64,000 nt of DNA from Desulfosporosinus youngiae DSM 17734 (lineage in GTDB: Bacteria > Bacillota > Desulfitobacteriia > Desulfitobacteriales > Desulfitobacteriaceae): NCBI RefSeq assembly GCF_000244895.1, contig NZ_CM001441.1:5236198-5300197 (forward strand), in the 5' to 3' direction. A program made the position numbers and the translations under genes. The notes beneath the pieces are model-generated. The model was not told where the DNA came from. It did not search any database and saw only the letters and a program-made list of their open reading frames with translations. This document shows, piece after piece, positions 1 to 64,000 of the stretch (positions are counted from its first letter, which is position 1; each line of letters starts with the position of its first letter).

Positions 1-11
1 AGGAGTCCCTT

Positions 12-752
12 ATGCACGATAGTTTCGAAATCGTCTGGATTAGTATGATAGCCGGACTGGCCACAACCCTTGGCAGCCTGCTTGTCCTCTTGTTTGGCAA
101 ACCAAAGGAGCGCGTTCTTGCTTTTCTTTTAGCCGGCGCGGGAGGGGTCATGCTGGCGGTTGTGAGTGTTGATTTACTCCCCGAGGCCTGGGAGGTCGGG
201 CCACCGCTTCAAGTAGGGCTGGGATTTATTCTAGGGCTGCTCTTTATGTACCTGGCCGACCTTCGCCTCAACACCTCTCATAACACGCTCCCCCTGTCAC
301 GACGCCAGCGTTTGAAAAGAACCGGGCTTCTCGTTGCCACAGGAATTGCCTTACACGACATACCTGAAGGAATGGCCATTGCTGTCAGCCAGGAAGCAGC
401 TCCCGGACTGGGTTTCCTGATTGCTTTTGGCATTACATTACATAATCTCCCTGAAGGGATGGCTACAACCGCCCCCTTAAAAATGGCTCAAATCCGCTGG
501 TGGAAGATTCTTCTTCTTAATATGGGAATTGCCTTTTTCACACCATTTGGTGCCCTACTCGGGCTTCTGGCTCTGGAAGGTGTACAGAACTCCCTCGCCT
601 TCTTTCTGGCCTTTGCCGCAGGCGCAATGACCTTTCTCGTTTTTGCTGAGTTAATACCCCTCTCCCGGGAGCGGCACCCGCGTTATGCATTGCTCGGAGG
701 AACAGTCGGGTTTATTTTGTTTGCTTTAATCAGTCTGCTGCTTCCGGTATAA
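12..752 (+). CDS. ZIP family metal (zinc/iron) transporter
   Basis: A 246-residue membrane protein with about eight hydrophobic segments. It carries the two hallmark ZIP helices: HDIPEG at residues 115-120 and HNLPEG at 144-149, which form the binuclear metal site in the family. It would import divalent metal, most likely zinc, across the cytoplasmic membrane. The start is fixed by AGGAG at bases 1-5, six bases before the ATG. The family is broad (ZupT, GufA-like), so the exact metal cannot be read. It looks monocistronic: a strong hairpin follows and the next gene is on the other strand. Confidence 0.9.
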   Translation: MHDSFEIVWISMIAGLATTLGSLLVLLFGKPKERVLAFLLAGAGGVMLAVVSVDLLPEAWEVGPPLQVGLGFILGLLFMYLADLRLNTSHNTLPLSRRQRLKRTGLLVATGIALHDIPEGMAIAVSQEAAPGLGFLIAFGITLHNLPEGMATTAPLKMAQIRWWKILLLNMGIAFFTPFGALLGLLALEGVQNSLAFFLAFAAGAMTFLVFAELIPLSRERHPRYALLGGTVGFILFALISLLLPV

Positions 753-806
753 ATCTCACCAGTCATGATCATTAATTTCCTAATCAATACGAAATTTACT
801 AATAAA

Positions 807-846
807 AAGGAAAGGCATAACGAATCTCAACTTCGTTACGCCTTTT
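807..846 (+). terminator. Rho-independent terminator after the ZIP gene
   Basis: The arms AAAGGCATAACGAA and TTCGTTACGCCTTT pair with one G-U, around a 7-nt loop, and are followed by a short T-rich run. The hairpin lies between convergent genes and could act in both directions. Confidence 0.8.
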
Positions 847-949
847 CTAGTTCGTTGACCTTGTCCAGTTTCAAGTAAGGTTAGCCTCAATCAGTTCCAA
901 ATAACTTCAGTTAATGCATTCAGAACAAAGCTTCCTCACCCATTAGGCT

Positions 950-1633
950 TTACTTCAATACTTTAGCAACATAATCCCCCATCACTTCATACCCCTTGGC
1001 ATTCGGATACTTCTCATCAATGGTTAAGCCGTCCAGATATTTCCCCTCCGTATTTAACAATACGGTCGCAAAATCCAAGGTTAAAATGTCTTCCTGCTGA
1101 GCGTAACTAATCTCCCACTCCCGTAACACCTTGATCTTATCCCGAACTCCGGGATATTCAAAGGGCAGGGCAAGGATAGGAATAATGTCGTTGGATTTGG
1201 CCTTTTCTACCAGAGCCTCAATATTAGGCTGAAACTCTTCAAGAGTCACATCCTGAAGCACATCTCCAATTCCGGCAAATATAATAACCCGGCCCGGATC
1301 TTCAGCAACCACGTCCTCAGCAAAACGATCAAGCAAGTCTTTGGCAGTCTGCCTTGATTTTCCCTTATTAATGACGGGGACCTCAAGAACCTTCTCCGCA
1401 CGGACAGTCCAGGAATACTTGGGGTCCAAAGGATATCCCAGCGTAAAAGAATCCCCTAAAGCGACAATCTTCAGGTTGCTTAGGGCGGGTTTCGTTGCCG
1501 TCGAATCCGGATTTGCAGGGCCTGCCGGTGCTTTTCCGCCTTCCCACAATCCCGCAAACCCCGCAATCAAAACGATAAGGGCCAGTCCAACTGCAACTTG
1601 AATTAAGCGTATCTCCAATCGATATGTACGCAT
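950..1633 (-). CDS. SGNH/GDSL-type hydrolase-like protein with degenerate active site
   Basis: 227 residues with an N-terminal membrane anchor or signal (about residues 10-30), so the domain lies outside the membrane. Block I of the SGNH fold is intact (GDSF, Ser62). The other catalytic blocks are altered. The usual GxND of block III reads GIGD (121-124), losing the oxyanion-hole Asn. The usual DxxH of block V reads DEKY (206-209) just before PNAKGY, so the catalytic His is a Tyr. The fold is clear, but activity as an esterase or lipase is doubtful; a binding or structural role is possible. It stands alone, convergent with the ZIP gene. Confidence 0.7.
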   Translation of the reverse strand: MRTYRLEIRLIQVAVGLALIVLIAGFAGLWEGGKAPAGPANPDSTATKPALSNLKIVALGDSFTLGYPLDPKYSWTVRAEKVLEVPVINKGKSRQTAKDLLDRFAEDVVAEDPGRVIIFAGIGDVLQDVTLEEFQPNIEALVEKAKSNDIIPILALPFEYPGVRDKIKVLREWEISYAQQEDILTLDFATVLLNTEGKYLDGLTIDEKYPNAKGYEVMGDYVAKVLK

Positions 1634-1782
1634 AACGATCCCTCCTTCCTTAATTAATATTCTACATCATCAACTACTTTCCTCCTTCGTTCTACATCCA
1701 TTGTTATTGATCTTCTAAACGCATCATACACCAGTATGCACTTTAACGCATATTTTGTATAAGGAAAAAAGGAGGTAGCCTT

Positions 1783-2265
1783 ATGAATTACATTACCAAG
1801 GCCCGCGAATTAGGGGAAGCCTTGTCCCAAACGCCTGAGATTCAGGGATTAAAAGCTGCTGAAGCCGCTATTATGGCCGATCCCGGCAGCAAAGATGCGT
1901 TTGCCGAATACCAAGAAAAAGAACGCGGGATTGTCACAACCCAAATGATTAGTAAAGTCGTTCCCGAAAAAGAGACCATAGCCCTTCTTGATCTAAAAGT
2001 TCGTTTAATGAATAAATATCCTCTTATAAAAGCCTATTTTATTCAGCAGCAAAGCTATGAGAAATTAATGGCTATGGTAAACCTGACCCTAACAACTACC
2101 ATGCATGGAATGCCATCTGCCAGCGACCTTCCTATTCCGGACGAGTTCAAAGGCATGGCCCAGCAGATTCTGGACAAAATCGGGGGCGGAAGCTCTTTAG
2201 AGAAGCTGCATGTCTCCCCTGAAATGCTAAAAGGTATTAAGCTGCCCCCCAACCTCAAATCCTAG
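1783..2265 (+). CDS. YlbF/YmcA family protein
   Basis: A 160-residue, mostly helical soluble protein. The N-terminal 110 residues match the YlbF/YmcA (Com_YlbF) family, small helical proteins that in Bacillus subtilis form a complex affecting RNase Y, competence, biofilm formation and sporulation. Residues 111-160 are a tail rich in Pro, Gly and Ser beyond the core. The start follows a very strong AAGGAGG, and the gene begins a run of small plus-strand genes. Which family member (YlbF, YmcA or YheA) is the nearest functional match cannot be told from sequence alone. Confidence 0.75.
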   Translation: MNYITKARELGEALSQTPEIQGLKAAEAAIMADPGSKDAFAEYQEKERGIVTTQMISKVVPEKETIALLDLKVRLMNKYPLIKAYFIQQQSYEKLMAMVNLTLTTTMHGMPSASDLPIPDEFKGMAQQILDKIGGGSSLEKLHVSPEMLKGIKLPPNLKS

Positions 2266-2282
2266 AAGGCTGTGATTGAAAC

Positions 2283-2405
2283 ATGAGGCCCCCTGGTTAT
2301 CAAGGAGCGCATTTTATCAACGATATCACGCATCCTTTGACCTTAATTGCCTTCCTGATCGTCATCGTGTTAGGGGGATGGGTAACTATACGCACCTGGT
2401 TCTGA
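2283..2405 (+). CDS. Small single-pass membrane protein (40 aa)
   Basis: A short open frame between the YlbF-like gene and the next gene. It encodes a polar N-terminus, one hydrophobic stretch (LTLIAFLIVIVLGGW) and a short basic tail. The upstream signal is only AGAAGG, 13 bases before the ATG, so translation may be coupled to the preceding gene, 17 bases away. The same-strand position and good membrane profile favour a real gene. No family is recognised; small one-helix proteins of this sort are common in spore formers. Confidence 0.45.
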   Translation: MRPPGYQGAHFINDITHPLTLIAFLIVIVLGGWVTIRTWF

Positions 2406-2430
2406 TGGTTAGAGAAAGGAGGACGCCGTT

Positions 2431-3069
2431 ATGAACCGACATGGCTGTATTCCCTCATTGCCGGCGACTCCTTTTTCCTTTTCCATCTTAGTATCCAGCC
2501 CTATCCGCCGCAATTTATTATTTTGCCCTGTCACTTCCTTGATATTTCCCATAGCAAAAACTAAAATTCAGTTTGCTTCCATGATTGTGGCCGGTTTGGA
2601 TATCTTCATAGCCTTTCTTTTCAAACGATCTTTGGTCCATCCCCCAAATCCTGCTCAGCCTGCCCCGGATCAATATCCCGTAACCCTCTCGATGTCACAA
2701 TTAACTCAGCTCATACAAGCCGTTCTTAATGGGGACGTCCCTCTGCCTTCACCTGCTGAAGCTGTGCCCGGACAAGGCTTTGGTCCTACCGGAACGGATG
2801 TACCGCTTTTTCCGGACAATCTAAGTTTTTCCTTAATCCTCTCGGCCCCCTTTGCCCCTTTTGACGGCAGCCCTGACACCTCTTTTAATGTCCCCTTATT
2901 CGAACTTCCAGGCGCACCCGGCAACTTAATAATCGCTGTGTGTGCCCTCATTGCTCAGTTCATTGTTGAGCGGGCTGGAGTCGGTACTCCCAATGGAAGT
3001 TCCAACAGGCAAGTCAATTTGAACCGTGGTAAGGGAGGGGTTTCATATGGCAATTCCGTTTTGGCCTAG
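2431..3069 (+). CDS. Unknown Pro-rich protein, possibly membrane-associated
   Basis: 212 residues, preceded by a strong GAAAGGAGG, which supports a real start. A hydrophobic stretch lies at about residues 48-64. A Pro-rich region follows (about 70-150), and a second hydrophobic stretch lies near 165-180. The C-terminus is Gly/Asn-rich. No known domain is recognised. Its last 23 bases overlap the next gene, so the two are likely translated together. Proline-rich small proteins next to a YlbF-like gene could be spore or surface components, but that is only a guess from position. Confidence 0.55.
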   Translation: MNRHGCIPSLPATPFSFSILVSSPIRRNLLFCPVTSLIFPIAKTKIQFASMIVAGLDIFIAFLFKRSLVHPPNPAQPAPDQYPVTLSMSQLTQLIQAVLNGDVPLPSPAEAVPGQGFGPTGTDVPLFPDNLSFSLILSAPFAPFDGSPDTSFNVPLFELPGAPGNLIIAVCALIAQFIVERAGVGTPNGSSNRQVNLNRGKGGVSYGNSVLA

Positions 3070-3391
3070 GAATCCTGGCGTTTCAGCTTCCTTCCCAGAG
3101 GCAAAATTCTCTTCCTCCGCCGGCCGGCCTCCCAATTCCAGCCCTTGCCCAAGGCCGCCTCTTAATTCCGCTGCGCCACCAACTTGTGATTATAGCTTTA
3201 AACGCCTTGTACCGTTACTGGAATCTCCACCTGTTGGTGCAGGCATTCTGGCCTTTGCCGTTTTCTTCTTGTTAGCCTTTCTTTCAGATCCCCTCTTAGC
3301 TAATATTACCCCCAGGACACTAGGGATTGGCGTGACATTAAGCACATTGGGGATAATGGGCTTGATTATATTTATTTTGTTTTTGTTATAA
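3047..3391 (+). CDS. Unknown protein with two C-terminal membrane helices
   Basis: 114 residues. An upstream in-frame GTG at 3026 exists, but AAGGGAGGGG ends six bases before the ATG at 3047, so that start is preferred. The N-terminal half is rich in Pro and Ser with two cysteines. The C-terminal half has two hydrophobic helices separated by a short polar turn (DPLLANITPRT). The architecture suggests an exposed tail on a hairpin membrane anchor. No homologous family is recognised. Confidence 0.5.
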   Translation: MAIPFWPRNPGVSASFPEAKFSSSAGRPPNSSPCPRPPLNSAAPPTCDYSFKRLVPLLESPPVGAGILAFAVFFLLAFLSDPLLANITPRTLGIGVTLSTLGIMGLIIFILFLL

Positions 3392-3571
3392 TCGTTAAAT
3401 AAGGATGTGTCATAGTATAGCAGCTTTTGAATTTATCCTCGCATAAAACTTTAAATTTAAGGTATACAATACGAAGACTTAATGTATATGAAGAGGACTT
3501 CCTCCCAGGAGAGGAGTCAATTCTCAGGCAGCATTCATAAACGTCTTTAAATTAAATTTGTATTAAACACT

Positions 3572-3610
3572 AAGGCTGTAACAAGCTCAAAACACTTTGT
3601 TACAGCCTTT
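3572..3610. terminator. Bidirectional terminator
   Basis: Perfect arms AAGGCTGTAACAA and TTGTTACAGCCTT enclose a 12-nt loop, between a plus-strand gene ending at 3391 and a minus-strand gene ending at 3667. The position suits both. Confidence 0.75.
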
Positions 3611-3666
3611 AATCATTATTAAGAGACTTCATAAAAAAAGAAGGATTTATAAAAACTGAAGGTCTA

Positions 3667-4602
3667 TCATTGATTTAACGTTCCATCCGGAGGCATCGTT
3701 GGAGGAAGCGGAGGAGCGGAAGCCGGCATTTCCGGATTAACTCCCATCTGGTTTAAGGACTGCATTAATTCCGGACTGATCTGTTCTGCTTCCGGATGAA
3801 TGGGTACTACTGCTTCCGGACTAATGGGCGGTTTTCTCCTGCTGCTAATAAAGCCTGTTATCTTCCCCCAAATCGTCGTCGCGGTTGTCTTCATAGGGCG
3901 TAAGAAGGTCATAACACCCATTGAATCTTTTACCTTTAGAATCAGAGGACCCTTCGGCACGTGTCCAAGCTGCGCAGGACTTTCCGCAGAAACCACGACC
4001 CGGCTGTAATGATGCAGCGGAACCGGACTTTGAAAATGCGCCCGATAAACTCCATTACCTACTTGACGCAAACTCCCCACTAAAAAACCCGTTTTCCCTT
4101 TGTCGTCTACCAAATAAGCGGCATAAACAGCCGGCTGCCCATACCCGAGAAAGGTTTGGGGCGGCGGAAGATTGGCAATCAGCAGAAAACTATTGTCCGG
4201 TGAAATGGTCGCCACACCGTTGCCGCTGACCCCTTCCTGAGCAGGCTGCAGAATCAATTGCCGGGCTTGCCCTTGATGGTAAGGCATTCCTTGAGTATAT
4301 GGCGTACCTTGATTATACCCTTGTTCTTGCATGTATCCCATACCTTGATTGGCCGGAGATGGTCCTTGCCACTGCCTTCCTGCCGGCGGAGGCTGCTTAG
4401 GTCCAATAAAGCCGCCCCTCAAATTTTGGATTTGTCCATCCTTTTGGAAGACCCCACTGGCTTTAAGCCCTGAACCAAGTGTATTGCGAATCGCACCCGG
4501 AGAGTATCCCGAGCCAAAATGACCATTGGGTAATTGACCAGGGAACCCCTGCGGTCCGGTGGGCTCATAAGGATGATTAGGCTTATCCCCAACGAACCTC
4601 AT
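3667..4602 (-). CDS. Gly/Pro/Gln-rich protein with RskA-like (anti-sigma) domain
   Basis: 311 residues starting after a good AAAGGAGG. Residues 1-115 are low complexity, rich in Gly, Gln, Pro, Tyr and Met, with repeats such as YNQGTPYTQGMPYHQG. Residues about 125-230 show the order of motifs of the C-terminal domain of anti-sigma-K factors (RskA): a short hydrophobic strand ending in LPPP, then VYAAYLVDDKG, and finally VVVSAESP followed by PKGPLIL. That resemblance is my reading and needs a profile search. Unlike RskA, no zinc-finger or membrane helix is present. The C-terminus is Pro-rich. A coat, surface or spore role is possible but unproven. Confidence 0.5.
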   Translation of the reverse strand: MRFVGDKPNHPYEPTGPQGFPGQLPNGHFGSGYSPGAIRNTLGSGLKASGVFQKDGQIQNLRGGFIGPKQPPPAGRQWQGPSPANQGMGYMQEQGYNQGTPYTQGMPYHQGQARQLILQPAQEGVSGNGVATISPDNSFLLIANLPPPQTFLGYGQPAVYAAYLVDDKGKTGFLVGSLRQVGNGVYRAHFQSPVPLHHYSRVVVSAESPAQLGHVPKGPLILKVKDSMGVMTFLRPMKTTATTIWGKITGFISSRRKPPISPEAVVPIHPEAEQISPELMQSLNQMGVNPEMPASAPPLPPTMPPDGTLNQ

Positions 4603-4686
4603 TTTGCTCCCTCCTTTGTTTACTTCAATGTAGCTTTATATCATGATATGATAGTGCACAAGGAAGGGTTCTGAAAGGAGGCCAAA

Positions 4687-5625
4687 ATGCCCAAGAAATC
4701 GACACCCCCTCTTTCCAAAACAATATCCCGCCGCAGCCTTTTCCGTGGAATCGGCGGTTTCATAGCCAATCATTGGCTGCTTTCTTCAATCCCCCTTGCC
4801 GGAGCAGGCGTCCTCGGCTGGGCAAATTACGACACTCTCACTATAAAACGCCAGGAATGGGATTTATATTACCCTAACCTCCCAATCAGCTTAGAGGGAA
4901 AAACCATCTGTCAACTCAGCGATTTGCATTTGGAATCCTTACGAATTTCCCCTGAGCATATCCGCCATAGCGTAATGGCCCAAAAACCGGACCTCCTCGT
5001 GCTCACCGGCGATATTATCTCAACCCGCACGGATATCGATAAGCTGGATCCTTATTTAGGCGGACTAGCTGCCCCTCACGGGAAATTTGTCGTCCTGGGA
5101 AACAACGACTATAGCCACCTTTCTAAGACTCTCCTGAAACGCTATCTCCGACAATTTGAAAGCCTGGGATGGACTCCCCTGCTTAACGATGCCATATTGC
5201 TGCCGGACCTCAATCTTTGGGTCATCGGAATTGACGATCCCGCCACAGCTCATGACGATGTGGATCTGGCCTATCAAAAGGTACTTTCTTCTCAGTCCTT
5301 TTCAACCAATCCTCCCTTTCGCCTAGTTTTGGCCCACTCCACAGATTGCCTTGACGATGTAGCTGAAAACAAAGCTGACCTGTTTCTCACAGGACACACC
5401 CATGGCGGGCAAATCCGCCTGCCCGGCTGTAAACCTCTGATCACCAATACCTACTTAGGAGACCTGGGGTTTTATGAAGGGTATCACGTCATCAACAATG
5501 TCCCCCTTTACATCAATACCGGCATCGGCGAAAGCGTGATTCCGCTGCGCCTCAACGTTCCCCCGGAAATAGCCTTTTTCACATTGCATCAAGGGAATGA
5601 GGTGCCGGGACACCAGACCCGGTAG
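4687..5625 (+). CDS. Metallophosphoesterase, YkuE-like
   Basis: 312 residues. The N-terminus has a twin-arginine-like signal (SRRSLF at about residues 14-19, then a hydrophobic stretch), as in YkuE of Bacillus subtilis, which is exported to the cell wall. The calcineurin-like metal motifs appear in order: SDLHLE, LTGDI, GNND, a histidine in LAHST, and GHTHGGQ. The fold binds two metal ions and cleaves phosphoesters; the natural substrate is not evident. AGGAGG lies six bases before the ATG. The gene is divergent from the RskA-like gene and ends at a terminator. Confidence 0.88.
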   Translation: MPKKSTPPLSKTISRRSLFRGIGGFIANHWLLSSIPLAGAGVLGWANYDTLTIKRQEWDLYYPNLPISLEGKTICQLSDLHLESLRISPEHIRHSVMAQKPDLLVLTGDIISTRTDIDKLDPYLGGLAAPHGKFVVLGNNDYSHLSKTLLKRYLRQFESLGWTPLLNDAILLPDLNLWVIGIDDPATAHDDVDLAYQKVLSSQSFSTNPPFRLVLAHSTDCLDDVAENKADLFLTGHTHGGQIRLPGCKPLITNTYLGDLGFYEGYHVINNVPLYINTGIGESVIPLRLNVPPEIAFFTLHQGNEVPGHQTR

Positions 5626-5639
5626 CTGAATATGAACGT

Positions 5640-5677
5640 CAAAAGGCCCCCCAACTTATTAGTTGCGGGACCTTTTG
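5640..5677. terminator. Bidirectional terminator
   Basis: Arms CAAAAGGCCCCCCAACT and AGTTGCGGGACCTTTTG pair with one mismatch and one G-U around a 4-nt loop. It sits between convergent genes ending at 5625 and 5696. Confidence 0.75.
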
Positions 5678-5695
5678 ATGTGTCATACAAGTCTC

Positions 5696-6787
5696 CTAAA
5701 TACTAAACGTATGGTTTCCAATTCGCTTAATGACTGTGCGACTCTTAATCCATTTGTCTGTGGCTGTTCTTGGATTGTAATAAAATATGGCCCCGTTTGT
5801 CGGATCCAGACCGGAAAGCGCTGCTTCCGCGGCCTTATAGGCCTGATCATTTGGAGTTAAATGAATCTGGCGATCATCGACCGCTGTAAAAGCCCCGGAT
5901 TCGTAAATGACTCCTTTGATCGTTTTCGGAAAACGGGGATCATTAACCCGATTAAGTACGACCGCTCCGACTGCAACTTGTCCTAAGAAATCCTCTCCCC
6001 GGGCTTCTCCGTAGATGACACGGCTTAGCAGTTCAACCTCCTCTTGGGAGACTAAACGCCCTAAACCCCGGGAATGGATTTGGCTTCCGGAAGAGGCGGC
6101 AGCCTCTGGTTTCTCGGTCACGTGCTTCAGATGTTCTGCTTTAGTTTCAGCGAGGGTATTCTCCGGATGTTCCTCAGGCAGCTCTGTGTCTTCATTGACC
6201 ATTATTTCATAGGTTTGGATAATTGACCTGGGCTGTGATAAAGGATTATCGTTTGAATCGGTTGTGTTATAGCCTTGTTTATAGACCGTGGCAAAGGCCG
6301 GAATGTTCCGCAGAATACTTGTCCACCACGATATATACGCTGTTTTCCCAGCAGCCTGTTCAACAGATTTTACGCTCTCTGCTTCACTGGCTTGCCTCGA
6401 AGTTATCAGGGCTCCCTTTGAATACTCCTTCACATCTAAGGTCTTGAAATCTTCAGATTTCTCCTTGGTTTCCCGGTTTGGCACCCATAAAGCCTGCCCT
6501 TCCCGAATTTGATCGGGCACTTTTATTTGATTAAGCTTTACAAGTTCATCAACCGTGGTTTGATACTTTTGGGCCAGTACCCAAAGATTTTCTCCGCGCT
6601 GTACCACTACTTTCGCAGTAGCTATTGAATTACTACTGAGCTGATTATTTACATTGTTAATTGTTTCGTTCCCTAGTCCCAGAACAGGATAAATATTGGC
6701 TTGCCACAGAAATAAGCTCACTATTCCACATAGGAATATTGCCAAGGACTTCCGACATCGCCGGTGTGGTAATAAAATAAAAATCAC
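5696..6787 (-). CDS. LysM and SleB-like cell wall hydrolase
   Basis: 363 residues. A hydrophobic signal or anchor spans about residues 13-38. One LysM peptidoglycan-binding domain follows (about 60-103). A long variable linker leads to a C-terminal Hydrolase_2/SleB-type catalytic domain (253-363) with the YGEARGE motif and its catalytic Glu261. The family includes spore cortex-lytic transglycosylases used in germination and other wall hydrolases; LysM plus this domain is common in spore formers. The start is a GTG with a weak ribosome site; a TTG about 15 codons downstream is an alternative. The frame is open upstream, so the start is uncertain. Confidence 0.85.
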   Translation of the reverse strand: MIFILLPHRRCRKSLAIFLCGIVSLFLWQANIYPVLGLGNETINNVNNQLSSNSIATAKVVVQRGENLWVLAQKYQTTVDELVKLNQIKVPDQIREGQALWVPNRETKEKSEDFKTLDVKEYSKGALITSRQASEAESVKSVEQAAGKTAYISWWTSILRNIPAFATVYKQGYNTTDSNDNPLSQPRSIIQTYEIMVNEDTELPEEHPENTLAETKAEHLKHVTEKPEAAASSGSQIHSRGLGRLVSQEEVELLSRVIYGEARGEDFLGQVAVGAVVLNRVNDPRFPKTIKGVIYESGAFTAVDDRQIHLTPNDQAYKAAEAALSGLDPTNGAIFYYNPRTATDKWIKSRTVIKRIGNHTFSI

Positions 6788-6994
6788 CTCTTGATCATAG
6801 ACTATTTCTAGTCTTTCCCAATTGAGGTGAGTTTTATAACTGCATGTTCATAAAAGCCTTAGTGAAGCAAAACCCTTAGGTCTGATTTGTCATATCCTGC
6901 TAAATGATACATATAAATATATGGACTGAGCAAAGATAACCCAGTCACATCTTTTGCTTTGTCGAGCTTGGTAAGTGAGGTGAGGCTAACGAAT

Positions 6995-7306
6995 ATGAAG
7001 GCTTTATTAAAAAACCTGTTATTGTCGTTTTCTCCTCCCGAAGAACCACCGTTAAGCGAGGAAGAACGCCTACTTGCGGAAATCGAAGCAACTCGGCAAA
7101 AGATGGAATATGCGTGGCAGCGCCTTGACTATGCTGATCCGGACTATGTGGAAATTACAGTACTTGAACTTCTGCTCGTTGAAACCCAATACGGGCTTCT
7201 TCATAAACGTTATCGGATGATGCTGGGCTTAAAGAATGGGACTCCCTACTTCAGGTCAGCAGCCAAAACATTATCCTCTATAGAGAGGAATTGCTCAAAT
7301 CAGTGA
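6995..7306 (+). CDS. DUF2508 (YaaL-like) family protein
   Basis: 103 residues, highly charged and predicted to be helical. Features include a Glu/Pro-rich segment (PPEEPPLSEEE) and a helical core with tyrosines (about 30-85), as in the DUF2508 family typified by B. subtilis YaaL. Its function is unknown; relatives often lie near recR and bofA, which are not seen here. The ATG at 6995 is chosen over the upstream TTG at 6959 because a GTGAGGTGAGG stretch precedes it and the upstream codons do not look like the family. A strong terminator follows. Confidence 0.65.
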   Translation: MKALLKNLLLSFSPPEEPPLSEEERLLAEIEATRQKMEYAWQRLDYADPDYVEITVLELLLVETQYGLLHKRYRMMLGLKNGTPYFRSAAKTLSSIERNCSNQ

Positions 7307-7339
7307 GCCGGCTCAGTCAAGCGGCCCGTTTCAATAAAT

Positions 7340-7378
7340 GCTCCGCCGATTTTATTCGGCGGAGCTTCTGTTTTTTTT
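7340..7378 (+). terminator. Strong Rho-independent terminator
   Basis: Perfect 10-bp arms GCTCCGCCGA and TCGGCGGAGC, with a 6-nt loop, are followed by TTCTG and eight T residues. It serves the DUF2508 gene. Confidence 0.9.
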
Positions 7379-7421
7379 GAGTTGTTTAGTTTTTGCGCTT
7401 TTGGGTTTTAGTTTCTATCGG

Positions 7422-8006
7422 CTATTTAAGCCCTCTCAACAGCACATCCACAATTGCTTGATAATCTTTTTCTTCCAGTGGTCTCGGATCCATATAAAAC
7501 CTTTGCTTGCAGAACTGCTCCAGAGCTCCGATAATACAAAACATGGCTATTTCTTCATTGAGATCCGGTCTAAGCTCCCCGTTTGCTTTCGCCTCTTTGA
7601 TCATCTCACTGTAGTGTTCGAGTATAACAGCATGGACCGCCATATGATGAGCACGGATTTCTTTAGAGAGCATTTTAATCTGCATGGCGATGTGCATGAA
7701 CTCCATATGATTATTCAGAAATTCCACGTTAAAACGAGAGCAATTGAGAATCCTTTCCTCAATCGTTTTCCCCTGGTCAATAGCCTCCTTAAGTCCCTGA
7801 CTGTACCGGTCGACACTAAACTTAAGTATTTCTTCAAACAGGCGGTCCTTACTTTCAAAGTACTCGTAGACAGTCCCTTTACCGATCCCCGCCTCTTTAG
7901 CGATATACTCCATCTTAGCGCCGTCAAAGCCGTGTTCGGAAAAAACCCGGATAGCAGCTTTAAGAATGTCGGTCTGTCTCTCTTCTCGCGACGCCGTGAT
8001 TACCAT
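7422..8006 (-). CDS. TetR/AcrR family regulator, probable repressor of the efflux operon
   Basis: 194 residues. The N-terminal helix-turn-helix lies at about residues 10-55 (FSEHGFDGAKMEYIAKEAG followed by GKGTVYEYF). The C-terminal half is a helical ligand and dimer domain. It is the last gene of the adaptor-pump-regulator operon, 40 bases after the pump gene, so it would be co-expressed with what it controls. A 14-bp palindrome at the operon promoter (12428-12441) is a natural operator candidate. AAGGAG directly abuts the ATG, which is closer than usual, yet no better start is visible. Confidence 0.88.
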   Translation of the reverse strand: MVITASREERQTDILKAAIRVFSEHGFDGAKMEYIAKEAGIGKGTVYEYFESKDRLFEEILKFSVDRYSQGLKEAIDQGKTIEERILNCSRFNVEFLNNHMEFMHIAMQIKMLSKEIRAHHMAVHAVILEHYSEMIKEAKANGELRPDLNEEIAMFCIIGALEQFCKQRFYMDPRPLEEKDYQAIVDVLLRGLK

Positions 8007-8046
8007 CTCCTTTTAAACTAAGAGAGCTGATGTTCGAGGTTCTCAT

Positions 8047-11000
8047 TTATACCGAATGGGTGATCTGAGCCGACTTCATCTTAGTTTCTTTCTTCCGTTT
8101 TCTGGAGTCCCGAATATCTTCAAAAATCGTATAAATAACCGGTACAAGCAAGAGGGTTGACAGGGTAGAGAGGGCAAGTCCAAAAATAACCACGATTGCC
8201 ATGGGGGCCATACTTTCTGAGCCTTCTCCAATTCCTAAGGCCATTGGCAATAGACCCAGGATGGTTGCCAGAGTCGTCATCATAATCGGCCGCAAACGAA
8301 TCGGTCCGGCGTTTTCAATCGCCTCTTCCCGTTCTTCTCCCCGTTCCCGGCGTTTAATAATATAATCGACCAAGACAATGGCATTACTGACAGCAATACC
8401 GACTAAGAGAATCAAGCCGATAAACGAAGGCACACTTAAGGTTGTACGGGTAATGAACAGCCCCAGCATCCCGCCGGAGAAACCCATAGGTAAGGATAAA
8501 ATAATTGTAAACGGGTGTAGCAGGGATTCAAATTGGGAGGCCAGAATCATGTAAACGAGCAGAATCGCCAGCACTAAGGCCAGCCCCAAATCCGCAAAGG
8601 ATTCCATCAGTTCTTTATTCTCACCCAACACTTCATAGGTATACCCATTAGGAAGCTGATACTCTTTTAACTTAGTTTCAATATCCAGCGTGATACTGCG
8701 TAAATCACGGTTAATAATTTGACTTGTAACATGAACGACACGAGTCTGCCCAGTGCGCTCAATCTTTACCGGACCTCGTCCCATCTCGATTTCAGCCACC
8801 TGGCTTAGAGGAACGGTGATCCCGGACATGGTAGGAATCGGCGTCTGTCCTAAATTTTCAAGACTCGTTTTAAATGTCTCATCCCCACTCAGTACGACAT
8901 CGATTTCCGACCCTTCATAACGGTAAGTCGTTGCGGTGGTTCCGGAAATGGTCCCCTTGACAGCCTGAGAAATCTGAGCCGCCGATAAACCATATTGGGA
9001 AGCATTCTGACGATTGACCTTAACGACGACCTCGGGGACTCCTTCTGTCAGGCTTGTTTTGACTTCACGGGTTCCGTCAACCGAAGCGACAATCTTCTGA
9101 ACCGCCATCCCAACCTTCTCAAGTTCATCAAGCTCTTCGCCTTTGATGGCAATGTCAATCGGAGTTGTAGAACCTCCCATCTGCATATTATCCGTAACTG
9201 TCACCTTAATCTCGGCACCGGGAATATCCTTAGTCAGAGAACGGATTTCATCCCCTACCTCTTCAACCCCCCGCTGCCGGGCCTTTAAATCCACAAGTTG
9301 AACACTGAGGGAGCTGGTATTCGCGGTATCCCCTCCCAGTGAGAATCCTCCGTTGGTCCCGATTTGGGTAAAGACGGTTTCGATCTCGGGGATCCCCTCC
9401 AGTTTCTTCTCAATTTGATTTACCACTGCTTCGGTGTCCTGCAGTTTTGCCCCATCCGGCAGAGTCGTGTTAATCGTTAATTGGCCGACATCTGAAGCGG
9501 GCATGAATTCTGCGCCTAAGCTGAACGCCGATGCACTGGAGAGTACAAAAATGACCGTTGCGATCACCATGACAGTCTTGCGATGGTGCAGGGCATAGTG
9601 TAAAAATTTCTTATAGACTGCTTCGATCCGCCCAAAGAACCTGTCAAATCCGCGGCTAAAACGGTCCACAAGCCCTTTTAAGCCGGTCCGACCCTCTGGA
9701 ACAGCCTCCGCTTTCATCAGTTTAGCAGAAAGGGTGGGAACCAAAGTCAGAGAAACGAGCAGGGAAGCCAAGAGAGATACGGCGAAGGTTATCGCCAATT
9801 CTCTGAAAATAGTAGCCACGATTCCTTGTACAAAGACGATCGGGAGAAAAACGGCCACTGTCGTCAAGGTGGAAGCGAAAACGGCCATCCCGACCTCGGA
9901 CACCCCTTTAATTGCGGCCTCCATTTTGGAGTATCCTTCCTGGCGATGCCGATGAATGTTTTCCAGGGCCACAATATTATCATCCACCAAACGTCCCATC
10001 GCCAGCGTCAGTCCGCCGAGGGTCATCATATTAATCGTGATCCCCGCAAAATAAAGGACTGCAAAGGTTGCCATCATGGCAATTGGAATTGCCGTCGCGG
10101 TGATAAAGGTGGTGCGAATATTATGGAAGAAGAGAAAGACCACAACAATGGCTAAGATTCCACCCATAATAGCTTCATTTTTGACCGTTTCAATGGATTG
10201 TCTAATATCCAGCGACTGGTCCATGACAGTCTTGATTTCTAGATCAGGGAATTCCTGGGCAAATTCGTCGCTGGCTGCTTTGACCCCATCGGCCACTTTG
10301 ACCGTATTCGTCCCCGATTGCTTTTGAACGGCGATACTTACGCTTTTTTCGCCGTCCGCTTTAGTAATTGCATTGACATCCTTATACCCAATGCCTACAT
10401 CCGCGATATCTTTTAACCGGATCTGCCCTCCGCCAGGCAGAGGAATCATGAGTTCTTTAATTTCTTCTATGGAATCAAACTCACCCGTTGTCCGGATGGT
10501 AAGTTCTTGAGTTCCTTTTTGAACCTGTCCTCCCGGGGAGTTGAGATTTTCTGCACCAATCAGTTGGGCTAAGGAATTGATCGTCAGGCCATAACCATTC
10601 ATTTTCTCCAGATGGGTTTTGATTTCGACCTGGTCTTGATACCCTCCGATAACGGAAACAGACGCTGCACCAGATACACGCTCGAGCTGGGGTTTTAGCT
10701 CATCCTCCGCAATAGCCTGCAGCTTAGCAAGGTCCGCGTCATGTCCGCTTAGGGTCAGTATAACAACAGGCATTGCTCCTAAGTCAAGCTTCATAACCAT
10801 CGGATCTCCGGCTTCAGAAGGCAGGCGGCTCTTAATCTGATCAACCTTCTCCCGCATTTGCAGGGTTGCAAAGTCCATGTCCGTTCCGCTTTTGAACTGC
10901 GCTATAACAATAGAACTCCCTTCGGAGGTTGTTGACGTCACCGTATCAATGTTTCCTACCGTAGAAACGGCTCCTTCCAAGGGATTAGTGATAAGTTTCT

Positions 11001-11178
11001 CGATCTCCTGAGGCCCCACTCCCGAATACTGAGTCACCACGATCGAAACAGGAATCTCGATGTTGGGCATAAGATCAATCGGTAGGCGGGTTAGAGAAAT
11101 ACCACCCAAGAGTATGATAATAAGCATGGTCATGATGGCTGTGACTGGGCGCTTAACCGAAACTTCCGCTAGTTTCAA
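8047..11178 (-). CDS. RND efflux pump permease (AcrB/SwrC-like)
   Basis: 1043 residues, full length for the HAE1/AcrB family. The usual plan is visible: one helix at residues 10-30, a large extracytoplasmic region to about 335, a bundle of helices, a second large loop (about 560-850) and a final bundle. GRLVDDN in the fourth helix holds the paired aspartates (399-400) of the proton relay. Gram-positive members such as SwrC export surfactants and antibiotics in exchange for protons. It overlaps the adaptor gene by 4 bases, indicating translational coupling. The substrate cannot be inferred. Confidence 0.93.
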   Translation of the reverse strand: MKLAEVSVKRPVTAIMTMLIIILLGGISLTRLPIDLMPNIEIPVSIVVTQYSGVGPQEIEKLITNPLEGAVSTVGNIDTVTSTTSEGSSIVIAQFKSGTDMDFATLQMREKVDQIKSRLPSEAGDPMVMKLDLGAMPVVILTLSGHDADLAKLQAIAEDELKPQLERVSGAASVSVIGGYQDQVEIKTHLEKMNGYGLTINSLAQLIGAENLNSPGGQVQKGTQELTIRTTGEFDSIEEIKELMIPLPGGGQIRLKDIADVGIGYKDVNAITKADGEKSVSIAVQKQSGTNTVKVADGVKAASDEFAQEFPDLEIKTVMDQSLDIRQSIETVKNEAIMGGILAIVVVFLFFHNIRTTFITATAIPIAMMATFAVLYFAGITINMMTLGGLTLAMGRLVDDNIVALENIHRHRQEGYSKMEAAIKGVSEVGMAVFASTLTTVAVFLPIVFVQGIVATIFRELAITFAVSLLASLLVSLTLVPTLSAKLMKAEAVPEGRTGLKGLVDRFSRGFDRFFGRIEAVYKKFLHYALHHRKTVMVIATVIFVLSSASAFSLGAEFMPASDVGQLTINTTLPDGAKLQDTEAVVNQIEKKLEGIPEIETVFTQIGTNGGFSLGGDTANTSSLSVQLVDLKARQRGVEEVGDEIRSLTKDIPGAEIKVTVTDNMQMGGSTTPIDIAIKGEELDELEKVGMAVQKIVASVDGTREVKTSLTEGVPEVVVKVNRQNASQYGLSAAQISQAVKGTISGTTATTYRYEGSEIDVVLSGDETFKTSLENLGQTPIPTMSGITVPLSQVAEIEMGRGPVKIERTGQTRVVHVTSQIINRDLRSITLDIETKLKEYQLPNGYTYEVLGENKELMESFADLGLALVLAILLVYMILASQFESLLHPFTIILSLPMGFSGGMLGLFITRTTLSVPSFIGLILLVGIAVSNAIVLVDYIIKRRERGEEREEAIENAGPIRLRPIMMTTLATILGLLPMALGIGEGSESMAPMAIVVIFGLALSTLSTLLLVPVIYTIFEDIRDSRKRKKETKMKSAQITHSV

Positions 11179-12383
11179 GATTCTTCCCCTCCCACAACCT
11201 TCACCTTATGACCTTCATCGACCAACGTTTGACCTTTAATAATCACCTGATCTCCCGGGCTCAGCCCTTGAAGGATCTCGATATCCACTCCGGTATCAAG
11301 ACCTGTAACAACCTCTTTCGAGACAGCTTTTTCTTCTTGAACAACATACACAATAGTCTTCTCATTTTTCAGGACAACAGCCTCACTTTTGACCGACATA
11401 ACATCTGCCTTCTCATCTGTCACCAGTTCTACTTTGGCAAACATACCTGGTTTGATCAAACCGTCGGGATTATCCAAGGTAATTTTAACGGGATAAAGGC
11501 GGGTTTGCGGATCCGAGGCAGGGCTGATATGCTCAATTTTACCGGCAAAACTTTGCTCAGACACTGATGGGACCGTGACTTTGACTTCTTGACCTTGTGC
11601 CAAGCGATTCACTAAATTTTCCGCCACACTGAGCGAGCTGTAGACCGTATTCGTATTGGTGAGACTCACCGCCGCTTGAGCACTCGAGGCCATGTTGCCG
11701 ACTTGAACATTGACCTGAGAGACGATTCCGTTCACCGGGGCAGTTACAATTGCATTATCTAAAGCCTCCCGCGCTTGGTTAAGCTGAACTTCAGCCAGCT
11801 TTAGACTGGCGTCTGAGGCCTGCACACTCAATGCTTCGATCTGACCGGCATACAATGATTCCACGTCCTTGAGTGCCAACTCGACTTGGTCGAGCTGAGA
11901 CTTGGAGGCTGCACCGGCATCATAAAGGGCCTTGGTATTCGCTAAGTTCTTTTGAGCATCGGCAATCTTTTCGGCAGCAATAAGCTTCGTCCGCTCTAGG
12001 GAGCTTTTGGCATTATCCCACTGCTCTTTACTTGTTTGATACCTGGCCTCAGCCAATTGATAGGTATTATTCATATCTGTGGTTTCAAGGGAAAAGAGTA
12101 CCTGTCCGGCATGAACGGTATCTCCCACTTTTACGTTAACAGACTCCACCTTGCCCGGGACTTTCGGGACGACGGCGACATCTGTCTCGGAAGAAACCTT
12201 TCCACTTAAGATAGCCGTATTAACAAGGGTCTTCTTAGCAATCACTTCTACTTCCACTGGTATGTATTTCTCTTCCACAGCTTCGGTGGGCTTACTTGCA
12301 CCACACCCGGCCAATAATCCAAGCGCCATCAGCGCTATGAGCGGGATCAGGATCTTTCTTATTCTCCCGGTATTCTTTTCCAC
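11175..12383 (-). CDS. RND efflux adaptor lipoprotein (HlyD/AcrA family)
   Basis: 402 residues. A lipobox (LLAGC, Cys27) predicts a lipid-anchored protein outside the membrane. Then come a split biotinyl-lipoyl domain (about residues 65-105 and 210-240) around a helical hairpin (about 105-205), and a beta-barrel and membrane-proximal domain to the end. It is the partner of the pump encoded just downstream. The start is a GTG preceded by GGAGGAG. A sigma-A-type promoter and palindromic operator lie directly upstream. Confidence 0.92.
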   Translation of the reverse strand: MEKNTGRIRKILIPLIALMALGLLAGCGASKPTEAVEEKYIPVEVEVIAKKTLVNTAILSGKVSSETDVAVVPKVPGKVESVNVKVGDTVHAGQVLFSLETTDMNNTYQLAEARYQTSKEQWDNAKSSLERTKLIAAEKIADAQKNLANTKALYDAGAASKSQLDQVELALKDVESLYAGQIEALSVQASDASLKLAEVQLNQAREALDNAIVTAPVNGIVSQVNVQVGNMASSAQAAVSLTNTNTVYSSLSVAENLVNRLAQGQEVKVTVPSVSEQSFAGKIEHISPASDPQTRLYPVKITLDNPDGLIKPGMFAKVELVTDEKADVMSVKSEAVVLKNEKTIVYVVQEEKAVSKEVVTGLDTGVDIEILQGLSPGDQVIIKGQTLVDEGHKVKVVGGEES

Positions 12384-12427
12384 GCTATCTCCTCCACTTT
12401 ACCCATATGTTTAGTCACATCCCCAAA

Positions 12428-12441
12428 ACCGACTGTTCGGT
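12428..12441 (-). promoter_or_regulatory. Candidate TetR-family operator
   Basis: A perfect inverted repeat, ACCGA-CTGT-TCGGT, lies about 10-23 bases downstream of the -10 box of the efflux operon and so covers the expected transcription start. Size and symmetry suit a TetR dimer, and the operon encodes one. Binding itself is inferred. Confidence 0.6.
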
Positions 12442-12450
12442 CACCTTTTA

Positions 12451-12479
12451 GTTATACCTTGAATACCTGTGAAAATCAA
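12451..12479 (-). promoter_or_regulatory. Sigma-A-type promoter of the efflux operon
   Basis: On the minus strand, TTGATT (12474-12479) and TATAAC (12451-12456) are separated by exactly 17 bases. The box lies about 70 bases before the adaptor GTG. Confidence 0.65.
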
Positions 12480-12528
12480 GACATTCGCTTAGGTTTATCC
12501 AAGAAAATTATTAGACTCCCATGACGGT

Positions 12529-12568
12529 AAATGAGCAGCTCAACAGAAACCTGATGAGCTGCTCATTT
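12529..12568. terminator. Hairpin after the DUF948 gene
   Basis: Perfect 14-bp arms AAATGAGCAGCTCA and TGAGCTGCTCATTT with a 12-nt loop. It lies downstream of the minus-strand gene ending at 12592. The T-run on that strand is weak, so efficiency is uncertain. Confidence 0.55.
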
Positions 12569-12591
12569 GGGGGCTTAGTGTTTTAGTGGTC

Positions 12592-12954
12592 TTAATGATC
12601 CTGGGATCCTTTTTCTTTTTCTTGTCCTCGTCTGCGAAGATTATGCCACAGGTCTATCAGTTGTTTCACACTCTCTATAAAAACAGCAATAAATCGCAGC
12701 GGGTTCTTCCTCATCTCTTCCAGACTAATGGCTACCTCGTTCACGGTTCCGCCAACTTGTTCGGTGGTCTGTTTCACAACTCTGGTTACTGCTTGTACAT
12801 CCGTCAGCAGATATGGCAGGTGAGCATTGACATCCTGAAGGGTTTGCTTTGCTTCATCCGTGAGTTTCCGCAGCGAGCGAACCCAAAGCATCACCTCGAT
12901 GCCGATCACCCCTAAAATGATGGTAGCTATAAGAGCACACACTTCATAAGTCAT
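12592..12954 (-). CDS. DUF948 (YtxG-like) membrane protein
   Basis: 120 residues: one N-terminal membrane helix (about 5-25), then a long amphipathic helical region (LTDEAKQTLQDVNAHLPYLL and onward) and a basic, polar tail. This matches DUF948, general-stress-type proteins of unknown function. The start at 12954 is preferred over the in-frame ATG at 12987 because GGGAGG sits seven bases before it and the extra codons would add a charged stretch before the membrane helix. It follows the S41 protease gene on the same strand by about 50 bases and may be co-transcribed. Confidence 0.7.
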   Translation of the reverse strand: MTYEVCALIATIILGVIGIEVMLWVRSLRKLTDEAKQTLQDVNAHLPYLLTDVQAVTRVVKQTTEQVGGTVNEVAISLEEMRKNPLRFIAVFIESVKQLIDLWHNLRRRGQEKEKGSQDH

Positions 12955-13005
12955 TGTTAACCTCCCGCTCTTTTTACGCATGAACAAAATAAACCAACCG
13001 CAATA

Positions 13006-14622
13006 CTAAAATTTTATCGCTTGACCATAGTCCGGATCACCTGGTCTGATCCTATTCCCCTCACTGAGCCGGTCGTTCATTCTCAAGGATTGAATCTTCC
13101 AAATACCTTCAGCTTCTTCATCCGTTTCAATTGTCCGGGCAATCGTAATTCCTCCCTCTTGAAGAGTCTGGCCTGCTACCCCTAGGATGGTGTGATGGAT
13201 AACTAGCCAGTAAGTCGTATCCGAGGCCAATTCTATGTCAGGAATCACTTGCACGGCGGTTGTACTAAGGGGTTTGAACGTGGCTGACGTCCTCTCTCCG
13301 GTTCTGCTATGGATCAATTCGATGCTTGAGTTGTTCACACTCTCCCAGTTGATCTCTGCAGAAAAATTCACTATAAATTTCTTATTCAGTGGAACATCCG
13401 ATAATTCGGCGACTTGCCGATAGCTTGCATAATAGTGAAGATAATTTGCACCGGAGAGTTCTTGCCAGGCTTCCCAGTAAGCGTCCGTTCTGGCTAAGGC
13501 CAGCGCCTCAGCAGAATCGGATAACATCAGTTCCGCGGCCTTAAGGGAATCTGCGGTTTGAATGACGACATTCGGGCTTACTCCTACTTTATCGATCTCA
13601 TGCCCTTGGGGGGAATAAAAGTGATCCACCGTCATTTTAAGGACTCCGCCATTCTCCAGAGGAAACATGCTCTGAACAGTCCCTTTCCCATAAGTAGTGG
13701 TTCCCACCAAAGTTGCCTTGTCATGATCTTTGAGTGCGGCGGCTAAAATCTCCGAGGCACTGGCGCTGTTTTCGTTGATCAGGACAATGATCCGCTGATC
13801 CATCTTCCAGCCGGGATCTTTTACCTGATAAGGATGGAGTGTACCCGTGCGGTCTTTGATGCGTACTGCAATATCCGATCCGATGAAATAGCTGGTAAGA
13901 TCTAGTGCCGAACTGAGATATCCTCCTCCGTTATCCCTCAAATCCACAATCCAGCTATCCACGTTCTGCTCGTTTAATTGATTGACCAAAGTCTCGAATT
14001 TCTCCGGAGTCTCATCCCCAAAGGAATTCAGATCCAGATAACCAATATGCCCGCTTAGTACTTCACCTGTCACAGTGGGTTCGGCAATTGCTCTACGCGT
14101 CACCTGTATGTTTCGAGTCTCAGTCCCTCGCTTCACTCTGAGCAGAACCCTGCTTCCTTCAAGACCTCGCAGTAAATTCACAGCCTCGTCTGACGAAAGC
14201 CCGGCTAAGGATTCCCCGTCAGCGCTAATAATTATATCCCCCAGCTTTAAGCCGACCTCCTCCGCCGGTGAGCCGGAGATGGCAGACAATACCAAGACTC
14301 CCTCAGGCAACATCTCCATATGAATTCCGATTCCTGTAAAATTCATGTCGATACTTCCGACGAACTCCCGGTACTCCTCCGGTGTGAAATACCTCGTGTG
14401 GGGATCTCCCAACCTTTCCAGCATCTTCTCGACAGTAGGGGCGTTCAAGACCTCGCGTGAAACCGGCTCTACATACTGAGTCCGCAGCAGGTAACGAATT
14501 TCAGTTAAGACATCCTCTGATGCTTTGACAGTCGCCGCGGTACTCAGCATCAAGAGTAAGACGAATGTCATGCTTAGGAGTACGTAATTGATTGCCCGTT
14601 TAGTTAGTAACCTTACTATCAT
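13006..14622 (-). CDS. S41 family C-terminal processing protease with extra Ig-like domain
   Basis: 538 residues. A signal anchor (about 10-32) is followed by an N-terminal helical region and a PDZ domain (about 90-170). The peptidase core follows, with Ser288 in SASASE and Lys313 in TYGKGT as the catalytic pair expected for the CtpA/Prc family. The region after about 420 is not part of the usual enzyme; it reads as a beta-rich Big_5/SbsA-like Ig domain (NKKFIVNFSAEINWESVNN) like those in S-layer proteins. The enzyme would cut exported proteins, and the added domain may help it bind surface targets. Confidence 0.88.
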   Translation of the reverse strand: MIVRLLTKRAINYVLLSMTFVLLLMLSTAATVKASEDVLTEIRYLLRTQYVEPVSREVLNAPTVEKMLERLGDPHTRYFTPEEYREFVGSIDMNFTGIGIHMEMLPEGVLVLSAISGSPAEEVGLKLGDIIISADGESLAGLSSDEAVNLLRGLEGSRVLLRVKRGTETRNIQVTRRAIAEPTVTGEVLSGHIGYLDLNSFGDETPEKFETLVNQLNEQNVDSWIVDLRDNGGGYLSSALDLTSYFIGSDIAVRIKDRTGTLHPYQVKDPGWKMDQRIIVLINENSASASEILAAALKDHDKATLVGTTTYGKGTVQSMFPLENGGVLKMTVDHFYSPQGHEIDKVGVSPNVVIQTADSLKAAELMLSDSAEALALARTDAYWEAWQELSGANYLHYYASYRQVAELSDVPLNKKFIVNFSAEINWESVNNSSIELIHSRTGERTSATFKPLSTTAVQVIPDIELASDTTYWLVIHHTILGVAGQTLQEGGITIARTIETDEEAEGIWKIQSLRMNDRLSEGNRIRPGDPDYGQAIKF

Positions 14623-14751
14623 ATTGATGGTTATCTCCCTTCAAGCCTAAACTTAACCTGAGTTAGAGATTTCGACAGCCGGGAGGGTTTATCCTTCGGC
14701 CTTGCTAAAAAGTTCTTTCCAAGTCATAAAAAGCTGTTTTTAAGCAATAAA

Positions 14752-14786
14752 AATGCTCTCCAGTTTCTAAACTGATAGAGAGCATT
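14752..14786 (-). terminator. Terminator of the coiled-coil repeat gene
   Basis: Arms AATGCTCTC and GAGAGCATT, extended by an inner CAGTTT/AAACTG pairing. On the minus strand the hairpin runs into a T-rich segment (TTTTTATTG). Confidence 0.75.
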
Positions 14787-14819
14787 ACTTATACACTGAA
14801 TTGTGTACTGTATAGTTCA

Positions 14820-15188
14820 TTATATCGCCTTCCGTTTTGTAATTACATCGCCAATGGAGTTTAAAGTGCCTTCAACATTATTTACCGTATACTTTAGATT
14901 ATCAATCTCAGCTCTATGAACTTGATTGTTGTGTTCTATTGCCTTTACGACTAAATATATCTCATCTTGTCTCAACTCTAAGTTATCCATCCTTAATTCC
15001 ATCTTAGACTCTAAGTTATCTATTCTTAATTCCATCTTAGACTCGAAGTTATCTATTCTTAATTCCATCTTAGACTCTAAATTATCTATTCTTAATCCCA
15101 TGCTAGACTCTAGGTTATCCACTTTTGTATCTAGCTCATTCAGCTTGTCGAGAATAAACCCAAGCACTTCTTTAATCTCTTTATCCAC
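14820..15188 (-). CDS. Coiled-coil protein with 11-residue repeats
   Basis: 122 residues. A short N-terminus (to about residue 23) leads into four near-identical 11-residue units of the form ESKMELRIDNL, then a helical C-terminus (about 75-122). An 11-residue period suits a right-handed or hendecad coiled coil. No signal peptide or catalytic domain is visible. It resembles in plan the repeat protein at 41975-42592, which has a different unit length. Function unknown; such proteins may be structural, and the repeats can vary in number by slippage. Confidence 0.65.
   Translation of the reverse strand: MDKEIKEVLGFILDKLNELDTKVDNLESSMGLRIDNLESKMELRIDNFESKMELRIDNLESKMELRMDNLELRQDEIYLVVKAIEHNNQVHRAEIDNLKYTVNNVEGTLNSIGDVITKRKAI
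14975..15106. repeat. Four tandem 33-bp units
   Basis: Units begin at 14975, 15008, 15041 and 15074 and differ by only a few bases (for example CTAAGTTATC, CGAAGTTATC, CTAAATTATC). They encode the 11-residue repeat of the coiled-coil protein. Confidence 0.85.
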
Positions 15189-15282
15189 AGTTTCACCACC
15201 TCTCTTGCAAAATTATACCATCTCCAAACTCACTCAACAAGACAAATCATATTTGAATTAAAAACTTGGCTGATATGCCAAA

Positions 15283-15311
15283 AAGGAAAAGGTCACCACA
15301 ACCTTTTCCTT
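15283..15311 (-). terminator. Terminator after the DEAD-box helicase
   Basis: Perfect 11-bp arms AAGGAAAAGGT and ACCTTTTCCTT with a 7-nt loop. The minus-strand side runs on into TTTTTGGC, as expected for termination of the helicase transcript. Confidence 0.8.
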
Positions 15312-15321
15312 AACGTTTATA

Positions 15322-16818
15322 TTATCCGTTTCTCATACTATCTCTGCCTCTGCCTCCGGAGCCTCCACGAAAATCGTTGCTTTTTCTTCTCGACCAGGTA
15401 TCCGTCTTTGGCCCATAGCCATCTCGATGGTATCCTTGATGAGGTCGAGCATTGTTTCCCATGTTTCTGCGATTTCCCATACTTCTCACCCGCACGGGTG
15501 CGGCTTCTGTCAATCGAACTTCAACATTATCCGGCTCTTTAGTGATGATTTTTAAAGCAGCAGATAGCAGTGTTACGGAATCGTTTTCAGCCAGCAGCTC
15601 TTCAGCTACTCCTTTATACTTCTCAATATCCTCTTCGGCTATAACCCGCAGGATCTCTGTCATCGTTAAACGCTGCTGACCTTGGACTGCTTCTACGACG
15701 GTCGGAATCGGTTTACGGACGATCCTGCGTTTAATCACGGATTCAATCAGGCGCAGCATACCTATTTCCCGAGGTGTGACCAAGGTAATCGCTAAGCCAG
15801 ATTTTCCAGCTCGACCTGTACGGCCTACGCGGTGGACATAACTTTCCGGGTCTTGAGGAATATCAAAGTTAAAGACGTGGGTCACTCCGCTGATATCCAG
15901 CCCCCTGGCAGCGACATCCGTAGCAACCAGGACTTCGATCGTGCCATCTTTAAACTGTCTCAAAACACTATCTCTCTTGCTTTGAGTTAGGTCGCCGTGA
16001 ATCCCCTCGGCGGAATAACCACGCTTACTCAGAGCCTCAGCAATCTCATCTACGCGCCGCTTAGTTCGGGCGAAAACAATCGACAAATCCGGAGATTGAA
16101 TGTCTAAAATACGGGATAGGACGTCAAATTTCAGGCGCTCCGTAACTTCAATATAGTGTTGTTCAATATCTGAGACTGTAACACCCGTTGCTTTGATACT
16201 GATGAGCTGAGGTTCCTTCATAAAGCGCTGAGCAATAGCTTGAATCTGTCTAGGCATCGTCGCCGAGAAGAGCAAGGTCTGACGCTCTTCCGGGACTTCC
16301 TTCAGAATAGTCTCTATGTCATCTAAAAAGCCCATGTTCAGCATCTCATCCGCTTCGTCCAGAACCACGATTTTAATATCATTGAGGCGAATGGTCTTTC
16401 TTCTCATGTGATCCATCAAACGTCCCGGTGTGGCCACAATAATATGGGGTCGCTTCTTCAGAGCCCGGATCTGCCAATCGATGCCTTGCCCGCCATAAAT
16501 GGGCAGAGCATGGATTCGTTTGAACTGTCCGATTTTGTTTAATTCCTCAGCAACTTGGACCGCCAATTCACGAGTAGGCGCTAAAACAATTCCTTGAATA
16601 TGCTCAGCCTGCCCCACAAGTCTCTCTACCAAAGGAATTCCATAGGCTGCTGTTTTTCCTGTTCCGGTTTGGGCTTGTCCGATGAGATCTCTGCCCTCCA
16701 TAGCTATAGGAATCGTTTGTTCCTGAACAGGGGTGGTTTCTTCAAACCCCATGTTGATAATCGATCGCATAACTGATTCACTTAAATTTAAGTCTGTAAA
16801 TGTCGCCAATACTTTCAT
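15322..16818 (-). CDS. DEAD-box RNA helicase, CshA-type
   Basis: 498 residues with all core motifs in order: Q-motif near residues 15-30, [25 protein letters not shown], then [12 protein letters not shown] and [10 protein letters not shown] in the second RecA domain. The C-terminal extension ends in a basic, Gly/Arg-rich tail typical of CshA/DeaD enzymes that bind rRNA or mRNA. It remodels RNA in ribosome assembly, decay and cold adaptation. The ATG at 16818 lies one base after AAGGAG; a TTG three codons later (16809) has better spacing and may be the true start. Confidence 0.93.
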
Positions 16819-17240
16819 TCTCCTTTTTGTTTGTTATATTCTTTAAGTTTTCCAATTGCGTCCCTATCTATAACCGCGAACTATAACTGCTAAGAAAAAA
16901 TCTTTATCTATGATAACCGCGAAAACAGAACATCTGTGAAAGCGCGTGAGTTTCGCCAACAAGACAATAGACGCTTATGGCACCAATTATATATTGTACC
17001 ATACTTATCCATTAATAGAAAGGCCCTATGTACTGTAAAGAGATTATTCTTTGGGCTTTATCCTTTTATCTAATTTTAGACATAACCAAAGGACCCCCGC
17101 GTCCGGAGGTCCCAATTGCGCAAGTCAATGGTTCAAATGGGTCTTACTGACTTACAAAATAAAATTAGCACTAAAGATTAGGAAAGTCAAGCTAAATCCC
17201 CGGATATCGTTTGAAGATTGTGGATATGTGGATATTTTTC
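16819..17240. other. Intergenic region upstream of the helicase and downstream of the TolC-like gene
   Basis: No convincing gene. Near the helicase, a short motif (TCTATRATAACCGCGAA-like) occurs twice, at about 16867-16880 and 16908-16924, perhaps part of a long structured 5' leader as often found before cold-shock helicases. A hairpin GGACCCCC/GGAGGTCC at 17092-17113 could terminate the TolC-like transcript. The reading frame at 17051-17296 has no ribosome site and overlaps the TolC-like gene end, so it is not called. Confidence 0.4.
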
Positions 17241-18401
17241 TTATTGAATTCCAGAGATTCCTTTTAAAAACCATTCGTAATTGCATTTTGCATTAAATAA
17301 ATCAATTTGCTTTTGTTTTACCGCATTTTCTTGGACCTGATAATTCGTAGTTGCATTATCCACTTCTAACTTTGAAATCATCCCTAGGCCCATTTTTAAT
17401 TGAGCTTCAGATAACTTTACTTTTTGATCTTCAAGACTCTGTTGTGCTAAACGAAGATCACTTTGTACATTAGCTATATTGTCAACCATAGTATAATAAC
17501 CCGTTTTTAAAGCTTCTTTTTGTAGATTAAGCTTTAAATTTGCATTCGTTAAATCATAATTCGCTTTTTTATATTGTTTGGAGGACATTCCATTATCCTT
17601 CTTAGCACGATCAAGGGCAGACTGCGCGATCACAATTTGCTGTTCCAGCAATTTGAGAGAATAACTATTCTCTAAAGCCTTCTCTAGATCGGCATCTTTG
17701 TCTTTTATGACAAAGTCTTCATCCGATGGGATACCTTCGATAACGATGATGTTTTCCTGATCATTTAGCATGGTTTTCAATTCACGCTCTATAGAGTCCT
17801 GTTGGAACTTCGTGCTTTGGAGTTTCGTCTGCATGTCAACTAACTTTGTCTCTAAATCATTAATGCTATTATGGGATACCAAGCCCAAGCTCTCCTGCAA
17901 TTGCATAGTAAATAGTTGTTTTTGAAGGTTATCAATTGCCATGGAAATATCGGCTGAGCCCAGCTTGGATTGGTTATAACCAATGAACTTACCTTCTGCT
18001 AAACGTATCTGGGAAACATTTTTAATTGAGGCGTTAAGATCAGCCATAGCCTCTAAAGTAGGCCGGTCGACTTGAGTTCTTTCCAGTTGCTTAAGTGTAT
18101 CGAGCAATATGCGTTTTTCCGCACCTAAACCAATAGCGGACCCTCCTCGGTCCCTTTCCTCATCGATATCCTCAAGCCCATCCTCGATCTCTCTAATATC
18201 TCTCTTAAGCGTAGAAAAGTCTAAATATGCTTTTAGTCTTTCATTCTCATTCATCTGAACCTCTAAGTTCTGTTCAGTAATGATAGTTTCAATGTCTTCG
18301 AAGTTTATCATTCTTGAACCTGTCGTGTCAGCAAAAGCCATAAGCGGTTGCCCTAAAATTAACATGGCGGATAATAATGATACCCCAACTAGCTTTTTCA
18401 T
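17241..18401 (-). CDS. TolC-family (outer membrane efflux-like) secreted protein
   Basis: 386 residues from the ATG at 18401, preceded by AAAGGATG; an in-frame start at 18419 is less likely. A clear signal peptide ends near AFA at about residues 22-25. The rest is almost entirely long amphipathic helices in two similar halves, the pattern of the TolC/OEP fold. The best-conserved part is near the C-terminus (AQQSLEDQKVKLSEAQLK, then LGMISKLEV). Monoderm Firmicutes often encode such proteins although they lack an outer membrane; a wall-spanning or S-layer-associated role is possible. It is not next to the RND pump. Confidence 0.72.
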   Translation of the reverse strand: MKKLVGVSLLSAMLILGQPLMAFADTTGSRMINFEDIETIITEQNLEVQMNENERLKAYLDFSTLKRDIREIEDGLEDIDEERDRGGSAIGLGAEKRILLDTLKQLERTQVDRPTLEAMADLNASIKNVSQIRLAEGKFIGYNQSKLGSADISMAIDNLQKQLFTMQLQESLGLVSHNSINDLETKLVDMQTKLQSTKFQQDSIERELKTMLNDQENIIVIEGIPSDEDFVIKDKDADLEKALENSYSLKLLEQQIVIAQSALDRAKKDNGMSSKQYKKANYDLTNANLKLNLQKEALKTGYYTMVDNIANVQSDLRLAQQSLEDQKVKLSEAQLKMGLGMISKLEVDNATTNYQVQENAVKQKQIDLFNAKCNYEWFLKGISGIQ

Positions 18402-18545
18402 ATGTAAACATCCTTTCATGATACCTATGTGCTTATTTTAGTTTACAAGTTTTGTGATGTCAATTTATAAGGGTTAGTTATTTTTTATTTCTATTCGTAA
18501 TCTCCCATAAGGCTATGGTATTTCTCCTGAGCTATTTATCAGTTG

Positions 18546-18590
18546 AATTCCATAAATTACTGTTACTAGGAATCCGTCATTTATGGGATT
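18546..18590. repeat. Inverted repeat between the TolC-like and lipoprotein genes
   Basis: Twelve-base arms AATTCCATAAAT and ATTTATGGGATT (one G-U) are spaced by 21 bases. On the plus strand they are followed by TTTTTG, but no plus-strand gene ends here. A regulatory or leader structure for the TolC-like gene is also possible. Confidence 0.4.
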
Positions 18591-18635
18591 TTTGTCATTT
18601 TAGTAGTCTTCCTGACTAAATATCAGTTTTTCGTA

Positions 18636-18670
18636 GAAAGAGCTCTTCACCCAAAGGCAAAGGCTCTTTC
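18636..18670 (-). terminator. Hairpin after the lipoprotein gene
   Basis: Arms GAAAGAGC and GCTCTTTC are separated by 19 bases, just after the stop at 18680 on the minus strand. The T-run is short, so this is a moderate candidate. Confidence 0.5.
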
Positions 18671-18679
18671 ATTAGTTAA

Positions 18680-19081
18680 CTATTTTAATGTGGCCTGCTT
18701 CAGTAGTTTTCCCTCTTTGGCAACAATGATATCTATCGTTCGATCGGGATACTTTTCTTTAATAACCTTACTGTACTTCTCTACAACTTGGTCTGGAGAT
18801 AACTCTTGCTCATTATTTATTTCTATATCAACATTTACGGCACGTTGTTCCCCTTCTACCACCTGAACCATAACACGCTCAATACCCTTTTCTGCTTCTA
18901 GCTGTTTCGTTAGGTCAGCATCACTCTCTAATTTATTAGTCGTCTGAGGTTTGTCTTCTTTTAATTCTGTTCCCAGATTGGGACCATTCTTCTCCTGAGT
19001 TGATTTCGACTCTGAACATCCTGTAACTAGAAAAATCGTCATTATTACAGCTATGACCGTCAACCATTTACGCTTAGACAT
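18680..19081 (-). CDS. Small lipoprotein of unknown function
   Basis: 133 residues. A signal ending in the lipobox LVTGC (Cys22) predicts a lipid-anchored protein. A low-complexity Lys/Glu/Asn/Thr linker (to about residue 50) leads to a small alpha/beta domain (about 55-133). That domain alternates short strands (MVQVVEG, VNVDIEI) with a helix (SPDQVVEKYSKVIKEKYP). It recalls small YhcN/YlaJ-type sporulation lipoproteins in layout, but I cannot assign it. It lies head-to-head with slpA, 570 bases apart. Confidence 0.65.
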   Translation of the reverse strand: MSKRKWLTVIAVIMTIFLVTGCSESKSTQEKNGPNLGTELKEDKPQTTNKLESDADLTKQLEAEKGIERVMVQVVEGEQRAVNVDIEINNEQELSPDQVVEKYSKVIKEKYPDRTIDIIVAKEGKLLKQATLK

Positions 19082-19652
19082 TGTTTATTTCCTCCTCTCT
19101 GATTTACATGGTAGATTCTAACAGATGTAGTCACGAATGTAAAGTTATGTCTCAAACCTAGCTAATGTTGCTTATATAGTTCCATTCTTTTTTCTTAAGA
19201 AATACTTACAAAGTTATGGATAAGTATGGATAACAGAGCATCTTGTTCCTTCGTAAAGATTTTTTCTACCTATAATATTATAATACCATTATTACTTCTA
19301 AGTTAAATTCAAGAATGTCAACCTAATGTAATTAATGGTAATATAACCAAAATGTTTGAAATGTAATTTATTGTTTAATATGTTAATCTCTATTTGTGGC
19401 GAGAAAATATTAACGCCAAAATCAAACTTTTATTCTTTTACTCCCTATGTTGCTCTAAAAAGTACCCACTGGGCTGATATATTTTCAGAGAAGGACGCTT
19501 CTGTTAAAATCCAGTGGAATATTTTTAGATAATGCGCAATGTCTAAACATTTAATTACTCAATAGGGAGGTGGGGGACGAAAGACGTCTCGCAGTAAAAC
19601 TTATAGTTATCAAATTAAAAAATTCCCAAAATTGAGAGGAGAAATTCACTAA
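19082..19652 (+). promoter_or_regulatory. Long AT-rich leader/promoter region of slpA
   Basis: No gene is seen. The region is AT-rich with several possible -10 boxes (for example TATAAT at 19271-19276) and none clearly paired with a -35. Its notable part is at 19511-19547: a stretch also present before slpB, including a 24-bp palindrome. About 105 bases of untranslated leader then separate it from the ATG, which has GAGAGGAG before it. Long, stable leaders are typical for highly expressed S-layer genes. Confidence 0.5.
19524..19547. promoter_or_regulatory. Palindromic element shared by both S-layer genes (slpA copy)
   Basis: Here the two half-sites are TTTAGATAATGC and GCAATGTCTAAA. The core TGCGCA and outer TTTAGA/TCTAAA are symmetric; two base pairs break symmetry. 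The same element, more perfect, lies before slpB at 31896-31919. Conservation stands out against flanks that differ between the two genes, which suggests a regulator site or core promoter part. Confidence 0.6.
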
Positions 19653-22600
19653 ATGAAGAGAACGAAAAAAGCCTTGGCTTCATTAGCAATCGCAGGTATG
19701 ACATTAAGCATGATTCCTTTTAATGTTTTCGCTGCTTCACCAGTTCCAACTCGTATTGCCGGTGTAACTGCTGAACAAACTGCTGTAAAAATCGCTGACC
19801 AAACTGGTTATACGGGTAAAGCAATTCTCGCATCCTCAACCTCTTACGGTATGGTTGATGCATTGACTGCTGGTCCTCTGGCTGCTTCCTTAAAAGCTCC
19901 TATATTATTGACCGGAGCTGGAGACATGCTGGATGCTGCTACCAAAGCTGAACTCACTAAACTCGCAGTTAAAACCGTCTATGTAACGAGCGGAACTGCT
20001 GTTATTAAACAAGGCGTTATCGATGAGTTAAAGGCCATGGATATCGAAGTTATTGAACTTGGCGGATTTGACCGTGCTGAAACGTCCGTCAACATCGCTA
20101 AGAAAATGACTGGAGTAAGCAAAGTTGCTATCGCTAACACCGTTCCAGACGCACTTTCTATCGCTTCAGTAGCATCAGCTGCTAATCAGCCGATCCTCTT
20201 AACTGACAAAGATGCGCTTCCTGCTAGCGTTGCTGACTACCTAGCAAGCGCTGGGGTTACAGCCAGTGATGTTATTGGTGGGACAGGCGTTATCAGTGAT
20301 GCAGTAGTAGCTGGACTCCCAGGCGCAACTCGTCACTTTGGTATGACTGCTTATGATACCAATAACCAAGTTATCCAAGACTTCGCAGCTGGACTTGAGT
20401 TTGACAATGTTTATGTTGCTAATGGCGTAACTGGTATCGATGCTCTTGCAGGTGCTCCACTTGCAGCTCAAACCAAATCCGCTATTGTCCTCACAGATGG
20501 AAAAACTGTTCCTGCTGCAGCTGCTTTCACATACAGCAAATCCTCTACTAGTAGTGTAGTTACCGCTCTCGGCGGTGAAGCTGTTGTTCCTGAGAGTGTA
20601 CGCGCTGGCGTTGCTGCTGGTGCAGTTACACCTGATTCGAATGAGCTGAAGATTGTATCTGTAAATGCACTTAACGATGCTAACAGCGTTCTCGAAATTT
20701 CATTCAGTAAGGCTATCACTAAGCTCGAAACATCAGATGTTGCAATTCAAAACTCTAACACATTAGCGCGCTATGGCGTCAAAAGTGTATTATTGTCTTC
20801 AAATGGTATGACAGCAACCGTTGAATTATATTCCCATGATGATGCTAACCAAGCAAATCCTGTACTTTCTTACGTTACTAATTATACCGTGACAGTAAAT
20901 GCTGATGGAACGAGTCTTAAGACTACATTCAACCGCCCTGCATATGTCAAGGAAAGAATTCTAGATGTTGACCCGAGTGGTCGTAAAATTCAAGTTGGAG
21001 CAGTAACAATCAATATTCCTAAAACTGTGAATTTTGATTATGCTGACGCGCTAGGCCGTAAAGCACGTGTATGGTATAACTCTTCCCGTGACATGGTAAA
21101 TATCGCATATGATGATGAAACAGTAGTTTCAGGTGGACTTGAAATTACTAAAAATCGAGCAGGTAGTAATTATGGAGAAATCAAAATTGACGGCACCAAA
21201 TACGATGTGGCTGAAACTGGCTTTAACTTCTATGTAAACGATTCAAGCACAACTTTCGGTAACGATGGCGATGAGTATGACTATGCTAGAGTGTTCTTTA
21301 ACAGTACCGGAGATGTTGAGCTAGTCCAAGCCTACATGTGGGATGATTATCTTATCGTTTCCGAAGTAGAGGAAACTGTAGCTGTCTCTTATGACGACAC
21401 TGAAATTAACCTTAAAGACTACCTCCTTGTTAAGGATGGCAAGCAAATCGCTGCTAGCGATCTAGATGAAGGCGACATCATTTACTTTGATGCTGATTCT
21501 AATGACGGAGATGGATTTGCGGTAGTTTACAACAATTCTGTTTCCGGTGAGATCGAAGATGTATTTAGCGCTGAAATCAGAATTGATGGAACAACCTATA
21601 ACTTTGCAGGTCTTAAGTATGGCAAGCCAACCCAATATCTAGATGGAGACGACTTTGAAGATGTTGACAGCGATGTAGCTGAAGAGTTCCAAGCTGGCGG
21701 AAGAGTTACATTGTTCTTAGACCATAAAGGCGATGCTATCTATCTTACTGGTGAGCAGGCTGCTGTGGCATCAAATAAAGCAGGTTTCCATTTAACTGAC
21801 GATGCAGTAATCTACTTTGCAAATAACGTAGATACTAGAGGAACAGTGGAGTTAGAAGGTGTTGATGGAGTAGGCGAAGAGCAATCCTACACCATCCGTA
21901 TCGATTCCCTAGACAATGTTACTGGAACCGATGGCAAGAAATATCAAGTAGATAAGTACTTCCCATCAAGCCCTGTCAGTACCGTTAAGATTAATAAGTT
22001 TGGACTAAATGCGGATCATGAAGTTGTTGCGTTGGATGCTAATAATCACGTAATTAAAGCTGATGGAACTGTTGATGCTAGTGGGACAACTTCTACCATT
22101 TGGAATAATGGTTATGGGATTATCGATCTTGATGATGCAGTAGACAACATTGTTATTGAGCTTAAGAAAAATGATAATGGCAAAGTTGTTGGTTTAGAAT
22201 TCATTACTGAGAACACATCATCAGCTCTTGGCGGTGATCCTTCAGTCAAATTGAGTGATAAGTTCATTTTAGGTTCTAAGCTGTTATCTAGTACTGTAGT
22301 ATTTGATGGGCATAATACTGGAGCATATGATCCAGATGCAGATGACATTACAGTAACTACTTGGGGAGATCTAAAAGATAAAGGCTTCAAGGTAGAGGAA
22401 GCTTCTTATTATGTGAATAGTAATAACGAAGTAAAATATCTGATTATCAAAGGAACAGATGCTGAAGATACTACTCCGGTCAATGCAGTCGTAACAAAAG
22501 TGTTACGTAACACTAAACTTGAAATCATTGAGTTGAATGTTTTAGTTGATGGTGTTAAGAAGACTTATACCGTGGATAAAGTTACGGACTCCGGTATCGT

Positions 22601-22916
22601 TAAAGGTTCCATTGTAGAGCTTCTAGTTAACGATGATAGCGGCATAGTTGCGGATATCAATGATAACGCACATCCGCGACTTGTTTCAGGTGTTGTCACA
22701 GATGTAGTAATTTCTACTCGTACAGTCCAAATCGATGGCACTGATTACACATTGGTATCTGACGGATCAGTAATCAATGCTAAAGATGTTAATGACATCT
22801 TAGTCAAAGCATTAAGAGATATTAAAGTCAATGATCGAGTAGAAGTCTCACTTGATGAGCAGGTACCAGGCGGTAGTCTCTTCATTGACCTTGTAAAAAT
22901 TATCCCAACTCCATGA
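19653..22916 (+). CDS. S-layer protein with three N-terminal CWB2 modules (slpA)
   Basis: 1087 residues. A signal peptide ends near VFA (residue 27). Three CWB2 modules follow (about 34-127, 137-223, 226-322), each with the PILLT-like strand and GG/GTAVI-like motif; in C. difficile such modules bind an anionic wall polymer. The remaining 760 residues are beta-rich and very acidic (for example DGDDFEDVDSDVAEE), with repeated short strands like Ig-type S-layer domains. Size, signal, acidity and long leader fit the main S-layer subunit. A paralogue of about 88-93% DNA identity in the segments compared lies inverted at 27912-31781. It lacks that paralogue's 200-residue C-terminal tail. Confidence 0.85.
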   Translation: MKRTKKALASLAIAGMTLSMIPFNVFAASPVPTRIAGVTAEQTAVKIADQTGYTGKAILASSTSYGMVDALTAGPLAASLKAPILLTGAGDMLDAATKAELTKLAVKTVYVTSGTAVIKQGVIDELKAMDIEVIELGGFDRAETSVNIAKKMTGVSKVAIANTVPDALSIASVASAANQPILLTDKDALPASVADYLASAGVTASDVIGGTGVISDAVVAGLPGATRHFGMTAYDTNNQVIQDFAAGLEFDNVYVANGVTGIDALAGAPLAAQTKSAIVLTDGKTVPAAAAFTYSKSSTSSVVTALGGEAVVPESVRAGVAAGAVTPDSNELKIVSVNALNDANSVLEISFSKAITKLETSDVAIQNSNTLARYGVKSVLLSSNGMTATVELYSHDDANQANPVLSYVTNYTVTVNADGTSLKTTFNRPAYVKERILDVDPSGRKIQVGAVTINIPKTVNFDYADALGRKARVWYNSSRDMVNIAYDDETVVSGGLEITKNRAGSNYGEIKIDGTKYDVAETGFNFYVNDSSTTFGNDGDEYDYARVFFNSTGDVELVQAYMWDDYLIVSEVEETVAVSYDDTEINLKDYLLVKDGKQIAASDLDEGDIIYFDADSNDGDGFAVVYNNSVSGEIEDVFSAEIRIDGTTYNFAGLKYGKPTQYLDGDDFEDVDSDVAEEFQAGGRVTLFLDHKGDAIYLTGEQAAVASNKAGFHLTDDAVIYFANNVDTRGTVELEGVDGVGEEQSYTIRIDSLDNVTGTDGKKYQVDKYFPSSPVSTVKINKFGLNADHEVVALDANNHVIKADGTVDASGTTSTIWNNGYGIIDLDDAVDNIVIELKKNDNGKVVGLEFITENTSSALGGDPSVKLSDKFILGSKLLSSTVVFDGHNTGAYDPDADDITVTTWGDLKDKGFKVEEASYYVNSNNEVKYLIIKGTDAEDTTPVNAVVTKVLRNTKLEIIELNVLVDGVKKTYTVDKVTDSGIVKGSIVELLVNDDSGIVADINDNAHPRLVSGVVTDVVISTRTVQIDGTDYTLVSDGSVINAKDVNDILVKALRDIKVNDRVEVSLDEQVPGGSLFIDLVKIIPTP

Positions 22917-23058
22917 ATATAAATTATTTTGTGTAAATGGAAATTCTACTTGAAAAAAACTTGGTTAAACTATAGGTGGCCCTTATCAATTGTGGAGGAT
23001 AAGGCTATGCTGGAGCGCAACCTGAGCATCTAAATTGGGTTCTGCCACAAAGAGAATT

Positions 23059-23078
23059 GGGGACCAGCAATGGTTCCC
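23059..23078 (+). terminator. Terminator after slpA
   Basis: Arms GGGGACCA and TGGTTCCC close a GCAA tetraloop (GNRA type, very stable) and are followed by TTTCTTATTTTCTTT. It lies 143 bases after the slpA stop. Confidence 0.7.
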
Positions 23079-23176
23079 TTTCTTATTTTCTTTGCAGAAT
23101 AAAGCGTAAAGCTCTGGGGCGAACCTCCAAAAAACTATATGACTAGTAAGCGGTGGAACAAATAGCGTGGCATAAA

Positions 23177-23219
23177 AAATTCGCCCAAATCTTCAGTCAA
23201 TGAAAATCTGAGCGAATTT
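23177..23219. terminator. Strong bidirectional hairpin at the edge of the IS66 remnant
   Basis: Nineteen-base arms (23177-23195 and 23201-23219) pair with only three G-U pairs around the loop GTCAA. It lies just inside the left end of the old IS66 element, after the small broken ORF. Confidence 0.7.
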
Positions 23220-23226
23220 ATCGTCA

Positions 23227-23474
23227 TTAGAAAAATCCTTCACTTGCAACATCCTTGATGTATTTATACTGCTTGCGGATCAACCTCTTGAATTGGTCAT
23301 CCGATAAATCATCGTACTTATTGGTTCCTTCTTCTACTAGATTCTCGGACCATCTTCCGATAGCGCTTTTTCTATCTCATAGGGAAAGTCCAGCCAATAA
23401 CTTATGCAATCGATTTCTGCATCTAAAAACGATTTCGTCATATCCATTATGTAGTTAATATTCGTCATCGCCAT
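23227..23474 (-). pseudogene. Broken small ORF downstream of the decayed IS66 transposase
   Basis: Reading starts at ATG 23474 (MAMTNINYIMDM...) and runs into a stop after FPYEIEKALSEDGPRI. Shifting frame near base 23345 restores a sensible continuation (NLVEEGTNKYDDLSDDQF... ending KDVASEGFF) to a stop at 23227. The whole would be about 80 residues, helical and charged. It starts 6 bases after the transposase fragment, so it was probably an accessory gene of the old element or of its relatives. Its function is unknown. Confidence 0.5.
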
Positions 23475-23479
23475 CCTAC

Positions 23480-24511
23480 TTATTTTCCTTCCTCAGCTTC
23501 CTTATTGGTTTCTTCGCATAACAGAATTCCGGCAACGAATCCGCCCAAGGCATGAAGCCTTCTAAATGACTCTGGCTTATTATAAAAATCAAGATTGAGC
23601 AGATTTCTAAATATATAGACTAGATATTCATAAGGGTCCAAGCCATTGGCTTTAGCAGTTTCTATGATGCTAACAAGTGCACTTGCTTCGGCACCCTGTG
23701 GGGTGTCGGAGAAGAGGAAGTTCTTTCGTGCTAAAGCTACAGCTCTTATTGAATTCTCACTCATATTATTTGAGATAGAATACGCCCATCCGACAGAAAG
23801 TTTTGTAAAGCTCTCCCTATGGTTCAGTGTATATCTGATGGCTTTCTTTAACGGTTCTTGATGGGTATTCACATTTTCGGCCCACGCGAAAAAGGCATTC
23901 AGAACAGGAATACTCTGTTCTAGACGCTTCCGTTTACGCTCCTTATGCGGAAGCTCTTTCCATTCCTTATTCAAGCTTAAAGATCTTAATCATAAGTAAG
24001 CAGCTTTTCGCGCATTCTTTCACACATTGGCTTCAGCCAGGCGGAAGCACACTGAATCACCCAGTTTGACATCATTGATCGGGTTAAGGCTATGCCCATA
24101 CGCAGCCCCCTTCTCCTGACGTAAAGTGGAACCGTTAAGGCATATTTTTGGTACATAATCCATGTCCACGCTTGTTGCGGAAGCAAGGGACCGTGGCATG
24201 ACGGGCACCGGAACGGGTGCTTTCTTAAAGACGGTATCGGGATAGTCTTCAATCACAAGAAGAAAAAGCACCAACGCAAATAGTAAAAGCACACTCTGGT
24301 TTTCATCAAAAAGATAGAGTTGCTCGTCACTATTGGGTGTTCTTTCGCTAGACGCGCCAAAACGCTGTTTGGCTGCCTGCAGAAGCGCCTGAGTCGAAGC
24401 TTCCACGTTATGTTCCAAAATTTCTATGCGTTTTTGTTTTAGTTCATTCTCTTCGCGAAGCTTCTTTTCTGATTCTTTGAGTTTAGAAAGCTCCTGCTCA
24501 AGGTAGATCAT
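23480..24511 (-). pseudogene. Decayed IS66 transposase (tnpC)
   Basis: Three fragments in different frames make up a shortened IS66 large transposase. The N-terminal part (from 24511) has the leucine-rich helical start and LYLFDE. A middle part (about 24252-23986) has WIMYQKYALTVPLY and SNWVIQCA. A C-terminal part (23974-23480) has SNNMSENSIRAVALARKNFLFS and AKANGLDPYEYL. The segment with the first catalytic acidic residues, seen in the intact copy as LHADETPVQVL, is missing. Frameshifts plus this deletion make it inactive. Confidence 0.8.
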
Positions 24512-24617
24512 TATCCGTCTTTACCCCTTTAAATCTTATCTTTTTTATACCGAAAATGCCTGAATGTTGCGATATTCAGTAATTTCAGGCATAAATAATG
24601 CTAGTTTCATGGTTGGA

Positions 24618-24956
24618 TCATAGCTTTCGCAGAACCTTTACCAGTTCTTCTAAGGTTACAGGATTAAAACCATCGGGTATGCCGATGCAATAGTCTCCAA
24701 ACGATAAGGAAAATTCCGCCTTGAGCGGCGTCGTTTCTTTCACACCGTTTTCACGTTTAGGGAGCAGAACCACTACCGCAAAGGGATTATCTCCTGTCTC
24801 TTTCTGTTCTTGAAGTTTAAACTTTCTGGCCCAATAATGATAAGCGGTTTTCTTCAGCCCGTTTTGAACACACCAAGCTTGGATACTAAGTCCACTTTGT
24901 CCGCATTCTTCAATGCGGTCTCTCCAAAGTTGTTCTTGGGCTAAATCTCTAGCCAT
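24618..24956 (-). CDS. tnpA: IS66 accessory protein TnpA of the decayed element
   Basis: 112 residues with the helix-turn-helix layout of IS66 Orf1 (QLWRDRIEECGQSGLSIQAW, CVQNGLKKTAYHYWARKFKL). It matches the N-terminal plan of the intact copy at 27064-27438. The frame is whole, but the tnpB gene expected after it is absent: only about 105 bases separate it from the transposase remnant. It is therefore a leftover of a dead element and probably has no function. Confidence 0.75.
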   Translation of the reverse strand: MARDLAQEQLWRDRIEECGQSGLSIQAWCVQNGLKKTAYHYWARKFKLQEQKETGDNPFAVVVLLPKRENGVKETTPLKAEFSLSFGDYCIGIPDGFNPVTLEELVKVLRKL

Positions 24957-25015
24957 AATAAAACCTCCTGGCTTCCAATATTCCTGTTAACAGGATACCA
25001 AAAGACAGAAGGTTT

Positions 25016-25023
25016 TTTCGAGC
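25016..25023. repeat. Left target-site duplication of the IS66
   Basis: TTTCGAGC directly precedes the left terminal repeat. The identical octamer follows the right terminal repeat at 27551-27558. Confidence 0.92.
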
Positions 25024-25087
25024 GTAAGCGTCAAATAAGTCGGTGGATAGAAAAAGGGCAAAAACCAGTATAAACTAAGTTTTTGCC

Positions 25088-26626
25088 CTATTTGCAAACA
25101 GCCTGTACGTCTGGACTCCACGGCAGATAATCTTCAAGAAATTCAGGGTATTGACCAAACTGCACACCGGGTAACTCTCTGAAAATGAAACAAAGATATT
25201 TATAGGGATTCAGACCATTGGCCTTAGCACTTTCAATCATGCTGTAAACAGCTGCACTGGAGGTTGCTCCTTTCGGGCTTCCGCTGAATAACCAATTTTT
25301 ACGTCCGATCGTGAAGGGGCGAATACTGTTTTCTGCCAAGTTGTTGGAGAGGGAGCAGTTTCCATCCTTCAGATAATTCATCAATTCCTGCTTATGGTTT
25401 ACCGCGTAATTTAGGGCTTCCCCCAATTTAGATTTAGGGAGAACCTTGTTCCTGTGGAAATCCACCCATGTCCAAAAGGCCTCCAAAACAGGTTGCTCCT
25501 GCTTCAGACGCTCGGTTTGTCGCACTTCTCTTGAACACCCTTCGAGAGCCTTCTCTTTCTCAAAGAGCTCATTACAGAATCGAATTCCATCACTTGCCAA
25601 GGTAGCTTCCGGACTATGGATATCTTTGGGCAAGGCATCGACGAAGTTCCTGCGAACATGGGCCCAACATAGGCATCTCGTAATTCCCTCTACCTTTTGG
25701 TAACCTGAGTAGGCGTCCGTGTGGAGGTACCCCTTAAATCCTTTGAGGAATTTCTGAGGGTATTTACCACTCCTGCCCGGTTGGTATTCAAAAATCCGGA
25801 TGGGATGCTCACAGTGTTTGCCCGTACTGTAGATCCACATGTAGGAATCCGTGGTGTTTTTTCGGCCCTCTTCGTTAAGAACTTGAACTGGAGTTTCATC
25901 AGCGTGTAGGTAATTCTCCGCCAAGAGCTTCTGGTGCATCCGCTGCAAAAGCAGGGTCAGCCAGTCTCGGGCTGCGACCATGATCCAATTGGCCATGGTG
26001 GCACGACTTAATTCAACGCCCAGCGTCTTCCACTCTTTTTCCTGACGGTAAAGAGGAAGGGCGTTGACAAATTTCTGATGCATCACCCAAGCTACCGTAG
26101 AAGGAGAGGCCATGGAATGTTGAATTACCGGCGAAGGTACGGGTGCTTTCTCCATGTAGGGCAAGCCATTCTTACGACAGCTGCGGCATTCGAACGTTTC
26201 ACGGTAAAGATCAATCACCCTGACTTTTGCAGGGATAAACTCAATTTCGGTGCGCATGAACTCTTCTCCTACTGAGACCAACGTCGTCTGACATTCTTCG
26301 CAGAACCGGTCATCTTCTAATAGAGTACAGAGCCGTTTTTCATGGGGAAGATCTTTCAAAAGTTCCTTGCGTTGACCGTTAAATTTCTTTCGCCGGTAAC
26401 CCTCGACTTGCTTGAGGTCTGGTTCTACAGCCTTGGGGTTAGACTCCGTTTCTGCTTCATCAAAAAGAGACATCTGTCCTAGGTCAAGGACGGATGTCTT
26501 CTCAGAGCTTCGACCAAAGAGTTTACGAGTCAGATGCTGAATGGTTTCATGAAGAAGTTTGTTTTCCTTCTCCAGTTCGGTGATGCGATGTTCAAGTGTC
26601 TTTATCGATTCCACTTCACTCATCAA
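25088..26626 (-). CDS. tnpC: IS66 family transposase TnpC
   Basis: 512 residues, full length. An N-terminal leucine-rich helix (about 10-50) and the segment ending FGRSSE come first. A zinc-finger-like region follows with CEECQ and CRSCRK (about 115-160). Then the DDE core starts with LHADETPVQV, followed by TDAYSGY and, near the C-terminus, SNNLAENSIRPFTIGRKNWLFS with its Glu. The family C-terminal segment ANGLNPYKYL follows. It catalyses cut and strand transfer of the element. No frameshift is seen, so it should be active. It is 85 bases after tnpB. Confidence 0.95.
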   Translation of the reverse strand: MMSEVESIKTLEHRITELEKENKLLHETIQHLTRKLFGRSSEKTSVLDLGQMSLFDEAETESNPKAVEPDLKQVEGYRRKKFNGQRKELLKDLPHEKRLCTLLEDDRFCEECQTTLVSVGEEFMRTEIEFIPAKVRVIDLYRETFECRSCRKNGLPYMEKAPVPSPVIQHSMASPSTVAWVMHQKFVNALPLYRQEKEWKTLGVELSRATMANWIMVAARDWLTLLLQRMHQKLLAENYLHADETPVQVLNEEGRKNTTDSYMWIYSTGKHCEHPIRIFEYQPGRSGKYPQKFLKGFKGYLHTDAYSGYQKVEGITRCLCWAHVRRNFVDALPKDIHSPEATLASDGIRFCNELFEKEKALEGCSREVRQTERLKQEQPVLEAFWTWVDFHRNKVLPKSKLGEALNYAVNHKQELMNYLKDGNCSLSNNLAENSIRPFTIGRKNWLFSGSPKGATSSAAVYSMIESAKANGLNPYKYLCFIFRELPGVQFGQYPEFLEDYLPWSPDVQAVCK

Positions 26627-26711
26627 CCCTAAATCCTTTGCGTTTATTACTACATTTATTGTAACATAAAAACGCCGGAAATTCCAGTAACCATGCTGGT
26701 TTTGGCCGTTT

Positions 26712-27074
26712 TTACACCGAAAAACAGCCTGTAGAATCCCACTTTTTCACGGCCTTGGGTTGATCGATGGACATCCCCTCCATAAGCCAGCGGAATTCTT
26801 GGCGGGTAATCCCGCGGACCGCTTCAGCATTCTTGGGCCATTGGAATTTGCTCTTTTCCAGTCGTTTATACAGAAGAACAAAGCCATCTCCTTCCCAATA
26901 GAGTGCCTTCAGTCGATCATGCCGACGACCGCAAAAGAGAAACAAACTGTTCTGGAACGGGTTGAGCTGGAAGTTTTGCTGAACCAAGGCTGTCAGTCCG
27001 TCGATGGACTTGCGCATGTCGGTATACCCGCAGGCGACGTAGATTTTATCGGCCTTAGAGAGATCACCGAGCAT
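26712..27074 (-). CDS. tnpB: IS66 family protein TnpB (Orf2)
   Basis: 120 residues with the conserved IS66 Orf2 signature: YVACGYTDMRKSIDGL near the start, then LFLFCGRRHDRLKALYWEGDGF in the middle, and the end LMEGMSI. It is needed for transposition in this family, though its exact biochemical role is unsettled. It overlaps tnpA by 11 bases. The older remnant has lost this gene. Confidence 0.93.
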   Translation of the reverse strand: MLGDLSKADKIYVACGYTDMRKSIDGLTALVQQNFQLNPFQNSLFLFCGRRHDRLKALYWEGDGFVLLYKRLEKSKFQWPKNAEAVRGITRQEFRWLMEGMSIDQPKAVKKWDSTGCFSV

Positions 27075-27438
27075 GATGGAGTGCCCTCAGAGTATTCTCG
27101 ATTAATTCTATCGATGCGGTGTTATGAATTTCCAGGATTATGGCATCCATACGCACTACGATAGCCGGTGACGATGATTCAATAGATTGGGGACTGACCC
27201 GGTTGACTTGGTCAAGTGGAAAAGAAACTGGCACGATTGAATTGTTTTCGGGTTGAAGTGATGGCAGAGCTTCGCAGGCGGCTGTACGGACTTTTTTCAA
27301 CCAATAGTAATAATTTCTCGGTATAATACTATTCTCAGCGCACCAGACAGCGACAGTCTGTCCACTGCTCCGGCATTCACGGACGATCTCAGTCCACTGA
27401 TTTAATCGGTAGTTACGGGTTGCTTCTCTGGTATCCAA
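27064..27438 (-). CDS. tnpA: IS66 family protein TnpA (Orf1)
   Basis: 124 residues. The N-terminal half is a helix-turn-helix region (YRLNQWTEIVRECRSSGQTV, AVWCAENSIIPRNYYYWLKK) typical of IS66 Orf1, likely binding the element's ends. The C-terminal half is variable. It is the first gene of the element, about 110 bases inside the right terminal repeat. Confidence 0.9.
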   Translation of the reverse strand: MDTREATRNYRLNQWTEIVRECRSSGQTVAVWCAENSIIPRNYYYWLKKVRTAACEALPSLQPENNSIVPVSFPLDQVNRVSPQSIESSSPAIVVRMDAIILEIHNTASIELIENTLRALHHAR

Positions 27439-27550
27439 CTCTAAACCTCCTTTGCAGTTTTTCCACTAACTCGAAAAACTGCAAAACTCTAATTTAGAGT
27501 ATTTCATAGTTTCAAATAGGTTTCTACACACTGTCTTATTGGACGCTTAC

Positions 27551-27558
27551 TTTCGAGC
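27551..27558. repeat. Right target-site duplication of the IS66
   Basis: TTTCGAGC is identical to bases 25016-25023, confirming a recent, unrearranged insertion. Confidence 0.92.
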
Positions 27559-27584
27559 CGCTATTTCATCCATCCACCGCTTAT

Positions 27585-27911
27585 GAATATATGGCTGAAA
27601 TGCTTAAATAGTGGCCGCCTATTACAAAGGACGAATATGACAACGATTGAAACCTACACCACTCATGAAAGATGGTGAATTATCATCACTTAAAAGAGTT
27701 TCTAAGGAGACTCTTTTTGAGTTTTTACTTCGGAGGCCTTTTCCGACCCAAGCACTAGTTGGCGGAGGAAGTCCGGTTGTACCAAATGAAATAACCTTGG
27801 CGCATTCATCGAAGTCGATAAGAAAGCCTCTCGCTTTAGCGAAAGGCTTTCTCGTAACTTTTGATCAATTATTCTTGTGAAATCAAGATTATAAGCAATT
27901 CTCTTCGAAAA
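27585..27911. other. Intergenic stretch downstream of slpB
   Basis: No gene is seen. A plus-strand terminator-like hairpin lies at 27692-27718 (AAAAGAGT/ACTCTTTT, then TTTTTGAGTTTTT), though no plus-strand gene precedes it. It may be a leftover from before the IS insertions. The hairpin at 27821-27852 serves slpB. Confidence 0.4.
27821..27852 (-). terminator. Terminator hairpin after slpB
   Basis: Fifteen-base arms AGAAAGCCTCTCGCT and AGCGAAAGGCTTTCT with one mismatch and a 2-nt loop, 60 bases beyond the slpB stop. The T-run is poor. Confidence 0.6.
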
Positions 27912-30900
27912 TTACTGCCAGTTTACACCGTTGAATGTCATTGTCTCTGGTACATAAGCGCTGCCAGCTGCGTCTTTCAATACGCCTGGTTTAGCCTTGA
28001 TTGTATCACCAAATGAAGCTCCAGTTACAACAAGTGTTACAACGCTAGCATTATAGGTAGCTGATGTAATAGTTACGGTACCATCGGCTACAAATTGGTT
28101 CTTAATCTCGGTAGCAGGAGGTATTGCCATACCACCAATGTATAGAGGAGCGCTGAATGTTAATACTAAGTCTGTATCATCAGCACTAACAAGTGATGCA
28201 GTTGGAGCAGCAGCTATAGCTGCATAAGTGATAGTAACCGTCAAGGTTTTATCATTTGCTCCAGAGACAGCACTAGATGCTGACAATGATCCTGGAACTG
28301 TAACGGCTCCAGGTCCAGCTCCAGTAAACGAGTGAGTAGCATCAGCTGTTAATACAACCGTTGCGGCAGGTGATCCTACTACAAAGTTACCAGCTGTTAC
28401 TCCTGCTGTCCAACTAATTGTTCCTGTATAACCTGTTCCTGCAGCTATTGTTGTTGCTGCTGCTTCACCAACAACTGGTACAGGTATAGATACTGTTGCA
28501 CTTGTTATAGGAGTTACTGCTGCCACAGTTGGAACTATTTTTACAATGTCAATGAATCTGCTGGCATTTGGTACTTGCTCATCAAGCGACACTTGTACGC
28601 TATCGCCAACTTTAATATCTCTTAAAGCCTTAACAAGAATGTCACTGACATCTTTAGCATTTAGTACAGATCCATCTGAAACTAACACGTAGTCTATCCC
28701 ATCGATTTGTACTGTACGAGTAGATATAGCAACATCTGTTACAGTTCCAGAAACGATACGTGGGCGCAGGTTCAAGTTAATATCCTCAACCTGGCCGTTA
28801 TCGTCATTAACTTTAAGAGCCACTAAGGAACCTTTATTGATACTGCTATCGGTCACTTTGTCAACGTTGTAAGTTTTCTTGACACCATCAACTAGAACAG
28901 TCAATTCTGTAATTTCTAGTTTAGTATTACGCAATACTTTTGTTACAACTCCGTTAACTTCGGTAGTGTCTTCAGCATCAGTTCCTTTGATAATCAGATA
29001 CTTGATTTCATTATCACTATTCACATAGTAAGTAGCTTCCTGTACTTTAAAGCCTTTATCTTTTAATGCTCCCCATGTAGTTACGACAATGTCATCAGCA
29101 TCTGGATTATACGTTCCAGTATCATGACCATCAAATACTACTGTACTGCTCAACAGCTTTGAACCATTCATGAACTTATCTGTCAATTTAACCGCAAGGT
29201 CGCCGCCAGCAACTGATAATGTGTCTGGGGTTATGAACTCAAATCCGACAACTTTACCACTATCATTTTTCTTAAGCTCAATAAGGCTATTATCTACAGC
29301 GCTGTCAAGATCGACAATCGCTAAGCCACCGTTCCAAGCTGTAGCAGTTGTTCCGGCTACTAAGTTTCCGTTCAGATCAAATGCCTGATTATTTTCATCT
29401 AGGGCTACAATCTCATGGTTTGCATTAAGCCCAAATTTATCAATTTTTAAAGTGCTGACAGGGCTTGATGGGAAGTACTTATCTACTTGATATTTCTTGC
29501 CATTAGTTCCGGTAACACTATCTAGAGAATCGATACGGATGGTGTAGGATTGCTCTTCACCCGCTCCATCGACACCTTCTAGCTCTACTGTTCCTCTAGT
29601 ATCGACACTGTTAGCAAAGTAGATTACTGCATCGTCAGTTAAGTGGAAACCGTCTTTATTTGATGCCACAGCAGCCTGCTCACCAGTAAGATAGATAGCA
29701 TCACCTTTGTGATCTAAGAACAATGTAACTCTTCCGCCAGCTTGGAACTCTTCAGCTACATCGCTGTCAACATCTTCAAAGTCGTCGCCGTCAAGATATT
29801 GAGTCGGCTTGTTGTACTTAAGACCTGCAAAGTTATAGGTTGTTCCATCAATTCTGATTTCAGCGCTAAATACATCTTCGATCTCACCGGAAACAGAATC
29901 GTTGTAAACTACTGCAAATCCATCTCCGTCATTAGAATCAGCATCAAAGTAAATGATGTCTCCTTCTTCCAGATCACTAACAGCGATTTGCTTGCCATCT
30001 TTAACAACGAGGTAGTCTTCAAGATCAATTTCGGTGTCATCATAAGAGACAGCTACAGTTTCCTCTACTTCGGAAACGATAAGATAATCATCCCACATGT
30101 AAGCTTGAATTAGCTCAACCTCTCCGGTACTGTTGAAGAACACTCTAGCATAGTCATACTCATCGCCATCATTACCAAAAGTTACACTTGAATCGTTCAC
30201 ATAGAACTTAAATCCAGTTTCAGCGAGATCATACTTTGTGTCGTTGATTTCAATTTCGCCGTAGTCGCTTCCTGCACGATCTTCAGTGATTTCAAGACCG
30301 CCAGAAACTACTGTTTCATCTTCATATACAATATTTACTAAGTCACGGTCTGAGTTATACCATACACGTGCTTTGCGGCCTAGTGCGTCACCATAATCAA
30401 ATTTTGTGGTTTTAGGAACATTGATTGTTACTGCTCCAATTTTAATTTTACGACCACTCGGGTCAACATCTAAAATTCTTTCCTTGACATATGCAGGACG
30501 GTTGAATGTAGTTTTAAGACTTGTTCCATCGGCATTTACTGTCACGGTGTAATTAGTAACGTAAGAAAGTACAGGATTTGCTTGGTTAGCATCATCATGG
30601 GAATATAATTCAACGGTCGCAATCAACCCATTTGAATTTAATACTGCACTTTTTACACCATAGCGAGCCAATGTGTTTGCGTTTTGAACTGCTACATCTG
30701 AAGTTTCAAGTTTAGAAATAGGTTTACTGAAAGTAATCTCAAGAACGCTGTTTGCATCGTTAAGAGCACTTACTGATAAAATTTTCAACTCATTTGTATC
30801 AGGTGTAACTTGGCCAGCTGCAACGCCAGCGCGTACGCTCTCAGGAACAACAAACTCGCCACCAAGAGCAGTAACTACAGCGCTAGCTGGAGATTTGCTG

Positions 30901-31781
30901 TAAGTGAAAGCTGCAGCAGCAGGAACTGTTTTGCCGTCTGTAAGAACGATAGGCGATTTTGTTTGAGCTGCAAGCGGAGCACCTGCCAGAGCATCAATAC
31001 CGGTTACGCCGTTAGCAACATAGACATTGTCAAACGCGAGTCCAGCTGCGAAATCTTTAATAACTTGGTTATTGGTGTCATAAGCGGTCATACCATAGTG
31101 GCGAGTTGCGCCAGGAAGTCCGGCTACTACTGTATCACTGATAACGCCTGATCCGCCGATAACATCACTGGATGTGATTCCAGCACTTGTTAAGTAAGAA
31201 GCTACACTAGCAGGAAGAGCATCTTTGTCAGTTAAGAGAATTGCTTGATTAGCAGCAGCAGCTACTGAAGCAATGGAGAGTGCGTCCGGAACAGTGTTAG
31301 CGATAGCAACTTTGGTTACGCCAGTCATTTTCTTAGCGATATTGACGGATGTTTCAGCACGGTCATATCCACCAAGAGCTTCAACTTCGATACCCATAGC
31401 TTTTAACTCATCGATAACCCCTTGTTTAATAACAGCAGTTCCGCTTGTTACATAAACTTTTTTAACTTCGAGTTTAGTGAGCTCAGCTTTGGTAGCAGCA
31501 TCTAAGGTGTCTCCGGCTCCGGTCAACAGGATAGGAGCTTTTAAGGAAGCAGCCAAAGGACCAGCAGTTAAAGCATCAACCATACCATAGGAGGTTGAGG
31601 ATGCGAGAACAGCAGTACCGGTATAGCCGGTTTGGTCAGCGATTTTTACAGCGGTTTGTTCAGCGGTTACGCCAGCAATACGAGTTGGAACTGGTGCAGC
31701 AGCGAAAACATTAAATGGAATCATGCTTAATGTCATACCTGCGATAGCTAAAGTAGCTAAAGCTTTTTTAGTTTTCTTCAT
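27912..31781 (-). CDS. S-layer protein with three N-terminal CWB2 modules and extra C-terminal tail (slpB)
   Basis: 1289 residues from the ATG at 31781, which has GAGAGGAG before it exactly as in slpA; the in-frame ATG at 31805 lacks one. Signal, three CWB2 modules and the acidic beta-rich body align with slpA over its whole length, to IVPT (IIPT in slpA). It then continues about 205 residues: a Thr/Ala/Val-rich Ig-like segment (VTITYAAIAAAPTAS region), then LVLTFSAPLYIGG, and the end TMTFNGVNWQ. The tail resembles bacterial Ig/SbsA-type repeats. Both genes look intact, so the cell could build mixed or alternate S-layers. Confidence 0.85.
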   Translation of the reverse strand: MKKTKKALATLAIAGMTLSMIPFNVFAAAPVPTRIAGVTAEQTAVKIADQTGYTGTAVLASSTSYGMVDALTAGPLAASLKAPILLTGAGDTLDAATKAELTKLEVKKVYVTSGTAVIKQGVIDELKAMGIEVEALGGYDRAETSVNIAKKMTGVTKVAIANTVPDALSIASVAAAANQAILLTDKDALPASVASYLTSAGITSSDVIGGSGVISDTVVAGLPGATRHYGMTAYDTNNQVIKDFAAGLAFDNVYVANGVTGIDALAGAPLAAQTKSPIVLTDGKTVPAAAAFTYSKSPASAVVTALGGEFVVPESVRAGVAAGQVTPDTNELKILSVSALNDANSVLEITFSKPISKLETSDVAVQNANTLARYGVKSAVLNSNGLIATVELYSHDDANQANPVLSYVTNYTVTVNADGTSLKTTFNRPAYVKERILDVDPSGRKIKIGAVTINVPKTTKFDYGDALGRKARVWYNSDRDLVNIVYEDETVVSGGLEITEDRAGSDYGEIEINDTKYDLAETGFKFYVNDSSVTFGNDGDEYDYARVFFNSTGEVELIQAYMWDDYLIVSEVEETVAVSYDDTEIDLEDYLVVKDGKQIAVSDLEEGDIIYFDADSNDGDGFAVVYNDSVSGEIEDVFSAEIRIDGTTYNFAGLKYNKPTQYLDGDDFEDVDSDVAEEFQAGGRVTLFLDHKGDAIYLTGEQAAVASNKDGFHLTDDAVIYFANSVDTRGTVELEGVDGAGEEQSYTIRIDSLDSVTGTNGKKYQVDKYFPSSPVSTLKIDKFGLNANHEIVALDENNQAFDLNGNLVAGTTATAWNGGLAIVDLDSAVDNSLIELKKNDSGKVVGFEFITPDTLSVAGGDLAVKLTDKFMNGSKLLSSTVVFDGHDTGTYNPDADDIVVTTWGALKDKGFKVQEATYYVNSDNEIKYLIIKGTDAEDTTEVNGVVTKVLRNTKLEITELTVLVDGVKKTYNVDKVTDSSINKGSLVALKVNDDNGQVEDINLNLRPRIVSGTVTDVAISTRTVQIDGIDYVLVSDGSVLNAKDVSDILVKALRDIKVGDSVQVSLDEQVPNASRFIDIVKIVPTVAAVTPITSATVSIPVPVVGEAAATTIAAGTGYTGTISWTAGVTAGNFVVGSPAATVVLTADATHSFTGAGPGAVTVPGSLSASSAVSGANDKTLTVTITYAAIAAAPTASLVSADDTDLVLTFSAPLYIGGMAIPPATEIKNQFVADGTVTITSATYNASVVTLVVTGASFGDTIKAKPGVLKDAAGSAYVPETMTFNGVNWQ

Positions 31782-31895
31782 GTAGTGAATTTCTCCTCTC
31801 GTCATTGGATCTCTTTCTTTGGGAAATGAACTATCTCTCTTTACCAGGACGTCTTTTTAGTCGCCCCTCACCCCCTTAAAATGTGTAGCACAATC

Positions 31896-31919
31896 TTTAG
31901 ACATTGCGCAATATCTAAA
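31896..31919. promoter_or_regulatory. Palindromic element shared by both S-layer genes (slpB copy)
   Basis: Half-sites TTTAGACATTGC and GCAATATCTAAA match in 22 of 24 positions to their own reverse complement. The spacing to the start codon (about 115 bases) is close to that of the slpA copy. On the slpB strand it is preceded by GTGGAATACTTT, also conserved at slpA. Confidence 0.62.
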
Positions 31920-32076
31920 AGTATTCCACAGAATAAACGGGAGCGTCCCCCCTAAGGATGACGGTTATTCATCCCTCCTGTGGCATACCATTTAGAACGC
32001 ATGGGAAATGAAGAAACCACAAAAAGGTCTATATTAGCTATATATATTCTTCGCCATAGCCAATATTCCTGCTTGC

Positions 32077-32124
32077 TGTCCGATTTTTTTTAGGGGACTG
32101 ACACTAGCCTTATCCCATCGGACA
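32077..32124. repeat. Stem-loop, possible REP-like element
   Basis: Eight-base perfect arms TGTCCGAT and ATCGGACA enclose 32 bases. It lies in a non-coding gap. One copy only in the window. Confidence 0.35.
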
Positions 32125-32385
32125 AGTTTCCAATTTTACTGGTTCTAGTTTACACTAAAACCTTCTAGTTTTCCACCATTTAGTCAAAAATATACTGACT
32201 TCTCATGGGAATATATGAAGTATAGCATATTATTTGACTCTAATCATGAAGTTTTTGTGGAGTTTCAACAAATAATTTATTGAGATGCTTGGTGCTTTAC
32301 CAAGCTATCATGCTTAAGTTATGCAATCAATCCGTGAATTTCGGACTACTAAATTTCAATGCACATGAGATCAGATTGTTTATGC

Positions 32386-33975
32386 CTAATACCCTGCGAA
32401 GCTTAGAATCCCTCGATATATTCCCTGGGCAGCTTTTTTTTGAAACTCCGGTGAGGTTAAAAGAGCCTCTTCGGTTGGGTTAGAAAGAAAACCAAGTTCC
32501 ACAAGGACCGCAGGCATTTCTGTATTCTTGATTACATAGAACGCAGCATCCTTGACTCCCCGGCTGGGTAAGCCGAGCGCTTGAACCAGCTCACTCTGAA
32601 CGCTCGCCGCTAAGGTCTTGGATTGCGCACCCACCGGGTTCTGTGAACTATAATAAGTTGTCGTCCCCGAGGTTTCAGGATTACTGAAAGAATCATTGTG
32701 GATACTGATAAAAAGGTCTGCCTTTGTGTCGTTGGCTATTTTAGTCCTTGCTTCAAGGTCTGCCCGTTCTGAATAGGTTCCCTCAGCCGGTGAAACGTCT
32801 GTGCTGCGGGTCAAGATAACCCGTGCTCCCGCAGAACGCAGCAAACTTGCCAGATCGATCCCCACCGGAAGGGTATTACTTTTCTCATACCTCCCGGACA
32901 CACCTTTTGCGCCTGGATCAGGCCCGCCGTGCCCTGGGTCTACGACAATCGTCAGATTTGCCAAAAGGTAGGGGGGCTGCACAGTTCCATCTAACATACC
33001 TCTGACTTTATCTGTGATTACAGCCGCTCCTCCGATAATCACAACACGGAGAGGGCTTTCCGCCGGCGTGGATAAGACGGAATAAATGGCACCCGGCAAG
33101 ATATCTCTTTGGGTCAGAACGATGCCTGCCCGCTTTTTAGCGGCCAGACCTCCTGCCGCGAGAGCGTCGGGAAAATTTTCACCTGTTACCATATACGTTG
33201 TTTGGGAAGGCAGCGCATCCCGGGCAAACTCATAGATTTCGGCGGCTGTATCATAGCGGTCGTTTCCGAATATTCGCTCCACGCTCTGCAGAAGGTCTAA
33301 GATCTTAGAGGATACCACGGCTTCCCCGCCGACAACAATCGTATGCAAATCCCCTTCTTTCTGAAAATCATTGATTGCTTGTTTAGTTGCGCTGGGCATC
33401 GTATGTGACATTGTCAAAAGAATCGGAGTCTCGGTCGCCCCTGCGTAGGCTGAAATAGAGAGCGCATCAGGGAACTGTTCTCCGCTGGCTAAGATGACTT
33501 GGCCCTTTGACCCTACGCGTTCGGCGACCTTTTGGGCTGTTTCAAATTGATCATACCCATAAATTCGTTCCGGTTGGTCTAATCCGGCCTTTAAGATGTC
33601 CTCCTCAACCTTTTGGCTTAAAGCGGCTGTTCCTCCGAGAAGGATGACGTTCTCCGCCCCCAGACGTTTGATTTCTTGCATAACCTTCTCGTCAACTCCG
33701 CCGACCGGGGTCAGGAGAATCGGTGCATCCAGCTGATGGGAAAGCGGTGCCGCTACTAAAGCATCCGGAAAATTGTCGCAGTTAGCGAGTATGACGGTCT
33801 CTGCCTTTCTCCAGCCTTCTATAGAGACGTTGATCGCGGTATCAATCTGACGCATCCCATAAATTCTTTGTGTGTCTAAGGATAATGGAGTGGCTTGGAC
33901 CGGACTCTGAAAAGCCACCAAAAATCCGAAGCCTACTAACACTATCCCTATAAGTCTCGATTTTAACTTTGCCAC
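32386..33975 (-). CDS. CWB2-anchored N-acetylmuramoyl-L-alanine amidase
   Basis: 529 residues: signal peptide (about 1-28), three CWB2 modules (about 37-325; strands such as APILLT, TPILLT and the FPDAL motif), then an Amidase_3 domain (341-529). Zinc and catalytic residues are in place: His349 in DPGHGG, Glu364 in YEKSNTL, His426 in SIHNDS and Glu493 in VELGF. It cleaves the bond between muramic acid and the stem peptide. The architecture mirrors C. difficile Cwp6-type amidases, though here the binding modules precede the enzyme. The GTG start follows AAGGAG. Confidence 0.93.
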   Translation of the reverse strand: MAKLKSRLIGIVLVGFGFLVAFQSPVQATPLSLDTQRIYGMRQIDTAINVSIEGWRKAETVILANCDNFPDALVAAPLSHQLDAPILLTPVGGVDEKVMQEIKRLGAENVILLGGTAALSQKVEEDILKAGLDQPERIYGYDQFETAQKVAERVGSKGQVILASGEQFPDALSISAYAGATETPILLTMSHTMPSATKQAINDFQKEGDLHTIVVGGEAVVSSKILDLLQSVERIFGNDRYDTAAEIYEFARDALPSQTTYMVTGENFPDALAAGGLAAKKRAGIVLTQRDILPGAIYSVLSTPAESPLRVVIIGGAAVITDKVRGMLDGTVQPPYLLANLTIVVDPGHGGPDPGAKGVSGRYEKSNTLPVGIDLASLLRSAGARVILTRSTDVSPAEGTYSERADLEARTKIANDTKADLFISIHNDSFSNPETSGTTTYYSSQNPVGAQSKTLAASVQSELVQALGLPSRGVKDAAFYVIKNTEMPAVLVELGFLSNPTEEALLTSPEFQKKAAQGIYRGILSFAGY

Positions 33976-34081
33976 TTCATCACTCCTTGTTGGTTAAACT
34001 ATCCCTGTTTTTAATTTCGACAAGATACATCTTGTTCCTGCCTGACCTTCGTCCCAATTCGATCCGATCTCATGCTTCATG

Positions 34082-36640
34082 CTACTGAACCCAAGCTTGT
34101 ACCGTTTGAACAACCTTTTCCGGCAAAGCTGAGACCCCGCCTAAGGCTTCTACTTCCGTTTCCTGCCAGGACTTCAGGAGAAGGGCTAAACTGGTCGGAA
34201 TCTCTGACTGAGTGGGGACTAAGACCACTCTCGATCCATAAAAGGCTGCCCGTACCGCTCCTGTTAAGGCATCCGGGAAGTTCTCTCCCGTCGCAATTTC
34301 CGCCCTGGAACTTGTGGGAGGATAGGTTTCTAAGACAGCCGCTGCCGTGTCATAAGCGGTGATTCCGCCGATACGCCTGGGGAACGGAAGCTGCTCCATG
34401 ACGTTCGCCCCAACCACCGCTGTTCCTCCAATCACTAAAGACTCGGTGACCATGAAGTCTTGTAAAGCGGTTTGTGTCTCCGCAGATATTGCCTGGGGCT
34501 CTGTAAGCAGGATCGGTATCCCTTGCCTTGCTGCCCATGAAGAAATCACTAAAGCGTCTTGAAAGTAACGTACACTGGCAACCACAGCCTTTCCCTTGGT
34601 CCCTAGTTCTTGAGCTATCGCCCGGGCGGTTCCTTCTGCAGTATAACCGAAGAGGCGTTTTACATCATAAGTTTGTCGGAGTTCACTTTCGATCTGTGCA
34701 GACAAAGCGGCTGTGCCTCCCAGGAGATAGACGGTCTTGGGTGCCAGTCGTTTTAGTTCTGCCCGAATATCCTCTGTAAGCCCGGAGTTTGGAGAGAGCA
34801 GGATCGGTGCTTGCAATTTATAAGCGAGCGGTGCTCCGGCCAAGGCATCCGGAAATTGATTGACCTGTGCCAGGATAACAGTATCTGCTCCAGTAGTAAA
34901 GGTCTCCTTGGAAATTTGAATAGCTGTCCCCTCCGCTGTCACTCCTGCGAAGCGCCGGCTCTGCTCTCCGCTGGTCTGGGCTGTTCCAATAGCATAAATT
35001 CCCGGCCCATAGAGGCCAAGCCTCGCTTCACCATCGCTGATTTCTCCACCTAAGGAGATCCAGCGCGAACCGTTCCAGCGATAAAGACTCCCGCTAAAAT
35101 CTCCTTTAAGCAGGGGGTCGCTCCATTTTAGGGAGAGCATCTTCTCGGGTACGGCATTTCCCCAGTCAACCTGAAAGGCTGGGGTTAAAAACGCGGCCCC
35201 CTTTGGCAAATCAGCTGGGGCAGCCAGAGCTTTTAATGTGACATTCACTGATTGCGTAAAGGCCTGTGAAGGAATGGTCAAATCAATCCGGGTCGATCCT
35301 TCCGCTGTTTGGATAATTCCTCCCGAAGCATCGATGACCGCTGGGGAGGGCTGTGTATCCATAGTTTGAGTGGTGAGATTTAAGGCCAGCTTAACATCAA
35401 TCAGACCATAACCATACCGGTCGTCCCGTCCCGGAGAACCTAAATCCTTCGTCCCTTGCAAAAGAGCTTGTACCACTTGATCTCTCGACCATTCCGGGTG
35501 TTGACCCCAAATCAAGGCGGCTTCCCCTGAGACAAAGGGAGTCGCAAGAGACGTCCCGCTCGCGTAAGTGTAACCCGATCCCTCTGCTCTGCTCCATCCG
35601 GAAGTCGGGATAGAATCTCCCGGGGCAGCCAGATCCACTTCTGAGCCTGTGGCCGAGTAGCTTGTTACCTTACCTTCTTTATCTGTGGCGGTAATCGCCA
35701 GCACACGAGGGTCGGAAGCCGGGTAGCTCACCCCGGGGTTTGCTTGGGCCTCGGGGTCATAATTCCCGCTGGCCGCGATCAATAAGCACCCTTTATTATA
35801 GGCATAGGTCACCGACTGCCTTAAGATTTCCGAGTCAACCGGACCATTTTCCGAACCAAGACTTAAGTTAATTATTTGCGCTCCGTGATCTGCCGCCCAG
35901 ATAATTCCCTCAGCTATGGCATCATCAAACCCTACTCCTTTAGAACCGATAGCCTTAATTGGCATGATCTTCGCTTGATAGGCCACTCCGACGATCCCCA
36001 GGCCGTTACGTTCAGCAGCCGCGATTCCGGCAACCTGGGTGCCATGCCCATTGGTGTCCTGAGCGGCCCCCTCTGCTTCACTTCCTGTGATAGAGTTATA
36101 TCCGGGAACCAGATTTCCTCTTAAATCCGGATGTTCAAGAGCGACCCCTGTGTCAACGATGGCAATGGTTATGCCCTGACCCGTTGCTCCCTCGTTCCAG
36201 GCTTCCGGTACCCCCCTATCGATCAATGACCATTGTTTCGCAAAGAGCGGGTCCTTGGGCTGGGTTGTTTCTGCCGTACTCTGGATGGTGCGGGCATGAT
36301 TTTCTTCCGCACCTGTGATCCCGGGAGTATCTTTCAATGCTTCTATGACGTCTTGTAGATTGCTCGTTTCCGTCACTTCCAACGTGGCAAAATTCAAGGG
36401 ACCCCGGCGGATAATCTTGGCACTAACATCCTTTGCCGCCTGTTCGAGATTTGCCCCCGGCGCGAGCGAGATGACGACTTGATGCGGATCAGATGGGCTT
36501 TGGCCTGTTATGCCTTGGGAGGCCTTGGGATGCTCAGACATTGCGTGAATTGGGGCTGCCCCTAAGTTTAGGAGCATTAATCCCACAATTCCTAATGATA
36601 ACAGCGTTAACTTGCTTCGATAAAACCGGCGCATAAACAT
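34082..36640 (-). CDS. CWB2-anchored subtilisin-like (S8) serine protease
   Basis: 852 residues from the ATG at 36640, behind AAGGAAAGG; a GTG three codons earlier is possible and the ATG at 36730 is unlikely. Signal peptide, then an I9-like propeptide (about 50-115). The S8 domain carries Asp in VDTGVALEHPD, His in NGHGTQVAG, the oxyanion Asn in AASGN and Ser in GTSLATP. A beta-rich linker follows and three CWB2 modules end the protein. Cwp84 of C. difficile, which cleaves the S-layer precursor, is a cysteine protease; this enzyme may do a similar surface job, but that is inference. It lies 106 bases from the amidase on the same strand. Confidence 0.9.
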   Translation of the reverse strand: MFMRRFYRSKLTLLSLGIVGLMLLNLGAAPIHAMSEHPKASQGITGQSPSDPHQVVISLAPGANLEQAAKDVSAKIIRRGPLNFATLEVTETSNLQDVIEALKDTPGITGAEENHARTIQSTAETTQPKDPLFAKQWSLIDRGVPEAWNEGATGQGITIAIVDTGVALEHPDLRGNLVPGYNSITGSEAEGAAQDTNGHGTQVAGIAAAERNGLGIVGVAYQAKIMPIKAIGSKGVGFDDAIAEGIIWAADHGAQIINLSLGSENGPVDSEILRQSVTYAYNKGCLLIAASGNYDPEAQANPGVSYPASDPRVLAITATDKEGKVTSYSATGSEVDLAAPGDSIPTSGWSRAEGSGYTYASGTSLATPFVSGEAALIWGQHPEWSRDQVVQALLQGTKDLGSPGRDDRYGYGLIDVKLALNLTTQTMDTQPSPAVIDASGGIIQTAEGSTRIDLTIPSQAFTQSVNVTLKALAAPADLPKGAAFLTPAFQVDWGNAVPEKMLSLKWSDPLLKGDFSGSLYRWNGSRWISLGGEISDGEARLGLYGPGIYAIGTAQTSGEQSRRFAGVTAEGTAIQISKETFTTGADTVILAQVNQFPDALAGAPLAYKLQAPILLSPNSGLTEDIRAELKRLAPKTVYLLGGTAALSAQIESELRQTYDVKRLFGYTAEGTARAIAQELGTKGKAVVASVRYFQDALVISSWAARQGIPILLTEPQAISAETQTALQDFMVTESLVIGGTAVVGANVMEQLPFPRRIGGITAYDTAAAVLETYPPTSSRAEIATGENFPDALTGAVRAAFYGSRVVLVPTQSEIPTSLALLLKSWQETEVEALGGVSALPEKVVQTVQAWVQ

Positions 36641-36943
36641 CTTTTTCACGCCTTTCCTTACGTCTGATGTCGATCTGAACCCGTTCATATGTTTATTCGA
36701 CAAATTATGCAGCATTCCTTTTTGCTCCAACCCCTTATTCTACCTATGTTATATTTTGGATGGCTTTAATCCTTCCTGTGAGGAAGGATTTTAAGTTGTT
36801 TTAAAGAATAATTAGGAATAAGAGTTCATTTTTGCGAATTAGTTCAGTATGTTTTGTCGCAGCGGCTTCACGCAAGCGAGTTAATATACTCCTTGCCGGT
36901 TAACAGAACTTAAAATTACGTAAGAAAGAGGTTCGGTTGATTA
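36641..36943. promoter_or_regulatory. Divergent promoter region between protease and GH18 genes
   Basis: It holds the starts of two oppositely oriented CWB2 genes. A perfect hairpin with 10-bp arms AATCCTTCCT/AGGAAGGATT and a 3-nt loop lies at 36768-36790, followed on the plus strand by TTAAGTTGTTTT. A terminator in a divergent gap is odd; it may attenuate the GH18 transcript or be a protein site. AAGAAAGAGG precedes the GH18 start. Confidence 0.45.
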
Positions 36944-38998
36944 ATGAATTTTATCACAAAAAAGGTCCTTAGTATTTTCTTTAGTTTAATGATTCTCTTA
37001 AGTCTGGCACCCCTGCTTCCCCTTCAGGTGAAAGCTGCCCCTGCCGAATCGGTCACTGATCGAATTTACGGGAATACCTTATATGATACGGCTGTGGAAA
37101 TTTCTAAAAGGGGGTGGGATTTTGCCCCTGTTGCTGTCCTGGCGACCGGAAGGAATTTTCCGGATGCCTTGACCGGAACCGTACTCGCTCGCAAAGTGAA
37201 TGGACCCTTACTTCTCACAGAATCGAATCGGTTGAATCCCGAAGTGGCCGCAGAGCTTAAACGTCTTGGCACGCAAGAAGTCTATCTGCTCGGCGGAGAA
37301 GTCGCTTTGAACGTCGGGGTTGAAAACTCTCTCAAAGACTTAGGGATCTTGCCCAGACGTCTCTCAGGCTGGGATCAGTACGGAACCGCTGCGGAGATTG
37401 CCCGTGCAGCCGCTCCAAATTCTGATGAAGCCTTTTTAGTCAATGGGGAATTGTTTCCGGATGCTTTAAGTATCTCCTCCTATGCCGCTGCTCAAGGGAT
37501 TCCTGTCCTGCTCACACGTTCGGATTCACTGCCGCCGGAAACGGCTAAGGCACTGGCTGATCTGGGGGTTTCGGAAGTGACGCTGATCGGTGGTAAGGCT
37601 GTGATTAAGGACAGCATCGAAGACCAGCTAGGCAAGCTCCCTCAGCCCGTCAAAGTCGCCGCCCGTTATGCCGGTTATGATCAGTATGAAACGAACACGG
37701 AAGTGTTAAATCATTTATCCTTTGCTACCTCCAAAGTTTATGTAGCAACCGGGGAAAATTTCCCGGATGCCTTAGCGGGAGCCGCTCTGGCCGGGAAAAG
37801 CAATACCCCGATCCTCTTAATTCCCAATTCCGCTTTAGGTAAATCGACGACTGCTTATCTTAATGAACGCCGGGCTTCCGGCGCCGCCTTTACGATTTTC
37901 GGGGGCTGGGGGGTTATTAGTTATAAGATGGAAAGCGTCATCCGCACGGGTGCCGTCCAACCGTGGGTTTCCCTTCAATATACCCAGGGGGGTTATGGCG
38001 GCACGAATGGAATGCTCAATCAGGTTATGTCAATCCCCTCCCCTGCCACGGATTATGCGGATATCATCGCCCCAAGCTGGTATTATCTTGATGATACCGC
38101 CGATGGAAACGTGGTGGGAGGATGGGATGCAACGCCGGACAATTACTCCAAGTTTACGGCTAATGTTCAGTCCCGCAACTTAAAAGTCCTTCCCGTCATA
38201 CAGTCTTCTTGGAGCACTCCTGATACAGTGGATAAGGTCATGGCTACTGAAACCGCCCGGGCTAAGTTAATAGGCCAGATCAAGGATCGGATTAACAGCA
38301 TCAAGGCCGATGGAATTGTGATCGATTTTGAATTAATGAATACCAAAACCGGGCCTTATCTAACCCAGTTCATGAAAGAGCTTTACGCTGAACTTCACCC
38401 CTTGAATAAGCTGGTGATTCAAGCCGTCATGCCTCGAACGGGTAATGAGGAATGGCTCGAAGAGTTTGACTACGCCGGACTTGTTCAACATGTTGACTAC
38501 CTGCACATTATGACTTATGACTATAGTCACGGGGTGCCTGGGCCGATCGCACCGCTGGATTGGAGCAGCCGGGTCCTGAAATACGCCAAAGATCAAGGGG
38601 TTGACATGCGTAAGGTCCTTTTCGGGCTTCCCTACTATGGGGTCGACTGGACCGCTAAGGGAACCCCTGATGCTCCCTCCTATAGCCGTGTCGCCCGCGG
38701 GCTTCACACTCTCTATGGTACGACTTCGGATACGGATATAACCGGAATGATGGAAGTTATAGCAAAGTATAACAGCACCGTCCAACGAGATGCTTCACAG
38801 ATCCCTTATTTTAGTTACACTGATGCCGATGGCGCTTCACATACTGTTTACTATGATGATGCCCAAAGCTGGAATGCCAAAATGAGCCTGCTCAGCCAAT
38901 ACGGTCTGGGCGGTGTGGGAGCCTGGTCCCTCTACTGGACGATCCACCCGGAAAGCTCCGGTGCGATCTTCCCGGTCCTAAAGCAGCATCTGCGCTAG
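36944..38998 (+). CDS. CWB2-anchored glycoside hydrolase family 18 protein
   Basis: 684 residues: signal peptide (about 1-31), three CWB2 modules (about 40-335), then a GH18 TIM barrel (about 340-684). The catalytic signature DGIVIDFE (Asp456, Asp461, Glu463) is intact and MTYDYS follows, as in YaaH/chitinase-like enzymes. GH18 members in spore formers cut wall or cortex glycan (N-acetylglucosaminidase-type) rather than chitin. It is divergent from the protease and ends at a strong terminator. C. difficile has no close equivalent that I can name with this exact pairing. Confidence 0.9.
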   Translation: MNFITKKVLSIFFSLMILLSLAPLLPLQVKAAPAESVTDRIYGNTLYDTAVEISKRGWDFAPVAVLATGRNFPDALTGTVLARKVNGPLLLTESNRLNPEVAAELKRLGTQEVYLLGGEVALNVGVENSLKDLGILPRRLSGWDQYGTAAEIARAAAPNSDEAFLVNGELFPDALSISSYAAAQGIPVLLTRSDSLPPETAKALADLGVSEVTLIGGKAVIKDSIEDQLGKLPQPVKVAARYAGYDQYETNTEVLNHLSFATSKVYVATGENFPDALAGAALAGKSNTPILLIPNSALGKSTTAYLNERRASGAAFTIFGGWGVISYKMESVIRTGAVQPWVSLQYTQGGYGGTNGMLNQVMSIPSPATDYADIIAPSWYYLDDTADGNVVGGWDATPDNYSKFTANVQSRNLKVLPVIQSSWSTPDTVDKVMATETARAKLIGQIKDRINSIKADGIVIDFELMNTKTGPYLTQFMKELYAELHPLNKLVIQAVMPRTGNEEWLEEFDYAGLVQHVDYLHIMTYDYSHGVPGPIAPLDWSSRVLKYAKDQGVDMRKVLFGLPYYGVDWTAKGTPDAPSYSRVARGLHTLYGTTSDTDITGMMEVIAKYNSTVQRDASQIPYFSYTDADGASHTVYYDDAQSWNAKMSLLSQYGLGGVGAWSLYWTIHPESSGAIFPVLKQHLR

Positions 38999-39002
38999 AC
39001 TA

Positions 39003-39027
39003 AGACAGGGGGACGGTTCTTCTGTCT
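39003..39027. repeat. REP-like stem-loop
   Basis: AGACAG and CTGTCT flank GGGGACGGTTCTT. This AGACAGGGGGACGGTTC-type motif resembles dispersed REP sequences known from many bacterial genomes (from memory). It directly follows the GH18 stop. Confidence 0.5.
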
Positions 39028-39102
39028 GATGCAAGCTGGGAATGGCTCTTGCTTTGGGGGAAGTTCCAACATTTCCTCTCTCCTCCCAAAGGTAAAATAG
39101 TC

Positions 39103-39141
39103 AAGCCGATCACTGTTTTTAATCCAAACAGTGATCGGCTT
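39103..39141 (+). terminator. Strong terminator after the GH18 gene
   Basis: Perfect 16-bp arms AAGCCGATCACTGTTT and AAACAGTGATCGGCTT, 7-nt loop, followed by ATTTGCTCTT. It lies between convergent genes and could work both ways. Confidence 0.85.
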
Positions 39142-39157
39142 ATTTGCTCTTACTTAC

Positions 39158-39560
39158 CTAAAACTCAAAAACCGTACTCAAATTGACGACAAGGTCCGGG
39201 AAAATCGACACCTTGACCACGGCCGTTTCGCTATACAGTTCGGGTCTTCCATATCGTGCATTTTCCTGCAATATGAATACACTTACAAGCTTCGTGTCAG
39301 GCTCTACTATCCAATACTCTTTCACTCCAAATTTCTCGTACATATTAAATTTTAAGAGTCTGTCGGTCTTGGCTGTAGAGGGGGATATTATTTCGATAAC
39401 CAAATCAGGTATTCCAAAATAGCCCGTTCCCTTTAATTGACTCTTATCGCAAATGACCACTAAATCTGGTTGACAGACATTGGTAACATCTTCATCCGCT
39501 GCTTCCCCATCTGAGAGTCGTAAATCAAAGGGTGCAGCAAATATTTCAAGAAACTTCACA
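39158..39560 (-). pseudogene. Truncated Uma2-type nuclease
   Basis: The residual frame matches the intact relative at 43295-43873 from FAAPFDLRL to the end (PDLVVICDKS, GIPDLVIEIISPST, YEKFGVKEYWIVEPDT). The first 60 or so residues, with the usual YTYADYL and DDERWEIIDG segments, are missing. Just upstream another frame holds a trace (LELLLQ) of the lost part, so small deletions and a frameshift removed it. The open frame continues artificially to 39730 across the promoter of the next gene. The nuclease core motif region survives, but a functional protein is unlikely. Confidence 0.7.
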
Positions 39561-39595
39561 CTCTGGCTTGAAGCAGCAGCTCTAAGCCTTCCTTG

Positions 39596-39623
39596 TTGCT
39601 TTGTGCATCTCATCTTGTATAAT
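39596..39623 (+). promoter_or_regulatory. Sigma-A-type promoter for the small transporter operon
   Basis: TTGCTT (39596-39601), a 16-base spacer and a perfect TATAAT (39618-39623), about 21 bases before the TTG start at 39645. Confidence 0.55.
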
Positions 39624-39644
39624 ACTAATTGAGGTGGAACGCTT

Positions 39645-39989
39645 TTGTTAATATTGCTGACAATTTTTAATTCAGTTCTCATGGTAACGGGGCAAACCCT
39701 TTGGAAGTTAGGGGCAACCGGAAAAGACATCCATAGTCTCAGTCAACTCTTACGCCTTTTTTTAAGCCCTTATGTGATTTCAGGCCTCTTTGTGTATGCC
39801 TTTGCTTCCGTGCTTTGGATTTATATTTTAAATAAAGGCGAGTTAAGCTATGTTTATCCAATTCAGAGTACCGCCTTTATTTTTGCCCTTATTATAGGGA
39901 CAACGATTTTTAAAGAGCAGCTGACACCCACGAAAATCGTCGGGGTGTTAGTGATTTGCCTTGGGATCATTATTATCACACGAAAGTAG
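39645..39989 (+). CDS. Small EamA/SMR-type transporter (ArnE/ArnF-like)
   Basis: 114 residues with four membrane helices and the SMR/EamA pattern (VTGQTLWKLGA, YVYPIQSTAFIFALIIG, FKEQLTPTKIVGVLVICLGI). Proteins of this size near glycan genes often flip lipid-linked sugars (ArnE/F-like); drug export is the other option. The TTG start has GAGGTGG eight bases before it. The next gene starts 9 bases after its stop, and the third follows closely, forming an operon with a GNAT protein and a polysaccharide deacetylase. Confidence 0.75.
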   Translation: MLILLTIFNSVLMVTGQTLWKLGATGKDIHSLSQLLRLFLSPYVISGLFVYAFASVLWIYILNKGELSYVYPIQSTAFIFALIIGTTIFKEQLTPTKIVGVLVICLGIIIITRK

Positions 39990-39998
39990 GCACATATC

Positions 39999-41093
39999 AT
40001 GTGGAAAGCGGTTAAATACCTGCCGAAAAATCTCCTTGAAACCATCGAAATGACGAGGGAGTATTACGGGGATTCCTGGGTATCCGATTCAAACTTCTTA
40101 AAATGGCAGTATGAAGCAAACCCGGCCGGGCCTGCAGTCATCCAATTAGCGCGGGATATTGAAACCAATCAGGTGGCCGGTCAAAATGTTGTGATTCCCA
40201 TGCGCTTTAAAACCCCCGATGATCCAATCAACGGTACCCTTTGCTTAAACATTCTTACACGGGAAGCTTATTGTGGGCAAGGGATTTTCACGGGCTTGGC
40301 TGAACCCGTTTATCAGGACTGTGTTAAGCAAGGATTGGAGTTTTGCTATGCCTTTCCCAATCCCAATTCCTACCCTGGATTCATCCGGAAGCTTGGATTC
40401 ACGGACATAGGAAGCGTCCCCCTCTTACTCCGCCCCTTAAACCCTAAAGCCCTGGTCCGGAAAAAGCTGGGCTCAGTGCTTGCTTCTCTGGCGTTGCCGC
40501 TTCATCCCCTTTTCGGAGTGAAGGATCAGCCGGATGACCGCTACGAGGTCTACCCGCTCATGGAATCGGATCTCTCCGAGTTTGATGGCTTCTGGATTAA
40601 AATACAACACAAGTATCCCCTTATGGGCATTCGGGATGCCGACTATATCCGCTGGCGGTATTTTGACATTCCCCTTCGGGACTATCAACTCTATGGGGTC
40701 CGCCGGAAGGGCGGCTCCCCACTTCTCGGTTACATCGTGGGACGCTGTACGGAAGTGGCCGAAATGGATTCGGGGATGATCGTGGACTTTTTAGTGGACC
40801 CCAGCCATCCGGACGCAGGAAATGCATTGGTAACCCGTCTTCTTCGCTTCTTTGTCGATCAAAAGATGGAATTAGCCGGTTCACTGATGCTGCCTCATAC
40901 TGGGGAGTTTGCTATTCTCAAAGCCCAGCGATTTTTCACCTGTCCCAAATTCCTGGAACCCCAGCCCTTCCGGGTTATTTACCGCAGGTTTACTCCCCTT
41001 AAAGGGGATACGAAGGATGGAGATACGAAAGATGATCCCTTTCTCCAGCTAAATCAGTGGTTTTTGACGATGGGGGATTATGATGTTATTTAG
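39999..41093 (+). CDS. GNAT-type acetyltransferase
   Basis: 364 residues. The N-terminal half reads as an acetyl-CoA binding GNAT domain: VAGQNVVIPMRF, then LTREAYCGQGIFTGLAEPVY resembling the motif A loop (GQGIF), and FPNPNSYPGFIRKLGF. The C-terminal half is a second, weaker GNAT-like unit (WRYFDIPLRDYQLYG). Such proteins occur in polysaccharide loci and may N- or O-acetylate a sugar precursor. It lies between a lipid-sugar transporter candidate and a deacetylase, which suggests glycan modification, but the substrate is unknown. Confidence 0.7.
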   Translation: MWKAVKYLPKNLLETIEMTREYYGDSWVSDSNFLKWQYEANPAGPAVIQLARDIETNQVAGQNVVIPMRFKTPDDPINGTLCLNILTREAYCGQGIFTGLAEPVYQDCVKQGLEFCYAFPNPNSYPGFIRKLGFTDIGSVPLLLRPLNPKALVRKKLGSVLASLALPLHPLFGVKDQPDDRYEVYPLMESDLSEFDGFWIKIQHKYPLMGIRDADYIRWRYFDIPLRDYQLYGVRRKGGSPLLGYIVGRCTEVAEMDSGMIVDFLVDPSHPDAGNALVTRLLRFFVDQKMELAGSLMLPHTGEFAILKAQRFFTCPKFLEPQPFRVIYRRFTPLKGDTKDGDTKDDPFLQLNQWFLTMGDYDVI

Positions 41094-41108
41094 ACCAAGG
41101 AGAAATCA

Positions 41109-41933
41109 ATGAAAAATATATTGACAATTGACTTAGAAGAATGGTTTCACGCCAATTATCATGACGATGTTTTTGATAACCAAAAAACCTATGAAGTACG
41201 CATACTTCAGAATACGGAACGACTATTAACCCTCTTTAACGAACATAAAGCCAAGGCCACCTTCTTTGTCTTAGGCTATGTCGCCGAAAAGCATCCCCGG
41301 TTAATCCGGGATATTTTAGCTGCCGGACACGAGATCGCCTCCCATGGGTATGCCCATCAACTCCTTTACCAACAAACACCGGAGGAATTTAAAGAAGACG
41401 TACGCCAAGCTAAGAAACGGGTTGAAGATATTGTCGGCACAAGCGTTAAGGGATACCGCGCCCCTTCCTGGTCCATCACTCCCAGATCCCTCTGGGCCTG
41501 GGAGATCCTGCAAGAGCTGGGCTTTAAGTACGATGCCAGCGTCTTTCCTATTGAGACCTTTCTTTACGGCCTGCCCACCGCTCCGCGCTTTTCCTTTCAC
41601 CCCGAATACAATGGTAAAATACTCGACCTTCTTGAAGTCCCTTCCTCGACAGTGCGATTTCTGACTAAAAATATTCCCTTCGCCGGAGGCTTCTACTTCC
41701 GGGCCCTTCCCTATCCCGTGATCGCCCAGTGCATCAAAGCTGTTAACAAAGAGGGGCATCCCGCGATTGTTTATCTGCACCCTCGTGAGATCGACCCGGA
41801 ACAGCCCCGGCTGGCCCTGAGTAAGAAGGAAAGCTTTATTCATTATTATGGGGTTAGCAGGTGTGAGCAGAAATTGATACGTGTATTGAAGAGGTTTGAG
41901 TTTACTTCGATTGAGGAGTATTTTAAGCTCTAA
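41109..41933 (+). CDS. Polysaccharide deacetylase family protein
   Basis: 274 residues. NodB-type motifs are present: TIDLEEW (first acidic metal/catalytic region), the two histidines of HEIASHGYAH and the YRAPSWS strand. The C-terminal region (LPYPVIAQCIKAVN, VYLHPREID) fits the DUF3473 extension of exopolysaccharide-type deacetylases. It would remove acetyl groups from GlcNAc-type sugars on a lipid-linked or polymeric glycan. No signal peptide is present, so it is cytoplasmic. An AAGGAG site precedes the ATG, and a terminator follows. Confidence 0.88.
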   Translation: MKNILTIDLEEWFHANYHDDVFDNQKTYEVRILQNTERLLTLFNEHKAKATFFVLGYVAEKHPRLIRDILAAGHEIASHGYAHQLLYQQTPEEFKEDVRQAKKRVEDIVGTSVKGYRAPSWSITPRSLWAWEILQELGFKYDASVFPIETFLYGLPTAPRFSFHPEYNGKILDLLEVPSSTVRFLTKNIPFAGGFYFRALPYPVIAQCIKAVNKEGHPAIVYLHPREIDPEQPRLALSKKESFIHYYGVSRCEQKLIRVLKRFEFTSIEEYFKL

Positions 41934-41940
41934 TACAAAA

Positions 41941-41974
41941 AAACGAGATCGAAGGTCTTCCTGCGATCTCGTTT
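41941..41974. terminator. Bidirectional terminator
   Basis: Perfect 11-bp arms AAACGAGATCG and CGATCTCGTTT with a 12-nt loop, flanked by A-rich and T-rich runs. It separates convergent genes ending at 41933 and 41975 and reaches the stop codon of the latter. Confidence 0.8.
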
Positions 41975-42592
41975 CTATTTTGCTGATTTTAGCCTTGCGA
42001 TGTCGCTCCAGTTACTCGCTGTAATTAATTCAACATTTACTAAGTCTTTTCTAATGGCCTTAACTTCTCCGCTTATCTCCGCTATATCAAGTGCCATCAC
42101 GTCGTGTTCAGCTTTATTAACCTGTGCTAAATGCTCTAAAGCCTTTAATATCTGAGTATTTTCTTTAATTTGATTTCCCTGCATGTCTACTTTTTCTGAT
42201 AAGGTAGTGATCTGATTTCCCTGATTGTCTACTTTCTCTGATAACGCACTAATCTGATTTCCCTGCATGTCTACTTTCTCTGATAACGCACTAATCTGAT
42301 TTCCCTGATTGTCTACCTTCTCTGATAAAGCACTAATCTGACTTCCCTGATTGTCTACTTTCTCTGATAACGCACTAATCTGATTTCCCTGATTGTCTAC
42401 CTTCTCTGATAAAGCACCAATCTGATTTCCCTGATTGTCTACTTTCTCTGATAACGCACCAATCTGATTTCCCTGATTGTCTACTTTCTCTGATAACGCA
42501 CTAATCTGACTTCCCTGATTGTCTACTTTCTCTGATAAAACAGTAATCTGATTTGACAACCCTTCAAGTGCCTGAAGAATTTTGTCTTCCAT
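41975..42592 (-). CDS. Coiled-coil protein with nine 14-residue repeats
   Basis: 205 residues. After a 14-residue start come nine units of the form QISALSEKVDNQGN (residues 15-140), varying at only a few positions, then a helical C-terminal region (about 141-205: LEHLAQVNKAEHDV, IAEISGEVKAIRK). Two heptads per unit suit a coiled coil with regular Asn/Gly/Gln patches. No signal or catalytic domain. The plan (short head, repeats, helical tail) is shared with the protein at 14820-15188. Function unknown. GGAGG precedes the ATG. Confidence 0.7.
   Translation of the reverse strand: MEDKILQALEGLSNQITVLSEKVDNQGSQISALSEKVDNQGNQIGALSEKVDNQGNQIGALSEKVDNQGNQISALSEKVDNQGSQISALSEKVDNQGNQISALSEKVDMQGNQISALSEKVDNQGNQITTLSEKVDMQGNQIKENTQILKALEHLAQVNKAEHDVMALDIAEISGEVKAIRKDLVNVELITASNWSDIARLKSAK
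42173..42550. repeat. Nine tandem 42-bp units
   Basis: Units built on TGATTTCCCTGATTGTCTAC (top strand) repeat every 42 bases with few changes. They encode the 14-residue repeat and could change number by slippage. Confidence 0.88.
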
Positions 42593-42693
42593 TTCTCTTA
42601 AACCTCCTTCCTCTTTTTAGTGGAATTACTTAAATTATAGCATAGCAAGTCCATGAAATCATTGATCTTTTTCTCTGAAGGATAAGGAGTATA

Positions 42694-43272
42694 CTAATCT
42701 CTTTTAAAGACTTGCTTTAAATCAATACCAATATCAGGGAATACCCTGCTCTCTAAATGGCTGTCCTCAGTATAAATTCCTGGTTTTCCGTATTGATGGT
42801 CTTTTCCTAAAACAAAAACCATCACCGTATTATCAATCGGATGCACAATCCAGTATTCTTTGACTCGATACTTCTCGTAGAGAGCCAGCTTTTTCACATA
42901 ATCCAAACTAATCGTTGTCGGAGAAATCACTTCAATGACTAGATCCGGGGCGCCTAAACAACCCTTATCGTCTAATTTAGATTCGTCACAAATAACCGTA
43001 AGGTCTGGTTGGACTACATTCCTTATTTGCTCATCTTCCTCTAGTTCGCTAAAACGTACATCGAAGGGAGCAGCGTAAATTTTACATGGCTTCTCCGTAA
43101 GATAACTGCGAATCTGGTAAAATAATTCACCTAAAATCTCTTGGTGCCTCCTGGAGGGAGCTGCGACATTATAAGCGATTCCATCAATCAGTTCCCAGCG
43201 TTCGTCTTCAGCCCATACTAAATACTCAGCGTATGTATATCTATTATTATCCTTCTGTACAGGTAAAGACAC
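42694..43272 (-). CDS. Uma2 family endonuclease
   Basis: 192 residues if started at the GTG 43272, which is preceded by GGGGGTGG and aligns with the start of the neighbour; the open frame extends to 43323 without a better signal. Family motifs are present: YTYAEYL, DERWELIDG, FDVRF, QPDLTVICD, GAPDLVIEVISPTT and YRVKEYWIVHP, the last segments forming the PD-(D/E)xK-like nuclease core. Uma2 (DUF820) proteins are abundant in some bacteria, with poorly known roles. It is a tandem duplicate of the gene just upstream. Confidence 0.82.
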   Translation of the reverse strand: MSLPVQKDNNRYTYAEYLVWAEDERWELIDGIAYNVAAPSRRHQEILGELFYQIRSYLTEKPCKIYAAPFDVRFSELEEDEQIRNVVQPDLTVICDESKLDDKGCLGAPDLVIEVISPTTISLDYVKKLALYEKYRVKEYWIVHPIDNTVMVFVLGKDHQYGKPGIYTEDSHLESRVFPDIGIDLKQVFKRD

Positions 43273-43294
43273 TTCAGCCACCCCCGTTATACTA

Positions 43295-43873
43295 TCAAAT
43301 ATCAAAAATCTTGCTAAGATCAATGACTAACTCCGGAAAAATCGATACTTTAACATGATCATTTTCAGTATACAGCTCAATCCTTCCGTATCTGCTGTTA
43401 TCCTGTAAAACAAAGACATTTACAAGTTTGGTATCAGGCTCTACTATCCAATATTCCTTAACCCCGGCTTTTTCGTAAACGTTAAACTTTAAAAGCCTGT
43501 CAATTCGGACTGTAGAGGGTGATAATATTTCGATAACCAGACTGGGAACACCATAATAGCCGGTTCCTTTTAATCGGCTTTTGTCGCAAATCACTAATAG
43601 ATCCGGCTGATATACATTCGTAACATCTTCATCATTATATCTTGCTTCAACCTCAGGTAATCTTAAATCGAACGGTGCCGCAAACACCTGACATTGCTTA
43701 TCACGTAAGTACTCGCCAAACTGCAGCATTAATTCTCTTGATATACCCTGATGCTGCCAGGTTGGGGCCGACTGCATATAGGGTATCCCATCTATAATTT
43801 CCCATCGTTCATCGTCTGGAAATTTCAGATAGTCAGCATATGTGTATTTTCTATCCTGTTTTGATAACGACAC
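43295..43873 (-). CDS. Uma2 family endonuclease
   Basis: 192 residues, the same length as its downstream neighbour. Motifs: YTYADYL, DDERWEIIDG, FAAPFDLRL, QPDLLVICD, GVPSLVIEILSPST, YEKAGVKEYWIVEPD. The GTG start follows GGGGGATGCC. The broken copy at 39158 is a closer relative of this gene than of 42694. The role of these nuclease-fold proteins is unknown; repeated copies suggest local duplication. Confidence 0.82.
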   Translation of the reverse strand: MSLSKQDRKYTYADYLKFPDDERWEIIDGIPYMQSAPTWQHQGISRELMLQFGEYLRDKQCQVFAAPFDLRLPEVEARYNDEDVTNVYQPDLLVICDKSRLKGTGYYGVPSLVIEILSPSTVRIDRLLKFNVYEKAGVKEYWIVEPDTKLVNVFVLQDNSRYGRIELYTENDHVKVSIFPELVIDLSKIFDI

Positions 43874-43976
43874 TTGGCATCCCCCCTGCTCTTGTATTGT
43901 ACCAAATTTTTACATGCTTTGCATCTGAGTCTTTTTACCTTTAGATCTCGTTTCTTAGTCGACAGAGCACAAAAAG

Positions 43977-44681
43977 CTAATCATTCCAAATCCGGCTCAT
44001 CATGGAGTTAAGAATAATCGCCAGACTCACCTTAAACATATAATACCCGCTCTTGAACGGCGTAATCGACGAACTCCCCGACAACCTTGCATCCATTTCC
44101 ACGGAAATCTCGATCACCCGCAGTCTGTTCTTAAGCAGGGTAACAATAGCATCCGGCTCCGGGTAATCCGTAGAATAGTGGGCGGACACAATCTGCAAAG
44201 CCTTTTGATTATAGGCACGAAATCCCGACGTAGGATCCGTAAAGTTCTTACGCACTACAGACTGGATGGTTTTACTTAGCAAATAAATCCCTAATCTCCG
44301 GGGCCAGGCTGATTTATAGGAGGTTTTTTCTAAAAACCTGGATCCGATGGTTACATCTGCTTCCCTCAGCAGTATAGGGTCCACTAATTTCCTGATTTCC
44401 TCCGCTCTGTGTTGACCGTCTCCATCGACTTGTAAAGCCACCTCATAGTGGTGCTTTAAGGCATAGAGAAATCCGGTCTGAACCGCTCCTCCTATGCCGA
44501 GGTTGACCGGCAAGGAAATCACCTTTGCCCCATAGGCCCGGGCAACCTCGGCAGTCTGATCCGTAGAGCCGTCATCTATGACGAGTACATCGAGCCAAGG
44601 GGATGCGGTCCTTAGATTTTGAACCACACTGCCAATATTATCTGCCTCATTCAATGCCGGAACAATCGCTAATGTTTTCAT
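43977..44681 (-). CDS. Glycosyltransferase family 2 (dolichyl-phosphate-mannose synthase-like)
   Basis: 234 residues. GT-A fold signs: IVPALNEADNIGSVV at the N-terminus, VIDDGSTDQT, NLGIGGAVQTGF and VDGDGQH with the DxD metal motif. The C-terminus has only weak hydrophobic segments. Family members load a sugar onto a polyprenyl phosphate, the donor used by GT39/GT-C enzymes. It overlaps the DUF2304 gene by 4 bases and is the last gene of a four-gene operon that begins with a CWB2 lytic enzyme. Confidence 0.88.
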   Translation of the reverse strand: MKTLAIVPALNEADNIGSVVQNLRTASPWLDVLVIDDGSTDQTAEVARAYGAKVISLPVNLGIGGAVQTGFLYALKHHYEVALQVDGDGQHRAEEIRKLVDPILLREADVTIGSRFLEKTSYKSAWPRRLGIYLLSKTIQSVVRKNFTDPTSGFRAYNQKALQIVSAHYSTDYPEPDAIVTLLKNRLRVIEISVEMDARLSGSSSITPFKSGYYMFKVSLAIILNSMMSRIWND

Positions 44682-45064
44682 GAAAAGGGGTTCCTCTCTT
44701 TAGGTTCTTCACCGGCGGAGTTTTCTTCCAATCGTTTCAAGTCATCCTCGAGCAGCGCGATCCGTTGGACCAAGACCCGGTTATTCGAACTTAATTTGGA
44801 TATCTCCAGTGAAAAATGAACACACAGGACAAACACCAGAACTCCAAAAATCACGAAGATCGCAGATGGGGCATAATAGATTCCCATTAAGTCTGCTATA
44901 TACTCAATCCCATCTTTCCAGAGGGATAAGCTGATCATACCCAGTCCTGCAACAATCCAAATCAGAGAGTATTCAACCGCCAGACGCCGGCGGCGAACTT
45001 TCTCAACGATAAAGCCCGTTACAAGCAGGCTCGTTAATAAAACAACTATTTGAACCCGTGACAT
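44678..45064 (-). CDS. DUF2304 membrane protein
   Basis: 128 residues with three membrane helices, RRRRLAVEYSLIWI between the first two, and a C-terminal coiled tail (LLEDDLKRLEE). This is the DUF2304 pattern. Such proteins very often lie next to GT2 polyprenyl-phosphate transferases, as here, and are thought to assist them, but no activity is established. It is directly between the GT39-like gene and the GT2 gene. Confidence 0.75.
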   Translation of the reverse strand: MSRVQIVVLLTSLLVTGFIVEKVRRRRLAVEYSLIWIVAGLGMISLSLWKDGIEYIADLMGIYYAPSAIFVIFGVLVFVLCVHFSLEISKLSSNNRVLVQRIALLEDDLKRLEENSAGEEPKERNPFS

Positions 45065-46390
45065 TTAACCCACCCTCCTGCTTGTTCGCCGCCGAGCCCT
45101 TGCTAGTCTTCCTATACCCTTAATGATTAATACCAAACCCAGAGACCCCAAGAGGATCATCCCGGGCATCGCCGGCAGGCGATAGCGAGCACCGTCCACC
45201 ACCGTGATCATACTCACCACAAAACTATAGTAACCCGTAAACAGCAGCAGAAAGCTGTATTTTTTTAATTGGAAGAGACTTAAGACAGCCCCGCTCAACC
45301 CTAACCAAAGATACCACTTGTCCAGCCAATCTCCCTGCATTTTATAAGCCTTTCCTACATGGGAATCAATCGGCTGCCAGAAAAGGTTTGTTTCCTTTTC
45401 CAAGGTGCGCTCTAAAAAGAGCATAGGATGCTCCCAAATGTAAGACACGGCCAATTGCCGGTATTCCTTCTCTTGTTCTAAGATCGGCAGTTTTTCAATT
45501 CTTGCTTTCTCTTCAGGATCATAACTGGGCTGAGCAAAATAAAAATACTCATCCGTCACTGTCGCCGGATTGTTCCCCAGGTACATCTCATAGGAACCAT
45601 AATTTGATACGGGAATAAACTGCTGGTATTTGATCCCATTGCGGATCCACCAGGGACTCATAACCACCACCGTCATCATAACAATAATGGCAAAATCCCG
45701 CAGAGCGATTTTCAAACGCCCGCGCTGTATCCACAAGATCCAAAATCCCAGGACCGGGAAATAAAGCAGCAAAAAGGGCCGAACAAGATTCGAAATCCCA
45801 ACAGTCACCCCTAAAAACAAGAGGGTTTTGAGACTCGGACGTTCAGCTTCTTTCGCATAGCGGGCTAAGAGATAGAGAAAAAGGGTGATCGTAAAAACAT
45901 AGGTTACTTCTGTGATTATGAACATCCCCCAAAAGGCAAATAAGGGATACCCCAGGGTCAGCCCATAGGGGATCCAGGCATACCCCTTGCCAAAGAGGAG
46001 TTTCCCTGTCTTATAGCTGAGCACTGCGCTGACCGCGCCCAGTCCGGCATGGAGAACCAGGATGACCGCGCCGTAGTTGGTTAAGCCAAATATCCCATAG
46101 ACCAAAGCCAGGAGCATGGGAAAGACCGGACCTACCACATAATCCCGATAGTAGGGAATCGCCCGTACACCCCCGTCATCACCCTGGAAAAAATTTGCCG
46201 TATTCACAAGTCCCTGGCCATTCAGAAAATTCTCGGCAATGTTGGAATAGAGTAACCCATCCGGTGAAACAAAGTGACTTATGTTATAGGATTTTATATA
46301 GAGGAGTTCGACCACCAGAGCGATTAAAAACAGAAGCCCTGTGATCCATAACCTTTTGAATTCTCGTTTTCTATTCGATTTATTATACAA
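45065..46390 (-). CDS. GT39/ArnT-type membrane glycosyltransferase
   Basis: 441 residues with about 10-11 membrane helices. The first outside loop has SPDGLLYSNIAENFLNGQG, close to the GT-C pattern in which acidic residues bind the polyprenyl-phosphate sugar. A later loop ends near NLFWQPIDSHVG. It would move a sugar from a lipid carrier to a protein or polymer outside the membrane. The TTG start has GAGGATGG before it. It lies 30 bases after the CWB2 lytic enzyme and is followed by its likely donor synthase. Confidence 0.85.
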   Translation of the reverse strand: MYNKSNRKREFKRLWITGLLFLIALVVELLYIKSYNISHFVSPDGLLYSNIAENFLNGQGLVNTANFFQGDDGGVRAIPYYRDYVVGPVFPMLLALVYGIFGLTNYGAVILVLHAGLGAVSAVLSYKTGKLLFGKGYAWIPYGLTLGYPLFAFWGMFIITEVTYVFTITLFLYLLARYAKEAERPSLKTLLFLGVTVGISNLVRPFLLLYFPVLGFWILWIQRGRLKIALRDFAIIVMMTVVVMSPWWIRNGIKYQQFIPVSNYGSYEMYLGNNPATVTDEYFYFAQPSYDPEEKARIEKLPILEQEKEYRQLAVSYIWEHPMLFLERTLEKETNLFWQPIDSHVGKAYKMQGDWLDKWYLWLGLSGAVLSLFQLKKYSFLLLFTGYYSFVVSMITVVDGARYRLPAMPGMILLGSLGLVLIIKGIGRLARARRRTSRRVG

Positions 46391-46420
46391 TGGTTATTTC
46401 CATCCTCTGCCGGTTTAAGA

Positions 46421-48772
46421 TTATTGGGGAGTTAAGAGACTCCCTAAGGTCTTTTCAGTCGTACTGGTGATTACCCCAGTGCCGCCTAAAATATAAGCTT
46501 GCTTGGTGGTTCCGCTCAAACTCTTTAGGTAAGCTTTAGTATCCGAATTCAGATCCCCTTTAGGAATCAGGAACATGGGGCTTCCGGTTAAAGCTGCAAA
46601 AGCGCCCCCGGATAGTCCATCCGGGAAGGTTTCCCCTGTGGCAAAGATGATTGATTCGGGATTTTGGTTAAAATATTTCACAATTTGTAACATCGTATCA
46701 TATTTTGTATCCCCAGCCAAGCGCAAGGGACCATAGCTGGCCAGGGGGCCTCCCTTGGCATCAAAGGTCGGAGATATGGCAAATTTTCCTCCTACGATAA
46801 TGGTCTTGGTCACGCCAAAGTCTTTGAGGATTTGCTTAGTGGCGGCGGGTAATTTGCCTTGTTCCGTTAAAAGGATGGGGATTCCAAGATCTGCCGCGGG
46901 AGCAGAAGCTGACAAAGCATCCGGAAAGCTGGTGCTGGAAGCCAGAATCACTTGGGTACTGGGGCCAATCTTTCTGGCAATAGCTGCCGCTGTATCTGCG
47001 GCTTCGTCTCCGAAGATTCGCTCATAGGTTAGATCCTCTTTGACAAGGGCATTGGTGACGGGCTTGGTAATCGCGCCTTCCCCCCCAATGACATAGACGT
47101 TGTCCGCTCCCAGCCGTTTTAATTCTTGTAAAACCGCTTTATCCAGCTGATAGGGAGAGGTTAACAATAAGGGTGCCTTAAATTTCTTGGCTAAAGGGGC
47201 TGCTGCCAAAGCATCCTGGAAGCGGTCCACTCGGGCCAGGAGTACAACTGGAGAGGAGTTATCAGCCCAGCCTGCCTGGGATATTTTAATCGCGGTATCT
47301 TCCGCACGTGTTCCGTAGAGGCGTTCCAGGCTGAAGGATCCAGGTTCGGGTGTTGGAGTTGGGCCTGGTGCCGGGTTCGGATTTGGATCAGGTGTTTGGC
47401 CTCTGCTTGGGTCATAGATAGAATCCGGGTTCTGGTCAATGCTGCGCGAAAGTTCATAGCCGGTCTTAGCTCGTTGGGTTAGACCGGCATCAAGAACTAA
47501 CCCATCCAGAACCGTCAAGTAGTATTTGGACGCACTGGCCTTTGAAGCAGCGGTTCCCTCTTTAGCTAATTTGTCAGCTTCCGCCAGGATTTTTTCATAA
47601 GCCTTAGTAAGACCCGCCTTTGCCCGTTGTTCCAGGTCAGCATCCAGATCTGATCCTTGGAGAACCACTCCATAGTCTTCAGCCGCAGTCAGGTAGGAGG
47701 AAGCGGAATCTTTGAGGAGGAGTTTATCGGCTTCAGTAATTACTTTGTTCAGGGCACTTTGAAGCCCTTTGTCAGCACGTTCCGCGATACCGGCATCCAA
47801 CTTCGGTCCCTGCAAAACCGTCCAATAATATTTTGCTGCTGTCGAGCATGAAGAGTCCTTACCCTCCCGCACCAAACTATCAGCTTCTGCTAACAGGTTG
47901 CCATAAGCGCTCAGGATTTTCTGGGAAATAGCGGATTTATTAGTGACTGTCGGACTGTTATAGGCGGTTACATAAAAGCCTAAAGCGTAATATGAACTCC
48001 AAGGTGCATATTTGAACCAATAATCTCCGTTAGCAGCCTCCACGCCAGGCCCCCCGCCGGATGAAACCAATGAATCAGGATCGATCTCTAAATCTCCCAA
48101 ATGAGTCGTCGCCGGTGTACTCCAACGGCTGGAGTAGTAAGGAGGATTGACCGGAGGCAGCAGGGATTTAGAGATTTTAGTCGCTCCCGGGGCAAAGGTA
48201 ATTGCACTATTATACTTTTGTCCCATCAGACTAAATACAGAATCCTGATAGGCGGATTTACCGGTTAAGACATTGGGGTTATTCCTGACTGCCCAGCTAT
48301 TGTAGCCCCAGACAGCAAAATACCAGTTTTCCAAAACGTTGCGGTCCCCATCTCCGATCTTGGGGAAAGCCCGCCATTTCTGGTTGAGCATTTGGCAGCC
48401 GATCTCAATGTTATAGTCGATATCCGTCTTCAATCTCTCAATAGTAGCTGTGTCCTTAGGATCATAGGAAGAAATCTGCATAATCCCGATTCCTATTCCG
48501 TCACGCCCTATTAAGGGCTTATCGGTTAAGGGTTGTCCGGTTGCCGGATCCAGTTCATATTGCTTCCAGCCGCTTTCCATCCAGGCAATCGCTTTGAGGA
48601 GTACGGGAGGAATATTATATTGGTTTGCCATATCCTCTAACTTTTCGCCAATCTCTATGTAATAAGCCTTTTGATCAAATGCGGCCATGACCGGTCTGGC
48701 CGGAACCAGCTGCATAATAATGAATCCCATGACAAGTACCGCCATGATCTTTCTGCTGAGATACCCCTTCAT
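46421..48772 (-). CDS. CWB2-anchored lytic transglycosylase-like protein
   Basis: 783 residues. Signal peptide (about 1-31). An SLT/lysozyme-like domain (about 35-195) has the catalytic-type Glu66 in AWMESGWKQ and GIGIMQIS. Three helical repeats of about 48 residues follow (around 290-440, each with an EADKL...YY.TVL.G..LDA pattern). A Pro-rich linker (PNPNPAPGPTPTPEP) leads to three C-terminal CWB2 modules (about 490-783). It should cut the glycan strands of the wall while held by the polymer-binding modules. The first gene of an operon with sugar-transfer genes. Confidence 0.88.
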   Translation of the reverse strand: MKGYLSRKIMAVLVMGFIIMQLVPARPVMAAFDQKAYYIEIGEKLEDMANQYNIPPVLLKAIAWMESGWKQYELDPATGQPLTDKPLIGRDGIGIGIMQISSYDPKDTATIERLKTDIDYNIEIGCQMLNQKWRAFPKIGDGDRNVLENWYFAVWGYNSWAVRNNPNVLTGKSAYQDSVFSLMGQKYNSAITFAPGATKISKSLLPPVNPPYYSSRWSTPATTHLGDLEIDPDSLVSSGGGPGVEAANGDYWFKYAPWSSYYALGFYVTAYNSPTVTNKSAISQKILSAYGNLLAEADSLVREGKDSSCSTAAKYYWTVLQGPKLDAGIAERADKGLQSALNKVITEADKLLLKDSASSYLTAAEDYGVVLQGSDLDADLEQRAKAGLTKAYEKILAEADKLAKEGTAASKASASKYYLTVLDGLVLDAGLTQRAKTGYELSRSIDQNPDSIYDPSRGQTPDPNPNPAPGPTPTPEPGSFSLERLYGTRAEDTAIKISQAGWADNSSPVVLLARVDRFQDALAAAPLAKKFKAPLLLTSPYQLDKAVLQELKRLGADNVYVIGGEGAITKPVTNALVKEDLTYERIFGDEAADTAAAIARKIGPSTQVILASSTSFPDALSASAPAADLGIPILLTEQGKLPAATKQILKDFGVTKTIIVGGKFAISPTFDAKGGPLASYGPLRLAGDTKYDTMLQIVKYFNQNPESIIFATGETFPDGLSGGAFAALTGSPMFLIPKGDLNSDTKAYLKSLSGTTKQAYILGGTGVITSTTEKTLGSLLTPQ

Positions 48773-48840
48773 AATCCCTATTACCCCTTCCTTCAGTGTC
48801 CAGAGTTCTGGACTGCATTTTATGACTTATTCGACACCAT

Positions 48841-48935
48841 AGGAGAGGATTCCTGCCCAATAACTGTTAATCGACCGCTTTGCAAAACTTGGCAGGGATT
48901 AGCCGCCCAGCGCAAGTGGTCTCCTTATCTGCGCT
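48841..48935 (-). ncRNA. Candidate structured leader before the transglycosylase gene
   Basis: Nested complementary arms: AGGAGA (48841-48846) with TCTCCT (48920-48925), inside it CCTGCC (48852-48857) with GGCAGG (48891-48896), plus AGCGCA (48909-48914) with TGCGCT (48930-48935) as an alternative pairing. It ends about 69 bases before the start codon. The switch-like alternative pairing suggests a regulatory RNA. I could not match it to a known riboswitch class. Confidence 0.35.
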
Positions 48936-49010
48936 TATGCACTGCCCTCTTTGTAATTTAAACATTTCTATGTTAGGCTGTAATTACAGTAAAACTGAAG
49001 GAGCGAAATT

Positions 49011-49319
49011 ATGGCTAATATTCAACAAGTTCAAAAGCGGATGCTCGTGAGTCTTGCGCAAATTGCCAAAGATATTAACTTAAATGAAGGAGATTATATC
49101 CTCATCGAAAAAAGGGATAATGGTGTTTTTTTAAGACCTGTGGACTGGGTTGATAAAAAACAGAAGTATTTTTGGACTGAACCCTGGCAAGAAAAAATGC
49201 AGCGCAGCCAAGAAGCCTTGGAAAACGGCGACTATAAGACGTTTGAAAGTATGGAAGATGCAATTAGGGACTTGGAGGACCTTGCCAATGCCAGTGGTAA
49301 TAAGAACAAGACCCTTTGA
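49011..49319 (+). CDS. AbrB/MazE-like antitoxin
   Basis: 102 residues. The N-terminal part (about 8-50: RMLVSLAQIAKDINLNEGDYILIEKRDNG) reads as a swapped-hairpin AbrB-type DNA-binding domain. The C-terminal part is acidic and helical (QRSQEALENGDYKTFESM), as expected for toxin binding. It overlaps the toxin gene by 32 bases. The pair would regulate its own promoter. AAGGAG lies before the ATG. Confidence 0.72.
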   Translation: MANIQQVQKRMLVSLAQIAKDINLNEGDYILIEKRDNGVFLRPVDWVDKKQKYFWTEPWQEKMQRSQEALENGDYKTFESMEDAIRDLEDLANASGNKNKTL

Positions 49320-49545
49320 TCTGGACTTCCTTTCCCTCAGCGGAGACGAACAAAAGCAAGTCTTGAAAGCTCTCCGTTCCCTTGCTGCTAACCCCAGACA
49401 CCCTTCTCTGCAGACGCATAAAATCGAAGGAACTGTATTTATCGAGGCTTACGCCAATAAAGATATACGGATAATTTTTGAAAGAACCGGCGATACAATC
49501 GTTTTGCGGGCCGTTGGACATCACGATATCTTGAAGAACTTTTAG
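49288..49545 (+). CDS. RelE/ParE-family toxin
   Basis: 85 residues from the ATG at 49288, which has TTGGAGGACC before it; the longer open frame from 49150 has no support. The pattern is that of RelE/ParE toxins: FLSLSGDEQKQVLKALRSL helix, HPSLQTHKIEG, then the strand IRIIFERTGDTIVLRAVGHH near the C-terminus. It could be an mRNA interferase or gyrase toxin; which one is not clear. The antitoxin gene precedes and overlaps it. Confidence 0.75.
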   Translation: MPVVIRTRPFDLDFLSLSGDEQKQVLKALRSLAANPRHPSLQTHKIEGTVFIEAYANKDIRIIFERTGDTIVLRAVGHHDILKNF

Positions 49546-49614
49546 TTAACTAACCGCGGATTCACTTACATTAACATCTTATTAATTTAGAAACCTTGAC
49601 TGGCTCTGATCCTT

Positions 49615-49680
49615 CCAAGCTTGTCCCAAATTTCCAAATTCCCAAACGTTTGGGAATTTGGAAATTTGGGACAAGCTTGG
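49615..49680. repeat. Perfect 66-bp palindrome without spacer
   Basis: The left arm (49615-49647) begins CCAAGCTTGTCCC and ends CCCAAAC; the right arm (49648-49680) is its exact reverse complement, with no loop bases. Symmetry is lost one base beyond each end. No T-run follows on either strand, so it is not a typical terminator. Long perfect palindromes are normally removed by bacterial repair nucleases. Confidence 0.95.
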
Positions 49681-49733
49681 CCACTATATCAATTTAGCAA
49701 GTAGGTACCCTATGGTACCCCAAAAATAGTGAA

Positions 49734-49770
49734 AAAAGCACTACTCTATATATAAATGAGTAGTGCTTTT
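49734..49770 (-). terminator. Terminator of the polymer/dlt operon
   Basis: Perfect 13-bp arms AAAAGCACTACTC and GAGTAGTGCTTTT with an 11-nt AT loop. On the minus strand a run of six T residues follows. It lies 147 bases after the dltB stop. Confidence 0.8.
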
Positions 49771-49916
49771 CTTATGCTGCTACGATATTTACAAAAACCA
49801 AACCAACGGGTACAAAGCGTTTTAAAAATTATACCACAAGGCTCAACCCGCCAAAAGAGCAGAAATACCAAGATCCAACGGCCGCCTAAAATCCGGCTTA
49901 ACCCCACAGCCGTCAT

Positions 49917-51089
49917 CTAAAACAGACGGCCGGAAAAAATCAAAAACCCAAACATCACAAAATTAAAAGTAACCAGAATCGCTAACAGATCCCACACGGG
50001 ACCTTTACCCCAAAACTTCCGGGTTTTATTCTGGCGGTCGAGATAATCAAAGCCAATCATCAGTCCTGCATGATAGAACCCATAGAGAACATACTGGGGT
50101 TGGATTCCGTGCCAGACACCCATGATGCCAAACAGCAGAATATAGCCGATATAGGAAGCCGTATAGCGGTTGCGAAAGCGTTTCTTCTTGGCTGAATCAA
50201 GGACAAAACGCATATAGATGTAATCCCGGAACCAAAAGGATAAGGACATATGCCAGCGGTTCCAGAAGTCTTTGATATTCTTCGAGATAAACGGTTTATC
50301 AAAGTTGATCGGGGTTCTAATACCCATCAGATAACTGACCCCTATAGCAAAAGCGCTGTACCCTGCAAAATCAAAGAAGAGATACAAACCATAAGCATAC
50401 ATATATTGAAGGGTTGGCAGGAAGCCAAAACTGTGGTTCAGCGGGTCAAGCCAGTATTTATTGATAAGATAGGCGATAATAAACTTATAGAGAAAGCCCC
50501 GAAAAATATAGTCCATTCCCTGAATGGCCAGCTCTCCATACTCCCGCCGGTTCAGAGGTTTATCGAGATCCGCAACAAAACGCCGGTAGCGGTCAATGGG
50601 ACCCGAGGCCAGCGTCGGGAAAAAGAGGACAAAACTGATAAAATCCGGCAGCTGAACCTCTTTGATCAACCCGTCGCGGATTTCCATAAGAATACCCACT
50701 GTCCGAAAGGTTAAATAGGAAATCCCAATAAAACCGACCACAGTCTGCCAAAAGCCCAGCTCAATAACCGTGGGATTTAGCTTTACGGCTGCCAGCGGCA
50801 GAATTGATAAGAAAATCACCAGATAAAAGATACTGGAAAGATTCTTATCCTGAGCTTTCAGCCGATAGGACAAATAACCCCGGACGATGATCCATTGAAA
50901 CATCAGATACCCTATCATCTGATAGAGCACGCTTAAAGGGCGCCCGATGAGAAGAAGCATGCCCAAGGTGGAAAGCAGGACCCACATGGCTCGCACTTTA
51001 CCCGCTGCTCCCAAGATTCCGAGCAAAACGGCTGGCACGATGGGAATCAGCAAATAGATAAAAAAGGAAAAGTCCTCAAACGGCGTCAT
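49917..51089 (-). CDS. dltB: DltB, MBOAT D-alanyl transferase
   Basis: 390 residues with about 11 membrane helices. MBOAT features: DFWNRWHMSLSFWFRDYIY and GVWHG, which hold the conserved histidines of the active-site tunnel. It moves D-alanine from DltC across or through the membrane for transfer onto teichoic acid. It lies 30 bases after dltA and is the last gene of the long minus-strand operon. Confidence 0.94.
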   Translation of the reverse strand: MTPFEDFSFFIYLLIPIVPAVLLGILGAAGKVRAMWVLLSTLGMLLLIGRPLSVLYQMIGYLMFQWIIVRGYLSYRLKAQDKNLSSIFYLVIFLSILPLAAVKLNPTVIELGFWQTVVGFIGISYLTFRTVGILMEIRDGLIKEVQLPDFISFVLFFPTLASGPIDRYRRFVADLDKPLNRREYGELAIQGMDYIFRGFLYKFIIAYLINKYWLDPLNHSFGFLPTLQYMYAYGLYLFFDFAGYSAFAIGVSYLMGIRTPINFDKPFISKNIKDFWNRWHMSLSFWFRDYIYMRFVLDSAKKKRFRNRYTASYIGYILLFGIMGVWHGIQPQYVLYGFYHAGLMIGFDYLDRQNKTRKFWGKGPVWDLLAILVTFNFVMFGFLIFSGRLF

Positions 51090-51119
51090 TACTGCCTCCT
51101 AATAAACAATACTCTTGAT

Positions 51120-52709
51120 TCAGCTCTGGGATAAAGCCCGGCGGTCCGCCTTGCCATTGGGTGTCATTGGCATTTTATCGAGAAATTTAAACCGGCGCGG
51201 GATCATATACTCGGGCAGGTGTTGGCGCAAATCCTCCCGCAGAGCAAGAACTGCCTTAAATTCATCCTCAACAGGCTTGCTCACAGTGACAAAGGCCTGT
51301 AAATACTCTACTTTACCACGGCGTTCCACCGGTAAAACCACGGCATTATCCACCAGGGGCAGGCGTCTGAGATTTTCCTCGATCTCTCCTAATTCGATTC
51401 GGTAACCATGGAGTTTGACCTGGAAGTCCAACCTGCCCTGGTAAAAGAGAAGTCCATCTCTGAACAGCCCTGAATCCCCTGTCCGGTATGCCTTCCAGGT
51501 GACTCCTTGTTCCTGCCAGCTAAAAAAGGCTTTAGCTGTTTGCTCCGGATTATTAAGGTAACCCACACTGACATTGGGCCCGGCGATAACCAGTTCTCCT
51601 GCCCTTCCCTCAGGCAGAGTCTCAGGCCTATGGCTTAAAACGCCCTTCTCAGCGGTGATGGCTGCGGTGAGCTGATCCGTATCACAGACCAGGAGCAGAG
51701 CATCCGGTTTGACCCTTCCTACGGGAAGAGGATTAAACTCCTTCAGAATCTCCGGGGTAATCGTCAGGTTGGTTGCCGCCACAGTGGCCTCGGTGGGCCC
51801 ATAGAGATTTTCCACTTTGGCGCGCGGAAAGCGCTGAGTGAGTTTGACCGCACAATCATGGGTAAGAATCTCCCCGCAGAAAAGAAAGTGCTTGACCTGG
51901 GGCAAGAGGGTATCATTAAAACTGGGGTCCATCAAACAAACCTCGGCAAAGGAGGGAGTTGATACCCAGTAACTGACATTCGAGCTGCCCAAAGAGGTGA
52001 AGAGCTCTTTCGGGTTGGCGATTTGGGCCTTGTCCACACTCCACAGGGTTCCCCCTGTGCTTAAGGACATATATAAGTCCATCACAGAAAGATCGAAGGA
52101 AAAGGGAGCCTGATTGAGAAAGACTTCCTTGCTTTCCTCCGGCTCAAAGGCCGAATTGACCCAGTTGAGAAAACTCTCCAAGGCCCCCAGGGTAATCTGC
52201 ACCCCTTTAGGGACCCCGGTACTGCCTGAGGTATATATAATGTAGTAAACTTCATCCGGCTGCACCTGCCAAGCGTCGGGGGGTACCTCCGAATGATATC
52301 CGTTCAGGATACTGTCCGGCCCGACCAGGGAAATCATTTCGTGAATTAAGACTTTGCTCGAAGCAATCCCCTCCGGCACCTGCTGGGGAGAAAGGACAAT
52401 CCGCGCCCCGGAAGCCTCAATGATTTGCCGGAGACGCTCTGCCGGCACAGAGGAATCGACGGGTATATAGGGATGACCGGCTTTGACGCAAGCGTGGAAT
52501 AAGACCAGCATCTCATTTTCTTTATGCCCATACACAACAACTGGGGTTTGCCGGGTTATTCCCTGATTAAGACACAGTTCATGAAGCCAAAGCGCCGCAG
52601 AATTGGAACTGCTTTCTAAAGAGGCGTAGGTCAAAACCTTATCCCCATGTCTATGGGCCGCCCGTTCCGGACATTTTACAGCCCAATCATGGATTTTTTC
52701 ACTAAGCAT
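51120..52709 (-). CDS. dltA: DltA, D-alanine--carrier protein ligase
   Basis: 529 residues from the ATG 52709; an in-frame GTG at 52724 is also possible. Adenylation-domain motifs are all visible: YIIYTSGSTGVPKGV, NLYGPTEATVAATN, YRTGDSG, GRLDFQVKLHGYRIE and the C-terminal catalytic Lys in NGKADR. It activates D-alanine with ATP and loads it on DltC. It follows dltX closely. Confidence 0.95.
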   Translation of the reverse strand: MLSEKIHDWAVKCPERAAHRHGDKVLTYASLESSSNSAALWLHELCLNQGITRQTPVVVYGHKENEMLVLFHACVKAGHPYIPVDSSVPAERLRQIIEASGARIVLSPQQVPEGIASSKVLIHEMISLVGPDSILNGYHSEVPPDAWQVQPDEVYYIIYTSGSTGVPKGVQITLGALESFLNWVNSAFEPEESKEVFLNQAPFSFDLSVMDLYMSLSTGGTLWSVDKAQIANPKELFTSLGSSNVSYWVSTPSFAEVCLMDPSFNDTLLPQVKHFLFCGEILTHDCAVKLTQRFPRAKVENLYGPTEATVAATNLTITPEILKEFNPLPVGRVKPDALLLVCDTDQLTAAITAEKGVLSHRPETLPEGRAGELVIAGPNVSVGYLNNPEQTAKAFFSWQEQGVTWKAYRTGDSGLFRDGLLFYQGRLDFQVKLHGYRIELGEIEENLRRLPLVDNAVVLPVERRGKVEYLQAFVTVSKPVEDEFKAVLALREDLRQHLPEYMIPRRFKFLDKMPMTPNGKADRRALSQS

Positions 52710-52728
52710 ACACACATTCCCCACTTGC

Positions 52729-52896
52729 CTAAAAGTTATTGTAAATAAATGGAGCAGCCGTCTGTTGCTTCTGTACTAAATAAAGAATAAACAGCCCCAT
52801 CAGGATGAGGTAGTAATAAGCAGCGCGACCCAACCAGGTCAGGGCAGGATTCCATTCCTTAGATCCCTTCGTGATAAAATCCGTCCAGTGCTTCAT
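52729..52896 (-). CDS. dltX: DltX, small dlt-operon membrane protein
   Basis: 55 residues, too short for many gene finders. A polar start (MKHWTDFITKG) is followed by TWLGRAAYYYLIL, one membrane helix, and the C-terminal motif APFIYNNF, very close to the conserved FIYN(E/D)F end of DltX. In other Gram-positives that C-terminal motif takes part in D-alanine transfer by DltB/DltD. The gene overlaps the end of dltD by 38 bases and lies directly before dltA, its usual partner. The start ATG is the first good one; shorter versions are possible. Confidence 0.82.
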   Translation of the reverse strand: MKHWTDFITKGSKEWNPALTWLGRAAYYYLILMGLFILYLVQKQQTAAPFIYNNF

Positions 52897-54073
52897 CAAT
52901 GCTCACCCATCCTTTCCAACCTAAATGCATGGTATCTTGTAAAAAGTAGGAATCATATTCGTGATCCCCTAAATTCACAACCTTAAAGCCCCGATCTTGA
53001 ATCATCTTCTCAGTTCGTGCATAATAAGCCTTTCGCTCTTCCTTGGGAAAGCCCGTATAGTCATACCAGGCTCCATTGACCGGCACGATCACGAACATCG
53101 GCTGGGCTTTAGTTTCCTGGAGAATCGTCAACAAAAGTTCCAGATCCCGGTATTCGGGAGAAGGATAAAATCCTGAATTGACCGCTGAATTCCTCTGCTC
53201 GGCAAACTTCGGTTGTATGTACTGGGTATAGTACTCATTCAAGATGCCGAAGGGATTATTTTGAGTGCTTGATTTCCCCTGCTCGGTCGCCTTTTCGTTT
53301 ACTTCCGGCCAGGTCGGGAGAGGCGGGGCAGTTTCAGAGGCATTAATTTCAGCGATTTTCGGGTTGATCAGCTGAGCGTAATCAATGGTCTTGAGAGCGT
53401 CCTGGGCTTCAAGCGCCGCCATTTTAAGCCTCCCTTGGACGGCTAAACTCACCTTCCGGTAAGCTGCTGTCCGGCCTGGATCTAAGGACTGGGAAAGAAG
53501 CGCCTGGAGAGTAGATTCCTCTTCAAAGGCTCCGGGAAAATCCAAGAGACGTTTTATTAATTGCTGTTTGGTCGGTTCAGACAACCTGGAGTTAAAAACG
53601 ATCCGATAGGCGTGCAGAGCGGAAAAATTCTGCTTAAAGTAGGCGGGACTGATTCCTTCCGGCGTGAACCATTGGGCGGAAAGAATGACGGCAATTTTTT
53701 TGCCCTGAAGAGATTCTCCAAGAGCTGCCATGTTTAAAGCATGAATAATATCCTGAGTCCCTCCTCTGCCTACAAGAAAAGGGGCAAACCCGGCGGGCTT
53801 TCCCTCAAAAAGGCGTGACGGATGGAATTCTGAGACAGCCGAAAATTCGGAGGATCCGTAAATCGGAAGAACGTCCGGCAATTCCATGGCTTTTTCCTGA
53901 AGGATCGTGCCCTGGAATGCTACGGGAGTTTGGGATCCGCCAATGGTTTGGGTAACCCCCGGTTTCAGCCAAAAACCTGCAGCCCATTGAGTCAAAGAGC
54001 CCATCCACACTATGGTTAAGACAAAGAGCAGAACCGCCAGCAGCATTGGCCCAAGTCGATGTCGCATGATCAT
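52859..54073 (-). CDS. dltD: DltD, teichoic acid D-alanylation protein
   Basis: 404 residues. One N-terminal membrane helix (about 8-30), then an SGNH-like outer domain with the nucleophile in YGSSEFS, GRGGTQ, and Asp/His in DTMHLGWKGW near the C-terminus. It completes transfer of D-alanine to the polymer outside the cell. Its ATG shares a base with the dltC stop (TAATG), so translation is coupled. Confidence 0.94.
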   Translation of the reverse strand: MIMRHRLGPMLLAVLLFVLTIVWMGSLTQWAAGFWLKPGVTQTIGGSQTPVAFQGTILQEKAMELPDVLPIYGSSEFSAVSEFHPSRLFEGKPAGFAPFLVGRGGTQDIIHALNMAALGESLQGKKIAVILSAQWFTPEGISPAYFKQNFSALHAYRIVFNSRLSEPTKQQLIKRLLDFPGAFEEESTLQALLSQSLDPGRTAAYRKVSLAVQGRLKMAALEAQDALKTIDYAQLINPKIAEINASETAPPLPTWPEVNEKATEQGKSSTQNNPFGILNEYYTQYIQPKFAEQRNSAVNSGFYPSPEYRDLELLLTILQETKAQPMFVIVPVNGAWYDYTGFPKEERKAYYARTEKMIQDRGFKVVNLGDHEYDSYFLQDTMHLGWKGWVSIDEALDGFYHEGI

Positions 54074-54309
54074 TAACCCTTCCGCTCCTCCAGGTAGGCA
54101 ATGATTTTATTGGCGGTCTCCCATTCCTCCCGTTCCATTTCTGTGGGTGCCACGTCAATTTCGAGCTGCTCATGAATAGCTACAAATAACTCTATAATTC
54201 CAAAGGAATCCAGCAATCCATTTTTAAATAACTCTAAATCCGGATTCCTCTTTATTTCATCCGCACCGCAAATATCCGTTAATATATCAAGAATTTTTTC
54301 TCGTATCAT
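54073..54309 (-). CDS. dltC: DltC, D-alanyl carrier protein
   Basis: 78 residues from the ATG at 54309, preceded by AAAGGAGG; an upstream in-frame ATG at 54327 lies before that site and is rejected. The carrier motif LLDSFGIIEL holds the phosphopantetheine serine. It is loaded with D-alanine by DltA and used by DltB. It is the first dlt gene here, straight after the sugar transferase. Confidence 0.94.
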   Translation of the reverse strand: MIREKILDILTDICGADEIKRNPDLELFKNGLLDSFGIIELFVAIHEQLEIDVAPTEMEREEWETANKIIAYLEERKG

Positions 54310-54327
54310 GATTTTGCCTCCTTTCAT

Positions 54328-54984
54328 TTAATAGGCGCCTTTACCGGAGAAGACAACAAAGAAGGTTTTCCAGAGAATCGAGAGATCCAACCAAAAACTC
54401 CAGCGCCTGACATATTCCACATCATAGGCCAGGGTTTCTCCCAAGGTCAGCTCACTCCTCCCGTTGACCTGGGCTAATCCGGTAACCCCCGGCAAAACGT
54501 TCAGGCGGAGACGTTGTTCCGGTGTGTAGTGCTTCACAATATCCGGAACCTCCGGGCGAGGCCCTACCAGACTCATATTCCCCCGTAAAATGTTCAGCAG
54601 CTGAGGCAGTTCGTCCAGGCTGGTTTTGCGTAAAAACCTGCCGCTGCGTGTGATCCGGGGATCATCCTTCTCTTGAAAAACGAAGTTTTCCAGATTCTTA
54701 ACCTTTTTCAGCTTTTTCTTCATTATCTCATCCGCGTTGGAAACCATAGTTCGAAACTTGTAAATCGTATAGGGTTCCCCCCAAAGTCCGACCCGGGTTT
54801 GGGTGAAAATAGCCGGCCCTGAAGAATCTAAGCGAATCCAAAGAACGATAAACAGCCATAAGGGAGATATGATCACCAGAAGAACAGCGGCAACCAAAAG
54901 GTCAAGCAGCCGCTTCATAACTAATTGCCAGCGGGGATGGCTAAGATCATTACTTTCCACAGACACCGCCGATCTCTGACCCAT
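54328..54984 (-). CDS. Polyprenyl-phosphate sugar-1-phosphate transferase
   Basis: 218 residues from the ATG at 54984, preceded by AAAGGAG; a longer frame to 55029 overlaps the aminotransferase gene. One N-terminal membrane segment (LLDLLVAAVLLVIISPLW) is followed by the bacterial sugar transferase domain: KFRTM, DDPRITRSGRFLRKTSLDELPQL (spread over two motifs), NVLPGVTGLAQVNGR. It starts glycan assembly by adding the first sugar phosphate to undecaprenyl phosphate. Small size and an upstream DegT aminotransferase recall PglC-type enzymes, so the first sugar may be an amino sugar. Confidence 0.9.
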   Translation of the reverse strand: MGQRSAVSVESNDLSHPRWQLVMKRLLDLLVAAVLLVIISPLWLFIVLWIRLDSSGPAIFTQTRVGLWGEPYTIYKFRTMVSNADEIMKKKLKKVKNLENFVFQEKDDPRITRSGRFLRKTSLDELPQLLNILRGNMSLVGPRPEVPDIVKHYTPEQRLRLNVLPGVTGLAQVNGRSELTLGETLAYDVEYVRRWSFWLDLSILWKTFFVVFSGKGAY

Positions 54985-55009
54985 TTGCTTGTCTCCTTTC
55001 ACTGCTATC

Positions 55010-56170
55010 TTACTTGCGAAAACGCTCAACTATTCCTTTTACCGCTTCAATGACATCTTCCGTGTCCTGCTTGCTCATCTTCGGATAAAGGGGCAAGGAG
55101 ATAATTCGTTCAAAGGTGGTTTCCGCTTGGGGGAAATCTCCTTTTTGGTAGTTGAAAGTATCTCTATAGTAAGGATGCATGGGTACGGGAATAAAGTGGA
55201 CACTGGTTCCAATCTGTTCCTTCTTTAACTCTTCAATAAACTCGGTTCTGTCAATGGATAGTTTATCCAGATTCAGCTTGATGATATACAGATGCCAAGC
55301 ATGACGGGCATAGTCTTTTTCCGGCGGAACTTCCAGTTCGGGCATTTTGCCGAACTCTTCATTAAAGCGTTCGGCTATTTCCCGGCGGATACCCTGCATG
55401 CGCTCCAGCTTCTCCAACTGAGTCAGACCAAGGGCGGCCTGGATATCTGTCATATTGTATTTAAAGCCGGGATGGAGAATTTCATAGTACCATGAACCGG
55501 AAGCAGTATAGCGATTCCAAGCGTTTCGGCTCATGCCATGAGAGCTCATAATTCTGATTTTATCCGCGAGAGCTTGATCATTGGTGGTGACCATTCCCCC
55601 TTCTCCGGTCGCCAGGTTTTTCGTAGCATAGAAGGAAAAGGCGGTGGCATTCCCGATCGAGCCGATTAATTGCCCTTTATACTTAGTATAGACGGCATGG
55701 GCCGCATCCTCCAGCACAAAAAGATTGTGCTCCCGGGCCAGGTCCATGATCTCATCCATCTCACAGGGATGCCCGGCAAGATGAACCGGAATAATAGCCT
55801 TAGTACGCGGGGTTATCTTTTTGCGAATTTCGTTGACATCGATGTTCATCGTCACGGGATCGACATCCGCAAAGACCGGAGTAGCTCCTGAATGAATAAT
55901 GACATTTGCCGAGGAAGCAAAGGTCATGGGGGTTGTGATCACTTCATCCCCGGCACTGATCCCGGCAGCCACTAAGGCGAGATGCAATCCCGCCGTACAG
56001 GAATTCACAGCAATAGCATATTTAACTCCGATATACTCTGCGAAGCGTTTCTCGAACTCGTGGGTTTTAGGCCCCTTTGTAATCCAATTTGACTTAAGAC
56101 TATCCACAACCGCGGCAATATCATCATCTTCAATAAGCGGCAAACCATAGGTTAGAAATTCTTTACGCAT
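55010..56170 (-). CDS. DegT/DnrJ/EryC1/StrS aminotransferase
   Basis: 386 residues, type I PLP fold. Landmarks: NSCTAGLHLAL, TPMTFASSANV, PVHLAGHPCEMDEI, EDAAHA and the PLP lysine in FYATKNLATGEGG. It would aminate a nucleotide-linked keto sugar at C3 or C4. No sugar dehydratase is present in the window, so the substrate would be made elsewhere. It lies between a GT4 gene and the sugar transferase that likely uses its product. Confidence 0.92.
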   Translation of the reverse strand: MRKEFLTYGLPLIEDDDIAAVVDSLKSNWITKGPKTHEFEKRFAEYIGVKYAIAVNSCTAGLHLALVAAGISAGDEVITTPMTFASSANVIIHSGATPVFADVDPVTMNIDVNEIRKKITPRTKAIIPVHLAGHPCEMDEIMDLAREHNLFVLEDAAHAVYTKYKGQLIGSIGNATAFSFYATKNLATGEGGMVTTNDQALADKIRIMSSHGMSRNAWNRYTASGSWYYEILHPGFKYNMTDIQAALGLTQLEKLERMQGIRREIAERFNEEFGKMPELEVPPEKDYARHAWHLYIIKLNLDKLSIDRTEFIEELKKEQIGTSVHFIPVPMHPYYRDTFNYQKGDFPQAETTFERIISLPLYPKMSKQDTEDVIEAVKGIVERFRK

Positions 56171-56185
56171 GGGATTTATCTCCTT

Positions 56186-57253
56186 TCAACATTGGGCCAA
56201 TAATAAGCGCTGATACACAAGTTCCATTTGGGTAACATTTTTTTGCCAATCATAGTGCTTAAGCACCTTCTGTCTTCCTTGCCGGCCTAACCTATCCCTC
56301 AGGGCCGGGTCCTTAAGCAGCCGTTCCATATGCTCAGCTAACTCGGAACTATTTTCGGAAGAGAAAAGCAACCCGGTCTCCCCCTCGGCGATTACTTCCG
56401 TCAGCCCGCCAACTCTGCTGGCGATCACCGGACGGGCGCAGGCTGATCCTTCGACAGCGGTTACGCCAAAGCTTTCCTGACGAGAGGGAATGACCACAAT
56501 ATCAACACTCTGATAGAAATCAGCGACATCAGCATTAGGGATTTGACCCAGCCATTCGATTACTTCGCTAATCCCCAGCGTCTCCGCTAAGTTCTCCAGC
56601 GCGGGACGCTCCGGGCCCTCTCCGGCGATGCGGAGAACGGTCTGAGGAAAACGACGGTGAACCTGAGCAAAAGATTCCAGCAAAAGGTCTAAACCATACA
56701 CAGAGTGCAGACCTTTGGCGACTCCGAAGACAACCGGATATTGTATGGACTCTCCCCGGGGGGGAGAAAAGCGTGTCGTATCCACTCCGAAGGGTATTAT
56801 TTCAATCCCACGTTCCGGACGTATATACCGGCGCATCTCCTGGGCCATTATCTCACTGCTTGAGCATAGTATATCCGCCTGGCTCAGAATCCATTTTAAC
56901 AGGTTTCGATGCAAAAAGGAGGTGCGGGGAAAGGAAAAAATATCGCTGCCCCAGGCGGAAATAACCAGAGGATGCCTGTGGGTCAACACTCCGAGCAAAC
57001 CAAAGCTCGTTGCGTAATGGGCATGGATCAGGTCCGGATTAATCCCGGCGACCTTTTCCCTTACCCATTTCCGGCGTAATAATACATCTACTTTATCTCC
57101 AATTAAGTGAGGAATCAAGTGAACTTTAACCTTGGGCAGCTCAGCGGGCAGAAAACTGAGGATTTCTAAATCCCAACCTCTTTCCGTAAGAGCAATCGCC
57201 CATTTCTCAGTGTGGGTGCTGGCGGCATTGGCCAGAAAGCAAAGTTTAGCCAT
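56186..57253 (-). CDS. Glycosyltransferase family 4
   Basis: 355 residues, GT-B fold. N-terminal domain to about 175 (FLANAASTHTEKWA, HAHYATSFG), C-terminal donor domain with RIAGEGPERPAL, SFGVTAVEGSACARPVIAS and GETGLLF. The Glu in the E-x7-E region is present. It adds one sugar during assembly of the polymer unit. It overlaps the preceding polymerase gene by 8 bases. Confidence 0.9.
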   Translation of the reverse strand: MAKLCFLANAASTHTEKWAIALTERGWDLEILSFLPAELPKVKVHLIPHLIGDKVDVLLRRKWVREKVAGINPDLIHAHYATSFGLLGVLTHRHPLVISAWGSDIFSFPRTSFLHRNLLKWILSQADILCSSSEIMAQEMRRYIRPERGIEIIPFGVDTTRFSPPRGESIQYPVVFGVAKGLHSVYGLDLLLESFAQVHRRFPQTVLRIAGEGPERPALENLAETLGISEVIEWLGQIPNADVADFYQSVDIVVIPSRQESFGVTAVEGSACARPVIASRVGGLTEVIAEGETGLLFSSENSSELAEHMERLLKDPALRDRLGRQGRQKVLKHYDWQKNVTQMELVYQRLLLAQC

Positions 57254-58484
57254 CCCAACTCTCTCCCCAAGGTTTCCATTGTATAGCTAGGCTCAATCCC
57301 CAGAAAGCCCAAATCATAGGATCTTCAAAAAAACGGCCTTCCCCCTGGGAGCTCAGCCAAACCACAAAAACACTCATCGATATTGCCTGGGCATAGACAT
57401 TCATTTGATTTAAGACACGCGAGTTCATTATAAAGAGCAGCAACAAAAAAGCAGCCATTCCTAAAATCCCGAAAATCCCCATCTCTGCGGCGACGGTTAT
57501 CAGACTGGTATGGGAGCGGGTGACTGCATCACTCCAAGGTACAAGATAATGGTAGGGTTGTTCGATCGCCCACCGAAAATTTCCCAGCCCGACTCCAGTC
57601 AAAGGATTTTCGATAAACATAGCCCAGCCGCCTTTAATCAGGTGCTCCCGCTGTCCAAGGGCACTCATCCCGGTAAAAAGTGTCTCAAAGCGAACCCGGA
57701 TACCGGGGATCAGATAAAGAGCAGCGAATCCCAACCCGCCAAGCCCCAGGACACTCCAATGGACTCTCCGTTTTTTCACTGAACCGATAGCCAAAATAAG
57801 AACACCCAAGAGCAGAATCAGCCAGCCTGTTCTCGAAAATGTAACTACCAGAGCCGCAACCTGGATAAGAAGGGCCAAAGCTATCCCGATCTGCAAATTC
57901 CATTTCCGCCGCTGAAGAAGGAGCAGGGTTCCTAAGATAGAGATATCCAGATAACGGGCAAATAGATTAGGATCGATGAAGGTGGCATTCACTCTCCGTA
58001 CTCCGGCCATATCAATCCCTCCGCCCCAGATCCAGTTTCCGCTCAGGTATTGTGCCAGACCAATAATGGCAGTCAGAGTAGCCATAGCGAAGATCACCTT
58101 AAACACTCGGTCAAAGACCTCTTTGCGGTCCGCTCCTAAAGCCACACTGACCCCCACAGCAAAAAGGATCAGGAGACGCAGGCCTTCGATCATGGTTGTT
58201 CGTGATTGCAAACTGCCTGTCAGTGAAATAAGGACAGCAATAAACAAGGGAAGGACCGCCCAGATCAATGGTACCTCAGTAAGACGTTTTAAGGTCTTCC
58301 CTATGCCTGCTTGGGCAAAACGCACTGCGCCCCAAGCTAATAAAAGGATCATTCCCAGACGCAAAAAGGTCAAAGAGGTCGGGGTTTCCGCACCGCTTTG
58401 ATAAGGGGGAAACAGAACTTTGCTAATATCCCAAGGTACCAAAGCAAAAAATAAGGGTATAATCCAAGCGCCCCACCGTTTCAC
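57246..58484 (-). CDS. O-antigen polymerase/ligase family membrane protein
   Basis: 412 residues with about 11 helices and the Wzy_C region: RVNATFIDPNLFARYL, then GMSALGQREHLIKGGW, NPLTGVGLGNFRW and SHTSLITVAAEMG. Such proteins polymerise lipid-linked repeat units or ligate chains to an acceptor. It is a paralogue of the gene at 60786-62246, with matching motifs in the same order. GTG start. Confidence 0.85.
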   Translation of the reverse strand: MKRWGAWIIPLFFALVPWDISKVLFPPYQSGAETPTSLTFLRLGMILLLAWGAVRFAQAGIGKTLKRLTEVPLIWAVLPLFIAVLISLTGSLQSRTTMIEGLRLLILFAVGVSVALGADRKEVFDRVFKVIFAMATLTAIIGLAQYLSGNWIWGGGIDMAGVRRVNATFIDPNLFARYLDISILGTLLLLQRRKWNLQIGIALALLIQVAALVVTFSRTGWLILLLGVLILAIGSVKKRRVHWSVLGLGGLGFAALYLIPGIRVRFETLFTGMSALGQREHLIKGGWAMFIENPLTGVGLGNFRWAIEQPYHYLVPWSDAVTRSHTSLITVAAEMGIFGILGMAAFLLLLFIMNSRVLNQMNVYAQAISMSVFVVWLSSQGEGRFFEDPMIWAFWGLSLAIQWKPWGESWDG

Positions 58485-58515
58485 ACAGTCACGTCCTCTC
58501 CTGCTAACGCCAAGC

Positions 58516-59724
58516 CTATTTTAGTTCTTTAAGCCACTGGCTGACAATACTATCCCAGGAATAATGGTCTTCTACATACCGTCTTCCGCTTTTTCCCATA
58601 GACTTCCCCTGGTCACTTAACTCGTATAAAGATCGAATGGCCTGGGCCATCTCTTGGGGGTTTTCAGGTTCAACCGTCAGTCCTGCTCCAGCCTCCCGAA
58701 TCAGTTCCACAGCCTCCCCTTCTCCGCTATAAATAACGGGAACCGCACAGCCCATTGCCGGAAACATCTTGGAGGGACGGGCCCCTTCAAAAAGCTTGAG
58801 CTTTTTTAAGGGAATAATACTTCCCGCCGCCAAGGACATGTAGCGGGGCATATCGGTTACCGGCTGAAATCCGAGGAATTGCACATTCGGCAGCTTCATC
58901 TCTTTGGCCATTTCCTCCAGTTTTGGTTTTTCCGTCCCATCTCCCAGGAAGAGAAATTGGTACTGTGACTCGGAACGCAAGAGATTAGCCGCTTCCAGTA
59001 CACTTTCCAAGCCCTGGGCATAGCCCATTGTGCCGGTATAGACTAAGACGAATTTATCCTGAAGTCCCAGCTTCTCTTTGAATTCTTGATCCGGAGGAAG
59101 GGGGCGGAAAAGTTCCAGGTTGACTCCATTGGGCAAAAAGGCAATCTTGTCGGCCGGAATACCACGTTTTATCCAGGTATCCCGAATCCCGACCGTAACC
59201 GCGGACAGCTTCCAGGAGCGATTATAGAGCCAGGTTTCCAATCCCTCTGTCATGCGGATCATTGTCTTGTTGGTGACCAATCCCAAGGCTACTGCGGATT
59301 CCGGCCAGAGATCCGAAACATTAAACACCAGGCGGGCACGTTTTATCCAGCTTCCCAGCACGGCGGTCATCCCCAGAAAGAGGGGCGGAGACTCCACGAA
59401 GAGGACGTCACAAGGCCCTGCCTTTAAGATTCCCCAGAGAGAGGAAAAGGTAAAGGAAAAGTAATTTAAAAGGCGTTTCCAGAAACGTCCCCGCTGCACA
59501 GGGTAAACCCATGTCCGGTAGACGGGCAACCCCTCTACTTCATCTTTCATAGACCAGCGGCCTCGATACTCGGGCGGAATCACCCCGGAAGGATGATTGG
59601 GAAAAGCGGTGACAACCACAACCTCATGCCCCTGACGCTGCAATCCTTTAGCTAGTTCTTTCAGCCGGACCTGAGCCGCCCCTGTTTCCGGAGGAAAGTA
59701 TTGGGTCAGTATTAAAAATCGCAT
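58516..59724 (-). CDS. Glycosyltransferase family 4 (WbuB-like)
   Basis: 402 residues, GT-B fold. The N-terminal QYFPPETGAAQVRLKELA and TAFPNHPSG are typical of WbuB-type enzymes; the C-terminal part has YTGTMGYAQGLE, FLGDGTEKPKLEEMA and FEGARPSKMFPAMGCAVP. It likely transfers an amino or N-acetyl sugar onto the growing lipid-linked unit. It follows the epimerase gene with a gap of only 3 bases. Confidence 0.9.
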   Translation of the reverse strand: MRFLILTQYFPPETGAAQVRLKELAKGLQRQGHEVVVVTAFPNHPSGVIPPEYRGRWSMKDEVEGLPVYRTWVYPVQRGRFWKRLLNYFSFTFSSLWGILKAGPCDVLFVESPPLFLGMTAVLGSWIKRARLVFNVSDLWPESAVALGLVTNKTMIRMTEGLETWLYNRSWKLSAVTVGIRDTWIKRGIPADKIAFLPNGVNLELFRPLPPDQEFKEKLGLQDKFVLVYTGTMGYAQGLESVLEAANLLRSESQYQFLFLGDGTEKPKLEEMAKEMKLPNVQFLGFQPVTDMPRYMSLAAGSIIPLKKLKLFEGARPSKMFPAMGCAVPVIYSGEGEAVELIREAGAGLTVEPENPQEMAQAIRSLYELSDQGKSMGKSGRRYVEDHYSWDSIVSQWLKELK

Positions 59725-59727
59725 TGA

Positions 59728-60789
59728 TTAACCTTCCTTATCCATCATTTCCACAAATTGCTCTGCGGCCTTGCCCTCTCCAAATATGGTCGGCCGATGC
59801 TCCGGCGGAGCAAACCTCTCCACAGCCTCCAGAATCTTCTCTTCATCTGCACCGGTCAAGCAGTTCCACCCCACTTCAACGGTTTCCACCCACTCTGTCT
59901 CATCCCGCATGGTAATACAAGGGACACCGGCAAAATAGGCTTCTTTTTGGACTCCGCCTGAATCCGTCACCAGCTTCAAGGTGTTCGCTTCCAGGGCAAT
60001 CATGTCCAGATAACCGACGGGTTCCAGGACCTTTACCCGTTCCAGCAGTGAGGTTAAACCTAATTGATGAACAATTTTGCGGGTTCGCGGATGCAGGGGA
60101 AGAACGACAGGAACTGAAATTTTTGATACGGCTTTCAAGATTTGGGTCAGACGTGCCGGATCATCCGTGTTTTCCGCACGATGTATGGTACAGAGCACAT
60201 AGGACTTGGGGTTTAAACCCTGAGTCTGGAGAATGTTCGATTTCTCCTTGGCCAATTCAAGGTTATAAAGGAAGGCATCATACATAACATCTCCATTTTG
60301 AAAAACCCCCTTCGTAATTCCCTCGGCGGCCAGGTTTTTCACGGCTGTTTCCGTCGGACAGAAAAGCCGGCTGGAAAGATGATCCGTTAATACCCGGTTA
60401 ATTTCTTCGGGCATTCGACGGTTGAAACTTCGCAGTCCCGCTTCAATATGGATCACCGGAATATGAAGTTTCGAGGCGGCTAAAGCCCCCGCCAGGGTAG
60501 AGTTGGTATCACCATACACTAACAAGGCATCCGGGGTTTCCTGAATCAGCACGTCTTCAACCTTTTCCAGAATCGACCCGGTCTGAGCCCCATGCCGGCC
60601 AGATCCGATTCCTAAGTGAAAATCCGGTCGGGGAATATGGAGTTCATCGAAAAAAATATCCGACATGTTGGCATCATAATGCTGCCCTGTATGAATTAGT
60701 ATTTCTTGATGGGCCCTTCTTAAAACACGGGAGACGGGGGCTGCCTTAATAAACTGGGGCCTTGCTCCTACGACCGTTGCGATTTTCAT
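59728..60789 (-). CDS. wecB: UDP-N-acetylglucosamine 2-epimerase (non-hydrolysing)
   Basis: 353 residues, the usual family length. Motifs: GARPQFIKAAPV, TGQHYDANMSD, VYGDTNSTLAGALAA, HIEAGLRSFNRRMPEEINR, TDSGGVQKEA and RDETEWVE. It interconverts UDP-GlcNAc and UDP-ManNAc, giving the ManNAc donor used in many secondary wall polymers. It overlaps the polymerase gene by 4 bases. This is the best clue to the sugar content of the polymer. Confidence 0.94.
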   Translation of the reverse strand: MKIATVVGARPQFIKAAPVSRVLRRAHQEILIHTGQHYDANMSDIFFDELHIPRPDFHLGIGSGRHGAQTGSILEKVEDVLIQETPDALLVYGDTNSTLAGALAASKLHIPVIHIEAGLRSFNRRMPEEINRVLTDHLSSRLFCPTETAVKNLAAEGITKGVFQNGDVMYDAFLYNLELAKEKSNILQTQGLNPKSYVLCTIHRAENTDDPARLTQILKAVSKISVPVVLPLHPRTRKIVHQLGLTSLLERVKVLEPVGYLDMIALEANTLKLVTDSGGVQKEAYFAGVPCITMRDETEWVETVEVGWNCLTGADEEKILEAVERFAPPEHRPTIFGEGKAAEQFVEMMDKEG

Positions 60790-62246
60790 AGTTTCGTATG
60801 TTCCTTTCTTATCTGCTTATTAGATAACCGGGAGATGGAGACTAGCATCGCCCAAAGAATCCAAAGCAAGGGTTCTTCATATAACCGCCCTTCGCCCTGG
60901 GCACTGACAAAGATCGCGATAACCCCGGAAACGATACAGGCACTCAAAAAGCGCAAGCGCTCATGATTCATAGTGCGGGAAATATCCCATCCCCTCTGAA
61001 GAGTCTTACCAAAAAGAAGATAAAGAACCGTAAACCCAATAAATCCGGTTTCTGCCAACACAGTAAGTACGGCAGTATGAGACAGCGAAACATAAAAGGT
61101 TGAATAGGGGTTGAAGTAAGGGTAGATGGTTGTAAAGGCGACCCCAAAGGCCCCTACGCCAATGCCGGTCAGCGGATAATCTCTCACCATAGACATTCCC
61201 GCTCGCCACAAGTACTCCCGATGCGCTCCGGAAGCACTTAATAAGCCAGTGCGCAAGCTCTCAATCCGGGCCATGATGGCCGGATTCAAAACAGCCGCTG
61301 CGATAATGGCCAAGATCATACACACCATAGCCGAAAGGGTCACTTTTCTGCGGGGGATGAGTACCACAAAGACGAGGGACGCAACACCCAAGGCCAAAAT
61401 TCCCCCTCGTGAGCCGGTGATTCCTAAGCCTGCCCCCTGCAATAATATAGCAAGGACGGACATCACACGAGCTGACCAGGAAGTGCGCCGTTCCAGCTCA
61501 GCCACGGAAAACAAGAAGGTGACGACAAGAAAACGGGCAAAGATATTGGGATCAGCAAAGGTGGTGTTAGCCCGGCGATTAATGACGACAGCAGAGGTCG
61601 GGATGAAAAACCACTTTGTCAGATACTGCACAACAGCAATCAAACCCAGAACCGCTCCAACTGCAATCAGCGTATAGCCTAAGCGCTGCAGATCCTTTTC
61701 ATCCTGGACGTAGGCTATGACAAGGTAAAGGGTGACAATCATGGAAACCAAGCGCACGGTTTCCGCGAGCGAGTGTGCGGGCGCAATGGAAAAGGCCGTT
61801 GAAAGCAAGTAAACCCCCAGAAGGACGATAGGGAGCCATAAAAGAGCATCCGTCCTGATACGCTTCCAAACCTTAAATCGATCGGCGTCATTGGCCAGGG
61901 GATCCTTATGGCTCCGGTATAGATCATATAACCAGCGCAGGCCCAGGGCCAGTTGGGAAAGGCGGAAAAAATCCAGGACAGAAACATTAAAACCAGCCAG
62001 CCGCTCGGCTAAGCTGTAAGCCGGTATGAACATTTTCGACACCTCAAGAGGAAAGGTAACGATCAGGACTGCCGGCAGCCACCTGGGACGTTTTACAGCA
62101 ACCCAGACGATCCCCCACAGATAACCCAGGGTTATTAACGTGGATGGGTAATAGATCCAGCGCAGGACCATATAAAGCCATAAAAGAGTTACGAAGACTT
62201 CTAAAATGAGGAGCAGACGATTTTCGCTAAGCTTATTTTTTTCCAT
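60786..62246 (-). CDS. O-antigen polymerase/ligase family membrane protein
   Basis: 486 residues with about 12 helices. Wzy_C-type motifs RANTTFADPNIFARFL, GAHREYLWRAGMSM, YPLTGIGVGAFG and LSHTAVLTVLAETG match its paralogue at 57246. Having two such enzymes in one operon suggests that one polymerises and the other ligates the finished chain, but which is which cannot be read. It overlaps the flippase gene by 14 bases. Confidence 0.85.
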   Translation of the reverse strand: MEKNKLSENRLLLILEVFVTLLWLYMVLRWIYYPSTLITLGYLWGIVWVAVKRPRWLPAVLIVTFPLEVSKMFIPAYSLAERLAGFNVSVLDFFRLSQLALGLRWLYDLYRSHKDPLANDADRFKVWKRIRTDALLWLPIVLLGVYLLSTAFSIAPAHSLAETVRLVSMIVTLYLVIAYVQDEKDLQRLGYTLIAVGAVLGLIAVVQYLTKWFFIPTSAVVINRRANTTFADPNIFARFLVVTFLFSVAELERRTSWSARVMSVLAILLQGAGLGITGSRGGILALGVASLVFVVLIPRRKVTLSAMVCMILAIIAAAVLNPAIMARIESLRTGLLSASGAHREYLWRAGMSMVRDYPLTGIGVGAFGVAFTTIYPYFNPYSTFYVSLSHTAVLTVLAETGFIGFTVLYLLFGKTLQRGWDISRTMNHERLRFLSACIVSGVIAIFVSAQGEGRLYEEPLLWILWAMLVSISRLSNKQIRKEHTKL

Positions 62247-63573
62247 CTTGCACCGCCTTTCTCCTCGAAACCCATTTATTTCCGAGCTGCTTAATAAACA
62301 ACGCCATCTCTTTCATGTCCTCCCGAGTAATAATCAAAACTGATTTGAGCTTTTCACCGCTTTCACGGCGATAGAATACATAGTTTAAGGTAAAAAGTGA
62401 TATATAGACTAAACTTGAGGCAATGGAAGCACCCGTAATCCCCCAAAGCGGAATGAGGGTGAAATCGAGAATCAGAGTGAGTACGACCGTAATACCGGAA
62501 GCAATACTCGAGTAAATCGGCTTACCCCGGGCCATCAAATCCCCGGAAATCACGACAGATCCGCCCAACGCTACAATCCCAGGCAACAGTAAGAGCAAGG
62601 GGTAGAACGCTCCGCTAAAGCGGGCTCCAAAGAAGAGCAGAATCAGCGGGTAAGCAATAATAGCCATTCCAAGAGCTGCCAGCAAGGTCAACATAATGGT
62701 TAACCGGGTGACTTTAGGAGTCATGGAGAAGGTAAGGCTGTCTTTCTCGGAAGCAAGTTTTGGAATGAGAGCTGTATTGACAGCATTGCCCACGTATCCG
62801 ACCATTTCGGCCAGGGTGACTGCCGTAGTATAAAGACCGACTTGGGACATAGGCAAAAACCCTGCGATAATGAAGAGGTCCAGGCGATAGTTTATGACTG
62901 TCATAACATTCGCTAAATAGGACTTGGCCCCATAGCCGATGGTTTGCCGTATATACGACAAGCTAAAGGTATGGAAACGCCAGCGGACTATCTTCGCCAT
63001 TTCCGGAAGCATGTATAAAGTGGTTAAAACATTTCCTGCTACCCATATTCCAAATCCCGTAGTCACCGTCAGCATACCCATGGCTGCTGCCGCCGTGACT
63101 CCTGCGGAAAGAACGACGAATTGGACCAGTAAGGCCAGGTTGTACTTGCCGATCGAGTCCATTCCCCATAACACACTTAACCAATATAGATTAAGAAGTC
63201 CGAAGGGTATGGCCAGCAGAATGAGACCCAGCTGGATGGGCGTCACGGCCTGCATATACCCATCCCGCATAAAATAGTAGGCAATACTTACCCCAATAAC
63301 CATGATACCGCCCAAAAAAGCCGCCATACCTAAGGAACTGCCGACAGCTTTTTTGCCATCTTCGGGGTTTCTGGCAATGTAGTAGGTATTGGCGTAATTC
63401 AAGCCTAAACTGCACAGGGGTACTAAGACTGTAGGGATCTGCACAAGAAATGCATATAAACCCTTCCCCACCGGTCCCAGTACACGGGAGATAATGATTT
63501 GAGTTACCATAGAAAAAGCAACCCGTCCCAGAGTTCCAAACAGGGTCAAGAAACTATTTCGAACAAAACTCAT
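62233..63573 (-). CDS. Wzx-type lipid-linked oligosaccharide flippase
   Basis: 446 residues with about 12-14 membrane helices in the MATE/MVF (polysaccharide biosynthesis protein) pattern: NSFLTLFGTLGRVAFSMVTQ, ISRVLGPVGKGLYAF, GLYTTAVTLAEMVGYV. It moves the assembled unit to the outer face of the membrane. It overlaps neighbours on both sides (4 and 14 bases), so it is part of the same transcript. Confidence 0.9.
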   Translation of the reverse strand: MSFVRNSFLTLFGTLGRVAFSMVTQIIISRVLGPVGKGLYAFLVQIPTVLVPLCSLGLNYANTYYIARNPEDGKKAVGSSLGMAAFLGGIMVIGVSIAYYFMRDGYMQAVTPIQLGLILLAIPFGLLNLYWLSVLWGMDSIGKYNLALLVQFVVLSAGVTAAAAMGMLTVTTGFGIWVAGNVLTTLYMLPEMAKIVRWRFHTFSLSYIRQTIGYGAKSYLANVMTVINYRLDLFIIAGFLPMSQVGLYTTAVTLAEMVGYVGNAVNTALIPKLASEKDSLTFSMTPKVTRLTIMLTLLAALGMAIIAYPLILLFFGARFSGAFYPLLLLLPGIVALGGSVVISGDLMARGKPIYSSIASGITVVLTLILDFTLIPLWGITGASIASSLVYISLFTLNYVFYRRESGEKLKSVLIITREDMKEMALFIKQLGNKWVSRRKAVQDGKK

Positions 63574-64000
63574 GGATTTTCACCATCATCGGACTTGCCC
63601 CCTAAGACATCCGGATCCACAGTCTCACGTGTCACAACGATATTTTCAGGAAATACAGAAGAATAGTTAACCTCTATGGTATTCCCCAGTTTTACCATAC
63701 TCTTCTGTTCTTCCGTCAGATAAAATGTCCAAGTATATTTGGCATTGGGCTTCGGAGACAGAGTAATATAGTGGGGATATTTTTCAAAATCGAAGTCTCT
63801 TTCAAGTTCCAAGCCTTTGATCTTCGTTGTCAGCCAAAGATCCGTGATATAGCCTTTCGCTACTTTTTGAGTATTGGTAACGAGTTCGACCTTGCTCTCC
63901 CCTGGTGAATGATACTCTACATGGACGCTGTTCAAAGTTCTGAGCGTCGCTAATTTAGCGGCATCAACAATAAAACGCTGAACTGCATCCTCCTCGGTTA
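63570..64000 (-). CDS. Unknown protein, 5' end outside the window
   Basis: The frame is open to the window edge (TEEDAVQRFIVDAAKLATLR precedes the first TTG at 63935), so the gene is partial and its true start lies beyond 64000. About 143 residues are visible. They contain a beta-rich stretch (VHVEYHSPGESKVELVTNTQ, then YITDLWLTTKIKG, and TWTFYLTEEQKSM) and an acidic C-terminus (GGKSDDGENP). No family is recognised. It overlaps the flippase by 4 bases and so belongs to the polymer operon; it may be an exported accessory protein. Confidence 0.6.
   Translation of the reverse strand, partial: TEEDAVQRFIVDAAKLATLRTLNSVHVEYHSPGESKVELVTNTQKVAKGYITDLWLTTKIKGLELERDFDFEKYPHYITLSPKPNAKYTWTFYLTEEQKSMVKLGNTIEVNYSSVFPENIVVTRETVDPDVLGGKSDDGENP

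Follow-up and report, generated by a model that had tools for sequence, protein, structure and literature searches.

An old, probably separately driven pair of inverted S-layer-type genes in Desulfosporosinus youngiae, with coding parts probably homogenised by ectopic recombination

Two paralogous S-layer-type genes, slpA and slpB, face each other in the genome of Desulfosporosinus youngiae DSM 17734, within a stretch of 64,000 nucleotides that we refer to as the window (contig NZ_CM001441.1, positions 5,236,198 to 5,300,197). Such an arrangement raises the question of whether the pair is an inversion switch, a simple duplication, or two genes that are kept alike by some other route. Because few proteins of a cell are as abundant as those of the S-layer, the upkeep, diversification and dosage of two copies matter. 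We consider it probable, from comparisons of sequence, that this is an old pair in which each gene is driven separately and the coding parts have been homogenised by ectopic recombination.

The initial annotation described the genes as inverted, near-identical, homologous over the full length of slpA, and separated by a nested IS66, with a tail found only in slpB. The layout was borne out. Large ORFs lie tail to tail on opposite strands, and the homology extends from about 150 nt upstream of slpA to its stop codon, with two pairs of inverted arms (19634-22055 with 29379-31800 at 88% identity, and 22083-22910 with 28527-29354 at 76%). The slpB start is likely at 31781, which would give a protein of 1,289 aa. 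The slpB-only tail also stood; it has no match in Pfam, and of 43 other S-layer genes the closest matches it at 28% (E about 1e-5). A search of the genome contigs for related loci returned none. 'Near-identical', however, was too strong: the DNA is 83.6% identical (3,432 columns), the proteins are 86% identical, no exact run exceeds 85 nt, and 153 of 472 four-fold sites differ. The likeness is far above chance, yet by these measures the pair is evidently old.

Each protein has three CWB2 stretches (Pfam PF04122), and in both the motifs lie at one end, as in CWB2-anchored S-layer proteins. The AlphaFold model of the slpA product (mean pLDDT 71, pTM 0.39) has an anchor that matches C. difficile Cwp6/SlpH in Foldseek; the surface region gave weak matches to B. 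anthracis Sap and to SbsC, with TM-scores near 0.1. Both are thus classed as S-layer-type proteins, for which a crystalline layer is putative.

Table 1. Features of the slpA-slpB region (positions counted from the first letter of the window).
Feature	Positions	Strand	Remarks
P1-class leader of slpA	19320..19652	+	Conservation extends to P1 genes in other species
Promoter-like site TTGAAA-17-TATGTT before slpA	19356..19384	+	Consensus scan; TATGTT conserved in P1 leaders
RNA element upstream of slpA (P1 class)	19450..19550	+	R1 covariance model 58.8 bits; fold z -3.1
slpA	19653..22916	+	1087 aa; CWB2-anchored S-layer-type protein; P1-class leader
Terminator-like hairpin after slpA	23059..23078	+	Consensus scan only
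Outer, older IS66 remnant holding the inner copy	23146..27584	-	Bounds 23146 and 27584
Inner IS66	25024..27550	-	2,527 bp; tnpA/B/C-like ORFs open
Symmetrical hairpin after slpB	27692..27717	.	Consensus scan only, listed on + strand only
slpB	27912..31805	-	slpA paralog; 1297-aa ORF; P2-class leader
slpB-only 3' tail	27912..28526	-	About 205 aa
P2-class leader of slpB	31806..32300	-	Conservation extends to P2 genes in other species
RNA element upstream of slpB (P2 class)	31893..32000	-	R1 123.7 bits, not independent, as R1 was built from 15 sequences including this one; fold z -4.7
CWB2 amidase	32386..33975	-	Marks slpB position in relatives
CWB2 subtilase	34082..36730	-	Conserved block, gene 2
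CWB2 GH18-family protein	36944..38998	+	Conserved block, gene 3

The upstream regions tell a different history from the coding parts. In a tree of 19 leaders from 10 genomes, a subset of all leaders, P1 (n=9) and P2 (n=10) separate at 100/100, with slpA in P1 and slpB in P2, and on this sequence evidence the two leaders are assigned to two different ancient classes. P1 was assigned by hand, from long matches in nine genomes, moderate ones in two and short ones only in five; no P1-class gene was found in the covered DNA of G006 and G017, and the leader of G017_Pna is 96 nt only. Column-shuffle z-scores of leader conservation came from 30 shuffles with near-zero spread in places and are not used as evidence. 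The ribosome site is conserved in the leaders of both window genes. Given that each gene has a conserved leader of its own class together with a ribosome site, neither looks like a promoterless copy, although a sigma-70 consensus was looked for before slpB and not found. The promoter-like site before slpA comes from a consensus scan that found 32 sites in the region where 28.6 were expected.

Over the surface region the coding parts of the window pair do not match this division of the leaders. The slpA and slpB surface proteins are 84% identical, while among the genes examined from other species none exceeds 44% identity with them, and the surface distance is 0.18 within the pair and 1.55 from the pair to G021. 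G021 is the only sister of the window genome (W), and its surface sequence is a fragment only: G021_P1 is without surface sequence, and G021_x, which falls below the identity cut, was used in the protein-identity and surface-distance comparisons only and not in the anchor tree. Distances rather than joins of the surface tree are used here, as the program warns of long branches. In the anchor tree, the branching of the window pair relative to G021 is poorly supported (54/33). A second case is G013, with 80% surface identity within the genome and 58% elsewhere. In the species tree W pairs with G021, whereas G013 belongs with G004/G007; the convergent layout therefore does not go back to one recent event. 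In such genomes paralogs are more alike within than between genomes while the flanks keep their orthology, which is the pattern of concerted evolution. Such likeness is not general: surface data cover 15 genomes, and in 11 of them one or both genes of the pair are closer to a gene from another species. Several of the genomes compared are drafts, and the G023 contig (L160) has no S-layer gene above the identity cut.

Tracts shared by paralogs are visible in relatives. Two neighbouring genes of G011 have an identical 3' block of 2,516 nt, and the two G013 genes end in a common tail, with 94.7% identity across the final 150 aa. A scan for shared segments gave p 0.005 for G013, G011 and the inverted Px/P2 pair of G001 (200 shuffles, seven pairs, p uncorrected), Px denoting extra gene copies. 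In the G001 pair, four-fold sites differ at 26 of 303 positions inside the 5' tract and at 109 of 196 outside it. G001 and, as a borderline case, G011 are homogenised without a convergent neighbour layout, hence proximity is not the sole cause. In the window pair itself, the scan over all segments gives p 0.144, so that a mosaic is not significant; an initial test for clustering of low divergence gave p 0.061, on which we build no claim, and recent exchange is not detectable. Given the lack of a significant mosaic, homogenisation in the window would be old, and is deduced from the trees rather than from a visible tract.

The same observations bear on joint selection, in which the two proteins would have become alike because, for example, they form one mixed lattice, with no part played by recombination. 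In its favour, slpA and slpB both encode S-layer-type proteins with CWB2, and the members of a single lattice may co-evolve. However, where protein identity to the sister species is 44%, DNA identity of 81-96% over nt 1100-2300 of the window pair is not what selection on proteins would be expected to leave, and neither is the identical block of G011. We regard this explanation as highly improbable.

A simple duplication is a stronger competitor, although we still think it unlikely. Here slpB would have been copied once into the place of slpA in an ancestor of the lineage, with no continuing exchange, and the extent of the homology, from about -150 to the slpA stop, fits such an event. One old event would suffice for the window because the four-fold divergence of the anchor is similar within the pair (about 31%) and between slpA and the G021 gene (about 30%, 49 of 161). 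Nevertheless, the copy would have had to replace homologous sequence downstream of the P1 leader, which is recombination under another name, the mosaic tracts of three relatives show repeated exchange, and G013 is a second, separate case.

We therefore favour ectopic recombination in an old pair. In this scenario, the P1 and P2 leaders would each stay with their own gene, while ectopic homologous recombination would copy the surface region of one gene into its partner, with gene conversion that starts in the conserved CWB2 anchor as the likeliest route; the coding parts of slpA and slpB would evolve together as a result of this copying. We infer that recombination made the window pair alike and that both genes are expressed, and likewise the direction of copying. 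The nested IS66 would be a bystander.

The initial annotation had instead proposed phase variation, in which recombination between the inverted genes flips a 5-kb segment and swaps the 3' ends, moving the slpB tail to the slpA promoter. The inverted arms do contain exact runs of 85, 74, 68 and 62 nt, and runs of 62-85 nt are probably enough for some RecA pairing; slpB is without an upstream sigma-70 consensus; and tails common to paralogs do occur in G013 and G011. Thus part of the proposal holds, in that recombination between paralogs in the genus can bring a 3' tail to an slpA-type leader, but switching by inversion is not supported. Both genes have class-specific conserved leaders, and the window pair lacks a significant mosaic. 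Invertible S-layer switches have a long identical recombination region, and no such region was found here, the longest run being 85 nt. In relatives, the block of marker genes next to the S-layer genes is unflipped: all 12 that have GH and EmrE on one contig carry the two genes on the same strand, including four in which inverted S-layer genes flank the block on both sides. Similarly, the gene between the convergent pair keeps one orientation in G001 and G002. Tyrosine recombinases were the one recombinase family covered genome-wide, and none lies nearby (17 matches, the nearest 318 kb outside the window), and Pfam found no other recombinases in the window besides IS66 transposase parts (16 proteins or fragments). 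The switch enzyme of C. difficile need not adjoin its switch. Taken together, we judge an inversion switch quite improbable. The slpB leader contains an imperfect inverted repeat of 21 nt, with arms 202 nt apart, which was considered as a switch and rejected; the core of its upstream arm is present in two of 18 P2 leaders, and such a repeat arises in nine of 100 shuffles.

The IS66 nest between the 3' ends was confirmed as an inner IS66 inside an older IS66 remnant. Pfam IS66 matches were obtained for three of the five ORFs scanned, and the two TnpA-like ORFs had no Pfam match. TnpB, a DDE transposase, terminal inverted repeats and an 8-bp target duplication (TTTCGAGC, at 25016-25023 and 27551-27558) identify the element. 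Five pieces between slpA and slpB match G013, three reversed and two not; the reversed pieces are not read as an inversion because they lie within IS66 copies. The terminator scan found 12 hairpins where 10.4 were expected, and the symmetrical hairpin at the slpB end may have a role for that gene.

Both genes are preceded by a covarying RNA element of about 105 nt. Of 73 genomes in the order, 51 carry it, and of 32 loci examined outside the main survey, 28 have it ahead of an S-layer-type gene with CWB2. In any one genome it accompanies one to three S-layer genes, and most extra copies are without it; exceptions are G016_P1, which lacks the element, and G011_Px, an extra copy that has it. Covariation is strong in helices 1-3, and the element includes a branched domain with a GGACGC loop. 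The strand TTTAGA can pair either with a 5' TCTAAA, which closes the domain, or with a 3' TCTAAA, which forms a hairpin. The alternative helix can be formed in nearly all sequences and is almost invariant, with two-sided change in one of eight pairs, a level reached by 461 of 500 shuffles. Class alignments and the covariance model were used in place of the MAFFT alignment of all elements (A2), which misaligned P1 against P2. Counts on A5 and A6 lean towards the model to which these alignments were fitted, and the 39 rows of A5 include two opposite-strand palindrome matches and one weak match that are absent from A6.

Rfam gave no match above the gathering cut-off over 17000-40000, and the leader stretches had three sub-threshold matches to unrelated families (E 0.37-2.5). 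Among the matches listed from open-licence PMC text, no paper dealt with this RNA or with Desulfosporosinus S-layer gene pairs; the excerpts of PMC6372793 and PMC2864571 contained nothing on the S-layer and nothing relevant, respectively. The structured RNA probably controls the mRNA, through attenuation, translation or stability. More tentatively, and at somewhat less than even chances, it may represent a cis-regulatory RNA class that is new and dedicated to the S-layer genes of the order, in which TTTAGA, given its two alternative pairings, could switch S-layer synthesis, and the Px copies may be silent donors.

The separate histories of leaders and coding parts would offer a clean view of how a surface gene undergoes ectopic recombination with no invertase involved, and the RNA element is a concrete candidate for control of S-layer synthesis across a whole order of anaerobes.

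From the perspective of known systems, the SLH motif is a close parallel to the RNA. It is a riboswitch candidate of Synergistaceae, Clostridia and Negativicutes, located before SLH-domain genes in about 60% of cases (PMC6429828). Both are structured RNAs upstream of surface-layer genes, but the element here precedes CWB2 genes of one order; the two were compared by description, and may or may not be kin.

CwpV is a cell-wall protein of the C. difficile CWB2 family. Its phase variation makes use of RecV, a tyrosine recombinase, and of imperfect 21-bp inverted repeats with 195 bp between them (excerpt of PMC2784873). The combination of conserved leader repeats and a tyrosine recombinase is absent from the window region: unlike in CwpV, the slpB-leader repeat is not conserved and fits chance, and no such enzyme is near. 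The S-layer cassette types of C. difficile, in which slpA varies between strains of one species (excerpt of PMC8881574), likewise combine a CWB2 part that is conserved with an exposed part that varies strongly, whereas here two paralogs of one genome share one surface type.

In L. acidophilus, as in our pair, two S-layer genes share one short chromosomal segment and exchange through recombination, which for our pair is probable; slpB is silent there, and inversion interchanges the active and silent genes (Boot 1996, via an excerpt of PMC6015585). In contrast, both genes here have their own conserved leaders, and no flipped arrangement was seen in the relatives compared.

Inversion at the sap locus of Campylobacter fetus lets one promoter serve several silent cassettes. 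Surface-layer genes are rearranged by recombination in both organisms, but the D. youngiae pair has two fixed leaders.

The two S-layer-type genes of the window, slpA and slpB, form a real inverted pair: they lie tail to tail in a 5.66-Mb single-contig genome, with 4,995 bases between their stop codons, and their homology begins about 150 nt upstream of the start codon and extends as far as the stop codon of slpA. The initial annotation called them near-identical, which is too strong, given 83.6% DNA identity, 86% protein identity and a longest exact match of 85 nt. Each gene has three CWB2 stretches, and Pfam finds no other domain above its cut-off in either. In the AlphaFold model of slpA (mean pLDDT 71, pTM 0.39), the anchor matches C. 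difficile Cwp6 and SlpH, and the surface region matches Sap and SbsC with TM-scores near 0.1. The genome holds a large set of CWB2 proteins, since it contains 29 matches to slpA, most of them to the CWB2 part. The nested IS66 between the two 3' ends is also confirmed, as an inner copy with 8-bp duplications inside an older remnant. DNA resembling this remnant lies 3' of the slpB-position gene in G007, G013, G009 and G012 (numbered genomes are those compared), and position is the sole link seen between the nest and the S-layer genes.

Features of the S-layer locus (window coordinates)
Feature	Position	Strand	Remarks
slpA promoter-like site	19356-19384		consensus scan
RNA element, slpA leader	19450-19550	+	conserved, R1 match
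slpA	19653-22916	+	1087 aa
Older IS66 remnant	bounds 23146 and 27584
Inner IS66	25024-27550		8-bp duplications TTTCGAGC flanking both ends
slpB	27912-31805	-	1297-aa ORF, start probably at 31781
slpB leader	31806-32300	-	conserved in the genus
RNA element, slpB leader	31893-32000	-	conserved, R1 match
Palindrome in slpB RNA element	31896-31919		TTTAGATATTGCGCAATGTCTAAA, 24 bp, near-perfect
Three Uma2-family (putative restriction endonuclease) genes	39158-43873	-

The arrangement had been read as an inversion switch exchanging the 3' ends of the two genes. Such a switch is unlikely. In both slpA and slpB the leader and the GAGAGGAG ribosome site are conserved, and marker strands are constant in relatives: GH and EmrE genes share a strand in all 12 relatives having both, and the amidase and subtilase genes are opposite to GH in 17 of 17. 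The tyrosine recombinase nearest to the window is 318 kb beyond it. The slpB leader contains an imperfect inverted repeat (21 nt, arms 202 nt apart) that resembles the CwpV switch at first sight, but leaders of the slpB class (P2) do not preserve it: just 2 of 18 contain the core of the upstream arm. Such a repeat also arises in 9 of 100 shuffles. The promoter-like site of slpA comes from a scan in which such sites are near chance (32 found, 28.6 expected), and the same scan finds none upstream of slpB (2.2 expected). The conserved TGnTATACT of P2 leaders is a possible -10 site. We regard slpA and slpB as an inverted S-layer pair that is genuine and old, in which the leaders are separate and fixed and the coding regions share a history.

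Leaders were surveyed for 44 S-layer genes above a set cut, from 18 genomes. All 18 have one gene with slpB-like upstream DNA beside the amidase (P2). In 16 of them a second gene was placed manually in the slpA class (P1), by long matches in nine (window counted), by moderate ones in G022 and G016, and by short matches only in G001, G002, G018, G010 and G008. When 19 leaders of the 10 genomes with the best coverage are placed in a tree, P1, with slpA, separates from P2, with slpB, at 100/100, and thus the leaders are orthologous groups that predate these species. Of the 28 other genus genomes, 22 conserve about 340-490 nt of the slpB leader, at 73-90%.

The coding regions have a different distribution of similarity. 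Surface regions of the window pair are 84% identical in protein and at most 44% identical to any gene of other species, that best match being a fragment (G021_P2). The corresponding identities are 80 within the pair versus 58 to other species in G013, 75 versus 65 in G001, and 75 versus 70 and 75 in G011, which is borderline; surface data exist for 15 genomes, and in the remaining 11 one or both members of the pair are closer to a gene of another species. The anchor is far better conserved, that of slpA being 74-91% identical to those of the compared genes except G021_x (23%). The anchor tree does not resolve the window pair from G021 (support 54/33), and in the surface-region tree the slpA-slpB distance is 0.18 and the pair-G021 distance 1.55, with a program warning of long branches. 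In a similarity plot, the interval starting at -250 gives slpA 79% similarity to the P1 genes of G021 and G012 and 67% to slpB; slpB and other-species P1 genes then tie between -100 and the end of the anchor, and from about nt 1,100 onward slpB alone is close. This pattern suggests that leaders were kept in place and surface regions exchanged between genes. The slpA surface region has a relative, 35% over the core, in a G021 protein (L074:8741-11689); Pfam does not find CWB2 in this protein, which may be a surface part on a different anchor.

Traces of recombination occur in relatives. Two tandem neighbouring S-layer genes of G011 (L061/L062, C1:5514409-5523896) share a 2,516-nt identical 3' block and have diverged 5' parts. 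In the convergent inverted pair of G001, 26 of 303 four-fold sites differ within codons 61-571 versus 109 of 196 outside (p 0.005), and the G013 pair, laid out as in the window, is also a mosaic (p 0.005); the same segment test is not significant for slpA/slpB (p 0.144; 200 shuffles each, seven pairs, uncorrected p values). The two G013 genes end in a common tail, with 94.7% identity across 150 aa. A P1-class gene can thus acquire a tail, as initially proposed, but the tail arrives as a copy and not by a swap. Ectopic recombination probably best explains the shared coding history of slpA and slpB.

With the slpA surface region as query, 11 of 29 genus genomes have matches, our own counted. The loci share a frame of a lipoprotein gene, the slpB-like gene with CWB2 amidase, a CWB2 subtilase, a CWB2 GH18 protein and an EmrE-like gene, and the place of the second S-layer gene varies. 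It is left of slpB and convergent with it in the window, G013 and G021; to the right of the conserved block in G007, G012, G004, G009 and (reversed) G011; and distant or on other contigs in G003, G022, G016, G002, G018, G010, G008 and G001. Contigs C34 and C4 of G021 (L075, L141) both end inside S-layer genes, as expected for assembly at a repeat, and L147 of G002 has two P1-class genes in tandem, with 1 of 650 four-fold sites different between them. Both convergent-neighbour genomes with surface data (window, G013) are homogenised; among the 13 with other layouts, G001 is homogenised and G011 borderline. In G021, also convergent, the two anchors group together (SH-aLRT 99). The window species and G021 are sisters, and G013 goes with G004 and G007. 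A causal role of convergent layout in homogenisation is suggestive, in two lineages only.

Both S-layer genes are preceded by a covarying RNA element of about 105 nt. Its covariance model, R1, was built from 15 P2 elements, slpB's own included. In our genome (150 of 1,961 first-look candidates scored), R1 matches the slpA and slpB elements and, at E 0.97, the opposite strand overlapping the latter. Matches occur in 36 of 45 family genomes (E 1e-3), in 51 of 73 at the level of the order (E 1e-4), in none of nine from the same class but other orders, and in 10 of 348 across a phylum sample, all ten from the order; the wide searches used stricter filters. A 21-letter core pattern has 46 stretches in a collection of 84,980 species, each represented by a single genome, under the titles Desulfosporosinus, Desulfitobacteriaceae, Peptococcaceae, Gracilibacter, Acididesulfobacillus, Paradesulfitobacterium, Dichloromethanomonas, and Clostridia or Bacillota bacterium.

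In an alignment of 50 distinct sequences, fitted to the model, two-sided changes occur at 15 of 28 pairs, in 132 cells; shuffles give 40.6, with none of 500 reaching the observed count, and slid controls give at most 45. The covariation is carried by helices 1-3, and the TTTAGA...TCTAAA hairpin has none in this alignment. The partner of the TTTAGA strand could instead be a TCTAAA further upstream, and 94.5% of cells pair in that way. That pairing has seven two-sided cells, more than every shuffle, but a slid control has eight; two-sided change falls at 1 of 8 pairs, a number that 461 of 500 shuffles reach, and a switch by alternative pairing is therefore offered as a hypothesis. For both window elements the predicted fold is better than in shuffles (z -3.1 and -4.7) and contains the upstream TCTAAA pairing. 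A further possible helix, TGTCCGA/TCGGACA, lies upstream of the element in the slpB leader. The palindrome inside the slpB element could also, as DNA, be bound by a protein.

Downstream genes were examined in two sets of R1-matched loci. Among 18 loci, 15 downstream ORFs match slpA/slpB from the N-terminus (in G020 over 54 aa only, where the contig ends), two loci end before the gene can be judged, and one (L198, G027 C114:8102-8203) is a weak match without the 3' hairpin, followed by a gene not of S-layer type. Among 14 loci, 13 ORFs match from the N-terminus, and the G047 protein has a CWB2-like part at its C-terminus. By motif, the element precedes 35 of 43 genus S-layer genes with enough leader; the other eight are G016_P1 and seven of the eight extra copies of neither leader class (Px); among these seven, G022_Px shows a weak R1 match.

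For this element Rfam has nothing above cut-off, its sub-threshold hits being unrelated families. The RNA element is more novel than the history of the gene pair, and the nearest published idea found is a possible relative, the SLH motif (PMC6429828).
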